Below, piece by piece: positions 1 through 64,000 of a stretch of 64,000 nt of DNA (the first letter of the stretch is position 1; every line of letters starts with the position of its first letter). Below the pieces are notes generated by a model that was not told the origin of the DNA, did no database searches, and was given only the letters and a program-made list of their open reading frames with translations. The position numbers and the translations under genes were made by a program. The stretch comes from Cheilinus undulatus (taxonomy: Eukaryota; Chordata; Actinopteri; Labriformes; Labridae): assembly GCF_018320785.1 (NCBI RefSeq), contig NC_054867.1, positions 32,243,855-32,307,854 on the forward strand, in the 5' to 3' direction.

Positions 1-179
1 GATGTTGTCTGATTTCAGCTTGGCCTTAGCAATCCACATAGACTGTGAAGGCTGGATCTTTTGAAGGATGTTACTCTTGAATTTGAACACAGCTTTTCTT
101 TAACAGCCATCTCACAAAAATGCTGTGCAGTAAATATTTTTGTCAATATTTCGTAACCTCTCATTTTCTTTAATGCTAG

Positions 180-3100
180 ATGGTTGTTTTGAGTACAGTC
201 AAAATCAGACGTCTCCCCCAAACCTGTATGGAATCAGCACGTCTTCAGTCGTAGAGTTTTGGGAGTAAGTAGCATGACATAAAATAACATAACAAGTGCT
301 GTAGTGTTGCCGTTTCATCTCTCTTTAATAAATTCTTCAGGAGGAGAATCTTGGGGCTGTCGAGTGGAATTGACAACATTGGCAGTGTTCGCTGGGACCT
401 GGCTCTCTGTTTACTTCTTGCCTGGGTGCTGTGTTACTTTTGTGTCTGGAATGGAGTAAAGTCCACAGGAAAGGTGCTTAAAACATTATCACAATTTCTA
501 ATCCTGATCAAACACAATTTGATTTTAGTCTTTGAGTGGTACAAAAACATTCGTTGAATCTGCTTTAGGTGGTCTACTTCACTGCGACATTTCCTTATGT
601 GATGCTGGTGGTGCTGCTTGTTCGTGGCCTGACGTTACCAGGAGCCAAAGATGGAGTTATGTTCTACCTTTACCCAGACCCCTCCCGCCTCACCGATCCA
701 GAGGTAACATGTTTAACTAATCTTCAACAAACTGTTCAATAGGGGTGTAAGGGTGTTTGTATTCAATCTGAACCATTTGTAGGGTCACGTTTCAGTGCAC
801 ATAGTCACACGACAAATACATCCGAGCCATTAAAAACATAAAAGAAAAGAAATGTGACAGTGCTTATCTATCAATTTTTGTGGCAATAATGCTGATAAGT
901 GTTTGCTAACAGCATTCAAACCACCAACGAAGAAGAGGAAATAGCCAGCTTATTAAAACACATGAAGAAGAATGGTTGGCTCCTGGCTCCTGCTGCAAGA
1001 GAGGCAGAGCAGTGAGACCTGCTGCACTTTTCTCCCTCTCAATTTTTAAAAGCCTTCGGATTTGAAAGCAGAGAGGGTCAAAGATATTACTACTGCTAAC
1101 ACTTATTAAAGAATATACATGGACCAATAGAAGTAGAGAACGCCAACTACAAATGTGTTTGCATTGATAAAAAATATGATACATTGTTCTAAAAAAGCAC
1201 GTATTTAAATTTTCCATATTAGGCTGTATTTATTTGCGATTTTTCAAATCTGGAGATAGCTGTTTTCTGCTTTGCTTTTCATTTTGCACATTTTTTTTGT
1301 TTTCCTCTTTTTTCCTTTCTTGTGTTTAATTCATCACAGGTTGGACCAACTATCGCTGATCGTTCTTAATGACACTAGATGGAACAAAGTTTTGAATGAT
1401 TGATTCAAATGTATATTTCAAAAAATATAAAAAAGAATTAGCTGCATTAAAGTCAGTAAAATATGATAAGTGAGGGACATCTAGAATTATAAATATGGGG
1501 CTTTTTCTTTTTTTTTTTAATTAAACAAAGTACTGAACTGACCTCTGTGAGAGTGGGGCTCCAGGAAAGAAAGGTTGGGAACCACTGACCTATGGTACTG
1601 TCCTGGTAGGTGGCAGCTTGCCACATGCCCCTGGTTGTGTTTTTTGGCCCATTTTAATCTAAAACTTGCTCAATTACACAGTGAAACAGTACCCTTTGGT
1701 AGTGCTATATTGACAAGCTTCACTGCCAGTTCCCCCAGCAATGCCTAATGCACACTGGTATCTCCGGAGGCTGATGCCACTACTATTGCCAAGTAAAAGC
1801 AACAGCCAACTTTAAAAAATGCTGAAATATCCCTTTAAGTCAAAACAAGTGTCAGTGTAGGGTTTTGTATGGACCATATACCATAACTTGAGACCTAACT
1901 TAGACAAAGCTGGTGCAACAGGTAACAGGACTGTGCAGAAATAAATATGGTATAATCAGACACTCTTTGTATGGTCATTTGCAGGTTTGTAAATAAATGC
2001 ATTAGAAATATTGTATTTGTATCAAAGATTGGTATATTAATGCTGTTCAGTTGACTTGTTTTTTTTGTGTGTGGATAATCTAACTTAATTCATATCCTGT
2101 AGGTGTGGATGGATGCTGGCAGCCAAATCTTTTACTCATATGGAGTTTGCACAGGTGTTTTGACATCTTTAGGAAGCTATAACAAGTACACCAACAACTG
2201 CTATAGGTTGGTATTGTACACAAGCTACTTAGTTAAGTTATATTTAAGAGCACAGGTGTAGTAACTTCATCTTTCATCCACAGAGACTGTGTTTACCTGT
2301 GCCTGTTAAACAGTTTAACCAGCTTTGTGGCTGGCTTCGCCATCTTCTCTGTGCTTGGTTTTATGGCGAAAGAACAAGGTGTTGACATATCAATGGTGGC
2401 TGAATCAGGTATGGAAGGTTTTATCAAAACAAGGACTAATACCATGAAATATTTTTCAGGATATAATTATTTTTATAATGTTTCTTTGCAGGTCCTGGCT
2501 TGGCCTTCATAGCGTATCCTCGTGCTGTGGCTCTGATGCCTCTTCCCCAGCTCTGGGCCATTTCCTTCTTTATCATGATCATCTTTTTAGGATTAGATAG
2601 TGAGGTAGGATTGCTTATCAAGCCCATTTTATACATGATAACAGTTTTATGCATTCTTTTTCATTAATGATTATCACTCTCTTTATCACAGTTTGTATAT
2701 CAAGAGGCGTTGGTCACAACCATCTCTGACATGTATCCTGCCTTCTTTCAAAACCAATGTCGCCGCAAAGTCCTTCTTCTCGCTATTTCTGTTGGAAGTT
2801 TCTTAGTTGGTCTTCTAATGGTAACAGAGGTAAGTTGATGAAAGGGTTGCAATTCAGAACCAGATACTGAGTCAAACTTAAAAAGTGCTGTCTTTTTAGA
2901 GGAGATTTTATGGGAAATGTTTTAAATCAGGAGCTTCTGTAGTACCCTTTTCTTAAACTAAAGGATTTTAGACATCTGCTGCTCAGATCATGTACTTTTA
3001 GCCATACTTTGATCCCGCTGTCAGCCTTCCCACGCCGTCACTCGGTCCAGCTGCTCAAGCAGACTAGTAAAAACATCTTAACTATGCCCTGCAAAGACTT

Positions 3101-6100
3101 TGTATTACTCGAAAAAGCAAACAGGAATATAACTAACTTCAAAGAAGACATTCGCCGACTCTCAAATGAATTGAAGAATAAAGACACTCTCCTCTCTGGC
3201 TTTACTGATGTGGCGTCGGACCAGGCTAAGCGGATAGCCACTCTACTAGTAAGCTCAGCCCTTAACAACACTGTCACCTGGGATCCAGCTACCAGTCTCC
3301 TTCTTCCTTCTTCACTCCAAACCACCTGCCTTAAAAGGAGGTTGTGGTCCTTAGCAGGAACAGGAACAAGGCTAAGGCAGGTTGACCACCTCCGCATGAT
3401 CTTTCAAATCGCTACGCAGCTTTATCTGGCAAGGCAGAACTGCCAGATGACCATCCAAACCTGTTCCCTCTGGAGTGGGACCCCTCGACAGCAGCTGCAT
3501 CCACCAACAGCCTTGCTTCCCCACCATTGGTGACCGGGAAAGCTTGGACAGCGGCTCTACTGGTTTGAGCCTCTATCCTTAGCCTCATTAAAATAAATTG
3601 TTTTCAATATCAGTCCCACAACTTGCCCCCTTGATATAGTCCCAACCCATCTTCTAATGGAGACCTTTGATTTCATTGGCCCCAGTATTCTGTCCATTAT
3701 AAACGGTACGCTTGCATCTGGCACAGTCCCATCATCCTTCAAATATGCAGTCGTGCAGCCTCTGTTCAAAAAGACTAACATGGATCCCGTACCACTTTCT
3801 AATTACTGTCCCATTTCCAAACTACCATTCCTCTCAGTTGTCCTACAGAAACTGTTACCATACCTTCATCAAAACAGCATACTTGACCAGATTCAGTCAA
3901 GCTGCAGTGGTTCATCTCCTACTTCCAACACAGATCATTCACTGTCAACATAGGAAATTCTATTTCATCAACAGCCAATCTGTCATGTGGGGTACCTCAA
4001 GGCTCCATCCTAGGCCCCATTCTCTTCTCCATTTACATGCTGCCATTAGGTGAAGTAATAGAAAAGCACAATATTTCATACCACTGTTAGGCTGATGATA
4101 CACAGCTCTATCTCCCCATAAAACCAAACAACCAGTCAGACTTAAATGCACTCACACAGTGTCTTGATGACATCAAATACTGGATGGCCAAAACTTTCTT
4201 GCAAATAAATCAAAGCAAAACTAAGGTTGTTGTCTTTTGTTTGTTTCGTCATTGTAATAATTATCCTCACTGGTTTTAGTTTTACGTGTGTGCATCTTGA
4301 CTTTTCTGTGTGACTCCCTTTCTTGTTTAGCACTTTGGTCAGCTGTTGCTGTTTCAAATGTGCTTTATAATAAATTTGATTGATTGATTGATTAAAAATA
4401 TGAGTTCTTAAAAGCTGAGGTCTCTATATCTAGAAATCATTGAACAGAACTGAGATGGATTATGTTTAAATAATTGATTCACCTCATTTCAGAATGCAGT
4501 GTTTTGAATCTTTTTTTCCTCTTGTTTTTCAGGGAGGTCTTTATATTTTCCAGCTCTTTGACTACTATGCCTGTAGTGGCATGACACTGCTACTTTTTGC
4601 TGTTCTTCAGTCTGTCTGTGTTGGATGGGTTTATGGTGAGTACAAATGTGTGATCTGATGAAGTCAGCAGGAGCCTCAGTTGTAAAGCTGCGTAGTTTTT
4701 CAACCACAGACCCCAGCCTGAGGGTTCAGGCTTTTACTTTTATAATTATTGTAATTACTTACTAATACTTTGTTTTATTTTTTCATTGACATATCTAATT
4801 TTACAGTAGGGTTACATGAAGATTTATAGTGGCCTATAGTGTAAATATCGTTAACTATATTGGGTGTAGAGACCTATTTTAATGAAACCTTGTACTGTAT
4901 GAAATAAGACAGGGTTGATTTGGGACAGTTTTCAAATAAGTTTTCTTAGTAGGGAATTAAACAAATGACCACTGTGCTTTTCTTTTGAGATAGTGATCCA
5001 TTATTTATTTTCCATTTAGGGATTCTGATAATCATACAGAGGATGCTCTTTTGCTCCAATATTAAAATAAAACATCTAATACGGCACTCTTTAACATATC
5101 ACTTGTGAACATGGCCAAAACTTGTGGGCTTTAATTCACCATTCATGCCGAGCTCCAGTCATCAAAAGTCTTTCTTCCCAGCATAGAGCCATGACTCCGC
5201 CTACAGTTCAGTGGTGGAATTACATCCACAATACAAAGCCACAGTGTAACTAAAGTCCCATGAGCCTGAGGTAAAACAACAGATTATTTTGATTGAAACA
5301 TTTTGCTTTTAATACTTGAAGTTAAAATCTCAGAAATCTCCATCTGTCGTGATCTTACCTTTAGCAACGATCAGGTTGTATCTCTGGACTTGACTTGACA
5401 TGCCTCCTGCTATTTTATTCTTTATTTGACATGGATGTAAAAGAGAGGTGCTACACTCGGGGGACCAGAATGAATATAGACAACAGTGTACAGAATATTG
5501 TGTTTGAAAGTTTGGCAGAACATTACCTAACAGCATGATTATATTTTCTAAAGGTTAAGAAGGTCAGTGTTGCTTGAAATGGTGTAACTGAAGATCCGTA
5601 TTTCCTTAGGTGCTGATCGTCATTATGATAATATAAAGGATATGATTGGATACCGGCCGTGGCCTTACATGAAATACTGTTGGCAATACTTCACACCTGT
5701 CATCTGCACTGTAAGTATCGTAAACACAGGTCTGTCTCTTTTTCTGATCCAGTGAAATGCGAGTGTGTGTGACAGCTGCCAGAGGCTTCTGCTCTGAAGG
5801 TAGTTTATGTCTTAACCAGATGGATACCAGTGTCATTGATCATAGCATTTTAACACAGTCTCATTTTATTCTAAACAGTCACTTATAGAGGATGGGAGAG
5901 GTTATTAGCCTGTCATTTCTTTGCTCACCAGAAGAATATTTACTCATATAATGTTCTAAAGAACCGAGAAGATAAAAATTAGGTTTAATTTAAATGGTGT
6001 TGACTCCATTCATTTAAATAGAAAGAAAGAAAAAAGAAAGAAAGAAAGAAAGAAAGAAACAATAAAGGAAAAAAAAATCCTGTACGTGAAGTTAATTAAT

Positions 6101-8278
6101 GTGATATATATTTCATCAGGGGTGGTTTGTGGTTTGCAGAGATCAAGGTTTGGTTCGTACCTCAGTTTTGGGGTCACAGTTCTGTACAAGTTTGGATCAC
6201 TGGGGAAAAACAACAAAGAATCTTGAATTTAATATTCAAGGTTTCTGGTTATCTCGATAAAACTGTAGATAGTTTTCCAATATCTGAATTGTTCTAAGCC
6301 AAGAACAAAAGCTTATGAACTCTAGAGAGCACTCTTTCACACTAGTGCTGATATGACTGTAAAATGATTAATTAACACCTTGCAACCATTACAGACTAAA
6401 ACATTTTTATAAATAAAACTAATAAAAGGTCAGAGGTCTAATCCTGGATTAATTTGTATGTAGACCTTTTTTGAAGTAGTTGCATGAATATGGCTTGACA
6501 TAGCTTTGTTAGCTTTATCTAAAGCTAACATAGCAATGCTAGCTACATATTTAATGTGACTACATCAGCAATGTGAGCTTAAGGAAAGGTAGCTAAAGCT
6601 AATGTAGCTACATAGAACATACCTATGTAGGTTACATAGCTGCTCTGCAAGGCTAGCTTTCGCTACATAGATATGTAGCTATGTTATCTACTTAACTTAT
6701 GCAGCTAATGGAGCAATGTGAGATCTGAATGTTTTCATGAAGGACAAGCAGACTGTTTACGCAGCTTTATGAAATGTTTTATAATTAGGTTTTGCAGGTC
6801 AAGCTTTTAACTTTTAACTTTTGGTAGTCTGTTACCTTAACCCTAACCCTAACCCTAAATGGAAGTTTAATTTGATTTCATATGAAAAGTTTTAGATTGT
6901 ATTTCTGTTCTGAAAGAGACATCTCTGAGAAAAGCCATTGAATGAGTGATGGCATGCGATTTGTGTGTTTTTATCTTCAATAGTATATAATAATAGTATA
7001 TAATTTAATCAGCCTTTCAGATTGATTTGGAGCAGTGTTACATCCACTCAAGAACTGCTGAAAATATCTATTATAGTTGGAGTCCACTGTGATTCTTTTG
7101 ACAGTTTACTTCAGTTTGTACAAGTTATCTATTACTGACATTTTACCACTTCTTTTCTCACTCCTGTATGCCTTCTCTGTTTGCACACAGCTAAACTGCA
7201 AGAAATGCTCAATAAACAAATTAGAAATTGCTTTTATGTTTGTTACACTATGAATCATGACAGTTTTGTGTATGTTTTAATGCTTTTTCTTTCCTCTGTT
7301 CTTGTCCGTAGGGCACATTTTTGTTCTCTATTATCAAATATACGCCACTCAAATTCAACAACACATATGAGTACCCCTGGTGGGGCTATACCATCGGAGG
7401 CTTCTTTACTCTCTCTTCAACACTTCTGGTTCCTCTTTGGATGCTGTACGCTGTGTGTGTCACTCCAGGAACACTCCGACAGGTACAGTCAAGTTGTTCC
7501 TGTTTACTTATTTAAGACAACAGAATCAGAACTTTAACAAAATGAGGCATCATTCGATCCAGTTGCTTTGGAGAGTCATTGTGAAATAGGTTAGGGATTA
7601 AGAGACATGATGACAAGTCATTGTTTCTAAATGATGACTTATAAAAAAGTATTAAAGGTTTAAACTTTTACTTGCTGTTCATGTAATAGGAGTTGAATCA
7701 TTTTCTGAGAGTATGTCACAATCTGTTTTTGCAGGGATTAAACTGTTTTATAGTCTGACACCTCTGTAAAAATGTAACCTTTACCTGTGTTTATGTTCAA
7801 TGTTTTGCTGATCAGTCAGACAAGCTCCAGTCTCCATCCATCCACTTAAATCTGTTTTCATCACAGACAAAAGCCACACCCCAAACAATGTTTTCTGGGT
7901 TTGTGGTTGAAACATAAATTTGAACATATTTTTTTGCGGCATCAGCTTATGCTAAAGACTTTTATTAAGACCGTTTCAAGACTTTGAAGAACTGAGACAA
8001 GGTGTGTCTTTACAGCAGCGGGATGTAAGCTGGTTCTGCCATGATGCTATAAACTGTTGTAGAATTTAAGTTAAGTAGTTAACATTCATACTAATGTCAA
8101 ACTGTCCTTTTTCTGTCCCCTTCAGAGACTAAAAGTCCTGTGCACTCCAGCAAATGCAGCAACTTTAAAAAAGGCAACAAACAAAGAAGCATTTCAGACT
8201 TTCACAGACTTGTACACCCTGCGGCTTACAGACAGCAATGATGCCACAGGAAGCAGAGTGCACGGATTCATTATTTAA
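180..8278 (+). CDS. slc6a13: Sodium/chloride-dependent GABA/taurine-type transporter (GAT2-like), 3' eleven coding exons
   Basis: SLC6-family plasma-membrane symporter that takes up GABA or related osmolytes with Na+ and Cl-. Exons read: 180-264, 341-473, 569-703, 2103-2206, 2284-2408, 2492-2604, 2692-2829, 4533-4635, 5610-5710, 7312-7482, 8126-8278, all with AG/GT borders and consistent phase. They give 452 residues; family proteins are about 600, so the N-terminal third, including the first membrane helices, is upstream of the window. The first exon holds the large extracellular loop with an NQT glycosylation sequon. Family landmarks include [50 protein letters not shown] and DMIGYRPWP. The protein ends GSRVHGFII. 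slc6a13 is a known neighbour of teleost RH2 opsins, which supports this symbol over slc6a11/12. An L2-type LINE sits in the intron 2830-4532 without touching the exons. Confidence 0.88.
1690..1850. repeat. Dispersed repeat, copy 1
   Basis: This intronic stretch shares a diverged block with 29400-29530, centred on the phrase gccactactattgcca (about 1770 and 29468). Family not recognised. It lies in the slc6a13 intron; the other copy lies in intron 2 of the first opsin. Confidence 0.45.
2990..4395 (+). mobile_element. Truncated L2/CR1-type LINE in slc6a13 intron
   Basis: Broken pieces of a non-LTR retrotransposon. An ORF1-like segment (about 3009-3533) contains [21 protein letters not shown] split into blocks typical of fish L2-like ORF1. 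Around 3650-4220 there are reverse-transcriptase fragments: a [15 protein letters not shown] block, then an ADDTQLYL-like block and a NQSKTKVV block in shifted frames. It ends in a (TGAT)n tail at about 4376-4393 after a gtgctttataataaatttga 3' end, as in L2-clade elements. Stops and frameshifts make it non-functional. Confidence 0.75.
6021..6059. repeat. (GAAA)n microsatellite
   Basis: Roughly ten GAAA units with one interruption, in the slc6a13 intron 5711-7311. Confidence 0.9.
6505..6720. repeat. AGCTACATAG-rich degenerate repeat
   Basis: Repeated variants of agctacatag, gctagct and gctaacat in both orientations, giving many short palindromes. Intronic; no coding content. Confidence 0.5.
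6837..6858. repeat. Short telomere-like CCCTAA repeat
   Basis: About three and a half units of CCCTAA in an slc6a13 intron. Similar short runs occur at transposon ends elsewhere in this window (22908, 54416), so a transposon origin is as likely as a telomeric one. Confidence 0.7.
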
Positions 8279-8929
8279 ATGGAGAAAAATTAAGGAACGA
8301 TGTAGACCCTGAGCCCTGGGGAATACAGATGCTAAGAGTGAAGTCAAGACTTTTATGTGATCTGATCTTCCATGTTACGAATGTGAAACGTATGTGACGT
8401 TACTTTTCTTGTGTAAGAAATCTGGCTGTTTATTGCAATAATGTACAGAGCTGTAAGATTTGTTTTCTAATATTGCAGTCAGACTTGTGTTTGCTTTATT
8501 TTTTCATCAAGATCTTCTGGAGAATGAAGCTACTCAAGATTTTTGTAAGGATTTTCACAAAGGAGTGACTGTTATTGAGTAGAAACGGTGTACATTTATC
8601 ACCCCTAGTCATGTTGTTGGTCTATAAATTAACATGGATGTATTTCTGAGGGTTATATATTATTATTGACTGCATGAAAATCAGAAGCTGATGAAAAAAT
8701 TCAAGTCACAATAATCTTCTTAAAATTCTTGCTGTTGTCAATTCTTGAATTTGCCTCATGACAACACCAACACCATGACAATGAAATGCAAGCCAGTACA
8801 TTAGTACTGTATTTGTACTCACTTGTACTGGGCCGAGTTTATCCAGTATTATCTGAGTGATATATTGACTCCTTTAAAATGTTTGGTGCCATTTCTTCTC
8901 ATCCACATCTCTCTCCAGATTTTTCAGCT
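8279..8929. other. slc6a13 3' UTR and downstream flank
   Basis: AT-rich sequence after the slc6a13 stop codon. No canonical AATAAA stands out and no second gene is visible. Confidence 0.5.
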
Positions 8930-9610
8930 GTGAATTTTTGGAGCTCTCTGTCACCTCCCACTCCTGCTCTTTACTGCATGGTCTTGGGACCTTCTGTGGG
9001 CAAACAGCAGCTCCACTTGTCCTGCCACTTGGTACTTTGACTCAACAGCTGCTGGCCACACTTCTTCTGAGCATCCATGAGCTCGTCATTCATATGTCCA
9101 TTGGTGTAAAAGGGATGGACAGGAGGCTGTAAATTTTCTCCTGGATGGACAGAGGCTCTCAGTCTCTGCAGCAGCAGATTGTTTACTTCTTTAAGGGCAG
9201 ATTTGTCTGCGTTTGTTTCAGCCCTCCCTCTTCAGCTGAGCTTTGTGAGATAAATCGGATCTTTTTCTATAACATTTTTAGTCTTCTTTTGTTTCATAAC
9301 TTCCTTCCTCTCGCTCAGTTTCTGCTCCAGCTTCTGAGCTTGAGCCCTCTCATACTGAAGATCACTCTTCATCTGTTCAGCCTCCTCTAGACTCTTGCTG
9401 AACTTTTTCAGCTGAGATTTGAGACTCTCCTCTCTCAGGGCTTCTTTTCTTGAAGCTGATCAGAAAAATAAACCAGGGATTCTTCTTGGATTTCCGAGTA
9501 GATTCTACACCCAGCTGTTCTTTGTGTGAGCCTGGCCTCATTGTTCTTCAGCTCACATAATTTGTTCATTGTAAGAGCTGAAGTAGAAATTGAATGAAGG
9601 TTCAAACCTC
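8930..9610 (-). pseudogene. Decayed coiled-coil coding relic
   Basis: On the minus strand, about 9300-9476 reads as a charged heptad-like segment (for example EALREESLKSQLKKFSK and DLQYERAQAQKLEQKLSERK). A further readable piece lies upstream in another frame (about 9480-9590, MNKLCELKNNEARLTQR), and more degraded sequence runs towards 8930. The bias towards Glu, Lys, Gln and Leu suggests a coiled-coil protein. There is no start context, no splice structure and at least one frameshift. The parent gene is not recognised; it could be a retrocopy fragment or part of an unnamed mobile element. Confidence 0.4.
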
Positions 9611-9884
9611 TAGATAAGTACCCTCAATGTCTAAGATGATTGTTTTGTGCTTTATTTCAAGGTTTTTCTGTACTCTTTTCTTTCCTAAATGTGTGCACTT
9701 CAAAAAGTTCAGTAAAATGTGTTTTGAACCAGGTTTGGGTTAGCTTATTCATAATCTTCCTACATAAATTGTTAGCAGATTTATCATCTTGTTTGGGGTC
9801 AGAAATACAGACCCAAAGTGGACTGTCACACTCGCTATGAGTTCTGTCTTAAGTTAATGTGTAAAATCCAGTCTAAACCCTGCT

Positions 9885-10312
9885 GGACATAGGGCCAATC
9901 CCATTTCTACCCTTTAACCCTTCCCCTTCATCTACCCCTTGCCCCTAGAAACAGAGTGGACACCACGAGATGCCACTTGATTGCAGTTCATCATCACACA
10001 TTGCCGATAAACAGCTGCGTCATCAGAGGTGACTATAAAGCTTTGACCATCTCGTTCATACTGCGTCGATCTTCTCCACTTATTTATACAATTAATAACC
10101 CTCGTTTACACATATAGATATCAAAAATATCATTATGCCAAAAATATTTTTTCATTTATGTGCCTCCTTCATAGTCTGTTGTGCCATTTCGCAATTGAAC
10201 GCAGTGCATGGAGGGGAAATTCATCGTACCCCTTGGTTTCAAGTGTGGTCCTGAAAAATCTTCTTTTCAAGGGCTGTGTAGCCCTACCCCTCAATTCAAA
10301 AGAGCATTGGGA
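9885..10312. mobile_element. Possible short inverted-repeat element (MITE)
   Basis: The left edge reads gggccaatcccatttctacc and the right edge, inverted, has a similar imperfect gtgtcccaatgctcttttga followed by a gggtaggg run. It resembles fish non-autonomous DNA elements. No target duplication could be fixed. Confidence 0.4.
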
Positions 10313-12400
10313 CACCAGTTCACCTGACATGAACGCGCGAAACCACTTCAGTTGTACATCAGTGAACAGTGTTTTTTAAATGTAGTGTTTGTTGTAGAGT
10401 TTTTCTGGTGCCTAATTGTCCTACAACTTCCTTTAGATGCCGTTGATCCACAGTGACGAAATGTGCGTAAAATATATCATAGCATCTTGATTAGGTTGTT
10501 ACCTACACTCTCAAACTACAGCCATGATAACGTATAAAAACAGCAACACTGTGTTTAAATGGGAACAGTTTGTTGGAATAACAAAAAATGTTTCACATGC
10601 TATTTAGAAGTTTTTTTCTGATTCAAACATCATTGTGAATGAGAGGGGAAGTTTATGCTGATTGTTATTCTGATCATTGTCCATGTGCAAATTTGTTCTC
10701 AGTGTGTCTTTCTGGTAAAACTGTGCATGTCTTCCTCTCTTAGACTGCATGTATCTAAAGGTCCTGCGACCATGCACCGTTTCTATGTTCATGAACTGTT
10801 TGTACAGCTGGACTTTCAGTTTAATTTGGGAGAACAGTAGAAAAACTATCTTTTACAGTACATGATAGAGGTTCATTTTGAAGTAAAAACAAAGACAGGA
10901 GAGAAGAAAAGAATGAAATCTCTGTGGAATGGTGAAAGGACAAGTAGGGGAGGTGTAAAGCAACAGTAATGCTTGTTTTTCACACAGGCAAAGTCAGGGG
11001 CTTGAGTGGGCTTACCAGAAACTAAACTGAAATAAATACACAGACATCAGTTCTGACTAATCCGAGACTAACTTTACTTGTAGCACTTCTTCAGTACCAA
11101 GGTGCATCACTGGCTGCTGCTGTCCACTATATTGTTATTACCAAACAAAAATCAAATTCATACAAGTCGAAGCATATTTTTCATTTATTTTGATAGCAAG
11201 GAACAACTTCTTATGCTGCTTTTTCTGACAGATGAGTCCTAGCCACATCCCTGCATGTGCTTAAATACCTTTGCTCTGGCTTAATTCTTGATGCCTGTCT
11301 AAACTCGATCACTTGTGAAATTCCATATAAACTGTGAATTTGGAACTCCCATTCAGAAAGATTTTAACCATATCAAAGAATTAATGCTCATGTAAACATA
11401 GTTACCCAGTGGTAAAATCCATTAATGAAACTTGGGGTTTTTAAAAGTAAATTCATGAAGGGTAGATTAAATTATCCCTGCTCATGGAAAAAGAAAGACC
11501 TTGTACCATTCAAAGTCAATAAAATAATACAACATGACATGTTTCTATGGAGGATTTTAAACCTAGTAGGACCTCGGCGTTGGATTTCATTTATTACTTC
11601 AGCCTATGTTGGAACTACCTCAGTTGATGCCCTCCTCAACTGTCAGTAATGCAACAACTTGTTTTTAATTAGAAATGTGTCAAACTAGGTGGACCCAGCT
11701 GTCCATACAGTTAGCTAATGTTAGATCAAGGCACAAAACACGATTTATTATACTCCTATTTATGAAAAAATAATCAGATATTCTGAACTCAGTCATCCTG
11801 CTATCAGCTTTTGTAAGATTGGCCACAAGATGGTGCTCCAGGTCAGAAAACAAGCTTTGTGCAGCTTCTCCTGCAGTACAGTGAGGTCTCAGACTTCTGC
11901 TACCTAGTCAAAGGACTTTTCCATGTTGGAGTAAACCTGTTATATAACAGTATTCATGAATTTCTGCTTTATGAACTCAGCCTAACTGCAATGTACAAAA
12001 ATCAAGCTCCAACTACAATGAGGGTGTAGTAGGACATCTGCTGGCTGAACTTACACATATCAAGGAAACAGGGAAGGGTGTTGGACAATGTTTTGTTTGG
12101 GTGTTATTTTGTTAGTGTTGCATTTAATATTTGAACACCTGATGTGTTTTAACCAATTGGCTTGACAATCATTGTAGGAGGTACTCAAAACTGCCTTGTT
12201 CAAATTTTTAATGGTAGTATTGTATTACTGGTATTGTTCTTCAACATGTCTTGCCTCTTCTCCTAAAGGTCTCTTCAGTTCTAAAGTGACTGGGACCAGG
12301 GCTAGAATTTATAGCCTCCATGGACCATCCGTTTGAACTCTACAACATAGAAGAAACCTACAAAGATGGAAGGTAAGAAGAAGGGACACCAACATCTCAG
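10313..12400. other. Gene-free interval
   Basis: Only short chance reading frames; no splice-linked coding, no RNA gene and no clear repeat recognised. Confidence 0.5.
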
Positions 12401-12419
12401 GGAACCCCTTAAAACATGT

Positions 12420-13250
12420 TGATACCCTAAGTGGGCTTTCATCAAGTCCTCCAAGAAATGGAATACCAACAGGGAAAAGGAGAAAAGTAAGCATCAAGGC
12501 ACTGTTATTCCCTACTAGTCTGGAAAAATCAAAAGAAATTGGGAGGATCTTCCAGAAACACAACATTCCAGTATACTTCAAACCCGCGGGTTCATCTCAA
12601 AGACAGAACAACCAGACACAAAGTAATATGGTGTGCGCCACAAAATGCACTGCGTAATGCAAGGACTCTATTATGGGAGAAACAAAACAACCCAATCGCA
12701 TGGCCAGACACAGGAGAGCCAAATCATCTGGTCAAACCTCGGCTGTTAACTTACATCTAAAGGATAAAGAGCATTCCTTTGAGGACAGCAATGTTAGGAT
12801 ACTGGCCAGAGAAGACAGCCAGTTTGAGAGGTGTCAAGGAAGCCATCTGCGTTAAACTGGAAAAAGCATCTTTGAACAGAGGTGGCAGACCAAGACCCTT
12901 TTTATCCCCCACACATTCTTGGATTCCTTTCAACAGCAATCCAAACAACACTTTCACACTGGATTACAAGATTTAACATTATGCAGCCCTGGCAAATCTG
13001 AGGACTCCCGGGAGGACACGCCCTCAGGGTCAACGACTTTGCCAACAACTCTCAGGTGTCGCAGGTACTCAGCTGTAAACGACTCTCAGGGGACCACCCA
13101 GATCATAAGCATGTGGATGGTATACAGGGCTGTAAATCCCAGTCAGTTTAGAACTGAAGAAGCCTTTTGGAGGAGAGGGGAAACGCCTTCAAGAACCTCA
13201 GTCAAGTCCAGTTACCCCTTTGATGACCCGGATGAATGAGAACCTACCTG
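12420..13250 (+). mobile_element. Penelope-like element 3' remnant (GIY-YIG region)
   Basis: Several frames give the C-terminal part of a Penelope-like retroelement: a KRNWEDL block after the reverse transcriptase, a GETKQP block matching the GIY-YIG endonuclease core, then LHLKDKEHSFEDSNVRILA, a one-base shift, and GVKEAICVKLEKASLNRGG. A tail with gaagccttttggaggagagg and gatgaatgagaacctac is also typical. Frameshifts and stops mean it is dead. Confidence 0.65.
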
Positions 13251-14790
13251 ACATTTGCATGTTCTACAACACATCTTCAAAAATGCATCAATTTAACCTT
13301 GACAATGAAAGCAAATATGCGGGGCCATTCAACATTTCCCCCACTCACCCTCTCCTGTAGAGCGTAAAGTGGCTTTATTTAATTGGTAATGACTTCATTC
13401 AGTGGTAAGTTTTGATCTTGAATTGTTTTTCAAATATCAAATATGAATAAAAAAAATAAAAAATGAAGAACAGCCAATTTGAATATATTTTTGAAATTCA
13501 CTTATGTTAGCTTTTTTTTCTTTTTTGGCACTTTTGGATCTCCGCCCTGTTGAGTATTCTGTATTACTGAAAAAAATTAAAACTAACCTTAAAACTAAAC
13601 TAGAATGAGGCATTTTCACTAAATAAAAACTAAACTAGACAACAAACCAGCAGTAAAACTGCACTCAACTTCAAAACAAAAAGTAAAAAAACAAATAAAA
13701 TAATGAAAATTAAAAAATCCAAAACTATCATTTCTGCTGTAAACAGAACTTTCTCAAATCTTAATGGCTGTTCCATCTACTTAATTCTCAATAATTTAAA
13801 TCATTAGGTTCCTTATGGCATCTCATCATGGAGTTCTGCTCTTGTTTTAAAATATCCAAAGGATTTTTATGTTGGACACACATAATTAACTCACAATAAT
13901 TTGAGTTAAACATTTTTGGAATGAGACTTTTTCCTTGCATTTGGCTTGAGCATATCAGGGGCCCTAGTCAGTAGTCCTTTTTTCACATTTTTCATTGAGG
14001 CAAGTTTTAATATCATCCTTAGTGACAATATTTCTCCAACAACTGAATACATTTGCATCACTTCTGTGTTCCTCTGAGACTGAAAAGTGCTTAGTGTGTA
14101 AAACAGACCACCAGAGGGCGTCCTGAATCAGGTTTTTTTCAACACATTTCTTGGTTTCTGAGATTACACGTTTTGCAGTTGGAAGAATCTTTGTGATTGT
14201 TAAAATTCTGAGGAAAAAAGACTGCTGTTCATGTCTGTTTTTAATAAAATACTGTCTTTATAGATCTGTGGTCTTCCTGTAATTCATGACCCTTTTTTCA
14301 CTTCCTTTACTATTCTTTTACTACTAAAAAAGTTTTTGTCTTTTTGTCGCTTAAAACATTTTGTTTTGTTGGAAAAATAGGAGCAAAAAGTGAAATGAAG
14401 AGATTTATGTGGCACGATACTTCAGAAGAAAATTCAGACAACCTAAACTTAATAATGATGTGAAAGCACAATGATGTATACTTAACAGAATAGGAGTCTC
14501 TTGAGCCACGAATGGAGATTGGTGCTCTCAAAAACGGATCTTGCCCTCATTGTGAAAACTTTGAGACAATGGGGTTGAAATTTGAAACGGGCTAAATTTT
14601 ACTGCAGTAACAATAAACTGAGTTTTTGTTTCATTGAGAAGTATAGTGAACATTTAGATTAAGATTAATGATTAATTACATATTTACATTATGATAGTCC
14701 ATTTTTTGCTGATCTACATGGACCTCCATGCGGATGAACTCCAGAAAGTTCGCTTTCCCCTCTTCTGTTCAGCTGTACTCAAATACAGAG
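13251..14790. other. Gene-free AT-rich interval
   Basis: Low-complexity A-rich runs (about 13440-13720) and no supported gene or element. Confidence 0.5.
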
Positions 14791-14802
14791 GATGATTTAG
14801 AT

Positions 14803-15262
14803 CAGTGGTTCTCAACTGGTCTAGCCTCAGGACCCACCAATATCTTTGATGACAAATTGCGACCCAAATTTCCAAAAAGGCATGTTTAATAAATGAAAGT
14901 GTTGCATTAAAGATCTTGGTTGGAACAGAATTTATGACAGGAACAACAGACAGGGCAAAACTGGCCTGTTTTACACCTCTTATCCCCACGCTAGTGTGAA
15001 ATTTTAGCCAATTTTCCAGAGAGCTTGAGAAATTACTTCAGAAACATGGTAAAAGCAGCTCCTTTATTGCAAGAAAATGAGATCAATGAGTTGGAATATT
15101 AATCAATCATTTAAATCTACCCACTATCACATAAAACAGAGGAAAATAAAAGGTATGGATGCATGTTCTTCATATACTTTTGCCACAATTTTTTTCCAGA
15201 CACACACTGGCAACCCACTGAAAACTGCTCCGCGACCCACTTTTGGTTGTTGTTAACCACTG
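14803..15262. mobile_element. hAT-type non-autonomous element, copy 1
   Basis: Starts CAGTGGTTCTCAACTGG and ends with a degraded inverted copy (gttaaccactg). Flanked by near-identical 8-bp target duplications atttagat (14795-14802) and ctttagat (15263-15270). The CAGTGGTTCTCAA terminus and 8-bp duplication are hallmarks of hAT elements. A second copy lies at 30872-31873. Confidence 0.8.
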
Positions 15263-15270
15263 CTTTAGAT

Positions 15271-18200
15271 TGTATTCAACCTTTTTTCTTACATAATCAG
15301 CTGTTTCTCAGCCCCAGAATTGTTTGCCTGGTATATTCTAGTATTACTTTAGATTCAATTGTGCAGAGCAACACAACCCCAGAAGGCACTGCAAAACCAC
15401 ACGCCTAATCGACATATTGACCCACTTTTATATCATATTGCATGCGGTGGACATGATAAATTTATAATAATGGATTAAAGCTAAATCTTGCCTGTTCTTG
15501 TATAAAACAAATCTGACGTACTACCAGAATACTAAAGTGTCTGAGGATAATTTCAAAAGAATGATAGTTTGTTGGAAAGAGGCTAACATTTAATTGTTAG
15601 ATCTGTGGTGTGCACAGGGGAAAGCAGAGGAAGTATTAGGGGTTTAATCCCTGGGTGTACATGTGTGTCTGGCTGTCTGGATCTCTCCTATAGCAGAGAT
15701 TAGACACACGGAGGCCTGCCAGGTATCACAGGGAGTCTGTGACAGAAGGCCTGTGAGAAAGTGTTATACTTATTCAAAGTGTTATCTCACAGCAGCACTG
15801 TGACATAATGTGGTACTGTAACAGGAAGGTCACCATCTTTTTAACACACAAACCTACTTTCCATCAAAGACCTCTTTACCTTCCTCTTCAAAACACCTAG
15901 ATTACCTGGTAACCAATCAGAAAGACACTTAGAAAGCAATTTAATTTTCTGCTTGGAATTTATTCATAATACTTATCAAATCGGTTTTCACAAGATATAA
16001 TAGAACTATTAAAAACTCCAATTTAGAAGCATGTTTTAGAAATCAGCAGGTCACTAAATCAAAGTTAAGTAGACTAGCTGATTATAAGATCAATTATTAA
16101 AGGAATCAAAAGTTTAAACTTAAAGAAAAGCCGTACTTTACAATCAAAGCTGTGCCACCCTTCATCCACACAGGACAAAATAAATGGTGATGAATGTCAT
16201 ATTGAACAGAACTAAACTGGTGGTTCATTTCAGTACCTCACCACCCCAGTGTGATCCTCCACCACTCCAGGAAAGTTATTAAATTTGTTATGTGAATAAT
16301 TTACACCTGTTTACTTCTATTATAATACCAAGACAGCTTTTTTTTTTTGAGCTGCTGACTTTAACACATTTTTTTCTCATAAATGTAGCAGTACTTAAAA
16401 AAAAAACAAAGTAGCATCACTATCAAAAAAAAAAAAAAAACTATACCCAACCCTATCTTTAATGTCAATAAGCTTCCTTTTGTGCATGTATTTAAAGAAA
16501 CCTGATTAGCTAGTTTTGTCTCTCCCAGAAATCATAGTTTGTAGGTCAAAAACATATGCAGACTTTATTTCTAAATAAATTGATTTTATTCCCTGTGCTG
16601 ATCCTCCTGAGTACAGCAAAGACATTTAGAAGACTGTTAATAAAAAGCAGTTAATTCAGCATTGGCCTGAAAATTAATCCAAAGTTCCCATGATTGTTGT
16701 TTATTTCATGTCCAATAAAGTATAAAAATGTTGTATTTTTGTTGCTTGATGACAATTTGGAGCAAAATGTTCTGGATCAGTCATATAATGTGTGATTAAA
16801 AGTCATGTTCCTGTTTGTTCAACACTTCCTGTTACACTTTCGACATATTAACCTCAGCAAGAGTGTGTTAAGCTGCTGTGTAGCTGCAAAGCGCAAGCTA
16901 ATCCCAATTAACTGTTGTGTACGTGGGACTTAAGGCACGCGGCAGGCACCCTTTGATCTAACCATTTTTAGACTTCTCACCCGCCTCGGGCTTGTAAGTT
17001 TCTCCAAGCGTCAATATCAATCTCATTTAGAGCTCAACTCTCATTGAAGCAGATGCCCCACATACGCAAGCACCACTCTGACCTCACAAGCAGGCTAATA
17101 CAGAGCTTAAGGCCTGCTTGTATCAACAATTAGCTTTAAAAACAACTTTGCATTTATTTCTTATCAATATAAGGATTCAGAATTATTGCTTATTATTAGC
17201 AGGTCAGAAATTTAACATGTACAGCCATGTGCAAAAATGTGTTATGGTTTGTTAAAATGAATCAAAGAAACATTTTCATTATTCAGTGAAAGAAGATTAA
17301 ACATGCATTAATTAATATATCAGTTTTTTTTTCTCATGCATCGTTATGTATACTGTATCTGTAACTTAAATGATCTTTTATTTGTCTATTTATCTATATA
17401 TTCCTATATTAAAGACTAAATCTGTATCATATTCATAACTAGGTATTCATATAAGTCATTAAAGCTAGTATGTATCAGTATATACCTCTATCTAGCTTTA
17501 TTGCACCTGTATAATTATACATACATGCATTATACAATATATCTATGAAATCTGTTCACTCTTGTGAATACAATGGATTTGATGAGTCAACATAACATCT
17601 TGTCAAAACCAAAAATAAGTGCATAATTTCAAATCAACCACATTTATATTGCTGAATTTTATGTTAAAGCAAACTGGTGGAGTAAATCTTTTTGTGTGTG
17701 TGTGTTGCCTTCTTTACAACGATTTAAAACATCTTTGATGTGTAAAATATATGTTTCAGATACTGTTTTTTTTTTTTTTGCAAAGATAAGGATAGGACAG
17801 AATAATTGTTCATTTTAAATATTATAAGCTGGCTACTTTAGTCTTGAAATGAAACATCAGTACTAACATTGTTAGTTATTAATGTAAAAGATTTTACTTT
17901 TATTTTTTTGGTCTCTGTATCACTGAAGGGGTCTTGGATCTCTAATCCTATTTGTCTATATTTTTAATTCTTTCTATAGGCTGTCTGTATGTTGTTCCAT
18001 CTGTATCTATACAAATATCTTTATTACTCAAGTATATTTTAAATCTGTCTCTTCATCTTTACCTGTGAAAATCAATCAATACATACATCCAATAGTATTT
18101 ATATAAATCATATCTCTCAGTCTGTCTTTATTGATTTCTTCAACTGTCACACACAGAGGCTCCCATATATGTAAACTAGTTCATCTACAGAAAGGAGAAT

Positions 18201-19480
18201 CTACAGTCAATGAAAGATTCCTACTCTTGCATTAACATTTATTTGAAGCATTGTTGAATAATAATATAGTTAGTGTGAATAAGACAATGACTTTTAAAAA
18301 TTGCTTCCCCATCAGGCCCCGCCTGCAGAGACAACCTGCGGTCTTTGACCTTAGGTGCAGATCTGCGTCTGCTGTAATCACCTTTGAAGACGACGCGAAT
18401 TGAAGGAGACAGGTGTCACCTCTAACGTGCGTTCTGACTCCCAGACAACCTGCTCAACACCTCCGAATTGCGTATGAGGTGAGAATCCAATTTGTGAGGA
18501 TTGAAGATTAGGGAGGGCCAAACCCCTCCGGTTTAACAGCTTGCTTGTGACTGTTTTTGGAGCTAAGCAGATGAACACAAGCTCCTTGGAGGGGAAATCC
18601 CTCTTGTGGGAATTGGCATACTTATGTCAGGTGTGACAGATGGTTTCCTGTTTATAAATCCAGGGAATTACCATATATGGTTGTATTTCTATTAGATTTC
18701 AATGTAATACATAGTGCACATTTGGAAGTTCAAAGATATGGCACATTTTTTGGAGAATTTGTAATATTCAAATCAGTTTAGAATTATTTTAGATTAGAAA
18801 AATGTGTCAACCGTAAGGCCATACCTGAAGCAAAATATTATAATTTTAATGTACCACAAAAAATAATTGCTTCATTTACTCTAACTCCATTGACAAATTA
18901 CTCCAAGTACATTAAGTAATTTGAAAACATTCTTTGTTGCCAGTACAAACTTTAATTGTTTTAATTTCATTATAACATTTGCAATAATAACTTCTAGAAA
19001 AATTAATAAAAAGAGCTATTTACATATTCAAACATTTTCTACCAATCATGAAAACTTCAGATTGTGCTATAACTTTTTGTTTGTATGTCAAAACAGTCAA
19101 ATGCAGGCCTACTTCATTGAGGGCCAGGCCTGTGTATGACATGTTTCATGACGTGTTTCATGTTACTTCTATATTATATAACCTCCAAGTGAAAATGGGG
19201 CTCATCCGTATGGCCATAAATTGATTTTAAAATTCTGCATGTAGAAAACATGCAAACACCTTTCACATTTCTTTGACAAGTCCTCAGAATGGACATTGAT
19301 GAATGCTGTAGACTCCAAGTAGCGCTGCAAACTTTTAAGTCCTGACAGTTTTCAGGAACTGTGGAGTTTAGAAAGTTTTTAGTTTCCCAGACCACTCAGG
19401 TGTTGTTCAGTACTCAATAAAGCACAGGTTAGACAATGGAGTAGCCTCTCTGTAGTGATTCTGAACAGTTTATAACATTT
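15271..19480. other. Gene-free interval with two GC-richer islands
   Basis: Mostly AT-rich with poly-A/T runs (16330-16440, 17768-17782). Two islands stand out: about 16850-17120, with a GCTAATCCCAATTA homeobox-type motif, and about 18300-18620, with TGACCTTAGGTGCA and GGATTG/GATTAG motifs. These may be conserved non-coding elements; no gene seen. Confidence 0.35.
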
Positions 19481-19492
19481 ACCTCACTTGCC

Positions 19493-20033
19493 TAACCTGA
19501 CATGCCAGATAGATTTGTTTGACACATCCACCTGGAAAACCTTCCATACTTAGCGTTTAGGAAAGGGCAGAGGATTTGAAAAAAACTCTGCATGTGATTG
19601 GATGAACTTTCTGTCCGTCACATCTTTACGGGCCAATCAGAGCAACAGAACACGCGACGTAGCCGCTATCGAGGTGCGTGTGCGCAGCTACAGAGGAATA
19701 ACGCGAACCACGACGACTATAGACATGTGAGTACTCGACTTTTGTCGTTTTTGAAAAGAAAACAACTCACTGCTGTTCTTTGCTCTTCTTTTAAATGTCG
19801 TCAAGTTCTGATAAAACTGGTGCTTTAGCAGCATCCATGCTAAGCTCCGGCCTCCTGTTGCTGCTTGCTTACGTCACGACTCCTCTCTCTTGCGTCTGGG
19901 AGTACTGCCCCTTGGCGCTGATTGGTCCTGTCACTTTCTAACCGGGCTCAAACGGTTCAGACGGGAGCTTTGCATGATGGATTCGCCAGTGAAAAATAAG
20001 GAAACGAGCGTATCCATCTGCTGTGCAAGATAA
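19493..20033 (+). mobile_element. Novel-looking 9-bp-TSD MITE, copy A
   Basis: Begins TAACCTGACATGCCAGAT, followed by a hairpin around the CAGATGGATTTG-like motif, and ends with an imperfect inverted terminus (ctgctgtgcaagataa). Flanked by tcacttgcc (19484-19492) and tgacttgcc (20034-20042), a 9-bp duplication with one mismatch. The interior matches copies at 31074-31639 (inverted) and 56469-56994. A translated block resembling AVLCSSF recurs in the copies, but no intact frame is conserved. Confidence 0.8.
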
Positions 20034-20042
20034 TGACTTGCC

Positions 20043-21700
20043 ACAGAGCAATTCCTTTTTAGACATGGCATTTTTGTCTAATTAGCAGATCCTTTAAGTT
20101 AAATATTAAAACTCTACATGTAAAAATTGTGTTGTATTTTCTTGCTGATGATTCCAGGGAAGAAGGTCCAAAACACTCTGCTGCCAGTAAGTGATTGAGG
20201 TTTTAAAAAAAAACTCCTGGACACTCCCATAGATACAGTGTAAAGAGTCTACAGTTCCTGAAGAGCAAACAGAACAATATGGGTCAGATACCTAACCATT
20301 TAGAGTCTCATTTTAGTGTAAAATGGTAGGTGACAAAATCTCTATTGTATAGTACATACTGGTGATTTGGGTTTTCCATTTTTCAAAATTGTCTCCCAAA
20401 AACATTCTCCATTTGATAAATGTCACTGCCCCAAGCTTACATCACTGTCATAGGAAAGTCTTTCTTGGAGTTTAGTTGTCAAAGATCTATGACACTAACT
20501 TTCTTGGAGTATTTAATGTCCAGCTGAAAACGAGGCGGTCTTTTCAAGCTGATACCCAAGGAACGGACCTTTAAAACAAACTTTTCAATTAAAAAATCTA
20601 AAACATGTTTATTTAAACAAGATTAACTGGAGGACAGAAAATGGTGTTTGTACTCTAAAAATGCCTCTTTTCAATTATTTATGATAGTCCTGAGTTTTGC
20701 TCACTGCAAATAAGACAATACATACAAATACATTACCACCAGAAAACTATATGTCTGTGTTTAATGCTTGTGTACTTGCAGTATGTTCTCTGCACTAAGC
20801 AGCGCCTCAAGAGACACCAGAAGCTACACAAGTAGTAGTTCGCCAAGAGCCAACATAATGTTATGGATAAAGGTGAAATAAATTGGTTCAATCAGAGTGA
20901 TACTTGATTTGACCTAAGTTATTTAACACTAGTGACTGATCTTCAGGTTTAATGGGGTATTATTAATGAAGTAAGCTTGTTGTTTTCATTAGAGATGTAC
21001 CACACTCAAAACAGTTTGGCTTAGGTGTTGGCAAACATCAGTCAAGACATGATGGCTCTCGTAAATCAGTAATCTCTTTATTTTGATTGGCTTACAGAGT
21101 ACTCTGTCAACCAGCAGGGTATTAATCACTCAGTGTAAACATAAAAACATTTGGAGAGAGTGACAAGCTTAACTTCACAGGTATCTGTGCTCTTCATAAT
21201 TGGAGGCTGGAAAAAAAGAACCCAAGTTTGATAAAGAGATTTAAAACTAAGTGAAAATAACTTGAAGTAGTCATGGTGCCAGAATTCAAAACCTTGGTGT
21301 GATTTTTATTTTCATTTCAGCACAGCACTAACAACAGTTAGTTTTTAATTGATCATTTATGTAATGGAGGTGTGGCTGTGGAAATATTATACGGTTCACT
21401 GAAGCTGTGATGGAGGAGCCCACTGTGAAAACATACCTGGCTATAAGCTTGATTCTGATTCTGATCATTCTCCACTTTTAGCTGATCTGAAGTTAAAACC
21501 AACAGAGATCCATTGCTGGACTGACAGAGCCCCTTTGATAAGACAGTGGTAGGGAGAAAAACCAGGCCTGAAGGTGTCTCATTAAGTAACAGGCAAATCA
21601 CAGTTAGATAAGACGGACAAACACTCTGCCAAGCCTACCATCAGAATCCCAGTTTTGATCAGTTAGTCAGTATTAATGAGCTCATTCAATCTGAATGTAC
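20043..21700. other. Gene-free interval
   Basis: No gene or classified repeat recognised. Confidence 0.5.
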
Positions 21701-21728
21701 ATTACCTGTGTTTGACTTCAAAGTAAGA

Positions 21729-22015
21729 GGATTAGCTCAGTGAAGACTAGCCTAAATGAATAAATTAAGACGAACAGCATGCAGCATGCAGCATCTATAA
21801 TCTGCAACCAAACTGATTAAAGAAAGAATCTTTTAGCTTTACAAACACTAAAACAATGCTTAAGAGTGGCTCAGTACATCTGAGGTGAGTTTGCTTATGC
21901 TATTTGACTTTAGATAACAGTGAGGTAATTGGTTTTTGCCCATCTAATTAAGTAATTAGAATCCTCATTATCTGTTGTCCCTGTCAACTCCTATGACTTC
22001 CCAATCTTTGGATTA
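21729..22015. promoter_or_regulatory. Candidate photoreceptor enhancer (homeobox-motif cluster)
   Basis: GGATTA (CRX/OTX core) at 21729-21734 and 22010-22015 flank TAATTA at 21945-21950 and 21953-21958, the type of site bound by retinal RAX/VSX factors. TAATTGG occurs at about 21926. The cluster lies 5.6 kb upstream of the first opsin, on the slc6a13 side, where locus control regions act in other teleost RH2 arrays. Motif density is the only evidence. Confidence 0.3.
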
Positions 22016-22139
22016 GTGTGGAGGAGTTTTAATTCAATCTGTGAGCATTACAAGCGTAGTTCAAGCTGAGAGTCACTGTGATCGCTCCATACTGACATCT
22101 AAATCAATTGTATTGCTCTTTTTTGGCAGATTGTATTTA

Positions 22140-23546
22140 CAGTTTTTCTCAGTCGCTTTGGTACATTTCTCGAATCATCCTCGACATTTGCAAAACATTA
22201 AATGCATATCTGAAAACGATTCGTACAAATAGCAAAACACCATGGATAAATATCTGTGTCAATGAACATGTCAGTGCCATCAGAATGGCAAGTCCTTGTG
22301 TCTTTGTGTACAGATAAGACAGTCAGATTGCTTGGTCATGTTGTCAATATAACAGTGTACTCTGGAGGGAGGTTCTGATGTAAACTATGGCTAAAGTTTT
22401 GATGACAATTATTGTAAATTGTAATTTACACCTTAGTGTATGTGGGAGATTGCAAGAGACTGGATATGATCACATTTATGCTTTTACTGTTTGTACTGTA
22501 ATGTTGACAGACCATGTCATTGCGATACAGAAAGGAAAAGCCAGCACTGCATAGCACAAAGAAAAAAACAAAAACAAAACAAAAAAAAAAAAACAAAGTA
22601 AAAATGTCAACATAGGACACTCTTCTTTGGGAAAACTGTACATGCAGTTCTGTAGGAATTACAGTGCAGTCTTCCTACACCTCCTGATGTTCCTGTATAT
22701 TGGGCCACAAATTCTCATCCACATCACAGCGAATATCTTCGTTTGCAATACAGCATGGAAAGAATCTTGTAGAGTGTCTTATCCAGCCTCTGCAGGTATC
22801 TGCTGTGATGTCATCACACGCTGCATCCATGGCAGCCAGAATGGTCATCTGTGTATGTGGCTGGTGATCATATACAGTGCTTAACAAATTTATTAGACCA
22901 CTCTAACCCTAACCAAAGTAAGGTTTATGTCACAGCTGCTCTAAATTAACAGCATTGGTAATTACCAAAATCATTTTTTATGTTTCTGCAATGGTTAATA
23001 CACCAATATGTAGAAGCTCTTTAACCCAAATGATATCTTTAATGCCAAAATATAATTATTATTGTGATCCATGAATTTTCAAATGTACTGATTTACAAAA
23101 AAACTGAAAAAATAGTAATGCACATTATTATTACTTCATTATATGTCAAATTATAGTTATTTACTTGCATTCCTAAACAGAAAAATGAGTTTTAGTGGTT
23201 GAATGTTATGCTTGATTCGTTTCTGACTTCTCAGAGAAGCCCAGTGAGCCGGCTCAAGTTGGGGTATAAAAAGGTGAATTCAGTATGAAATCCCTCATTT
23301 CATTATAAGACCCATTATAACATATTTTGATCAACATGACATAAGCAAATGAAAATGTAGGAAACAGCAGAGAATTGTACATAGTCATTTGCATGGATGT
23401 ACCAAAGCATTTTCAATTTGATCAAAGAAATGAGAAACTGCTTTTTTGATGTGCACAAGTGACACAATGATGTGAAGATTGAACAAGTAGTTTTGAGAAT
23501 TTCAATTCTGATCTGAGACATGTACTAAAGCGACTGAGAAAAACTG
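22140..23546 (-). mobile_element. Tc1/mariner-type transposon with decayed transposase
   Basis: Near-perfect inverted ends, CAGTTTTTCTCAGTCGCTTT on the left and the complementary aaagcgactgagaaaaactg on the right, flanked by TA (22138-22139 and 23547-23548). On the minus strand, 22887-22675 encodes a transposase C-terminal piece with GWIRHSTRFFPCCIA and DVDENLWPN, a pattern seen at the end of IS630/Tc1-type transposases. It is interrupted by a second TA-flanked element at 22875-23305. Confidence 0.8.
22875..23305 (-). mobile_element. Tc1-type MITE, copy 1 (nested, one end missing)
   Basis: Starts CAGTGCTTAACAAATTTATT after TA and matches, in opposite orientation, the complete copy at 53921-54458. 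The far end is truncated near 23305. It sits inside the 22140-23546 transposon, so it inserted later. Confidence 0.7.
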
Positions 23547-23548
23547 TA

Positions 23549-24190
23549 ATCTACACCCAGTACCCCATAATGACAAAGTGAAAACTGAATTTTAGACATT
23601 TTTGCAAATTTATCAAAAAAAAAAAAAAAAAAAAACATTGACATACTGTAGGTATTCAGACCCTTTGCAGAAACACTTAAAATTTTGCTCAGGTGATTGA
23701 ACATTATTTGGAAAGGCACACACCTCTCTGTAGAAGGCCTCACAGCTGATAATATACAGTATATCAGAGCAAAGTTCAAGCCATGAGGTCAAAAGGAACT
23801 GCCTGAAGAGCTCAGAGGCAGGATTGTCACAAGGCACAGATCTGGGGAAGTCTACTTGACAATTTCTGCTGCAGTGAAGGTTACCAAGAGCCCGGAATTC
23901 TCAAATAGAAGAAGTTTGGCACAATCAGCAACTCTTCCATGAGCTGGTTGTCCAGCCAAACTGAGGAATTGGGGGAGAAGGGTCTTACTACCCTTTGTCA
24001 ATGTATTTTAATGAACTGTGTGAAGCACTTTGAATTGCCTTGTTGCTGAAATGTGCTATACAAATAAACTTGCCTTGCCTTGCCTTACTAAGAGAGGTGA
24101 CCAAGAACCTGATTATCACTCTGGCTGAGGTCCAGAGATCCCTCTCCTCAGAGCAAAACACATCAAAGCACACTTGGAGTTTCCAAAACA
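23549..24190 (+). mobile_element. Tc1-like transposon 5' fragment, split by a LINE tail
   Basis: Contains the common fish Tc1 terminal phrase taccccataatgacaaagtg, then degraded transposase N-terminal sequence (acaggattgtcacaaggcac; an arginine-rich helix-turn-helix region) up to the gaggtgaccaagaacctgat phrase at about 24096-24115. A foreign piece at about 23995-24090 splits it. Stops throughout. Confidence 0.75.
23995..24090 (+). mobile_element. LINE 3' tail nested in the Tc1 fragment
   Basis: Reads gaagcactttgaattgcctt, then gtgctatacaaataaacttg and a (CCTTG)n end, the usual 3' end of a fish non-LTR element. Confidence 0.65.
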
Positions 24191-24210
24191 TTCCATGTGA
24201 AAGCCTGTAT

Positions 24211-25660
24211 ACAGTGCCTATAAAAAATATTCACCCCCAGGATGTTTTACCCTTTTATCAATTTTATAAATCAATCATGGTCATTATAACTTGGCGTTTT
24301 TTTAAGTAAAACAACATCACAAAAAAAACTTTTAAACGTCAAAGTAAAAAAAAATATTTCATCAAAATGTCAATTGAATAAACATATGTAATTTAAAATA
24401 AGTGACTGCATAAATATTCACCTCTTTCTTTCAGTATTCAGTAGATGCACCTATGGCTGCAATCACAGCACTGTCTGTGTGGTTAGGTCACACATCTGCA
24501 CATCTGACAGGAACGGCCCTTTTCAAGTCCATCCTCTCTATTGCACTGAGGTCTAGGCTTTGACTTGACCACTCCTAAACATTCACCTTTTTGTCTTTAA
24601 ACCATTTTTGTGTAGCTTTGGCGGTATGCTTTGGGTCATAGTCTTGCTGGAAAATAAGCTGTAGTTTGCTTGCAGACTGAATAAGATTGTCCCATCGGGT
24701 TTTCTTATATTTTGCCATATTCATTTTGCCCTCTACCCTTACAAGCCTTCCAGGGCCGACTGCTGAGAAGCATCCCCACAGCATGATGGTGGTAGCATCA
24801 TGCTTTACAGTGGTGATGGTATGTCTCTGGTAATGTTCAATGTTTGGTGTCTACCAAACATAGCGTCTTGTCTGATGGCCAAAAATTACCATTTTGGTCT
24901 CATCAAACCGAAGAACATCCCTCCACTAGAGCACGGAGTCTCCAACAGTGACTTTCTCTTTGCCACTCTCTCATAAAGTGAAAGAGTCTCTCATCTCAGC
25001 TGCTGAAGCTTGTAACTAATTCAGAGGTGTCTTGGTGACCTCTCTCACTAGTCTCCTTCTTGAACGGTCTCTCAGCTTGTGAGGATGGCCTGATCTAGGC
25101 AGATTTACACATGTGCCATATTCCTTCCATGTCTTGATGATGGAGTTAACTGAACTCTGGGGGCCTTGGGGGGCCTGTTCAGGGCCTTGGAAATTTTTCT
25201 GTATCTGTGTCCACCCCCTGACTTACACTTTTCCATAACCTTGTCTCTGAGTTGCTTTGAGTGTTCTTTTGTATTCATGGTGTAATGGTAGCCAGGAATA
25301 CTGATTTACCAGTGACTGTACCTTCTAGACACAGGTGTCTTTATACTACAATCACTTGGGACACATTCACACTCATAAAATCCCCATTTCATTAATTGTG
25401 AGATGACTTGCACTAATTGGCTGTACCTCTGTTGAATTTGGTTGGTCACTTAAAAGGGGATGAATATTTATGCAATTACTTGTTTTATCATACATATTTT
25501 GATTTAATTGACATTACTTGTGTTTTTTCACTTTGATATGAAAGATGTTTTTTGTATCTTTTTGGGGTCAAAAAGCCAAATTATATTGACTGTGATTGAT
25601 CTATATTTGTAAATCATTAAAAGGGTTAAGTATTGTTCCCTTCTAACATTGTTCTTATCA
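24211..25660 (-). mobile_element. Tc1-like transposon with transposase pseudogene
   Basis: The left end reads acagtgcctataaaaaatat after TA; a diverged partner of its inner part is seen near 25618-25640. The transposase reads on the minus strand from an ATG at 25278 (MNTKEHSKQLRDKV) to about 24530. The DDE-domain part at 24784-24575 includes MLWGCFSAVGPGRLVR and FQQDYDPKHTAKATQKW. Several stops and shifts between these blocks make it inactive. Confidence 0.85.
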
Positions 25661-25670
25661 TATCTGAGTT

Positions 25671-25905
25671 AACTGTAGCTCTGCAGGTAGTCAGTCAGAA
25701 GGTCATGGGTTCTACCCTCGGCTCCTATAGTCACATGTTGGGTGGCTGCATCAGTGGAGCATGAATGTGTATGAATGGGGTTGGTAAATACTGATGGCCA
25801 CTCTACATAGCAGCTTCACCATCAGTGAGTGAATGTGGTGTGGACGCATAAGTGTGGAGATGACTACAAAAGCACTGCACAAGCTTAAGTCCATTTTGAA
25901 TTGTA
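25671..25905 (+). mobile_element. tRNA-derived SINE
   Basis: A-box-like TAGCTCTGCAGG (about 25676) and B-box-like GGTCATGGGTTCTACCC (about 25701) are spaced as in tRNA SINEs. A body and 3' end with aaaagcactgcacaagctta are also typical of fish SINEs. Confidence 0.65.
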
Positions 25906-27540
25906 TTTGGCGCCCCACTTTTGGAGAGGGGAAGAGAGTGATGATTTACAAAGGACCAATGAAATGGTTATCAAAAAGAAGCTGTGGCAGTTGATATGAC
26001 AAGAACACAATTTTCTTATTCTTTCTGAGTTATCATAGATACTAGTAAAACTTTTCATTGTGTGTCAAAACGTAGTTATTGAACACAGTCTGGGGTGTTT
26101 CGTAACTGTACATCACATGAACTAAAAGCTGCACTTGTTTAAAACAGCTGATGCCCATTTTCCTCTGATTCAAACTCATCAGACATGTAACCCTAAATAG
26201 AGACCTCAGTCAGTTCATGACAGCAAACTATCAAGGCTTGATTCTTTTACATGAGCGTGCTGTAATCTCCTTTGGGTAGATTTTAAAGTCTTCATCAATC
26301 TGACCTCTTGACCTCCACATGGTTGGTACTTCAGCTCAAAAATGTTGTCTTATTTGGGGTATGTTGCTATATAGGTTATGATCATTTACACATTTCTGTG
26401 ATTAACAATTGTGCATAAATTAAAAGTCAAATACTTGGGTAGATTGTGATTTATCAAGGTTAGTTAGGAGTCCTTTCAGACAGATTTAGAGCTTTACTGT
26501 AGTCTTAGAGAAGCCAGCCCCAACCCCCGTCTAGCAGACTGGAACTGCACTGAAGTTTATTTGTGCAGTGTAGCATCTTTTTAAATTTTCTGACAAAGGT
26601 GATCAAAGCATGAATTTTTTCATGTGCAGCATGCAAAGCTTTTATCACAGTACTGTATTGTGCTCGATGCTGAAGCCAAAGAGATAAAAAAGAAATATAT
26701 TCTTCACACTTCACATTAAAATCTGAAAACACATCCCTGTTTTTCAGTCCTTAAACTCAATGAATGGAAGGCTATGGTCTTTCAGGGAGAATTTCCCGTG
26801 GCTTAGATTTTCTGTATGATTTCCACCACTTCAGTTATACAGTGTTTGACATTCTACTTCATTCACCAACTTTGTTTTTTTCTTTCTTTTCTGTTTGTTT
26901 CTTAAATCTGAGCAAATTAGACAGATGCAGCTTCCCTCCATCCACATTCATGTTTTGAATGTTCATGTCATTGCTCATCTATTCATCTATGTGTTTATTT
27001 CTCTCTGTCTACTGCTGCTATAATGCCACTGGAGCATGGATTTACTGTGATCCCTCACGTGACCTCTAAAATCCTGTTAGGAATTTGTTAGTTGAAGCCA
27101 CTTGAAGTGATTAGGTGTATAATGAAATTAGAAGTTCCAGACAGGGGCTCACTTTAATGGTGTTTAAATCATAAACACATTTGGTTCAGTTAAATGTGTA
27201 GTATTCACTATAAGGTTTGGGTGCACCTCATGAACTGCTGTTGACTGCCATCTTCAAAGGACATCTTATGCTGTCTTAGAGATAATGTCAGTATCCTTCT
27301 GTGACTTTTTCTCTACCATTTTTAGATGGGAGTAGTACCGTGCTTTAAAACTGAAGGACAGCAGTTTCAAAGACACTGTCATCTCCTTGCCTCACACATT
27401 AAATGACCTTTGTGGTTATGTGACATCTGCTGCTGCTCATGATGAAACATCCTACAGACCTGTGCCAGGTGATTACACTCAGTTAATGCCCTGAATTATC
27501 ATGCATAGTCCTTTGGCTTATCTTCCTGATCCATCAGGGT
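25906..27540. other. Upstream flank of opsin copy 1
   Basis: No gene or classified repeat. Scanning the 350 bases before the start codon found no TAATCC or GGATTA, unlike the other three opsin promoters. Confidence 0.5.
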
Positions 27541-27555
27541 GCTGACCCTGGGGTC

Positions 27556-27562
27556 TATATAA
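27556..27562 (+). promoter_or_regulatory. TATA box of opsin copy 1
   Basis: TATATAA lies 101 bases before the ATG at 27657. The surrounding sequence is unrelated to the promoter module shared by copies 2 and 3. Confidence 0.6.
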
Positions 27563-27656
27563 TCACAACTGCAGTATGAGAAGTAGCAGGTTAGAGAGCT
27601 GACCATCAACATTGCTCCACAATTACTGACCATTGTCAATCCTCATCTTAGCTGAG

Positions 27657-30600
27657 ATGGAGAACGGCACAGAGGGCAAGGACTTCTACGTCCCCATGAA
27701 CAACAGGACGGGGCTTGTGAGGAGTCCTTTTTATTATCATCAGTATTATTTGGCTGATCCATGGTTTTTCAAGTTTCTTGCTCTCTACATGTTCTTCCTG
27801 ATCTGCACTGGCTTCCCCATCAATTTTTTGACACTGTTGGTGACAGCGCAGAACAAGAAACTCCGGCAACCTCTCAACTTCATCCTGGTCAACTTGGCAG
27901 TGGCTGGACTTGTCATGGTGTTCTTTGGATTCACAGTGTGCTTCTACTCTTCTCTCATGGGATATTTCGCCATGGGACAGTTGAGCTGTGCCATTGAGGG
28001 ATTCATGTCCACCCTTGGAGGTAAAATATGAGTTATTTGCTGAATGCAATTTGTTTAACTGGTTGTTTAGCTCCATAAATCTCCTCATTAACAATATAAA
28101 TATTGGGCTGTTCCATTTTTCATATTTGTGAGACTCAATTTTGAAGATGGTTGCAGGACCCAAAAGCATTTATCATGCCTGCTTTTTCTTTCTCAACAGG
28201 TCAAGTGTCCTTGTGGTCACTTGTGGTTCTGGCTATTGAGAGATACATTGTGGTCTGCAAACCCATGGGTAGTTTCAAATTTACAGCCACTCATGCTTCA
28301 GCAGGATGTGCATTCACCTGGATAATGGCCCTATCCTGTGCTGTTCCACCCCTGGTTGGATGGTCAAGGTAGGCCAAAACAAAAACAAATACTAGGACAA
28401 CAACAACAACAAAAAAAAAAAACAACAGAAAAGGCACCCAAACAGCATGAACAATACCCTAACCACACAAGAATCAAAAAAGAAACTAAAACAGAATACA
28501 AACCTAGACATCATAAGATAACCAAGAAATCTTTAGTACCCAGACATTTAAAACATCACAAGAACCTAGACATCATAGGACATCATAAAACCTATACATC
28601 GAAAGAACTTAAACATCCTAAGAACCCAGTAATGATAAGACATCATAAAAACTCAGAAATCATAAGAACGTAGAGATCATAAGTATTTAGACATCATAAA
28701 AACCCTAGATATCAAAAGTCATCTAGGGTCCTTAAAATCATATGCATCTAGACATCTTCAGACAACATAAGAACCAAGACATGATAGGCACGCAGAAATC
28801 AAAAGACCTCATAAGAACCAAGACGTCCTAGGCAGCTACACCTCAAAATACATAAGAACCTGGACATCAAAAGATCCTAGTTATTATAAAACATTCAGAC
28901 ATAATAGAAGCCTAGACATAAGCACCTAGACATCATAAGTACCAAGACTTCTTTAGACATCATAAGTACCTAGACATCTTCAGACATCATAAGTACCTAG
29001 ACATTTTAACATATCTTAAAAGCCAAGATATCAAAAGACATCATAAAAACCAAGACATCAAAAGACTTTATAAGAAACTAGACATTAAAGCTCCATTCAA
29101 GAGACAAAAAAAGGACTAAAACTGCTTATTTCAGATTTCCACTCAAGCAGCTGACACAGTTCGCTCTTGTTTTCTCTGACGAAACCAACATCTTAAGCAG
29201 CTGATCAGATACACTGAGGTTGAAGAGCACATAGCTGGTAGTTGAAGGTTGCATTGCATTACAACACAGAGGCTTTCTTGGTGTAAAATGAAAGACTGAA
29301 AAAAAATGATCTTGCATACAATTGAGTCAGGATTGTTTTTGGGCCATTTTTTCCTTAAATACACTAAATCATGCAGAGAAAGTGTGCCAGTTTGTAGTGC
29401 TGCACAGCTTAGCTTCACCAAGCACATCATCCTTAAAGGCGCTCACTGAAATCTCTGGAGGCTAGTGCCACTACTATTGCCACAACTAAAATTGCCTTAT
29501 TCAAACAGCTTCAAAAATACAGAAATATCATTTTAATCCTGTTTTTAAGTAAATGTATGAGCATGTACACTCTCATGTTATATATCCCAGATCAAGATGA
29601 TGGAGCAAAGCAACTAATAGGGTCTGTCACCAAAGACACAGAGCAAGTTTGAGGAATTTCATCTGTAATGTACCCATGAGACTAAAGGTAACTGCTACTG
29701 GCAGTTTTAGGAATCAGTACAAAACCTAGATAAGAAGGCACTTTATGTAGAATGTAGAACTTTTTTTTTGCATTAGGAGATTGAGGCAATTGCAAGAATT
29801 TGAAAGAATTTCACTTGAACTTAAGATTCTTGGAAATTTATCACCAAAGAAAACAAAATACAATTTATAGCCAGCATCCAGCTTTTATTTCAAACCATCT
29901 TTTACCATCATCATCTAAAAATTGTTTTGAAACATATACCTCCTTCTGGTAATGGTGCTAGCTCACATCCTTTAGAGTGGTTGTGTCAGGTATGAAAATG
30001 ATCTGCTTGAGAAGAGAATGCAATTAATCTACATAAGGTTGAACTTTCAACATACAATTCTGTCTGTTCTCTTAGGTACATCCCTGAGGGTATCCAGGTC
30101 TCCTGCGGCCCTGATTACTATACTCTGGCCCCTGGCTACAACAATGAATCATATGTCATGTACTTGTTTACCTGCCACTTCATGGTTCCCGTTTTCACCA
30201 TCTTCTTCACTTATGGAAACCTTGTGTGCACAGTGAAGGCGGTAAGAGACACTGTGGTCCTGTTTACACTTTACATTATAGAGTCATTTTGGGCATTCAA
30301 ATACAAAGTGACTGCATTTTAGAACCACCATATTATGCGTTAACAATCCATCCTCCGTGATGATCTTTCATCAGAGCTTACTTGTCTGCTTGTTATGCAA
30401 ACACCAACCCTTACATCATTTATGTGTCTCTTACAGGGTTCAGTAGCCCTACATGCTGTTTGCCATGAAGCCACTGGCAGTACAAATGAATGGGGGGGGA
30501 TTTGGAAAAGAGTTAAGAAGCTTGTGGTGCCTCTTTAACAGCCTTTCTCTCTTATTTGTCGAAAAGATGCTTTTAAAGTACTGCAGCAGATAAATCTTGA

Positions 30601-32940
30601 TGGACACTAGTCAAGGCGAAGTGGCAACTGAAGTTGAGATGACAAGTTGCAGGTAAATTTGTGAACAAACCAGTTCTCAGTGCTAGCTCCTGTTCATTTT
30701 TATGTTGTTTTAGAGTTATAAAAAAGGCTAAATAGTTAATAGCTGTTTTGGAGCTTAAAGACAGACTTGTATTACTGACCTGAGATAAATCAACTGGATC
30801 TCTTAAAGGAGCCACAGTTCCCATCACTTTGAGCGAGGCTGGACGCACATTTATAAAGCTATGCTTTAGTTCAATGGTTCTCAACTGGTCCAGCCATAAG
30901 ACCCAACACCTCTTCTGTGATTTAAACTGTGAACAACATTTCTGATTGTTTTTGTAATATAATGAAAATTGTTTCACTTTTGATTTCAGATGGAACAAAA
31001 CATATGACTGAGAAGGGACAGACCAAAACTTTTGGAGGAGCATTTTATTTTGCTTTAATAATGTACATTTTGGTAACCTTGCAAAGCAGATGGATTTGCC
31101 CGTTTCTGTGTTTCTCACTGGTGAAGCCATCTTTGCAAAGCTCCCATCTGAACAGATCGAGCCCTGTAAGAAAGTGACAGGACCAATCAGAAGTAAGAGG
31201 CAGTACTTTTGGGCATGGCGGAGTCGTGATGTACACAAGCAGTGACAAGAGGCCAGTGCAATTATGGTGGAAGAGATGAGCATGGATGTTGCTATAGCAT
31301 CAGTTTTATCGGAACTTGATGACATTTCTTCGTTAAAAGAAGAACAAAGAACAGCATTGAGGTCTTTTCTTTTAAAAAAACGACAAAGTTGTGTACTGAC
31401 ATGTTTACAGTCGCAATGGTTCACGTTATGCAGTTCTCTATGGAGTTTAGTCCTCGGTAGTGGGGCACACCTACGACGTTAAATGTTTTGTTGCTTTGAT
31501 TGACCTATAAATACATGACAGACAGAATGTTCATCCAATCACCCCCCAAGTTTCAAAGGCTCTGCTCTTTTCCAAACACTGTCTATGGGAGGTTTTCCAG
31601 ATGGATGTGTGAAACAAATCCATCTGGTGTGTCAGGTTAACATTTCGGTGGATTTTCTTAAAGGTCTCAAGAAATTAAAGCATTTTGTGGGAAAACCAAC
31701 TTTGTTCAAGATATTTCAATATAAGACAACAGGATGCTTAGGTCAAGATCTCAAGAAACAACCATAATTTACTCCTTTACTCCTTTTCCAGCAATATAAA
31801 GAATATGGACACATGTCAGCCAAGGACTTCAGTCCTATCTGCACAATGGATATCCACAAGTTGAGAACCACTGCTTTAGTTTACAAGTGGACACTGCAGA
31901 TCACGTCAGTTGTGGGGTTGTTCTTCAGTGAGTGCCAGTGCATGTTGTGTGCATTGGTATCTGAATGCCCAAAATTAAAACTTAATGTATTGTCTAAATA
32001 TGATATCTTTTGAATTTTCAAGTTATTTTTAAGTGTATGGAGTACACTTAAAGTTTTTTTTTTTTTTTTTTTCAATAAGGAATCCTCTATACCCAGTGTA
32101 TGAGTATGTCTAATGATTCATATTTCCTTCATTTTCAGGCTGCAGCTCAGCAGCAGGACTCAGCATCCACCCAGAAAGCTGAGAAAGAAGTCACTCGTAT
32201 GTGTATCCTGATGGTCTGTGGCTTCTTGGTGGCCTGGACACCATATGCTAGCTTTGCTGCATGGATCTTCTTTAACAGGGGAGCTGCTTTCTCAGCCACA
32301 GCCATGGCTATCCCTGCCTTCTTCTCCAAGAGCTCAGCACTGTTCAACCCTATCATCTATGTGCTGATGAACAAGCAGGTCAGTTCAGTGCTGCTGAACA
32401 AGTTAATGACATGTTTCACTAGAATTCTCTAGTATTATGATTTCACTAAAAGTAATTCTAAAATAGATTTAAAAATCAAAATACCAACCATGACCCATCA
32501 GGTGTCTGTATTAGTAGAGACCCTTCTTTCTACTTTTGTTTTTGTTTTTTATGCCGCTGTGTTCATGCTGTTTCTGGCTGTCCTCAGTTAAGCCCTCAGT
32601 GTGTTGCTCAAATGCAATTATAGTGAACAGGGTGTTAGCGTAGCGCCCCTCAGGTGAATACACATTTCCAAGAAAAACTAATGGTACAAGTGAGCCATGG
32701 AGACAGCAGCCAGCGTCCCATATAATCCTGTTTTCTCTACCTTGAAGAACATTAAAAGGGAACCACTTGTACCGTTATCTCATTACCGTCAATGCCTATT
32801 GACGCCTCACTTTCTAATAATGAATTTTGCTTTGTTTTCAGTTCCGTAACTGCATGTTGAGCACTATTGGAATGGGTGGTATGGTGGAGGATGAGACCTC
32901 AGTATCTACCAGCAAGACAGAAGTGTCCTCTGTCTCTTAA
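27657..32940 (+). CDS. rh2b: RH2 green/blue-green cone opsin, RH2B-like copy 1
   Basis: Light-activated GPCR of cone outer segments. Exons 27657-28020, 28200-28368, 30076-30241, 32139-32378 and 32842-32940 have the standard vertebrate opsin phases and encode 345 residues. The start is ATG 27657 (MENGTEG). Bovine-numbered landmarks: glycosylation NRT, counterion E113, ERY 134-136, C110/C187, W265, FFSK with K296, and a C-terminal Ser/Thr-rich tail ending VSSVS. Tuning-site residues: Q122, A164, L207, F261, A292. Q122 with L207 matches the pair known from coelacanth RH2. Odd residues shared with copy 2 are Y25, H27, C94, Q107 and V185. Introns 2 and 3 are long (1.7 and 1.9 kb) because of a minisatellite and nested transposons. 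Poly(A) signal ATTAAA at 33280. The RH2B label is by resemblance; RH2C-like naming is possible. Confidence 0.95.
28480..29095. repeat. Degenerate minisatellite in intron 2 of opsin copy 1
   Basis: Many imperfect repeats of cataagaacctagacat and related forms (catcataagtacctagacat) fill this stretch. It is absent from the matching introns of the other opsins. Confidence 0.8.
29400..29530. repeat. Dispersed repeat, copy 2
   Basis: Diverged match to 1690-1850 (shared gccactactattgcca block). Lies in intron 2 of opsin copy 1. Confidence 0.45.
30872..31873. mobile_element. hAT-type element, copy 2, carrying a nested MITE
   Basis: Termini CAATGGTTCTCAACTGG and the inverted gttgagaaccactg, with a perfect 8-bp target duplication ctttagtt at 30864-30871 and 31874-31881. 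Located in intron 3 of opsin copy 1. About 575 of its 1002 bases belong to the nested element at 31074-31639 and its target duplication. Confidence 0.85.
31074..31639 (-). mobile_element. Novel-looking 9-bp-TSD MITE, copy B (nested in hAT)
   Basis: Reverse orientation relative to copies A and C. Begins TAACCTTGCAAAGCAGATGG and ends with the complement of TAACCTGACACACCAGATGG. Flanked by acattttgg (31065-31073) and acatttcgg (31640-31648), 9 bp with one mismatch. Near one end, ccagatggat and atccatctgg form a hairpin. Confidence 0.85.
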
Positions 32941-33309
32941 ACTCAGACGACTCTCGTCGACTCCAATGGATTTTCCAAATGGACTATTGACAAATATATA
33001 CAGGCGCCGTTATCATTCATTTTCATACAGTAGGATTGCTTGGATATTACTCTACAGAAAGGTCTGACAGAATGTACAGTGGGGCTTTGACCATATGTAA
33101 AGCAGTTTTCATCTCACTACCACTAGGTACTTGTGCAGTCAATCCAGTTGGCCCTGTAAGTCCAAGGATCAACTCTTATTTCCTTCTGAGATTTTGGAAC
33201 TTTTTCAGGGCCAGAATTGATTTTCTTGGACACTTGTACATATATTTTATAAAAGCTTATAATGTTTTAAATGTAGGTCATTAAATGCATGCATCAAAAT
33301 CTGTCAGTT

Positions 33310-34135
33310 GTGTCTTTTTGGTGAAACTATCATGAAAAATGTATCTATCCCACTGCAACAACATGTTGAAGAAAGAAAATCTGGTTTAAATATTTGTAAG
33401 AGAATCCCACTGTAGACTGATCACAGGTTATTCTCTAGAAATTGGTTCTTAATCTTGGGAAACAAAACCTCTGCTTTGATAAAGGCTTCTGGAACAAAAA
33501 GTAGTCCATACTTTTGAAATCAGCCTCTGTTCATAGGCAGAAAATGAAACCCAAGACAGACAGTACAGGAGGCACAGGCAGCTCTTAGGCATGCAGAGAT
33601 TATGGGTAATGTTCAGCTAGGCCAGAGGGACTTTGGATCAGGGAAATCATTATGGAACAAAGTAGGTCTCAAAGATGCAAGGGGGGATGGTAATAGAGCA
33701 GGTAAGTAGACAGGGATAGCAACTCTGAGGCACATTCTTACAGTGTGTTAAGATCAGTCTGTCACAAAGTAGGTATCCTGTGTCTGGCGGCACTTCATGG
33801 TTTTGAAAAGTTTAGCTGTAGGAATATAAAGCATAAGGTGAGAGGTGAATGCAGGATGTTAGCAGGAAGAGAGTGGCAGTTCAGCTCATTTATGAGGGAG
33901 TGAAACTCAGAGGAGTCAGACGTCTGCTAGGCCAGTAAAAGGGTTCTAATAACTGAGATGCAGGTAGATTTAGGAGGGAAACTTGATATGCCACAGGAGA
34001 TAGTTTACACTAATTTGAGGCCTGACATAGTGCTACGGTCTTCCAGTCAGAGAATAATTTATTTAATAGAAATAATTGCTCCCCGGGAGGAAGCATATAA
34101 AATGTAAAAGCTTAGATATGGAGATTCAGGTTAGA
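33310..34135. other. Gene-free interval after opsin copy 1
   Basis: Nothing recognised apart from unique-looking sequence. Confidence 0.5.
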
Positions 34136-34139
34136 TATC

Positions 34140-34260
34140 AGCATTGTCATTTATTTATCAATTTATTTTTTTTTTTTACCTTCATTTAGCCAGGTAAGTC
34201 CCATTGAGATCAAAGATCTCTTTTTCAAGGGAGACCTGACCAAGAATGGCAGCAATGCAT
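34140..34260 (+). repeat. Dispersed fish repeat (first copy)
   Basis: Contains agccaggtaagtcccattga and agatctctttttcaagggag; a diverged copy lies at 47160-47265. Common in fish genomes, family not assigned. Confidence 0.55.
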
Positions 34261-34584
34261 AGTTTCAACAGCACATGTGCTCAAACTCACCTGGAGCTTC
34301 CTTGTACAGAGCCATGTGGCAGGCTAGGTTAGGTAAATTATGTCTCCATGTTGACATGTTGGGCAGTGAGAGCTAGCATAGAGGGTGGTGGCTCTGGGGT
34401 GCTAGAGATCACAACCCTGGCAAAGTGCTGATTTCTTGCTGCCCACTGGTCTGCATGGTTGACTTGTGGCAGCCAGTGTTAAAGGCTCAACTGGATTTAG
34501 GGATTTTTTTTCAATAAGCCCTTGTCCTCACAGAGTTAAGATACTTGGAGGGCATTAGTATTTTCTTTTTGCATTTAAAAAAAA

Positions 34585-34740
34585 ATCATGGAGGTCGGTA
34601 AGCAGGGCAGAGGCTAGAGTCCTCAACGCACTGGTTGTGGGATTAATTCCCTGTCTCCCACTTCTCATATTTCCTGTCTCCTTTAAGCTGTCCACCAGAA
34701 TAAAGGCAAAAAAGCCCCAAAAAGTAGTCTTGAAAAAATA
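34585..34740 (+). mobile_element. tRNA-derived SINE
   Basis: B-box-like GGTTGTGGGATTAATTCC (about 34633), followed by atttcctgtctcc and a tail with ataaaggcaaaaaagcccc, the layout of a widespread fish SINE. Confidence 0.65.
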
Positions 34741-37700
34741 ACTCAATTCAATTTCAATATTCAATTTGCTTTATTGGCATAAACAGATCAGTTACCGCCA
34801 AAGCAGTGTAAAAAAATGAAAATATATTAAATATTTACACATAATATAAATTTGCATTTTAAATAATTCCACAAATAATCAGTGTATAATGAAATAAATC
34901 TGATTAATTAGATAAAACAATATGAATAAAAAATAATACAAATTGACATAAATAAAAAGAAAAAATAAATACAATTCTGTGTGTTTGTTGAGAAGAGACT
35001 GAATGTCAGGAACCCTTTGTTTTTTCTGACTGCTGAATTCTTTCCTGATGAAAACAACTCATTGAGTTGTTATCATTCAGGGTAACTTCAGGATCTTATG
35101 GCAGATTTTGTAAAGCTTTGTATCTTTGTTCCTGCTTTTAGGACAGAAACAGCCAAGCCAGCAAATAATACAAGACAATCATCAGCATGCAGATGAAGAA
35201 ATCACTTAAATCCATGATTGTTTTCATACATGATAACATACTTTGTGTAAAATCTTATCTATATCTGAGATCTTACATTTGATTTGATATATTGATATAT
35301 TTAGCACAATTATACATTTTTGTGTTGAAAGTAATTATTTGTATAGCTCTTTAAGAAACCTCTAGGAATGGCAGTTGACATTTTTTCTTGACAAGTGCCC
35401 ATGGCAAGTGAAATTACGCCCATTGGGTGTGTTGGTCTTAATTTGAGATGTGGTCTGGCACGCAGAACATGACTGCACTATAAGCCAAATGAAACATGGT
35501 CTGAAGTGTGTGACTGATGACCGGCATAAATTGGCAAGTTCTCAACCAATTCAACTTATGTGTAAAACACACAAGTAGATGTACCACTGTACTCCTACTC
35601 CTCAGTTAAATATCACTACATTTGTAGATGCAGTCAAAAAAATGTTTTTCTGTCTGAAGCACCAACAAAGTGCAATGGTAACATAAGAACACAAGGAATA
35701 ATTATTCTGTCAAATGAATTGCTTATATTGGAGCTGTAACATGCCCACTACTCACCAAAATTTGCAAAAGTTAAAAAATGGTAGGAATTAGTGTTATTTT
35801 GTTGTTGCGCTTTAGTGTCATGAAAAAGGCTCCTTAGCGCCCCATTAGAAACAGCCCTTCCTATGAGTTTGCTAGCCATATGTGTCATGTCTAGACCTAC
35901 AAAAATATTGCAGATGGTCATGGCAGAGAATGTACAGGAATCTTGCTATTTACAGTTGATTTTAAGATTTTTGTCACCTTTGCAGAGTCTCATATTCAAT
36001 TTTTGGTTGAACAAACTCATCCTAGGAGTTTTCTCTGTCCCAGACAGAATATAGATAAGCCAACTTTGTCATTTCTAAATGTGTTTAAGTTTTGAATATT
36101 TCAAATTTGATTAAAAATATTGTGTGTGGCCTTAAGGGAAAAGCCCTGCAAATAGTGGATCATACTGTATGTAGATCAATAGAGGAGCTATTTAGTGATG
36201 ACTAGAATACCAACAAAAGCTTGTACATACCTAAATCTTAATGTTAAGACTTTGCAAGTTGTTGTAGTTCTGTATTTCATGTTTACTCATCTGCAAAGAT
36301 TTGTAAGTTTTTTGTCTTTAATATTATATACAACTTTTGGTTGTAGTAAAATGTTTAATTGGTTCATGGAAGGGCATAGGAGAAGTCTCAGGACGTGTTT
36401 GTAAGCTGTAAGCTGTTAGCTGTAAGCTGCCACTGGATACTTTGCATTCTCTCAGGAAAGTAGACCTACCTTCCAACTACGGACCGATCAGTTTTATTCT
36501 CAGTGGGTGAGTGTGTGGGGAAAATTGGTTTGGTGTTGATCCCAGTGAGTCTTCATCTTACTATTTTGCTTTCCCTGTACAGTCACAAATCCACTTTCCT
36601 AGCTCAGGACCTACGGGGGGGGGCTACACTAGGTTGTCTGTGATCAACTACAGGGGGCTGGATAGCTAGAGCTGAGAATAAAGGTGGGGTTTAGTGGTGT
36701 GGGGCAACGTTTCCTAAAGAGTTACCCTGTCCTCCAGAGATACAAAGAAGCTACATTTAATACACATACCATTATTGACAATGGAGGATGGGGAAAAACT
36801 GGCACATTGGGCAGGAGAGGCAGAACTATATGTACACTATATGTACACATAAACCCACATCAGCTATAAAATAGTAGTGATTAGTAGTAAAAAGAGTGAA
36901 AAATGTAACTGTAGCTCAGCTGAGGTGTAGAGAAACAACAACAGAGCAAACACACAAACAGGGAGTGTTGCAATACGCTCACCATGCGTCAGCCGTATTG
37001 AATCATGACTGTGCAGAATGTGATTTCCCTAACTGTATAAAATAACTTTAAATAAATACGATTAAGCTGAAATTATTATTAAAATCTGTGAACCACTTCA
37101 ATATCAGCACTCACTTCCTGCCCAGTAAAACTTCACTGAGTATAGAGCAGAGCATCTGAAGATGTGAAGGTGAAGGTCCTTTGTTGTCTATGCTTTTGAT
37201 GTTTTTAGCCATGTCTCTCAAAAATTCATGCACTGGATTTTTTTAGTCTGTAGTACTACGCTGTGCTTTGACATCATAACTCCAGGTGCCTGGAAACGCA
37301 TCAATTTATCATCCGTTAGCTCTGCAGATGAACGTTCTCCTTTGTTCTCATAAGCCAGGCAGAGTACCTTTGATCTTCTTTGCTTATGATTTTTGTATAT
37401 TTCATTTCACCACTATTTTAAAGATGTCTGAAATAATCATTGATAATCAAATAAATTAAATATTTATGTGATGGCAAACCGTCCTGGGGTTCCAGTTGTT
37501 TAGTTGCTTGCAGCCGCTAGAAGTTTACCTGTCTTTGCAACACAGCCAACACAGTTCAATGTTATTAATGTTTGTTGTTGCCTTTCTAAAATAACAAAAA
37601 CTTACCAAATAAATTACATTGGAACATTATCACTGTGATACTTTTGAGATGAACCATAAAAAGGATAAGTTAAATACAAATTATTTAACTTGAGAGAAAA

Positions 37701-38100
37701 TCCACATGAAAAATCAGTGATTTCCAAACTGTCACTAAATCAGCTGCTGCTTTGAAATCAAGCAATAAAAAGTAAAACAGAAATTTAATGAAAAAACAAA
37801 CAATAATTCATAATGTGTTGATTGTGTATACATGAATAGCAGTTAATGAATTGTGCACATGATGTATTAGTTGTTTGGTAAATATTGTACCAGTATTGCC
37901 AATTTTAATCAAAGAAGTTAGCGATAAAGATACAACTTTGGTTGGTAAAAAAATTGCAGAGATTTCACCAAAATAGGTCTGAAGTATTTGAACTCACTTG
38001 GACTCAAACTCACAAAAAACACTTGCAGAAAAGAGAGAGGGGGTCAGAATAAAAGCAAAGGTCCCTTGCTCCCTTCTTGCAGTTAATGACTATCCGGTGT
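34741..38100. other. Intergenic region upstream of opsin copy 2
   Basis: A caatttgctttattggcat repeat end lies at about 34763. The block 35480-36060 has a diverged counterpart at 47790-48260 upstream of copy 3 (for example tttgcaaaa, aatgtgtcatg and ttttctctg segments in the same order), suggesting the duplicated unit includes this flank. No gene. Confidence 0.45.
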
Positions 38101-38116
38101 TAGGATGATCTGCTGA

Positions 38117-38175
38117 GGATTACTTTAAACACATAATCTCAATCCTTCTATAATCCCCTTTTTGACCAGTATAAA
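38117..38175 (+). promoter_or_regulatory. Promoter module of opsin copy 2 (GGATTA / TAATCC / TATA)
   Basis: GGATTA at 38117, TAATCC at 38151 and TATAAA at 38170, 95 bases before the ATG. Spacings of 34, 19 and 95 bases are exactly those of copy 3. GGATTA/TAATCC is the CRX/OTX core motif of photoreceptor promoters. Confidence 0.65.
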
Positions 38176-38264
38176 GCCAATGCAGGAACCACTTATGAGC
38201 CACATAGGAGGGTCAGACAGTTCCTAGTTACCTTTGACACGGCAGGACCTCTCAATCAGAGAAA

Positions 38265-41200
38265 ATGGAAAACGGCACAGAGGGCAAGGACTTCTACGTC
38301 CCCATGAACAACAGGACGGGGCTTGTGAGGAGTCCTTTTTATTATCATCAGTATTATTTGGCTGATCCATGGTTTTTCAAGTTTCTTGCTCTCTACATGT
38401 TCTTCCTGATCTGCACTGGCTTCCCCATCAATTTTTTGACACTGTTGGTGACAGCGCAGAACAAGAAACTCCGGCAACCTCTCAACTTCATCCTGGTCAA
38501 CTTGGCAGTGGCTGGACTTGTCATGGTACTGTTTGGATTCACAGTGTGCTTCTACTCTTCTCTCATGGGATATTTCGCCATGGGACAGTTGAGCTGTGCC
38601 ATTGAGGGATTCATGTCCACCCTTGGAGGTAAAATATGGGTTATTTGCTGAATGCAATTTGTTTAACTGGTTGTTTAGCTCCTTAATTCCTTTGGCTAAC
38701 CATATAAATATTGGGCTGTTCCATTTTTCATATTTGTGAGACTCAATTTTGAAGATGGTTGCAGGATTGGAAGTATTTATCAGATCTTTGTTGTTTTTTT
38801 TCTCAACAGGTCAAGTGTCACTGTGGTCACTTGTGGTTCTGGCTGTTGAGAGATACATTGTGGTCTGCAAACCCATGGGAAGTTTCAAATTTACAGCTGC
38901 CCATGCTTCAGCAGGATGTGCATTCACCTGGATCATGGCCCTGTCCTGTGCTGTTCCTCCCCTGGTTGGATGGTCAAGGTAAGGCGATAGAACACTTTTG
39001 AGAGGCACGCTACTCACACACATTGGCCAAAACACACACATGCACAATTAGGACCAATGACTATGCAACACTGGAGAGATGCCAGAGCAAGGGACTGCAC
39101 ACAAGGGGGCTTGTTCGGGTTCGGTGCCACGCTTGGGGGCACGTCAGCATTTCTTTAAGTGAAACGGCACCTCCCTAAAAACTAGGGCAATTTATTGACT
39201 ATTCTATATCATATATGTAGTATGGGGTTTTCACTTTTATTTTGCATAAACAATGCTGATCAGTTCAAGAATTTTAGTCAGAGCTTTGTTCACAACCTGT
39301 CTGGCCAAGTACCTGCTCATGTTTCCTCTCCATATGTGACCAAAATTTGCCATTCACTTAACAAAGAAAGTAGTCAGAGAGTTTGATGTAGAATGAGAAA
39401 AACAAACTGAATGACTCTGATACAATCATAGAGAACGCTCCAGAGGGATTAGTTGCACATCAGGAGAGGGAGTACGGCTGCAGCTGTAACACAATCTTAA
39501 GAGACCATCTGCGATCTTATAACCAACATACAAGTTTTTATCTCAAACCATCTTTAACTATCATCATCATCAGCACACATCCTCTAGAGTGACTGGCTCA
39601 AAACATGTCTGAAAATGCATGCCATCAGGCTCAGTGGTACCAGTGCATTATTTCTGAGTCCCCTTAAAGCCATTAATTATTAAGCTACTGCAGCCGTGCA
39701 ATCTTGTAGTTTTTTGCAGGCAGTGTGGAGAATGTCTGACTCTCTTTGAAGTGGTTATCTGCTTAGAAACGGTGTATGCACGAAACCTACATAGTGCTGA
39801 ACTTGTAGAGAGTAAGCTCCATAACTTTTGACAAATTCTAAAGCCATTTTGACCCAAGACAGTTTATATTCAGCCCCTGATAATTAACTATGTAGTCTAG
39901 TTTATCTTGTGAAGGGGCAGCCGCTTAAATAAAAAGGGAACTTAGTCCAAAAATGTTTGAAAATCAAACTGCACCTGTCCTTCAAGAAAGCTATCCAGGG
40001 CCCACTTTATGCTTTGCATATAATTAAAATGCCTTTATTTTGCATGGCAAAATGCATTTTAAAAAAGCGGACATTTTGCGAACTACACGTGTTCATCAAG
40101 GCCATTGTGGCTTGCACATTTTTATAAAGATTTTTGGATTGAACCCTCGCTTTTACCCATGCAACTAACCCTTCACAAGAACAACGAATCAAAGCAATGC
40201 CAAAGTTTCCATAGAGCTCCTTCATGTCACTCAACATAGACCCTACAGAGCTTCCACTCTTTTCTCTTAACTACATTGTCTGCTTCAGTTTTATCAGTTT
40301 ACCATCATTGAAACCTATAGGTGATCTCAGGTTCTGAATTGAGTTCTAGCTTTATTTGAATCCTCCCACTCTTAACAATTTTTAATGCAACCTCAACACT
40401 ATCATTGTGAAATAACATGATCTACTGTATAATTTACTTTTGGTAACATGTATCCAACATCCTGTCTGTCCTCTTAGGTACATCCCTGAGGGTATCCAGG
40501 TCTCCTGTGGTCCTGATTACTACACCCTGGCCCCTGGCTACAACAATGAATCATATGTCATGTACATGTTCACCTGCCACTTCTGTGTTCCCGTTTTCAC
40601 CATTTTCTTCACTTATGGGAACCTTGTATGCACAGTGAAGGCGGTAAGAGACACTGTTTTAACTCACATAAAGTAATCATTAAGTGAATGGAGTTCACAG
40701 TTTTTTTTTTTTTTTTCCAAATAAGAAGTCATCTATCGCCAAGAAGAACCCAGTATGAACAGTGATGAATATTTCCTTCATTTTCAGGCTGCAGCTCAGC
40801 AGCAGGACTCAGCATCCACCCAGAAAGCTGAGAAAGAAGTCACACGTATGTGCGTCCTGATGGTCTGTGGCTTCCTCTTGGCTTGGACACCATATGCTAG
40901 CTTTGCTGCATGGATCTTCTTCAACAAGGGAGCTGCTTTCTCAGCTACATCCATGGCTATCCCTGCCTTCTTCTCCAAGAGCTCAGCACTGTTCAACCCT
41001 ATCATCTATGTGCTAATGAACAAGCAGGTCAGTTCAGTGCTGCACAAACTACAGGAATTGATCAGTCAAAATCCCCTTCACCAAGAGCTTCAATAGAGCT
41101 TACTTGACTATGGTTTCCTTGTTTGAGAACTGTTTATTTTGGTGTGTTTATGAACTAAAAAAGCTAAATACAAATACAAATCCTGTGAGACAGCCACAAC

Positions 41201-41366
41201 CTGTCAAGCAAAGTGTGGCTGTAGGCTGGATAACTGATATAACCCTCTCCATCCTTATCCCCTTTAGTTCCGTAACTGCATGCTGAGCACTGTTGGCATG
41301 GGTGGCATGGTGGAAGATGAGACCTCAGTATCTACTAGCAAGACAGAAGTCTCCTCTGTCTCTTAA
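38265..41366 (+). CDS. rh2b: RH2 cone opsin, RH2B-like copy 2 (mosaic gene)
   Basis: Exons 38265-38628, 38810-38978, 40478-40643, 40788-41027 and 41268-41366; 345 residues starting MENGTEG and ending VSSVS. Functional residues E113, ERY, C110/C187, W265 and K296 are present; tuning sites Q122, M207, F261, A292. Exon 1 is almost the same as copy 1 (4 differences in 364; one amino-acid change, L88 for F88, bovine numbering), so it shares the unusual Y25, H27, C94 and Q107. Exons 4-5, the 3' UTR and the promoter instead match copy 3. This is read as gene conversion or unequal crossing-over inside the array. Poly(A) signal ATTAAA at 41790. Confidence 0.95.
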
Positions 41367-42850
41367 GGACAAAAACTTCACACCTGCAGACATCCTTCTT
41401 CCTGGTGTCTTCCTGATCCTGAATGGCTGTCTTCAAGTGGAAATAACCAAATGGAAACCAGGTTATGACCCTGTCTACAACAAATGGACATTAATTTGAG
41501 CATACATGCTTATTTCAGCATTTTACTGTGCACATTTTGATTTTTTTTGGTGTGATGCAAAAAAAAGATCCCTAGCATCACACAAGCAACAACAGAAAGA
41601 GAAACAACAGAACATCTTTGAAACACAGCCTGATGCATTTTCTTGTAATTAACATGATGGTATGTCTGAATGTGCCAGCTGATGATTGTTGGGTGATTGT
41701 ATATTTATGACATGGAGAGGTCAACATATTTGTTGGCCTCTGTCATAATATTCTGTACATATTTTATAAACAAAGAGTAGAGATAACATATTAAATGCAT
41801 GCATTAAAGACATTTTGCTTGTTTTGTTTCATTTAGATTTAGCAGGGACCTGTTTTTGAGCTTGATTCCACCTACCCTAGAGAATGTGGCAAGAGAAAAA
41901 CATTGCTCTTAAAACTTCTACAAGGAAAGTAAAATAAAAACTAATAAACACTCTGTCAGCAAGATTTAATAAGGCCAAAACATATTTGGGATGTTTTGTA
42001 GATAACTTTCACAAAAGTTGCAGAGATACTTCAAAACTACCGTTATTCTCTACATTTGCCTTGATAACTGGGCAAGTAGACTCGTGTATTATGTATTATA
42101 TTGTAATTACAAATTACCAAATTGTGCAGCACTAGTTTTGCCTGTGGATATGGCTAAATGGCCCAGCAGTACCCCTTACCTGCTGCATGATGAGTCCAGG
42201 GTTGTGTAATATACCTTCAGCTGAGTGAATCTAGTTAACTTCAACATTTACTGCCCCAGTAGAAGAGAGCTTGTAGAAATAATGTCATTCAACTTGTGTA
42301 CACAACCTAAAGGGTGTGACTATGGCTGCCCCTCAGGGTCTGATGTCTTTTTAATCTTATTTCAAGGCTCCTTCCTAGATAAATTATTGAGAAGTATTAT
42401 TGGTTATTCTGAACCAGTCTAAAGATGTTACAGAGTTCATAGAGATCTTTAAAAAAGAGAAATTCCTCCACTTCCAAAATGAAATGTTTCTGTGACAGCC
42501 TAAACAATGTTTTGAGTGTATTTAATACCATAAACATATTTATATATGCATCCCTCTCTCTCTAACAGGGGGGTCACATTATTATGAAAATGACATTTTA
42601 CTCTTATTGTTTAGGGTTTGTCATGTTGTTTTATTCAGGATTCACCTGTGTAGCCCTGAAGGTAATTCATGCTTGCCGGGAGCAGAGACATGCACATCAG
42701 GATCAGGAAGTGATGTCACAGAAGTAAACAGAGTGTTAGAAAAACGAATTTGTCTTTTATCCTAATCCTTTAATGTTAGGTTTTGGACTCTGACAGAGGA
42801 CTCAGCTGCTGCTCTCTAACTTTCTTGTTGGGAAAATGTAGCACTTGATC
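41367..42850. other. 3' UTR and flank of opsin copy 2
   Basis: About 41367-41950 matches the 3' UTR and flank of copy 3 (52083-52680) closely. The rest shows no gene. Confidence 0.6.
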
Positions 42851-43483
42851 TTTAAAGGGGACATATTTTGCCCTTTAAAGACAAGTTATATTGTTCTTAA
42901 AGGTCCTCAAAATATGCCTGTGAAGTTTGTTGCTGAAAAAACACTCTAGTACTGAATTTTGGCACGTCTAAAAACCCCTCTGTTTCAGCCCTGCTCAGAA
43001 CGAGTTGTTTCTGTGTCTGTGGCTTTAAACGTACTGAGCTGTCTGACTCCACCCCTGACTATGCCCCTCTCAGGAAATGGATGTGGCACTCCTGATGTTA
43101 CAATGTTACAGAGACTTTTATCCAAAGTTAAGGAGCTGACTAGGATTCGGTCCATCAATCTCCAAGATCAGTCAAGTCAGCAGGGTAACCCACTGAGCTA
43201 TCCAGCATCTTCCAGAGGAAGATCAGGAGAGGAGCGTGGGACTTTCTTCCAAGCGGGTAGGGCCAACCAAACCTCTGGGCAGGTGCTTACTCCCCATGTG
43301 AGGTCATGAAGGTAAAATTTGAGAATGGCTTGTTTCAGCGCACATTTTCTGAAAGATGAAGAAAGAAGGGGGGAAGGGAATAGATCTTTCTGGTATTTGA
43401 GGGGACTGTGGACAGGCCAGGGGCACATATTCTTGTTAGAAAAGCCTGAAAAAGTGATTTTTGCATAATATGTCCCCTTTAAA
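42851..43483. mobile_element. piggyBac-like MITE with TTAA ends
   Basis: Inverted ends AGGGGACATATT and AATATGTCCCCT are each flanked by TTAA, the piggyBac target site. This terminus is frequent in fish genomes. Interior not coding. Confidence 0.75.
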
Positions 43484-43689
43484 AACATTTAAACTACTGA
43501 AAAGCTAATTGATCGGAAAAAAATGCTTCCTCAAAGCTACTGAAAAATATAGTTAGGCTGCTAACAGTGCTACTTGTAGTGATGCTACTACCCAACATGC
43601 ATATTTCTATATTACCTATGCACAAAAATCTCACAGTTTGTGCCTCGTGTTTGAAAGAGTTAACTTGATTTACGCCTGGTAGGTTTCAG

Positions 43690-44604
43690 ACGCTGTGGTT
43701 CAATACAATTATAGTGAACAGGGTGTTAGTGCAGCACCATTTAGACTGAGAACACATTTCCAGGAAGACACTAATGGTATAAGTGAGCCACAGAGACAGC
43801 GCCAACTTTAATCATAATCCTACTCCCTCTGCCTTGAAGAGCATAAAAAACTCACTGTTTTCTAACTTATCGTCAATGCCACTGATGCCTCACTTCTTAT
43901 CATGAATTTTGCTGTAATTGGTTCCATATTTGCATGTTGAGCACTTTTGCAGGGGGTGGTATTATGGCAGAGACCTCATTAGCTACCAGTAAACATCAGC
44001 GCCCTCTGTCTCTTAAACCCAGACGAATCTTATTAACTCTAGTGGATTTTCCAAATGAACTTTTGACAAGTATAAACAGACAGCTTATCATTCCGTTTCA
44101 AACATTTGGATCTCTTGGATCTTTCTCTGCTGCAGTGATTCCTTAAGTTGGCCCCATGGCCCTCAAAGAGGCTCAAAGTCGTCTCACAAAGTAAATTTTG
44201 TGAGACAACTTTCAAGTCAGTGAAGGGCTAACAGTTTATACCAGACATCATTGCTACTAAAAAAAAAACAGAAAAGAAAGTGTGATGGGTCAGTTCTCAC
44301 TTTTGACTTCATCTGTTTCTTAATCAGTATTAAAGGGAGAGCCAAACTTCATCATTTTACCACATCTTATCAACATTAGATAGTTTTTTCTTAGTGTTCA
44401 TCAGTACACATTTATGATGTGTATGGTGAGGGTTGGGGGCCTTGAAAAGATTTCCATGTGTGAAAGGGGGCCCCATCAGAAAAAGACTGAGAAAGAGGAC
44501 TGTGAGGTTTGGATCACTCGAGTAATCGATCCAGCCTGGCCCTGTTAGTGCCAAGATGGATCTTCACTTATTTTTCTTCTGCGATTTTGATTATTATTAT
44601 TATT

Positions 44605-44635
<31 letters not shown>

Positions 44636-44690
44636 TTTTGTAAATTTTGGTCATTAAATGCATACATATAATCTGTCTGTGTCTTGGTTA
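43690..44690 (+). pseudogene. RH2 opsin relic 1: intron 4, exon 5 and 3' UTR only
   Basis: Aligns in order with the 3' end of opsin copy 1. About 43700-43920 matches intron 4 (attatagtgaacagggtgtt shared). 43922-44016 matches exon 5, with a lost AG acceptor and net 4-base loss, and still ends ctctgtctcttaa. About 44017-44690 matches the 3' UTR, including a gtcattaaatgcat poly(A) region. Exons 1-4 are missing. A (TTTA)n run at 44600-44640 has expanded inside it. It cannot encode an opsin. Confidence 0.85.
44600..44640. repeat. (TTTA)n microsatellite
   Basis: About nine ATTT units after a short ATT run, within the 3' UTR-derived part of opsin relic 1. Confidence 0.9.
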
Positions 44691-44739
44691 AATTACAAAA
44701 ATACAAATTAGTAGACAGAGACAGTAGGTAGCACTTTTT

Positions 44740-45460
44740 CTTAGTGGTCCTGAATTACATAGTGATTTTATAAGTGTAATTATTGAGTAATTTCTCCAGA
44801 ATAAGGTGTAATTCCTAGTTTTAAATTGGCATTTTACAAGTGAAAACTTGGAAATATAATAAAACTTGGAAATGTAATATTAAGGAAGCATCTACCCAGT
44901 AAAATGTATTAATTATTAAGTAATTACTTGTAATATTGTGGAAATTCTCTGGTAGTTAGGTGGTATTTTACCCTAACAATATACAATATAGTTTCATTGG
45001 TCATCATGGGGAGGTTGATGGGAGACGAGATTTCCTATCCTCTAACCTTAACCCTCCCAATATTGTGGCAATTCTCTGGTAATAAGGTGGTAATTTACCA
45101 AGTGATGTCTTAGAAATAAGATGATAATTTTCTATATAAACTGCTTGATAATTCCCAGATGATTTTCAATTAAAGTGAGTCCTTCCTGAATAATTCAATG
45201 TAATTTTAAGGGTTAGGTAAAGGGTCAGGGGTCAGGGGTAGGGCTAGGTTAATGGTTATGAACAGGATTAGGGGGTTGGGGTTAGGGTAAAATACCACCT
45301 AATTACCAGAGAACTGCCACAATATTATTACAACACTTCAAAGTTATTACTTGTTAGAATGCCATGTTATTACTAAGTAACTACCCCCTACGGTTGAGGA
45401 AATCACTAGATAATTTCCTTTTTATTACCATAAAATTACTCAACAGTACAACAGGGAAGA
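44740..45460. repeat. Long fold-back (palindromic) repeat
   Basis: Left-arm ggtggtattttaccctaac (about 44961) and right-arm gttagggtaaaataccacc (about 45280) are complementary, and similarity continues outward on both sides through ctctggtag / taccagagaa and caatatt blocks. A diverged relative lies at about 58620-58830. Looks like a fold-back non-autonomous DNA element. Confidence 0.65.
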
Positions 45461-45999
45461 CAACAGTTGTCATCCATTAAAACATTTAATGCATCACACA
45501 CAAACACCTCACAAAATCCATATCTGCCCATTGACATTAACCCAGCATTAATATATTGGAAAACAAATTGTCCAGTACAATCATTTTTATGAGAAACTCA
45601 CTGCAGATTGGGTCCAAACTTTACCAAATAAAAATCATTATTATTATACTTTTAATTACACTTTAATCTAAAATCAGAAACTGTACTACAAAAAATTAAA
45701 TAGAAAGATTAAAGCAGAAAAATTCAAAGCCTATGCGAAAGAACATAAATTAGCTTGTATACAATTTAAATCAAAAATTAGTATTTGCCTGTTCAAGAAC
45801 AAAAACGTGCAAAAAGTTACAGCTAAGTACAGCAGAGGTTTATAACAGTAAAAATAGTAAGATCTAGATATGCACAAGCTCCTCTTAGTATTTTTTAGTA
45901 TATACAAGTCTGTTTGCATTGATAGTGTGGTTGCAAGATGTGACAAAGGGTGCAAGGATGCTAATAAGATATGATCAGAAGCATAAAATATGTAAGGAT

Positions 46000-46608
46000 G
46001 TAGGCAGGTTTACATGAGGAAGATAAGATAATTAAAAATAGCCGATGAGTGCAAGTGTGTTATGAGGTGAGGCATTTTACAACAGCAAGCCTTCTTACAG
46101 TATTCAAACAGACAGTGCATAGATTAATTACAGCATTTGAATCATATAAATAGATTGAATTAGTAATTGGTATTGTAAATAGATTTATTACTGCAAATAT
46201 GCTTATGGGATGAGGCATTTTACTGCAGTGATTTAAGTTACAATTAATAGATTAACTAGTGCAAGTGTGCATATGAGGTAAGGATTTTCACTGCAGTGAT
46301 TTATGTTAGTAGATTAATCAGTCTGATGTGCATATGAGGAGAGGCATTTTCTATAGTGATTTCATTTACAGTGAATAGTTAAGATGGTGTAAATGTGCAT
46401 AAGAGATAAGGAATATACCACAGAGAGCTTTTTTTTATAGTATTTGAATAGACATAGGATAAATTTATAAATTACAGCATTTAATATGGTAAATAGATTG
46501 AATAGTAATAGTAATAAGTACTATGTAAAGCTTGATTAGTGCAATATGTGTATGTTGTTCTGCATTTTACCACAGTGATTTAAGTTATAGTTAATAGATT
46601 GAGTAGTG
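46000..46608. repeat. Degenerate tandem array, about 70-bp unit
   Basis: Units contain variants of gtgcatatgaggtaagg, cattttactgcagtgattta and aatagattaa. The array seems to resume at about 47640 (acatatgaacagaggctttt), so the 46609-47638 block interrupts it. Confidence 0.6.
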
Positions 46609-47638
46609 CATTGTAAGAAAAAAATAAGTTGAGCTTACTTTAAAAAATGATGGAAACTCATTGCCTCAGAAATAACAAGTAAACTACCCTTGACTTTTGT
46701 GAGTTTAAAAACCTTGTTTGTTAGTGGTGTGCAGTACTTGTTCTACTTGAACTATTTAAGTATTCACTACTAGTTTAAAATCAATTATTTTAAGTTCTCA
46801 CAACTGAGATTCAAATTTTAATTTAAGTTTGCAGGACTTAGCCTAAATCATCTACTTTGAGTGTGCAATACTTCATATTTTTAGTGCATTGTAAACCCTG
46901 ATAAGTTCCTGGCACTCAGAATATCTTAGATAACTAATTATCTTTGAACATAAGCTAGCACGCTCTGTTCAAGTTTTGTTACTTATTATTTCATCTAAGG
47001 TGGACTATCTTGTACCACCATTTGCAACAATGGCTGTTAGTGACCTCCCTTGTTGATGACAGTGTGCCTTACAATTTTCATTAATGCTCTTAACAATGAC
47101 AGACTCCTATGGGCGGGACATCTTTAATTGAGACAGCAACTTCACTCATGGTGCATTGTATTTATTCATCTTATTTCACCTTTTTTTAACCAGGAGAAAA
47201 CCTCATTGAGATTAAAAATCTCTTTTTCAAAAGGTGCCTGGCAAAGACAGCTGCAGCAAACAGAGTGCATAAAGGTTTAGTGCCCAAAGGCATTCTGGGA
47301 AAACTGCAGATTTGCCATAACTCAAATAATATGAGTTATAACAAAAAATACTTAAATGGTTTGAGTACTGTTCACTTAAAACTGAAATAAGTTCTATCAG
47401 CTCATAAAGATAGAGTTCAAATTGCTGTTTTGGATTTTTAAGTTAACACAAGTTAATTATACCCCCTTTTTACTTAATTTTTTTAAACTAAGTAAACTTC
47501 AGTAAATTGAGCCCCTTTGCTGTTATGGCCAAGAAGTACAATTAACTTGTTTGTAATAAGTATTTAGAACAGGTTAAGAAGAACTGAGTAATTTAAACTC
47601 AATGTTTATGAGTAAAATAGATGTTGCTTTTTACAGTG
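46609..47638. mobile_element. Probable element inserted in the tandem array
   Basis: Left edge gcattgtaagaaaaa and inverted right edge cactgtaaaaagcaac resemble the CACTGTAAAAA-type ends of fish MITEs; array sequence lies on both sides. Contains a dispersed repeat at 47160-47265 related to 34140-34260. Confidence 0.45.
47160..47265 (+). repeat. Dispersed fish repeat (second copy)
   Basis: Contains cctcattgagattaaaaatc and tctttttcaaaaggtgcctg, a diverged match to 34140-34260. Confidence 0.55.
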
Positions 47639-47789
47639 TGCAAAAGTACATATGAACAGAGGCTTTTACCACAGTGAGCTTCTTACAGTTTTGAGATGCA
47701 GTAAAGCAGTAAGAGACGGTGTATGAAATTTTACATTAGGCATGGCTAAGTTGCTTGTTGTATAAGAGTCCTTTTTTCTGTCACTCTGT

Positions 47790-48260
47790 GAGTATTGAGT
47801 GGTCATTGGAGTAACTGGTATAAACTGGCAAGTTTAAGATGCAAACCCACTAAATTTGATCCAAACATACAATTTGGATGCTGATACAGTTAAATTTAAG
47901 TTATTCTGGTCTGAAGATCAAGGCAGCACAACAGCTCTTATCATTCTCACATTGATTGCTTATTTGGAGACTTGCCAATATTTGCAAAAAGGTTCAAATG
48001 TGGTAGAAATTTGAGGTTTAGTGTTTTTTGTGCTTGTGCCTCACTACATGGCTCCATTGCACCCCCTATGGGTGGGGGTGTAGTAACTAAATGTGTCATG
48101 TTAAGACATTCAGAGAATTCTTGGAAGTTGATGGCGAAAAATGTACAAGAAGCTATGTTCATTTTACTGTCAAATGTTATTATTTTCCACAATCATGACG
48201 TTCATATTTTCATGAACTTGTCCTAGAGGGTTTTCTCTGGTTAAGTGCAGACTTCTTAGG
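47790..48260. repeat. Duplicated flank upstream of opsin copy 3
   Basis: Diverged, same-order match to 35480-36060 upstream of opsin copy 2, with similarity seeming to resume near 49140-49200 versus 36110-36150. Supports duplication of an opsin unit together with its upstream DNA, unless both are copies of an unrecognised repeat. Confidence 0.45.
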
Positions 48261-49447
48261 TGTTTTCTTTACTACTACTACTACTTTGGATGAAAAAATG
48301 TAAAAGTTTTTAATGGATGGTTAAAGTTTAAAGATTTTCATACCAGTGTGCCAAAAATGAATTATTATAACTATAATTTGCAAATTTCAGGCATCACCAA
48401 ACTACACTGGTACCACAGCGCCTTCATCTGGTAACAAGAAGTTACATCTCTTGACATAAAATGACCTACAATTTCTACATAATTTGAAGTGGTAGGGGTA
48501 GGTGGTGATAAGATCTGTTTATACAGAACAACACAGTCATTTAAAAAAAAGTAAAACTGGTAGAACTAATAACAGGTCAGTCCATACTTCAAGAAAAAGG
48601 AAATTTTGGTAAAAGTTTAAGAAAAATGTTTTTTATTTCCTTTAACATCCACAAGTACTTGGTCCTTTTTTGTTTCATTTCTTGCTCATGAAAAAGTTCC
48701 TTCAAGCTGTCTAAACATGCCAGCAGCAAAAAAAGAAAAAAAAAAAAAAAGAAAAAAGAAAGAAATGACAAAAAGTCATATCCATATCAACAGGTTCATG
48801 TCCACCCCAGTCCTGTCTAATTCTGAGTAAAAACACACATCCAGAATATTTTCACAGAAGTGAGTCCCTGTGTTGAACTGTATATGTGGCTGTGTTCTGT
48901 ATTCTGCAGGGTATAGTGTTTGTGCTGGTGATTAAGGCTTGGATGGTCTAGGGGATAAAGGAATTAGGATTTAGCAATTACCTCCCATTCTGGGACAAAG
49001 TGTACAAAGGGTAAAAGAAAGCAATACATTTAATTCTTCTTTATTCTAAAAGTTTAAGCATGGTATTTTATATTTTTGTTGTTGTTCTCATTAAAGAAAA
49101 CAGTTTTGCTTGAAATTTGATCTTATTGTGTTAAGTTAAGAATATTTAGACATTTTACTGATGCAGCTGGGTGTGGCCTCAAGGAAAAATGACTCAGCAA
49201 GTTCTTCATATACACCAACAAATGATCTGATTTAATCTGATCTGATTTTTAATACAAAAGAAAACTAAGGTTGGAGAAATTGCAAAGTCAGGAATTTTAC
49301 TTTTCACCTAGATATGTCTAAAGAGTTCAGGATCAGGCACATGAGCAGTAAGTCACTTATAATAAAGAGGGGGTGGTCTTCCCAGAACAAACTTTCTTAA
49401 CTACTTTCTTGAAGTCAATTAGAATCCGTGTTAGGATCAATTACTGA

Positions 49448-49506
49448 GGATTACTTCCAAGACTAATTCTCAATCCTTCTATAATCCACTTTTTGACAAG
49501 TATAAA
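49448..49506 (+). promoter_or_regulatory. Promoter module of opsin copy 3 (GGATTA / TAATCC / TATA)
   Basis: GGATTA at 49448, TAATCC at 49482 and TATAAA at 49501, 95 bases before the ATG; same spacing and flanking sequence as copy 2. Confidence 0.65.
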
Positions 49507-49595
49507 GCCAATACCGAGACCACTGGGACCACATAGGGTATTCAGACGGTTCCTGGCTATACTTCACCCAGTAGGACCCACCATCCAGAGTGAAA

Positions 49596-52082
49596 ATGGA
49601 GAACGGCACAGAAGGCAAGAACTTCTACATCCCCATGAACAACAGGACGGGGCTTGTGAGGAGTCCTTTTGAATATCCACAGTACTACCTGGCTGACCCA
49701 ATGGTTTTCAAGCTCATGGCCTTCTACATGTTCTTCCTCATCTGCACTGGATTCCCCATCAATTTCCTGACACTGTTGGTCACAGCCCAGAACAAGAAGC
49801 TCCGGCAACCTCTCAACTTCATCCTGGTCAACCTGGCTGTGGCTGGACTCATCATGGTCTGCTTTGGCTTCACCATGACCTTCATCACTGCTATTAATGG
49901 CTACTTCATTTTTGGACCAATGGGCTGTGCCATTGAGGGATTCATGGCTACTCTTGGAGGTATGAATATAGACCTTTGCAACTGTCTTATTGTTTCTTTT
50001 GTGAAGAAAATTCAATTTTTTATGGTAATGCAACATACTCTGAAACAACTGCAATCATAACCTTTTTTCCTTCTCATTGACTTCAAGGTCAGGTCAGTCT
50101 CTGGTCCTTGGTGGTCTTGGCTGTTGAGAGATACATCGTCGTCTGCAAACCCATGGGAAGCTTCAAGTTCACTGGAACCCATGCAGGAGCTGGAGTTGTT
50201 TTCACCTGGATCATGGCCATGGCTTGTGCTGCACCCCCTCTGGGTGGCTGGTCCAGGTAATTTAGATCTCAAATGTTTCCTGCAGCTATTTGGTTATATT
50301 CAGAAAATACAGAATTATCATTTGGGTGTCTTTGATTACATCTAGTTAAGTCAATTAAGGGGCCTCCTGTCTTCCAGCCATCCTCTTAAGGTGCAGGAGG
50401 GCCAGACCTGATGGTCTGAGCATGTTGAATTGGATAAAAAGATAAATTTAGTGACTCTACACTCTTAACTCTAACAGGATGTTTTATGGCTGGGAGTGGA
50501 CAGGGGGGTCAGGCATGACAGCTCATTCTAAGACCTAGATGGAGAGTCCTTTACATTTGCTGGTTGTGCTTACCCATAATAGATTAAGACTTTAACTTGA
50601 GGTCAGTAATAAACAAGCAAGAAAGAAATGCATGTAGCCACATGAATGAAACCATATGCAAGCTATGAACTGGTAGCTTTGCTGTCATACACAATTTCAA
50701 TGTCAGCCCTGTACTCTGTGTGCAGGTTACTATATGTAGTCTTTTCTTTAAAAAAGAAGTTTAAAAGCATCATTCACCTTCTCTTGTTCATCCATATCTG
50801 GTGATAAACGTGGCAAAATAATCACTGCTAGTAAGAAAGTAGTTGCTTATAGGCTGTAAAATTGCTCAGTATCCACTTTTTAATGTTTTTAAGACTAACA
50901 TTACAACTCAAATGTGAATTCATGCTAGTTTGCATATCCAAATATCAATATCACATTTCCTTCCCCAAGCTCATTCATTCTGCAGTGCTGAAGGATTTCC
51001 TCTGCTCTCATCCAACAGATACATCCCCGAGGGTCTGCAGTGCTCATGTGGACCTGACTACTACACTATGGCTCCAGGCTTCAACAATGAATCATACGTC
51101 ATGTACATGTTCACCTGCCATTTCTGTGTCCCAGTTGGCACAATCTTCTTCACCTATGGAAGCCTTGTGCTCACAGTCAAAGCTGTAAGTATTAGCCTTA
51201 GCTGTTCTATATTCTAAACAGTGCTTTAACCAGTGCTATGCCGGGTTTACCCACCTATTTCTGACAATGACATATTCTTATTATCTCTGTATCTGCTTTT
51301 GATCAAAAGACAATTAAGTCAGAATGATAATTTTTCTGTCTTGATAAAGATAATTTTTCCAAAGAAATGTTACCTATTGAAATATTATAGTAAAAGTAAT
51401 ATATATGTTTTTTTCTTATTTTTGCCTAGCTTACTCTTTTACTCTGCTATTCACTGAACATTTGATTGGTTGTGTGGGCAGTGTTTTCTGAAGCTCTTCA
51501 TAACCTCTGTCTGTGGGATACATTTCAGGCTGCAGCTCAGCAGCAGGACTCAGAGTCCACCCAGAAAGCTGAGAGGGAAGTCACACGTATGTGCGTCCTG
51601 ATGGTCTTTGGCTTCCTCTTGGCTTGGACACCATATGCTAGCTTTGCTGCATGGATCTTCTTCAACAAGGGAGCTGCTTTCTCAGCTACAGCCATGGCTA
51701 TCCCTGCCTTCTTCTCCAAGAGCTCAGCACTGTTCAACCCTATCATCTATGTGCTGATGAACAAGCAGGTCAGTTCAGTGCTGCATAAACAAGTATAGCT
51801 GTAGGAACTCATTTCCTACAATATAAGTTAATTCATGGAACCAAATAGCATTTTTCCTTTTTTTGGATAGCTGTTTTTGTTATGATGAGCAAGATAGCAA
51901 AGTAGCATGTGAGACAGCCAAAGTGTGAGTTTAATCTGGGTATCTGTTTTAAACCTCTTTATCTTTATCCCCTTCAGTTCCGTAACTGCATGCTGGGCAC
52001 TGTTGGCATGGGTGGCATGGTGGAAGATGAGACCTCAGTATCTGCCAGCAAGACAGAAGTCTCCTCTGTCTCTCAAGGTTAA
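49596..52082 (+). CDS. rh2b: RH2 cone opsin, RH2B-like copy 3
   Basis: Exons 49596-49959, 50088-50256, 51019-51184, 51529-51768 and 51978-52082; 347 residues. Has the usual RH2B N-terminus ([13 protein letters not shown]) and first extracellular loop ([10 protein letters not shown]), so it looks like the least altered forward copy. E113, ERY, C110/C187, W265 and K296 are present; tuning sites Q122, M207, F261, A292, and C185 retained. The TAA that ends copies 1, 2 and the RH2A gene reads CAA here, so the protein runs on two residues (VSSVSQG) to the next TAA. Its 3' UTR matches copy 2; poly(A) signal ATTAAA at 52503. Expected role: mid-wavelength cone pigment. Confidence 0.96.
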
Positions 52083-53150
52083 AAACCTCACACCTGCAGA
52101 CAACCTTCTTCCTGGTGTTTTCCTGATCCTGGATGGCTGTCTTCAAGTGGAAATAACCAAATGGAAACAAACTTATGATCCTTTTTGCAACAAATGGACA
52201 ATAATATGAGCATTCATGCTTTTGGCAGCATTTTACTGTGCACATTTTGATTTTTTTGAGTGTGATACAAAAAAAAAATCCCCAGCATCACACGAGCAAC
52301 AGCAGAAAGAGAAACAACGGAACATCTCTGAAACACAGCCTGATGCATTTTCTTGTAATTAATATGGCCGTATGTTTGAATGTGTGAGTGGATGATTGTT
52401 GGGTGATTGTATATTTATGACATGGAAAGGTCAGCGTATTTGTTGGTCTCTGTCATAATATTCTGTACATATTTTATAAACAAAAAGAGTAGAAAAAAAG
52501 TAATTAAATGCATGCATGAAAGACATCTTGCTTGTTGTGTTTTCATTTAGATTTTGCAGTGACCTTTCCTGAGTCCAACTTAGCCTAAATAATGTTGCAA
52601 GGAAAAAAAAACATTGGTCTGAGATCTTCAAACAAGCAAACAAGACTCTCAGCAACATACTTGATAATTGATTTATAGTTATTTTCAGCATCGGTTCATG
52701 TATTCTGAAAGTAAGGTGAAAATACATAATGATCATAAACCATTGAAACTTATGTTTTATTAATCATCTAAGAAGACTTGATTTTCAAATTAAAAGTATC
52801 AATCATTTGAGTGTACTTGTCTTACAGTCATTTTAATTGGCTGGATTTTAACAAATATGCCTTATTCTTTCCAATGCATCCTCTAGAATCTCATCAATAC
52901 AGTACAGTACAGACTTCAGGGACAGAAGTGCCAAAATCTTACTGTTTTTGTGTTGGATTGTTATATTAGGACCAGAGCACCAAAGTGTATTGACCCTACT
53001 GAAATGTGAGGGATTTTTCCACCTAAAGAGTCAGGTTTCTGACAGACTAAACATGTCTGAAAGTTTACCAGATATAGCACATGCATCAGACCTTGAATAA
53101 AATGTTTTAGTGGTTTTTCAGATCACTTTTTATGCCTGTGGCAGGCATAA
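52083..53150. other. 3' UTR and flank of opsin copy 3
   Basis: Matches copy 2's 3' region to about 52680; beyond that nothing recognised. Confidence 0.6.
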
Positions 53151-53159
53151 GCAAGAGGA

Positions 53160-53740
53160 ATCATGTTGTCAGCTTGTCAATACAACAGGGTCATTCTTAT
53201 GAACATGATATCCGATTTTCCCCAAACTTTGCACAACTTTTCACCTGCTTAAAGATGAGCTAATGAGAATTTGGCAGTTGCAGATCCAGGTACAGATCAT
53301 AGGTCAAGGTGAATGGGCTTTTAAGATTCCTTGCTTTCAAGCTGTAATGTTCAGGATGACTCAGCAACAAACAGATTAGATCTGGGAGGTCAAGGTCATC
53401 TGCCCTCATGGTCATCCCTTGTTTTCAAGGCCATTCTTTTGAATATGATATCTTTAAATAACTGGGAGGATTTTCTTTAAAATTTGTCCACCATGACTCA
53501 AGAAAGAACTGACTGGATTTTGGAGGTCATAGGTAAGAGGTCATTGTCATGGGGCTAATGTGCATTCCTTGCTTGTTAATGTGATTTCTCAAGAATGTTT
53601 TGCGGTATTTTCTTTAAAATTAGCACATATGCCCACTATGATTCATCAATAAACTGATTAGATTTTTAGGTTACTTGATCTTATATTAAGGTCCTATGGC
53701 CCATTTGCATCTCTTGCTTGTTAACATATTTTTCATTAGC
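53160..53740. repeat. Degenerate tandem repeat, about 130-150-bp unit
   Basis: Three to four imperfect units, each with a gaatatgatatct-like start, a ttctttaaaatt block, an aactgattagattt block and a ggaggtcaaggtcat end. A repeat of this general form is common in fish genomes. Confidence 0.6.
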
Positions 53741-53920
53741 GCAACCCACATACTTAGCTCTGCTGCCCATCCCACAAATGCATGTTCCTTACAAATACAG
53801 CACCATTTCAAAGGGAAATAAACAGATGTTATAAGATTTATTCCTAAGAAGCATTGTTACAACAAAGAAGTCATCTATCATGTAAATTTACCCAATGTTT
53901 GTGAGAATTAGACATATATA

Positions 53921-54458
53921 AAGTGCTTAACAAATTTATTAGACCACCTGTCATATTTGTCTCAAAGACCATACAGCATCATGAAGTGCTTTAATGCGGA
54001 CTCTTTCATTTTCAGTGAGCTCCCCATGTGTTACCATTTTGAACAGGAATGAGGGATTTCAAACTGAATTCACCCAAATTTGAGCTGGCTCACTGGGCTT
54101 CTCTGAGAAGTCAGAAATGAATCAAGCATAACATTCAACCACTAAAGCTCATTTTTCTCTTCAGGAATGCAAGTAAATAACTTTAATTTGACATATTAAT
54201 CAATAGATATTAATGTGCTTTACTATTTTTTCGGTTTTTTGTAAATCAGTAAATTTGAAAATTCATGGGTAACAATAATAATTATATTTTAGCATTAAAA
54301 ATATCATTTGGGTTAAAGAGTTTCCACATATTGGTGTATTAACAATTGCAGAAACACAAAAATATGATTTTGGTAATTCCCAATGCTGTTAGGGCAGCTG
54401 TGGCATAAACCTTACTTTGGTTAGGGTTAGGGTGGTCTAATAAATTTGTTAAGCACTG
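53921..54458 (+). mobile_element. Tc1-type MITE, copy 2 (complete)
   Basis: Left end aagtgcttaacaaatttatt and inverted right end (aataaatttgttaagcactg), flanked by TA. Interior matches the truncated copy at 22875-23305 in opposite orientation. Confidence 0.75.
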
Positions 54459-54537
54459 TATATGACTTGAAATGCCAGCAGGGTTAGGGTGGTCTAATAA
54501 ATTTGTTAAGCACTGTATATGACTTGAAATGCCAGCA
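54424..54537. repeat. Perfect 57-bp tandem duplication
   Basis: 54424-54480 and 54481-54537 are identical base for base and include the right end of the adjacent MITE, so the duplication followed the insertion and is recent. Confidence 0.95.
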
Positions 54538-54599
54538 ACAGCATTAAAAAAAGGATGACCGCAGAGTCTCGAGAGAATGAACATATCAATAGATTCAAA

Positions 54600-55610
54600 C
54601 AGAGTCCAATGCTGTCTGCCTCTGAGGTAAAACACACATCCAGAGGAGTGAGGTCTTTAGTCCTGGATGTGTGAGTGTGCTCTCTAGTCTGCAGGGGATG
54701 GTGTTTGTAGTTGTGATTAAGGCTTGGATGTTTGAGAGGTTAAATCAAGTAGGATTTAGAAGTTATCTTCCAACAAGGAACAAAGTGCACAAAGAGTTAT
54801 AGACAGCAGCACATTTATGCCATTTAGAAAACCTCAATATAGTGTTTGTGTTGTTCTTATAAAAGAGAAAAGTTTTGTTCCAAAGGAAAAAGTAACCAAA
54901 AAGTTAAACTTTTGTCTCGTCAGTCCACAGAATATTTCTCCAAAAGTCTTGGGGATCATCAAGATGTTTTTTGGCAAATGTAAGACGAGCCTTTGTGTTC
55001 TTTTTTGTCAGCCTTGGAACTCTCCCATGATACCATTTTTACCTAGTGTCTTTCTTATGGGTGAGTCATGAACTCTGACCTTAACTGAGGCCAGTGAGGC
55101 CTGCAGGTCTTTGGATGTCGTTCTGAGTTCTTTTGTGACCTCCTGGATGAGTCGTTGCACTCTTACAACCAAAATACCACATTGTTGCGCAGCTATATAT
55201 AGCAATGTGGCATTTTGGTTAGATTCAGGGTCATAAACAGTTTGGATGATAATCAGGTCCTTGTTGATTTTCAATAAAATCAATCAGGGTACCTTCTATC
55301 ACCCAGCCGTCCTCTCAAGATACAGGAGGGCCAGACTTGCTGCTCTGAACATGTTGTACTGGATAAAAAGATAGCAATTCTACGGTCTGGCCTCTAATAT
55401 AAGCTATAAGCTTGTCTGAGTGGAGCTACAGGGGGTGAGCAGGAGGGTCAGGCACTACAGCTACTACAAAGACTTAGATGGCAGTCCTACACACTGGCTC
55501 CCTACACTTACCCAGAAAGAATTAAGTCTTCCAGTCAGGAACAATAAGGCACACAAAAAAATCATGTTGCCACACAAATAAAAGCTGATGCAAATATTTA
55601 TCCACCAGGT
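54600..55610 (+). pseudogene. RH2 opsin relic 2: upstream flank and intron 2 fragment
   Basis: About 54630-54890 matches the upstream flank of opsin copy 3 (about 48820-49115; shared gtgattaaggcttggatg, acaaagtg). About 55280-55600 matches intron 2 of copy 3 (about 50345-50670; shared aggagggccaga, tggataaaaagata, cacttaccca-like segment). Order and strand are conserved. The part that should hold promoter, exon 1 and exon 2 is replaced by Tc1-like sequence at about 54900-55275. No exon is left. Confidence 0.7.
54900..55275 (-). mobile_element. Tc1-like transposase fragment
   Basis: Minus-strand translation contains RTTSKDLQASLASVKVRVHD, the helix-turn-helix region of Tc1-like transposases, followed by IRKTLGKNGIMG and, in another frame, degraded downstream sequence. 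It sits within opsin relic 2. Confidence 0.7.
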
Positions 55611-56260
55611 TGCCATGTCAGAACTATAGACTGTAGAAGGAATTGGACAAACCCCGTGTGATGCCAGTCGTCTGCTTACAATAGGCGGACTCAAATGGCT
55701 CTTGAAGCCAATCCTTGGAGGCTTCCATATTGAAATCGCGGTCTCAACCGAACTTTGGATCAACCTAACGGCTCGCCCACTAAGCGCGACTTCCTGTCAG
55801 CCTGCTACCAAGCATTCTGGTTGACAGAAACGGAGTCTCTGCCTGCTGAACTATCTGTCAATCAAATTAGGCGGGCCAATCAGCTTTCATCCTAAATATA
55901 ATCCAAACGATCGTGGTACAAGAAAACTGACCCCCCCGTACAGTGGGAGCACAATAAGGCACTAGCTAATAAGACATGTTTGGTGTTTTGAACCAGGCTG
56001 TAAACCAGTTTATTTCTAGTGTCAAAACTGGCTGTTCAACATGTGTCCAAACGGGACTTCCGGTGTTTCTGCAGCCAGCCTCAAGTGGACACTCGTGGTA
56101 TGGCAATTTTTTGCACTTCCGCATTGGCTTCATTTTTCAGGACCGGAGGTTGCCACTTGGTCAGAACCAATACAGGGGATTAGTAGATTCTGGCAATCAG
56201 CTACAACAATAATCATGAAATACAAAGGCAAATCAACAAAGGAGCCACTGAAATCTAACA
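55611..56260. repeat. Probable dispersed repeat
   Basis: Contains agactgtagaaggaattgga and other phrases reminiscent of a fish non-autonomous repeat. No second copy in the window; boundaries unknown. Confidence 0.3.
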
Positions 56261-56468
56261 AGTAGATTTAATCTAGCACAGACAAACATGGGCTGATAAG
56301 GATTTCTGTTCTTGTATCTTTGTTGCAAAACTTAAACATGTCTTTTGAAGCAAAAGTAAGAATATCAGGGTGGAGATTAACATCACTGCAAAAACACGTC
56401 CCACTTTCAAATTCAGTGTATGTGTGCCTGTTCCACATATGAATTTGCTTCTATTTACCACCAGAAAG

Positions 56469-56994
56469 TAACCTGGCACGCCAAATGGATGTGTTTCACA
56501 CATCCATTTAGAAAACTCGGAGGTGATTGGAGAAACGTTGTCTGTCACATCTTTACGGGCCAATCAGAGCAACAGAACATGTGACGTAGCCACTAACAAG
56601 CTACGCCCCTACAAAAAGAGTAAATTCCATATAGAACTGCATAACTCGAACCATGGCAATTGCAGACATGTCGGTAAACGCCTTTTGTCGTTTTGAAAAG
56701 AACGCAACTCACTGCTGTTCTTTGTTCTTCTTTTAACAAAGAAATTTCGTCAAGTTCTGATAAAACTTGTGCTTTAGCAGCATCCACGCTAATGTCTTAC
56801 GCCATAATTGCACCAGCCGCTTGTTGCTGCTTGCTTGCATCACGACTCCGACGCCCCTGAAAGTACTGCCCCTCGTTACTGATCGGTCCTGTCACTTTCT
56901 AACCAGGCCCAAACAGTTCAGACGGGAGCTTTGCAAGATGGGTTTGCCAGTGAGAAACAAGGAAATGGGCGTATTTATCTGCTTTGCAAGGTTA
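56469..56994 (+). mobile_element. Novel-looking 9-bp-TSD MITE, copy C
   Basis: Begins TAACCTGGCACGCCAAATGG, ends gctttgcaaggtta. Flanked by accagaaag (56460-56468) and actagaaag (56995-57003), 9 bp with one mismatch. Interior closely matches copy A in the same orientation. Confidence 0.85.
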
Positions 56995-57009
56995 ACTAGA
57001 AAGGGTTTG

Positions 57010-57850
57010 AAATAAAACAATGAAAATGTGACTAAGATGTAGACCTTCAGCTTTAATTTAACAGGTTTTACGGAAATAAGACTTTTAATATTTAAGAATT
57101 TCAGGCATTTTATTTAGAGCACCTCCATTATCAGAAGATCTGGACAAACTAATATAATTGAAAATAAAACCACAGTTTTCATCACCTGAATGAAAAAAAC
57201 TGAATTCTTGAGTCTGTGGACAGTACCAAATCCTGGGTGTCCTCCTTGAAGATGCTTTTCCAGACCTTTACTGAAACTGTAAAGCCAGCTCCATTTGGGC
57301 TGAGATCAGGTTAGTGACTTTCTTTGCCTTCAGAAACTCTTGGTTAACTGTCACATTATGTTTGAGGTCATTATCAGTTTGCGCTGTAAAGCATTTTTAT
57401 ATCAGTTTAGCAGTGTTTGGCTGAATGCAAGAGTGTAGCTCTATACAGTCCAGAATTCATCTGGCAACTTCTGTCAGTAGTCACATCATTGATAAACACC
57501 AATGAGCCTGTTCCATTGGTAGCCATACACATCACACATTTACATGCCTTAACACTGCCTGGCCCATCACTTGCTTTGATACCTCCCTTGACTTCATTTG
57601 GTAGCAACAGTCAAAAAGCACCAAATACTAATTCAACACTTGAAATCATTTACAGAACTTTTATTTGCTTCATTTTTTTTTAAAAACCACACCTGGGCAT
57701 GAAAGTGCTTTTTTGGTTTAATGTCAAAATACTTTTGTGACCCTGATAATGAGATACTCTCAATAAAATTAGAAATAAAGCTGAAAGTCTGCACTTTAGT
57801 CACACCTTGATATTTTAATTTCAAATATATGTCATGGTTCATAGAAGCAT
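57010..57850 (-). mobile_element. Tc1/mariner-type transposon relic
   Basis: Long imperfect inverted ends: tgtgactaagatgtagacct (about 57027) against the complement of the sequence near 57785-57800. On the minus strand about 57545-57440 reads NGTGSLVFINDVTTDRS and QMNSGLYRATLL, a DDE-transposase block of a Tc1-like lineage. Broken by stops. Confidence 0.7.
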
Positions 57851-60800
57851 GATTAGTAGAGACCCTTCTCAGTTTTTTAATCTTAGCTGAAAATATAAAA
57901 AGTCATTTTTCATAGAAAATACACTTAAAAATTTGGCATAATCAAATGAAATATATAATATAGAAATGTTAGTAACATTATTGCATACATGTAAAATGGA
58001 GAAAATAACTCTCCCTGTCTGTCAGTAAATTTAGTGTTAGTTCTGCTAAAATAATTTTGGCCTCGTGTACAAATAAGAAATTTTAAGGGATTAAAACAAG
58101 GATAAAAAAAAAAAAAAAATCTTGCTGCCTTCATGCTGCCAGCTTTCCACATGATCCTAACCTGTCTCTCCTGAGTAGGGCTGGAAAATTCATCAAAAAT
58201 GAGATTAAATCCCAAGATGGCTTGCTGTAATTATCAAATCAAAGAAGATGCAATAATTCTTTGGCCTTAAATTTGTGTAATAATGCCAATTTAAAACTTT
58301 TTTTGCAGCAGAGATGTCATGCATTATGCAATCATTCCAGTGACATTTCTTAACAGAAGTCTACAAACAATCCAACTTTCTTCATTTCTGTCCTTTTTTC
58401 TTATTAAAAATTCATATCCAATTTACAGTACAAGTCGAAATCATCACAATTAGATATTTTTTCAAAACTGTTCAGCCCTAGTTTAATCTCATGTGTTGGT
58501 TGTAATATAGAATTATATTACATCTATATAAAATAATTATTAAAAATTATGAGATTTATCATATTTTTTGCTAGAAATGTATCCATAAATACCTATATTC
58601 ACATGTATTATGTAGGGGTAGATCACCAACTTATTACCAGAGAATCAAATAATATTACAAGGAATTATTTATTAATTCATATATCATTACTAGGTAAATA
58701 CTTCCTTAATATTAATTGGTAAAATGCCAATGTATTGCAAGATAACTACCACATTTTTCTTGAGAAATTACAAGAAAATTATCACTTATTACTATAAACT
58801 TACTAGGTTATTAGGTCCCACTAAAATATTGACAAAATATTTTGCTACAAATAAAATTAAAAAAAAAAAAAAAGAAAGAGAGTCCGAATAGGCCAAATAG
58901 GTTGTGGAAGGTTAGACCAGGAAAATCTGACATAGGAGCTCCAATCAAATTGGAATCAGTACATCCCTAAAGAGCTGTACTGATTAAAAAAGTTGTAACA
59001 TGTTGAAGGGGAGAGGGCAGAGACAATTTATGCCTCAGGATGTTTCTCCCACTCTCATCACTGGCATAACCCAGCTCTCCAGCTGATATTCTTAACCATT
59101 TATTGTCTTTTTTTCCTGGACAGCAGAGGAGAAAGAGTAGATCAGTGCTGTGTGGTTAACCCTTGCTTACCATTTAAATATGAAGTAACACTCATTTACG
59201 TTACTTTAAAATCCCCTATGATGTTAAATTGTATTCATTTATTAACAATCCATCCCTAACAAATATCTAAAATAACATAAAAATATGCATTCTTAACAAA
59301 GGGACAACAAAGAAAATTTGATCAGAAGTAAACAAGAAGTTTCACATTTATCCTACCATTTAATTAATTCTCAATTTTATTTTATCTGCTCAAGTAGAAC
59401 ACAGTAAAACATGAATTAAAAACAGCAACAGGTACAATTATTGAGCAGTGGCTCTGGTCAACAATGAACTGAACACATTAGTCAGCCGGGGCAGTTTCAG
59501 GTCCTCTTCTACTTTACACCAGGAGTCAGTAAACAAAGCACACATGAATAAAAGAAACTTACTCGCGTGTACAAACATTGTGTAAAATGACATCAATCAC
59601 ACATGTCACACATGTTTAAAGGCCAAAAAGAGGATGTTCTTTCTGCATCAGCTTAGGGACTTGAGCCACCACATGACAGAGCTGTTGTCCAAACTGCATC
59701 AGTGAGTCTGCGCTGCCAGCTTGCCCTCCCTCTGGTTGAAACACACCTCTACTTGATGAACACAAACACTGTGGACTTTAACTAGTTAGTTTTACTAAGT
59801 TAGACAGGCAATATTGAAATTTTAGTACTTTGAACATAAAATGGATTTTTTTTATATTATTATTTATTAGTATTAGCATAAACAATACTTGATGATAAAC
59901 AGTCTATTAAAAGCATCAAAAGCTAAGATGATAATGAAATTGAAAGGGCTCATGTTATTAATCATAGGAGCTGAAGTTGAGTAGCTCTTGGATTTACTTT
60001 TATAATAATGACAATAGAAGTGATAATAACAGTTATAACAGATGGGTTAACAGTGTGCATAGTGTTTGCTGTATGAAAGCAGACTGATCATTCCAATATA
60101 AACATGGAACAATGATAAATGGGAGGTGGAGCTGAGCAGCTGTTGGATTGACTTAAACATTCATAGTAATGACAACAGTTGTGATGCTGATGAGTTGTAG
60201 CTGTTGGAGTCAGGTGGGTCCACAGCATTAGGCCATCCACGCCAACGATCCAGAGACAAGAAAGCTTGGGGACTTCCTAGAAGATAAATGACTAATAACT
60301 TCAACGGAACACGAAGATTCACAGGAAGAGAGAATCTCAGGGTACCAGGACCCCTGGTGGTCTCAGCCTATAGCATTATAAATGAGGGTTGGTCCAAGCC
60401 TGAGCCAGCCATGACTGTAAGCTTTATTAAAAAGCAAAATTTTAAGATGACTCTTAAGGCCAGAGAAAGTGTCTGCCTCCTGGACCCTGACTGGTGATGA
60501 TCCAGCAGAGACTGATAAGGATATTCCTTTCATTCAGATAGAGACATCAGATAAAAGCAAGTGCTGGGATCACTGTGAACTTAACATTAATAAATCCAGT
60601 CCCAGCCTTATCCCGTGTTTGTTTTTTTTGTTTTTTTTTTGCATTAATGTAGTTTCTCTGAGTCAGTTTAGATGAACATGTGAGCGTTATTCTGTGTTTT
60701 ATCTATTTCAGGATGGCCAAGCTTCTGTACTTAATTACACATGTGCCTGTTTACTGTTTTCCTGCTAATGTGTCTAAGACCAGCTAGAGTCATGGCACAC

Positions 60801-61140
60801 TGAGGGTCTTATCCCTGCTCTTAGCCTTGTTAATTGGATTCTCCTGGTTTACCCTTTACCATACTCCTATCAGTCCTGTCAGCATCCCCGTCAAGTAACC
60901 TTCATAACATGAACCAAATGTGCCCTCTGTGTGCCGGGATGCAAAGCCACATGTCGTCTGGATCAGACCTGTGTTACAACATTCAATTACCTTGTTTTAA
61001 CTTGAAAATATGCACAAGAAATGTGTATATCCTGATAAATGATTCAGTTGAATTCTCATGCCTTTTTGCAAGATCGCAACTCTAAACTTGTAACATTCAG
61101 TTGTTTGAAATGAAACCTGTATGACGGCAGATTTTCATGC
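57851..61140. other. Gene-free interval between the RH2B array and RH2A
   Basis: AT-rich. 58620-58830 is a diverged relative of the fold-back repeat at 44740-45460. 60200-60560 resembles a dispersed fish repeat, not classified. No supported gene. Confidence 0.45.
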
Positions 61141-61145
61141 ATGCA

Positions 61146-61151
61146 TTTATT
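61146..61151 (-). terminator. Poly(A) signal of the RH2A opsin
   Basis: Minus-strand AATAAA followed by tgcatgcatgaaaatctg, nearly the same context as the ATTAAATGCATGCAT poly(A) sites of opsin copies 1-3; about 455 bases after the stop. Confidence 0.6.
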
Positions 61152-61604
61152 TATCTATGCTAGTAATATGTACAATGTTTACATTTCATGATGACCAACA
61201 CAGCAAGTGACAAAATCAAGTCTGACATAGTTGCTCAATTTGAAAATCAGTACAAAATGTGTCCCACAACAAAAAATTAAACATCGAGGCTTATGACCCT
61301 TATGTTGCTTAAGGAAGTTTTACACATAAAATATTTCCAAATCACTGAAAGATCTTAGGGGCAGCTGTCAACGTTAGTATTCACATTCATCAAGAACATT
61401 ATTTGCATTGATTTTGAATTCAGTCCAACATGAAACTTTTCCACATCCTTGAAACAAAAAGAGGAGTTCCTTCCTGGAGCAGTTCATCGCTATTCAAGAA
61501 GTTCAGATGTCCCTGAACTTCACTCGGTCCACATTGAGGGTTAATCCAAATCAAGAAAGATAGTAGAAAGGGAAATGTCCAGGTATGAAACAATGTCTCC
61601 ATGT

Positions 61605-63174
61605 TTAAGATACAGAGGACACTTCTGTCTTGCTTGTGGAAACTGAGGTCTCATCCTCCACCATGCCACCCATTCCAATAGTGGTCAGGATGCAGTTACG
61701 GAACTGAAAGGGATAAAGATAAACATTAGTATGCAAAGTAAACTATTGTAAGTTTAAAAAGAAAAGACAGCACAATATTCTAGTGAACTAACCTGTTTGT
61801 TGAACAGCACATAGATCACAGGGTTGTACAATGCTGAGCTCTTTGCAAAGAAGGCAGGAATAGCTGCTGTCAGAGCGGTGAAGGCGGCACCCTTGTTCAT
61901 GAAGATCCAAGCGCTGAAAGTGGCATATGGTACCCAGGCTACCAGGAAGCCAAACACCATCAGGATGCACATACGTGTGACTTCCCTCTCAGCCTTCTGG
62001 GTGGACTCTGACTCCTGCTGCTGAGCGGCAGCCTAAAGGGTTTTACACCAAAAATACTCCATTATAATTCATGTTCTTATTCATGTCACACTTCTGCAGA
62101 ACTTAACATGGTGTTCCTTGAGGTTAATCAATAGTTAAACATTTCACTTACAGCTTTGACAGTCAGGACGAGGCTTCCATATGTGAAGAAAATGATGAAC
62201 ACTGGGAGGAAGAAGTGCACCACAAACATGTAAATGACATATGATTCATTGTTGAAGCCTGGAGCCAGAGTGTAGTAGTCGGGTCCACAGGAGCACTGCA
62301 TTCCCTCAGGGAGGTACCTGTGTTGAGGGATAAGACACTTAAGTATTTACAAAGTGCTTCACTGCTACACTATAACTTCCATAAAGCTTTAGAGTTTAAG
62401 AGATACACTGAAAGATATTGCGAGTAATCATGAATGAAAGTCACCTGGACCAGCCGAACAATGGGGGTCCAGCACATGAGAAGGCCATGATCCAAGTGAC
62501 AAGAACTCCAGCCCCTGCATGAGCACCAGTGAACTTGAAGCTTCCCATGGGTTTGCAGACGACGATGTATCTCTCAACAGCCAGGACCACCAAGGACCAG
62601 AGAGCGACTTCACCTGCAGGGCAAACAAGGCAGTAAAAGACACAATTTAGATGTGTAAAAAAATTCAAATGAATGTCCAAGATATCTTTGTTGAGTCTGC
62701 TCTTCCAAATGGTTTGTTCCTACTCTGTACTAAAGGTTAACGAAAAGAAAAAATTTAAACAAAATCCAGGACTGAAGTTGACTTGATACCTCCAAGTGTA
62801 GCCATGAATCCCTCAATGGCACAAAAAGTTGGTCCAAGAATGAAGTAGCCATTGACTGCAGATGTGATGGTGATGGTGAATCCAAAGGCGCACATGATGA
62901 GTCCAGCAATAGCCAGGTTGACCAGGATGTAGTTGAGAGGTTGCTGGAGCTTCTTGTGCTTGAAGGTTACAAACAATGTCAGACCGTTGATGGGGGTTCC
63001 AGTACAGATCAGGAAGAACATGTAGAAAGCCAGAAGTTTGTAGATCATTGGATCTACCATGTAATACTGCGGATATTCATAAGGACTTCTAACAATCCCA
63101 GTCCTGTTGGACATGGGGATGTAGAAATTCTTCCCTTCTGTGCCATTTGGTTCAATGCCTCCTTCCCACACCAT
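61605..63174 (-). CDS. rh2a: RH2A green-sensitive cone opsin (inverted)
   Basis: Minus-strand exons 63174-62790, 62613-62445, 62317-62152, 62032-61793 and 61703-61605; 352 residues. The N-terminal [14 protein letters not shown] extension is typical of percomorph RH2A, seven residues longer than the RH2B type. E113, ERY, C110/C187, W265 and K296 are present; tuning sites E122, M207, F261, A292. Glu at 122 predicts longer-wave absorption than the Gln-122 copies. Introns are only 89-176 bases, the most compact gene here. It is transcribed towards the forward copies (tail-to-tail with copy 3). Ends VSSVS. Confidence 0.97.
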
Positions 63175-63262
63175 CTTCTCTGCGCAGTTGTTATATTGAG
63201 CTTCTCCGTCCAAAGAATCCAATAGCGTTGGTTGACACGAAACCCTGATGCGAGCCTTGGGG

Positions 63263-63420
63263 CTTTTATACCCAACCTCCAGCCTTTTGGTCAAGTTGTC
63301 GAAATTGGATTACAGTTCTGTGAGGTTGCACAAAGTTAACTAAGGTGAACTATTAATCTCACCGGATAGAGGAGCCTGCACCCAAAGTCATTTGCTCCAC
63401 TTACCATGTCATAAGGATTA
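63263..63420 (-). promoter_or_regulatory. RH2A promoter: TATA box and two TAATCC motifs
   Basis: On the minus strand TATAAAAG at 63270-63263, 96 bases before the ATG, and TAATCC at 63312-63307 and 63420-63415. TATA-to-ATG spacing is like copies 2 and 3 (95). Confidence 0.6.
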
Positions 63421-64000
63421 GAGATTAGGTAATGGGAATTACAGATTAAAGAATCTGAAGAAACTACACAACATTTTTTGGACTTCATTCATATTTTCCT
63501 ACTTCTGAACTACTGAACTATGGGCATTAATATGACTCCCACCCCCAGCTTCTGTTCAGCTCTAACAGCTGTGGTTAACCTTCTTCTAGGAAGGCTTTCT
63601 TCAAGGTTTAAGTGCCAAAGAGCATTTGTAAAATCAGATACTGTGGTCAGAAAACAAGATCTGGCTGCCAATTGCAACCTAATTCCTCTTAGAGGTGTTC
63701 AGCTGTAGTTAAAAGATGTGATTCTTCACAACAAACTCATCAAAACGTGCCATTTAAATCCATTTCAGTTCATTAGATCAGAGCTGAAAGAGCAAAAACT
63801 GATAAAAGGCAAAACTGGCAATATCATATATCACTTAGCTCATTACAACACATTCAAAACTTTGCATCTTCAGATATTTCATAACTATGTGCTCGATTTT
63901 ATGCAACTAGTAGCAATTGTTTGGTTGAAATGCTTGAATTGTGTTATTATGAATCATGTCAATGAACTCTTCTTCTGTATAGATCCATGAAATAATGTAA
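63421..64000. other. Flank upstream of RH2A
   Basis: No gene seen to the window edge. The usual other neighbour of teleost RH2 arrays (synpr) would lie beyond, but nothing here shows it. Confidence 0.4.

Follow-up and report, generated by a model that had tools for sequence, protein, structure and literature searches.

A mosaic RH2 opsin gene in the tandem array of Cheilinus undulatus, best explained by gene conversion on a duplicated backbone

Exchange between opsin paralogues in other systems

Several cases of exchange between tandem opsin genes are described in the portions of the literature drawn on here. In medaka, gene conversion between RH2B and RH2C is associated with highly similar introns 3 and 4 and divergent introns 1 and 2 (PMC3514295). 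The RH2A paralogues of tilapia have highly similar introns 1 and 4 and relatively divergent introns 2 and 3, for which the authors proposed either conversion of introns that leaves the exons distinct or purifying selection acting on intron sequence (PMC3514295). Conversion among duplicated RH2 genes is reported for Pacific bluefin tuna (Nakamura et al., cited in PMC5686071), which carries five RH2 genes (PMC8186084). Outside RH2, segmental conversion between damselfish sws1 paralogues has moved tuning sites (PMC11874681), and exchange between tandem genes is described for the human red/green opsins (PMC3514295). The gene conversion treated in the relevant part of PMC4763219 concerns taste receptors, not RH2.

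The locus described here resembles the medaka genes, as these sources present them, in having head-to-tail RH2 paralogues with a mosaic at the level of introns. It differs from them in that the 5' part (introns 1–3) appears to have been exchanged, both outer flanks are those of a third gene, and the duplicated backbone can still be seen, along with a relic exon. As in tilapia RH2A, intron similarity between paralogues of the cluster is uneven, but here exons and introns seem to have moved together. Bluefin tuna offers a parallel both in the conversion among duplicated RH2 genes and in their number, and damselfish sws1 in the shift of tuning sites by segmental conversion, although sws1 is a UV opsin and the available description of it mentions no promoter mismatch. 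The exchange between tandem genes is shared with the human red/green opsins, whereas the genes involved here are far more diverged.

The RH2 array

The window, i.e. the whole stretch of DNA analysed, comprises 64,000 nucleotides of contig NC_054867.1. The RH2 array consists of five tandem copies. An SNF-symporter exon precedes it, and MARVEL-like exons, which scored below the Pfam cut-off, follow it; we take the SNF-symporter and MARVEL-like genes to be neighbours of RH2 in other teleosts. The following genes are referred to below:

27657..32940, + strand: copy 1, Q122, L207, the likely donor, with an unrelated promoter and 3' UTR of its own
38265..41366, + strand: copy 2, mosaic RH2 opsin, whose translation gives an intact 345-aa reading frame
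38265-38628, 38810-38978, 40478-40643, 40788-41027 and 41268-41366, + strand: exons of copy 2, introns GT-AG
49596..52082, + strand: copy 3, Q122, grouped as sister with copy 2 by its flanks, intron 4 and 3' UTR
61605..63174, − strand: copy 4, E122, RH2A-like, used as outgroup

Copy 2 matches the Pfam domains 7tm_1 (3.1e-47) and Rhodopsin_N (1.3e-22), and the opsin fold, K296, E113 and the C110–C187 pair are those expected of an RH2 cone opsin. K296, E113 and C187 were found in all five copies, and C110 is visible in the alignment. Each RH2 copy has five exons and four introns, and all 20 introns across the five copies are GT-AG, unlike fish RH1, which lacks introns, as does the RH1-like gene present on C11. 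Copies 1, 2 and 3 carry Q122, the residue of the RH2B subtype (the blue-shifting E122Q change is placed in the Rh2B ancestor in PMC5686071), which by itself is also known from other RH2 types (PMC5686071, PMC8186084); copy 4 and copy 5, the latter also RH2A-like, have E122.

Mosaic structure of copy 2

Copy 2 is a mosaic, and the introns provide the clearest evidence for this. For introns 1, 2 and 3 of copy 2, only copy 1 gave an alignment above shuffles (z = 69, 14 and 18, respectively), and for intron 4 only copy 3 did (z = 12); intron 2 of copies 1 and 2 is alignable in two short pieces only. The gene can be divided as follows:

37963..38264, + strand: copy-3-type 5' flank and promoter, from the alignment to copy 3
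38265..38282, + strand: left switch interval, copy-3-type to copy-1-type
38265..38682, + strand: recent copy 1/copy 2 conversion block, exon 1 and intron 1 start, 5 differences in 418 bp
38683..40835, + strand: older copy-1-type block, running from the remainder of intron 1 through exon 2, intron 2 (of which only short pieces align), exon 3 and intron 3 into the start of exon 4
40566..40586, + strand: small copy-3-type patch in exon 3, codons 207–213 (M207, C213), 5 of 6 informative sites
40836..40874, + strand: right switch interval in exon 4, copy-1-type to copy-3-type
40875..41928, + strand: copy-3-type 3' part, i.e. the remainder of exon 4 followed by intron 4, exon 5 and the 3' UTR

The left switch lies at most 18 bp from the ATG, after the last copy-3-type bases preceding it and before the first copy-1-type site, at 38282. 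The right switch is bounded by the last copy-1-type sites (40835, 40867) and the first copy-3-type sites (40844, 40875). The ratio of copy-1-type to copy-3-type sites changes at the exon 4 breakpoint, from 123:13 on its left to 3:16 on its right. The maximum chi-square at this breakpoint was 61.1, the highest value among 20,000 permutations being 27.1, and the longest run of identity between copies 1 and 2 spanned 75 of the 306 polymorphic columns (P = 0.00015 from 20,000 permutations, with no correction for the 10 pairs). The mosaic proposed in the initial annotation is thus beyond chance by both tests. The exon 3 patch, which was picked post hoc, gave a scan P of 0.011 within exon 3 and 0.0023 over exons 1–3.

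The tract shared by copies 1 and 2 is flanked on both sides by sequence of other affiliation, and silent and intron sites have been homogenized along with the coding sites, as in gene conversion. Conversion into a copy-3-like gene, as first suggested, still provides the best fit, but the tract had been limited to the 5' coding part, and it also includes introns 1–3 and the start of exon 4. Copy 2 is very probably a duplicated copy-3-type backbone with a body replaced by conversion from copy 1.

The counts initially given for copy 2 against copy 1 (4/364, 10/169, 12/166 and 12/240 differences in exons 1 to 4) were exact on recount, with 7/99 in exon 5. Those against copy 3 were exact as well, exon 4 differing at 7/240 positions and exon 5 at 4/99, or 3/96 without the stop codon. 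The near-identity of exon 1 could be attributed to selection on the protein, since this exon of opsins encodes functional helices. Such an origin is extremely unlikely: silent and intron DNA has been kept as well (3/121 differences at third positions and one difference in the first 54 nt of intron 1), exons 2 and 3 of the same two genes differ at 16/112 third positions, and exon 1 of copy 3 differs from that of copy 1 at 60/364 positions. We also consider it very unlikely that copy 2 is a computational join of copies 1 and 3 produced during assembly. Exon 1 is 99% identical to that of copy 1, with an identical stretch of 257 bp, as a chimera would be, but beyond the recent block the divergence of copy 2 from whichever neighbour is nearer is about 3–7% in exons and 11–23% in introns and flanks, in addition to indels, so copy 2 reproduces neither gene. 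Moreover, there is no N in the 64-kb window, which sits in a 57-Mb sequence.

Coding trees

The discordance among per-exon trees on which the initial annotation had made its reading depend was recovered only in part: copies 1 and 2 grouped together for exons 1–4, including the maximum-likelihood tree of exon 4, and copies 2 and 3 grouped together, weakly supported, for exon 5 only. For the coding sequence of exons 4–5, the groupings of copy 2 with copy 3 and with copy 1 were not separated (AU 0.245 and 0.745, respectively), and for exon 4 alone the former was disfavoured (AU 0.041). Many copy-3-type sites in exons 2–4 are changes private to copy 1, and since several of the exon 4 sites are of this kind, the counts overstate the closeness of this exon to copy 3. 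The coding trees being indecisive, the evidence for the 3' switch comes from intron 4, from the 3' UTR and from the duplicated flanks.

Flanks and duplicated backbone

The similarity to copy 1 had been reported to begin abruptly at the ATG, and the promoter and 3' UTR to match copy 3; both observations hold. Upstream of the ATG, copy 2 gave no BLAST match to copy 1, and its 5' flank (37963-38264) aligned with copy 3 (49302-49595) with 214 matches and 63 mismatches. Two OTX-like sites (−148 and −114), called with a pattern that we assume to represent such sites, and a TATA (−95) have the same spacing relative to the ATG in copies 2 and 3. The 3' UTR showed 490 matches and 65 mismatches with copy 3 and no match to copy 1. 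Further remains of the array were found between and beyond the genes:

43694..44695, + strand: decayed copy-1-type exon 5 (43922-44016, gapped relative to copy 1) with the end of intron 4 and 3' UTR
47970..48239, + strand: spacer preceding copy 3, whose paralogue before copy 2 is 35750-36037 (E = 5e-14)
54582..55593, + strand: remains of another copy-3-type gene, with two matches to copy 3

The first relic matches copy 1 (32602-33329) in two pieces, and the 54582-54884 part of the last matches the upstream region of copy 3 (48783-49115). A collinear chain of tail relic, spacer and promoter ties the interval between copies 1 and 2 to that between the relic and copy 3. Given the relic copy-1-type exon 5 and the paralogous spacers, copies 2 and 3 derive from a tandem segmental duplication with about 20% noncoding divergence, an event that the initial annotation did not include. 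The mismatch rates of the tail against the relic (0.186 and 0.191), 5' flank (0.227), intron 4 (0.191) and spacer (0.213) are compatible with a single duplication; the 3' UTR divergence of copies 2 and 3 (0.117) is lower than that of the remainder of the segment.

Human red and green opsin genes are far less diverged, and hybrids between them often come from unequal crossover. The tandem duplicates and the relic tail demonstrate duplication within this array, for which unequal exchange is a usual cause, so copy 2 might be a hybrid made by unequal crossing-over. We consider this quite unlikely, because a single crossover produces one switch, whereas copy 2 has two (at the ATG and in exon 4), with the same outer partner on both sides. 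A fusion by deletion, joining the ATG of copy 2 to a lost copy-1-type gene, was rejected, because the 3' end of copy 2 would then be of copy 1 type.

Order and direction of the events

The exon 1 exchange (about 1% divergence) is younger than the introns shared by copies 1 and 2 (about 12%), which are in turn younger than the duplication (about 20%). Between copies 1 and 2, differences amount to 5/418 over exon 1 and the initial 54 nt of intron 1, but to 40/279 over the remainder of intron 1, the inner intron 2 piece and as much of intron 3 as could be aligned (Fisher P = 2.8e-12), so the tract did not come from one event. Third positions showed the same contrast between exon 1 and exons 2 and 3 (P = 0.0013). 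The introns of copies 1 and 2 (41/333, 0.123) also differed from the flank, intron 4 and spacer of copies 2 and 3 (149/699; Fisher P = 0.0004, or 0.003 with the poorly aligned intron 2 end, 12/48, included).

Parsimony favours the direction from copy 1 to copy 2. Outside the tract, copies 2 and 3 align at about 20% divergence, and native introns 1–3 would therefore be expected to align too, but they do not. Entry of copy-1-type sequence into copy 2 would explain both the likeness of the flanks and the mismatch of introns 1–3 with one donor. Alternatively, copy 3 may be the altered gene, the ancestor of copies 2 and 3 having had a body of copy 1 type and exons 1–3 of copy 3 having come from an RH2A-like gene, such as copy 5. 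Exon 2 of copy 3 is indeed nearest to copy 5 (15/169 differences, versus 38 to copy 2 and 43 to copy 1), and at sites in exons 1–3 at which copies 1 and 2 agree and differ from copy 3, the last is identical to copies 4 and 5 in 69 of 103 cases, only sites at which copies 4 and 5 agree being scored. However, introns 1–3 of copy 3 matched neither copy 4 nor copy 5 above shuffles, so no intron donor was seen, and the trees of exons 1 and 3 rejected neither copy 3 beside copies 1 and 2 nor copy 3 beside copies 4 and 5. The introns of copies 1 and 2 being younger than the duplication, an exchange between them after it would still be required. In addition, intron 2 of copy 3 (50289-50661) is also kept in the relic at 55214-55593, so its recent arrival in copy 3 is unlikely. 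This relic is not significantly older than the duplication of copies 2 and 3 (157/647 versus 149/699, P = 0.22), and it therefore supports the direction weakly. Overall, alteration of copy 3 is unlikely.

A more restricted candidate, conversion of exon 2 of copy 3 by RH2A, was hinted at by the distances, but the run shared by copies 3 and 5 gave P = 0.006 before correction for 10 pairs and a tree with copy 3 beside copies 1 and 2 was not rejected. Given its exon 2, copy 3 is nevertheless not a clean reference.

For copy 2 we infer the following recombination mechanism. Tandem duplication of a segment composed of a copy-1-type tail, the spacer and a copy-3-type gene produced the present order, in which copy 1 is followed by copy 2, the relic copy-1-type exon 5 and copy 3. 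Non-allelic gene conversion between copies 1 and 2, which lie about 10.6 kb from each other, would later have replaced the region of copy 2 between the ATG and the early part of exon 4, together with its introns. The tract would end on the left at the ATG because the homology between copies 1 and 2 ends there, and on the right inside the conserved exon 4. A second, far younger conversion would have re-homogenized exon 1 and the start of intron 1, and the outcome would be a pigment of copy 1 type, altered by F88L, L207M and eight further changes, under a copy-3-type promoter.

Implications

Copy 2 is a clear new example of a known process, non-allelic gene conversion in a tandem opsin array. 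It is unusually readable, in that its introns and flanks have diverged enough for each segment to be traced to a neighbour, and the relic exon, which reveals the duplicated backbone, adds to this. The case is also a warning that trees of whole RH2 coding sequences blend histories, affecting assignments to RH2A, RH2B and RH2C.

Tuning sites 88 and 207 are among the positions at which copies 1 and 2 still differ. A copy-1-type pigment altered at these sites is likely to be driven by a copy-3-type promoter, and expression or colour sensitivity may be affected. Tentatively, the conversion might have been a regulatory swap, which placed a copy-1-type (RH2B-like) pigment behind the promoter and 3' UTR of another RH2 gene, where it would then have been fine-tuned; in such a swap the pigment would stand behind a foreign promoter because homology ends at the ATG. 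Two similar pigments would then be under two programmes, e.g. in another life stage or cone type. The locus provides a natural test of promoter versus coding sequence in opsin expression.

A further opsin-like locus (L012), on C2, gave weak matches only.

The RH2 opsin cluster

The genome (1.17 Gb in 46 sequences) carries four RH2-type opsin genes in the window (sequence C3, 32243855–32307854) and a fifth directly downstream (4227–5727 of L009, a locus outside the window). All five copies have intact reading frames with four GT-AG introns each, and residue 122 is Q in copies 1–3 and E in copies 4 and 5. An intronless rhodopsin (RH1), located on a different chromosome, was used as the outgroup. 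The genes flanking the cluster would fit the teleost RH2 neighbourhood:

2237–2509, sodium:neurotransmitter symporter exon, upstream flank
L010:4522–5557 (a locus outside the window), MARVEL-like exons, downstream flank, score below the Pfam cut-off

The stop codon is shifted in copies 3 and 5 (52070–52082; L009:5715–5727), adding two residues (SVSQG), and is not shifted in copies 1, 2 and 4.

Mosaic structure of copy 2

The initial annotation described copy 2 (38265–41366) as a mosaic of its neighbours. Its counts of differences between copies 1 and 2 in exons 1–4 (4/364, 10/169, 12/166 and 12/240) were reproduced exactly, and those between copies 2 and 3 (7/240 in exon 4, 4/99 in exon 5) were also recovered. 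The decisive evidence for the mosaic is the noncoding sequence. Introns were compared after trimming of the splice consensus bases, and every pair (10 per intron) was set against 100 shuffles. Copies 1 and 2 aligned strongly in intron 1 (z = 69; the remaining nine pairs −1.0 to 1.3), intron 2 (z = 14 over 52 columns; copies 1 and 3 reached 4.4 across 25 columns, all eight others ≤1.2) and intron 3 (z = 18; other pairs ≤2.4). In intron 4, copy 2 aligned with copy 3 (z = 12) rather than with copy 1 (0.4); copies 3 and 4 (4.4) and copies 1 and 3 (3.6) matched over ≤20 columns each, and the remaining pairs gave ≤1.6. As first proposed, the 5′ flank and 3′ UTR of copy 2 both align with copy 3, and neither aligned with copy 1. 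Copy 2 therefore switches partner twice, near the ATG (38265–38282) and within exon 4 (40836–40874).

The coding sequence was subjected to a permutation test (306 polymorphic sites in 1035 columns, 20,000 permutations, P uncorrected for 10 pairs), and the longest run shared by copies 1 and 2, of 75 sites (columns 9–263), was significant (P = 0.00015). Runs were also found for copies 2 and 3 (34 sites, exon 4), copies 1 and 3 (22 sites, exons 4–5) and copies 4 and 5 (56 sites, exon 3 to the start of exon 4), each with P = 0.00005, and for copies 3 and 5 (P = 0.006); the five remaining pairs had no significant run in this test. The maximum chi-square, 61.1, placed the split between columns 747 and 756; no permutation exceeded 27.1. 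Per-exon trees grouped copies 1+2 in exons 1–4 and copies 2+3 only in exon 5. Copies 2+3 were rejected outright for exons 1–3 (log-likelihood gap 129.5), and exon 4 preferred copies 1+2 (AU 0.041 for copies 2+3). Exon 5 preferred copies 2+3 with a bootstrap of only 37 (AU 0.084 for copies 1+2), and exons 4–5 combined decided for neither grouping. It is thus intron 4 and the 3′ UTR, not the coding trees, that establish the 3′ switch.

Tandem duplication and order of exchanges

The background to the mosaic is a tandem segmental duplication, absent from the initial annotation. Rightward of each copy 1-type tail, a spacer match and then a promoter match follow in the same order:

43694–44695, decayed exon 5 and 3′ UTR, matching the copy 1 tail
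34161–34255 with 47160–47259, weaker collinear match
35750–36037 with 47970–48239, spacer match (E = 5e-14)
36074–36142 with 49121–49189, weaker collinear match
37963–38300 with 49302–49631, promoter match (E = 5e-48)

A reversed-sequence control gave one 30-bp match (E = 0.002), and two short low-scoring matches near 34.1 and 44.6 kb break the collinear order. Mismatch rates are similar along the chain (tail 0.186 and 0.191, spacer 0.213, 5′ flank 0.227, intron 4 0.191), with a lower rate in the 3′ UTR (0.117).

The introns shared by copies 1 and 2 are less diverged (41/333) than the backbone of the duplication (149/699; P = 0.0004), and still so when the poorly aligning intron 2 end is counted (53/381; P = 0.003). 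Exon 1 and the initial 54 bases of intron 1 form a younger block with 5/418 differences, of which one is at coding position 6 and three lie together at codons 87–88. The remainder of intron 1, an inner intron 2 piece and alignable intron 3 together show 40/279 (P = 2.8e-12). From this ordering of divergences, at least two exchanges took place between copies 1 and 2, each postdating the duplication.

Direction of transfer

Since copies 2 and 3 remain alignable beyond the tract, at about 20% divergence, introns 1–3 native to them would be expected to align as well; no alignment above shuffles was found between them in these introns. Transfer from copy 1 to copy 2 would account for this with a single donor. 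It is conceivable that copy 3 changed instead, since, of the 103 scored sites in exons 1–3 where it differs from an identical base in copies 1 and 2, it has the base of copies 4 and 5 at 69. A relic of a further copy 3-type gene at 54582–55593, without an exon match in tblastn with the copy 1–3 proteins (E up to 1), retains only the upstream sequence and intron 2 of copy 3, making a recent foreign origin of the copy 3 body less likely; the relic was not significantly older than the duplication giving copies 2 and 3 (P = 0.22).

Exon 2 of copy 3 (50088–50256) is nearest to copy 5 (15/169), with its first codons still of the Q122/S124 type. Conversion of this exon by an RH2A gene is possible, although not established by the trees.

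Promoter and predicted pigment

In the promoter of copy 2, OTX-like sites lie at −148, −131 and −114, with a TATA box at −95; copy 3 shares the −148, −114 and −95 elements at identical positions. The 400 bp upstream of copy 1 contain a TATATA, at −101, and no OTX-like pattern. At least three OTX-like patterns occur in 2.8% of the window's 400-bp stretches. The copy 1 and copy 2 proteins differ at 10/345 positions, including 88 (F/L) and 207 (L/M). Published work counts 122 and 207 (PMC5686071, PMC8186084) and 88 (PMC9080752) among the RH2 tuning sites. M207, which copies 4 and 5 and RH1 have too, lies with C213 in a small copy 3-type patch (40566–40586; P = 0.011 within exon 3, chosen post hoc). 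The promoter and the changes at 88 and 207 may affect expression or wavelength.

Other probable conversions and repeats

Exon 3 of copies 4 (62152–62317) and 5 (L009:5018–5183) differs at 1/166 positions, against 5–14% in the other exons. Their introns did not align above shuffles, and an exon-anchored BLAST alignment runs through them. This pattern reads as an exon-sized conversion between oppositely oriented genes.

Medaka RH2B/RH2C are described as mosaics at the intron level, produced by conversion of tandem RH2 genes, and a similar mosaic is suspected in tilapia RH2A copies (PMC3514295), a figure marks conversion in RH2 duplicates (PMC5686071), and sws1 conversion in damselfishes shifts tuning sites between paralogues (PMC11874681). 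Copy 2 resembles the medaka genes, as described there, in being an intron-level mosaic among tandem RH2 genes, and represents a well-resolved further case of a process already known. A literature search did not find this locus, a result of little weight.

The region upstream of copy 4 (63387–63798) recurs at 71% similarity in the interval separating copies 4 and 5 (6986–7410 of L008, outside the window; same + strand orientation). An inverted pair (31074–31557/56508–56994, 77% similar), with one member in copy 1 intron 3, is probably a dispersed mobile element. Within copy 1 intron 2, self-similar stretches form a degenerate array (28480–29122), which partly explains why this intron is longer than in the other copies. 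A dispersed repeat family occurs at 53916–54463, 22975–23265 and L010:6183–6736, its pieces being 86–94% similar.
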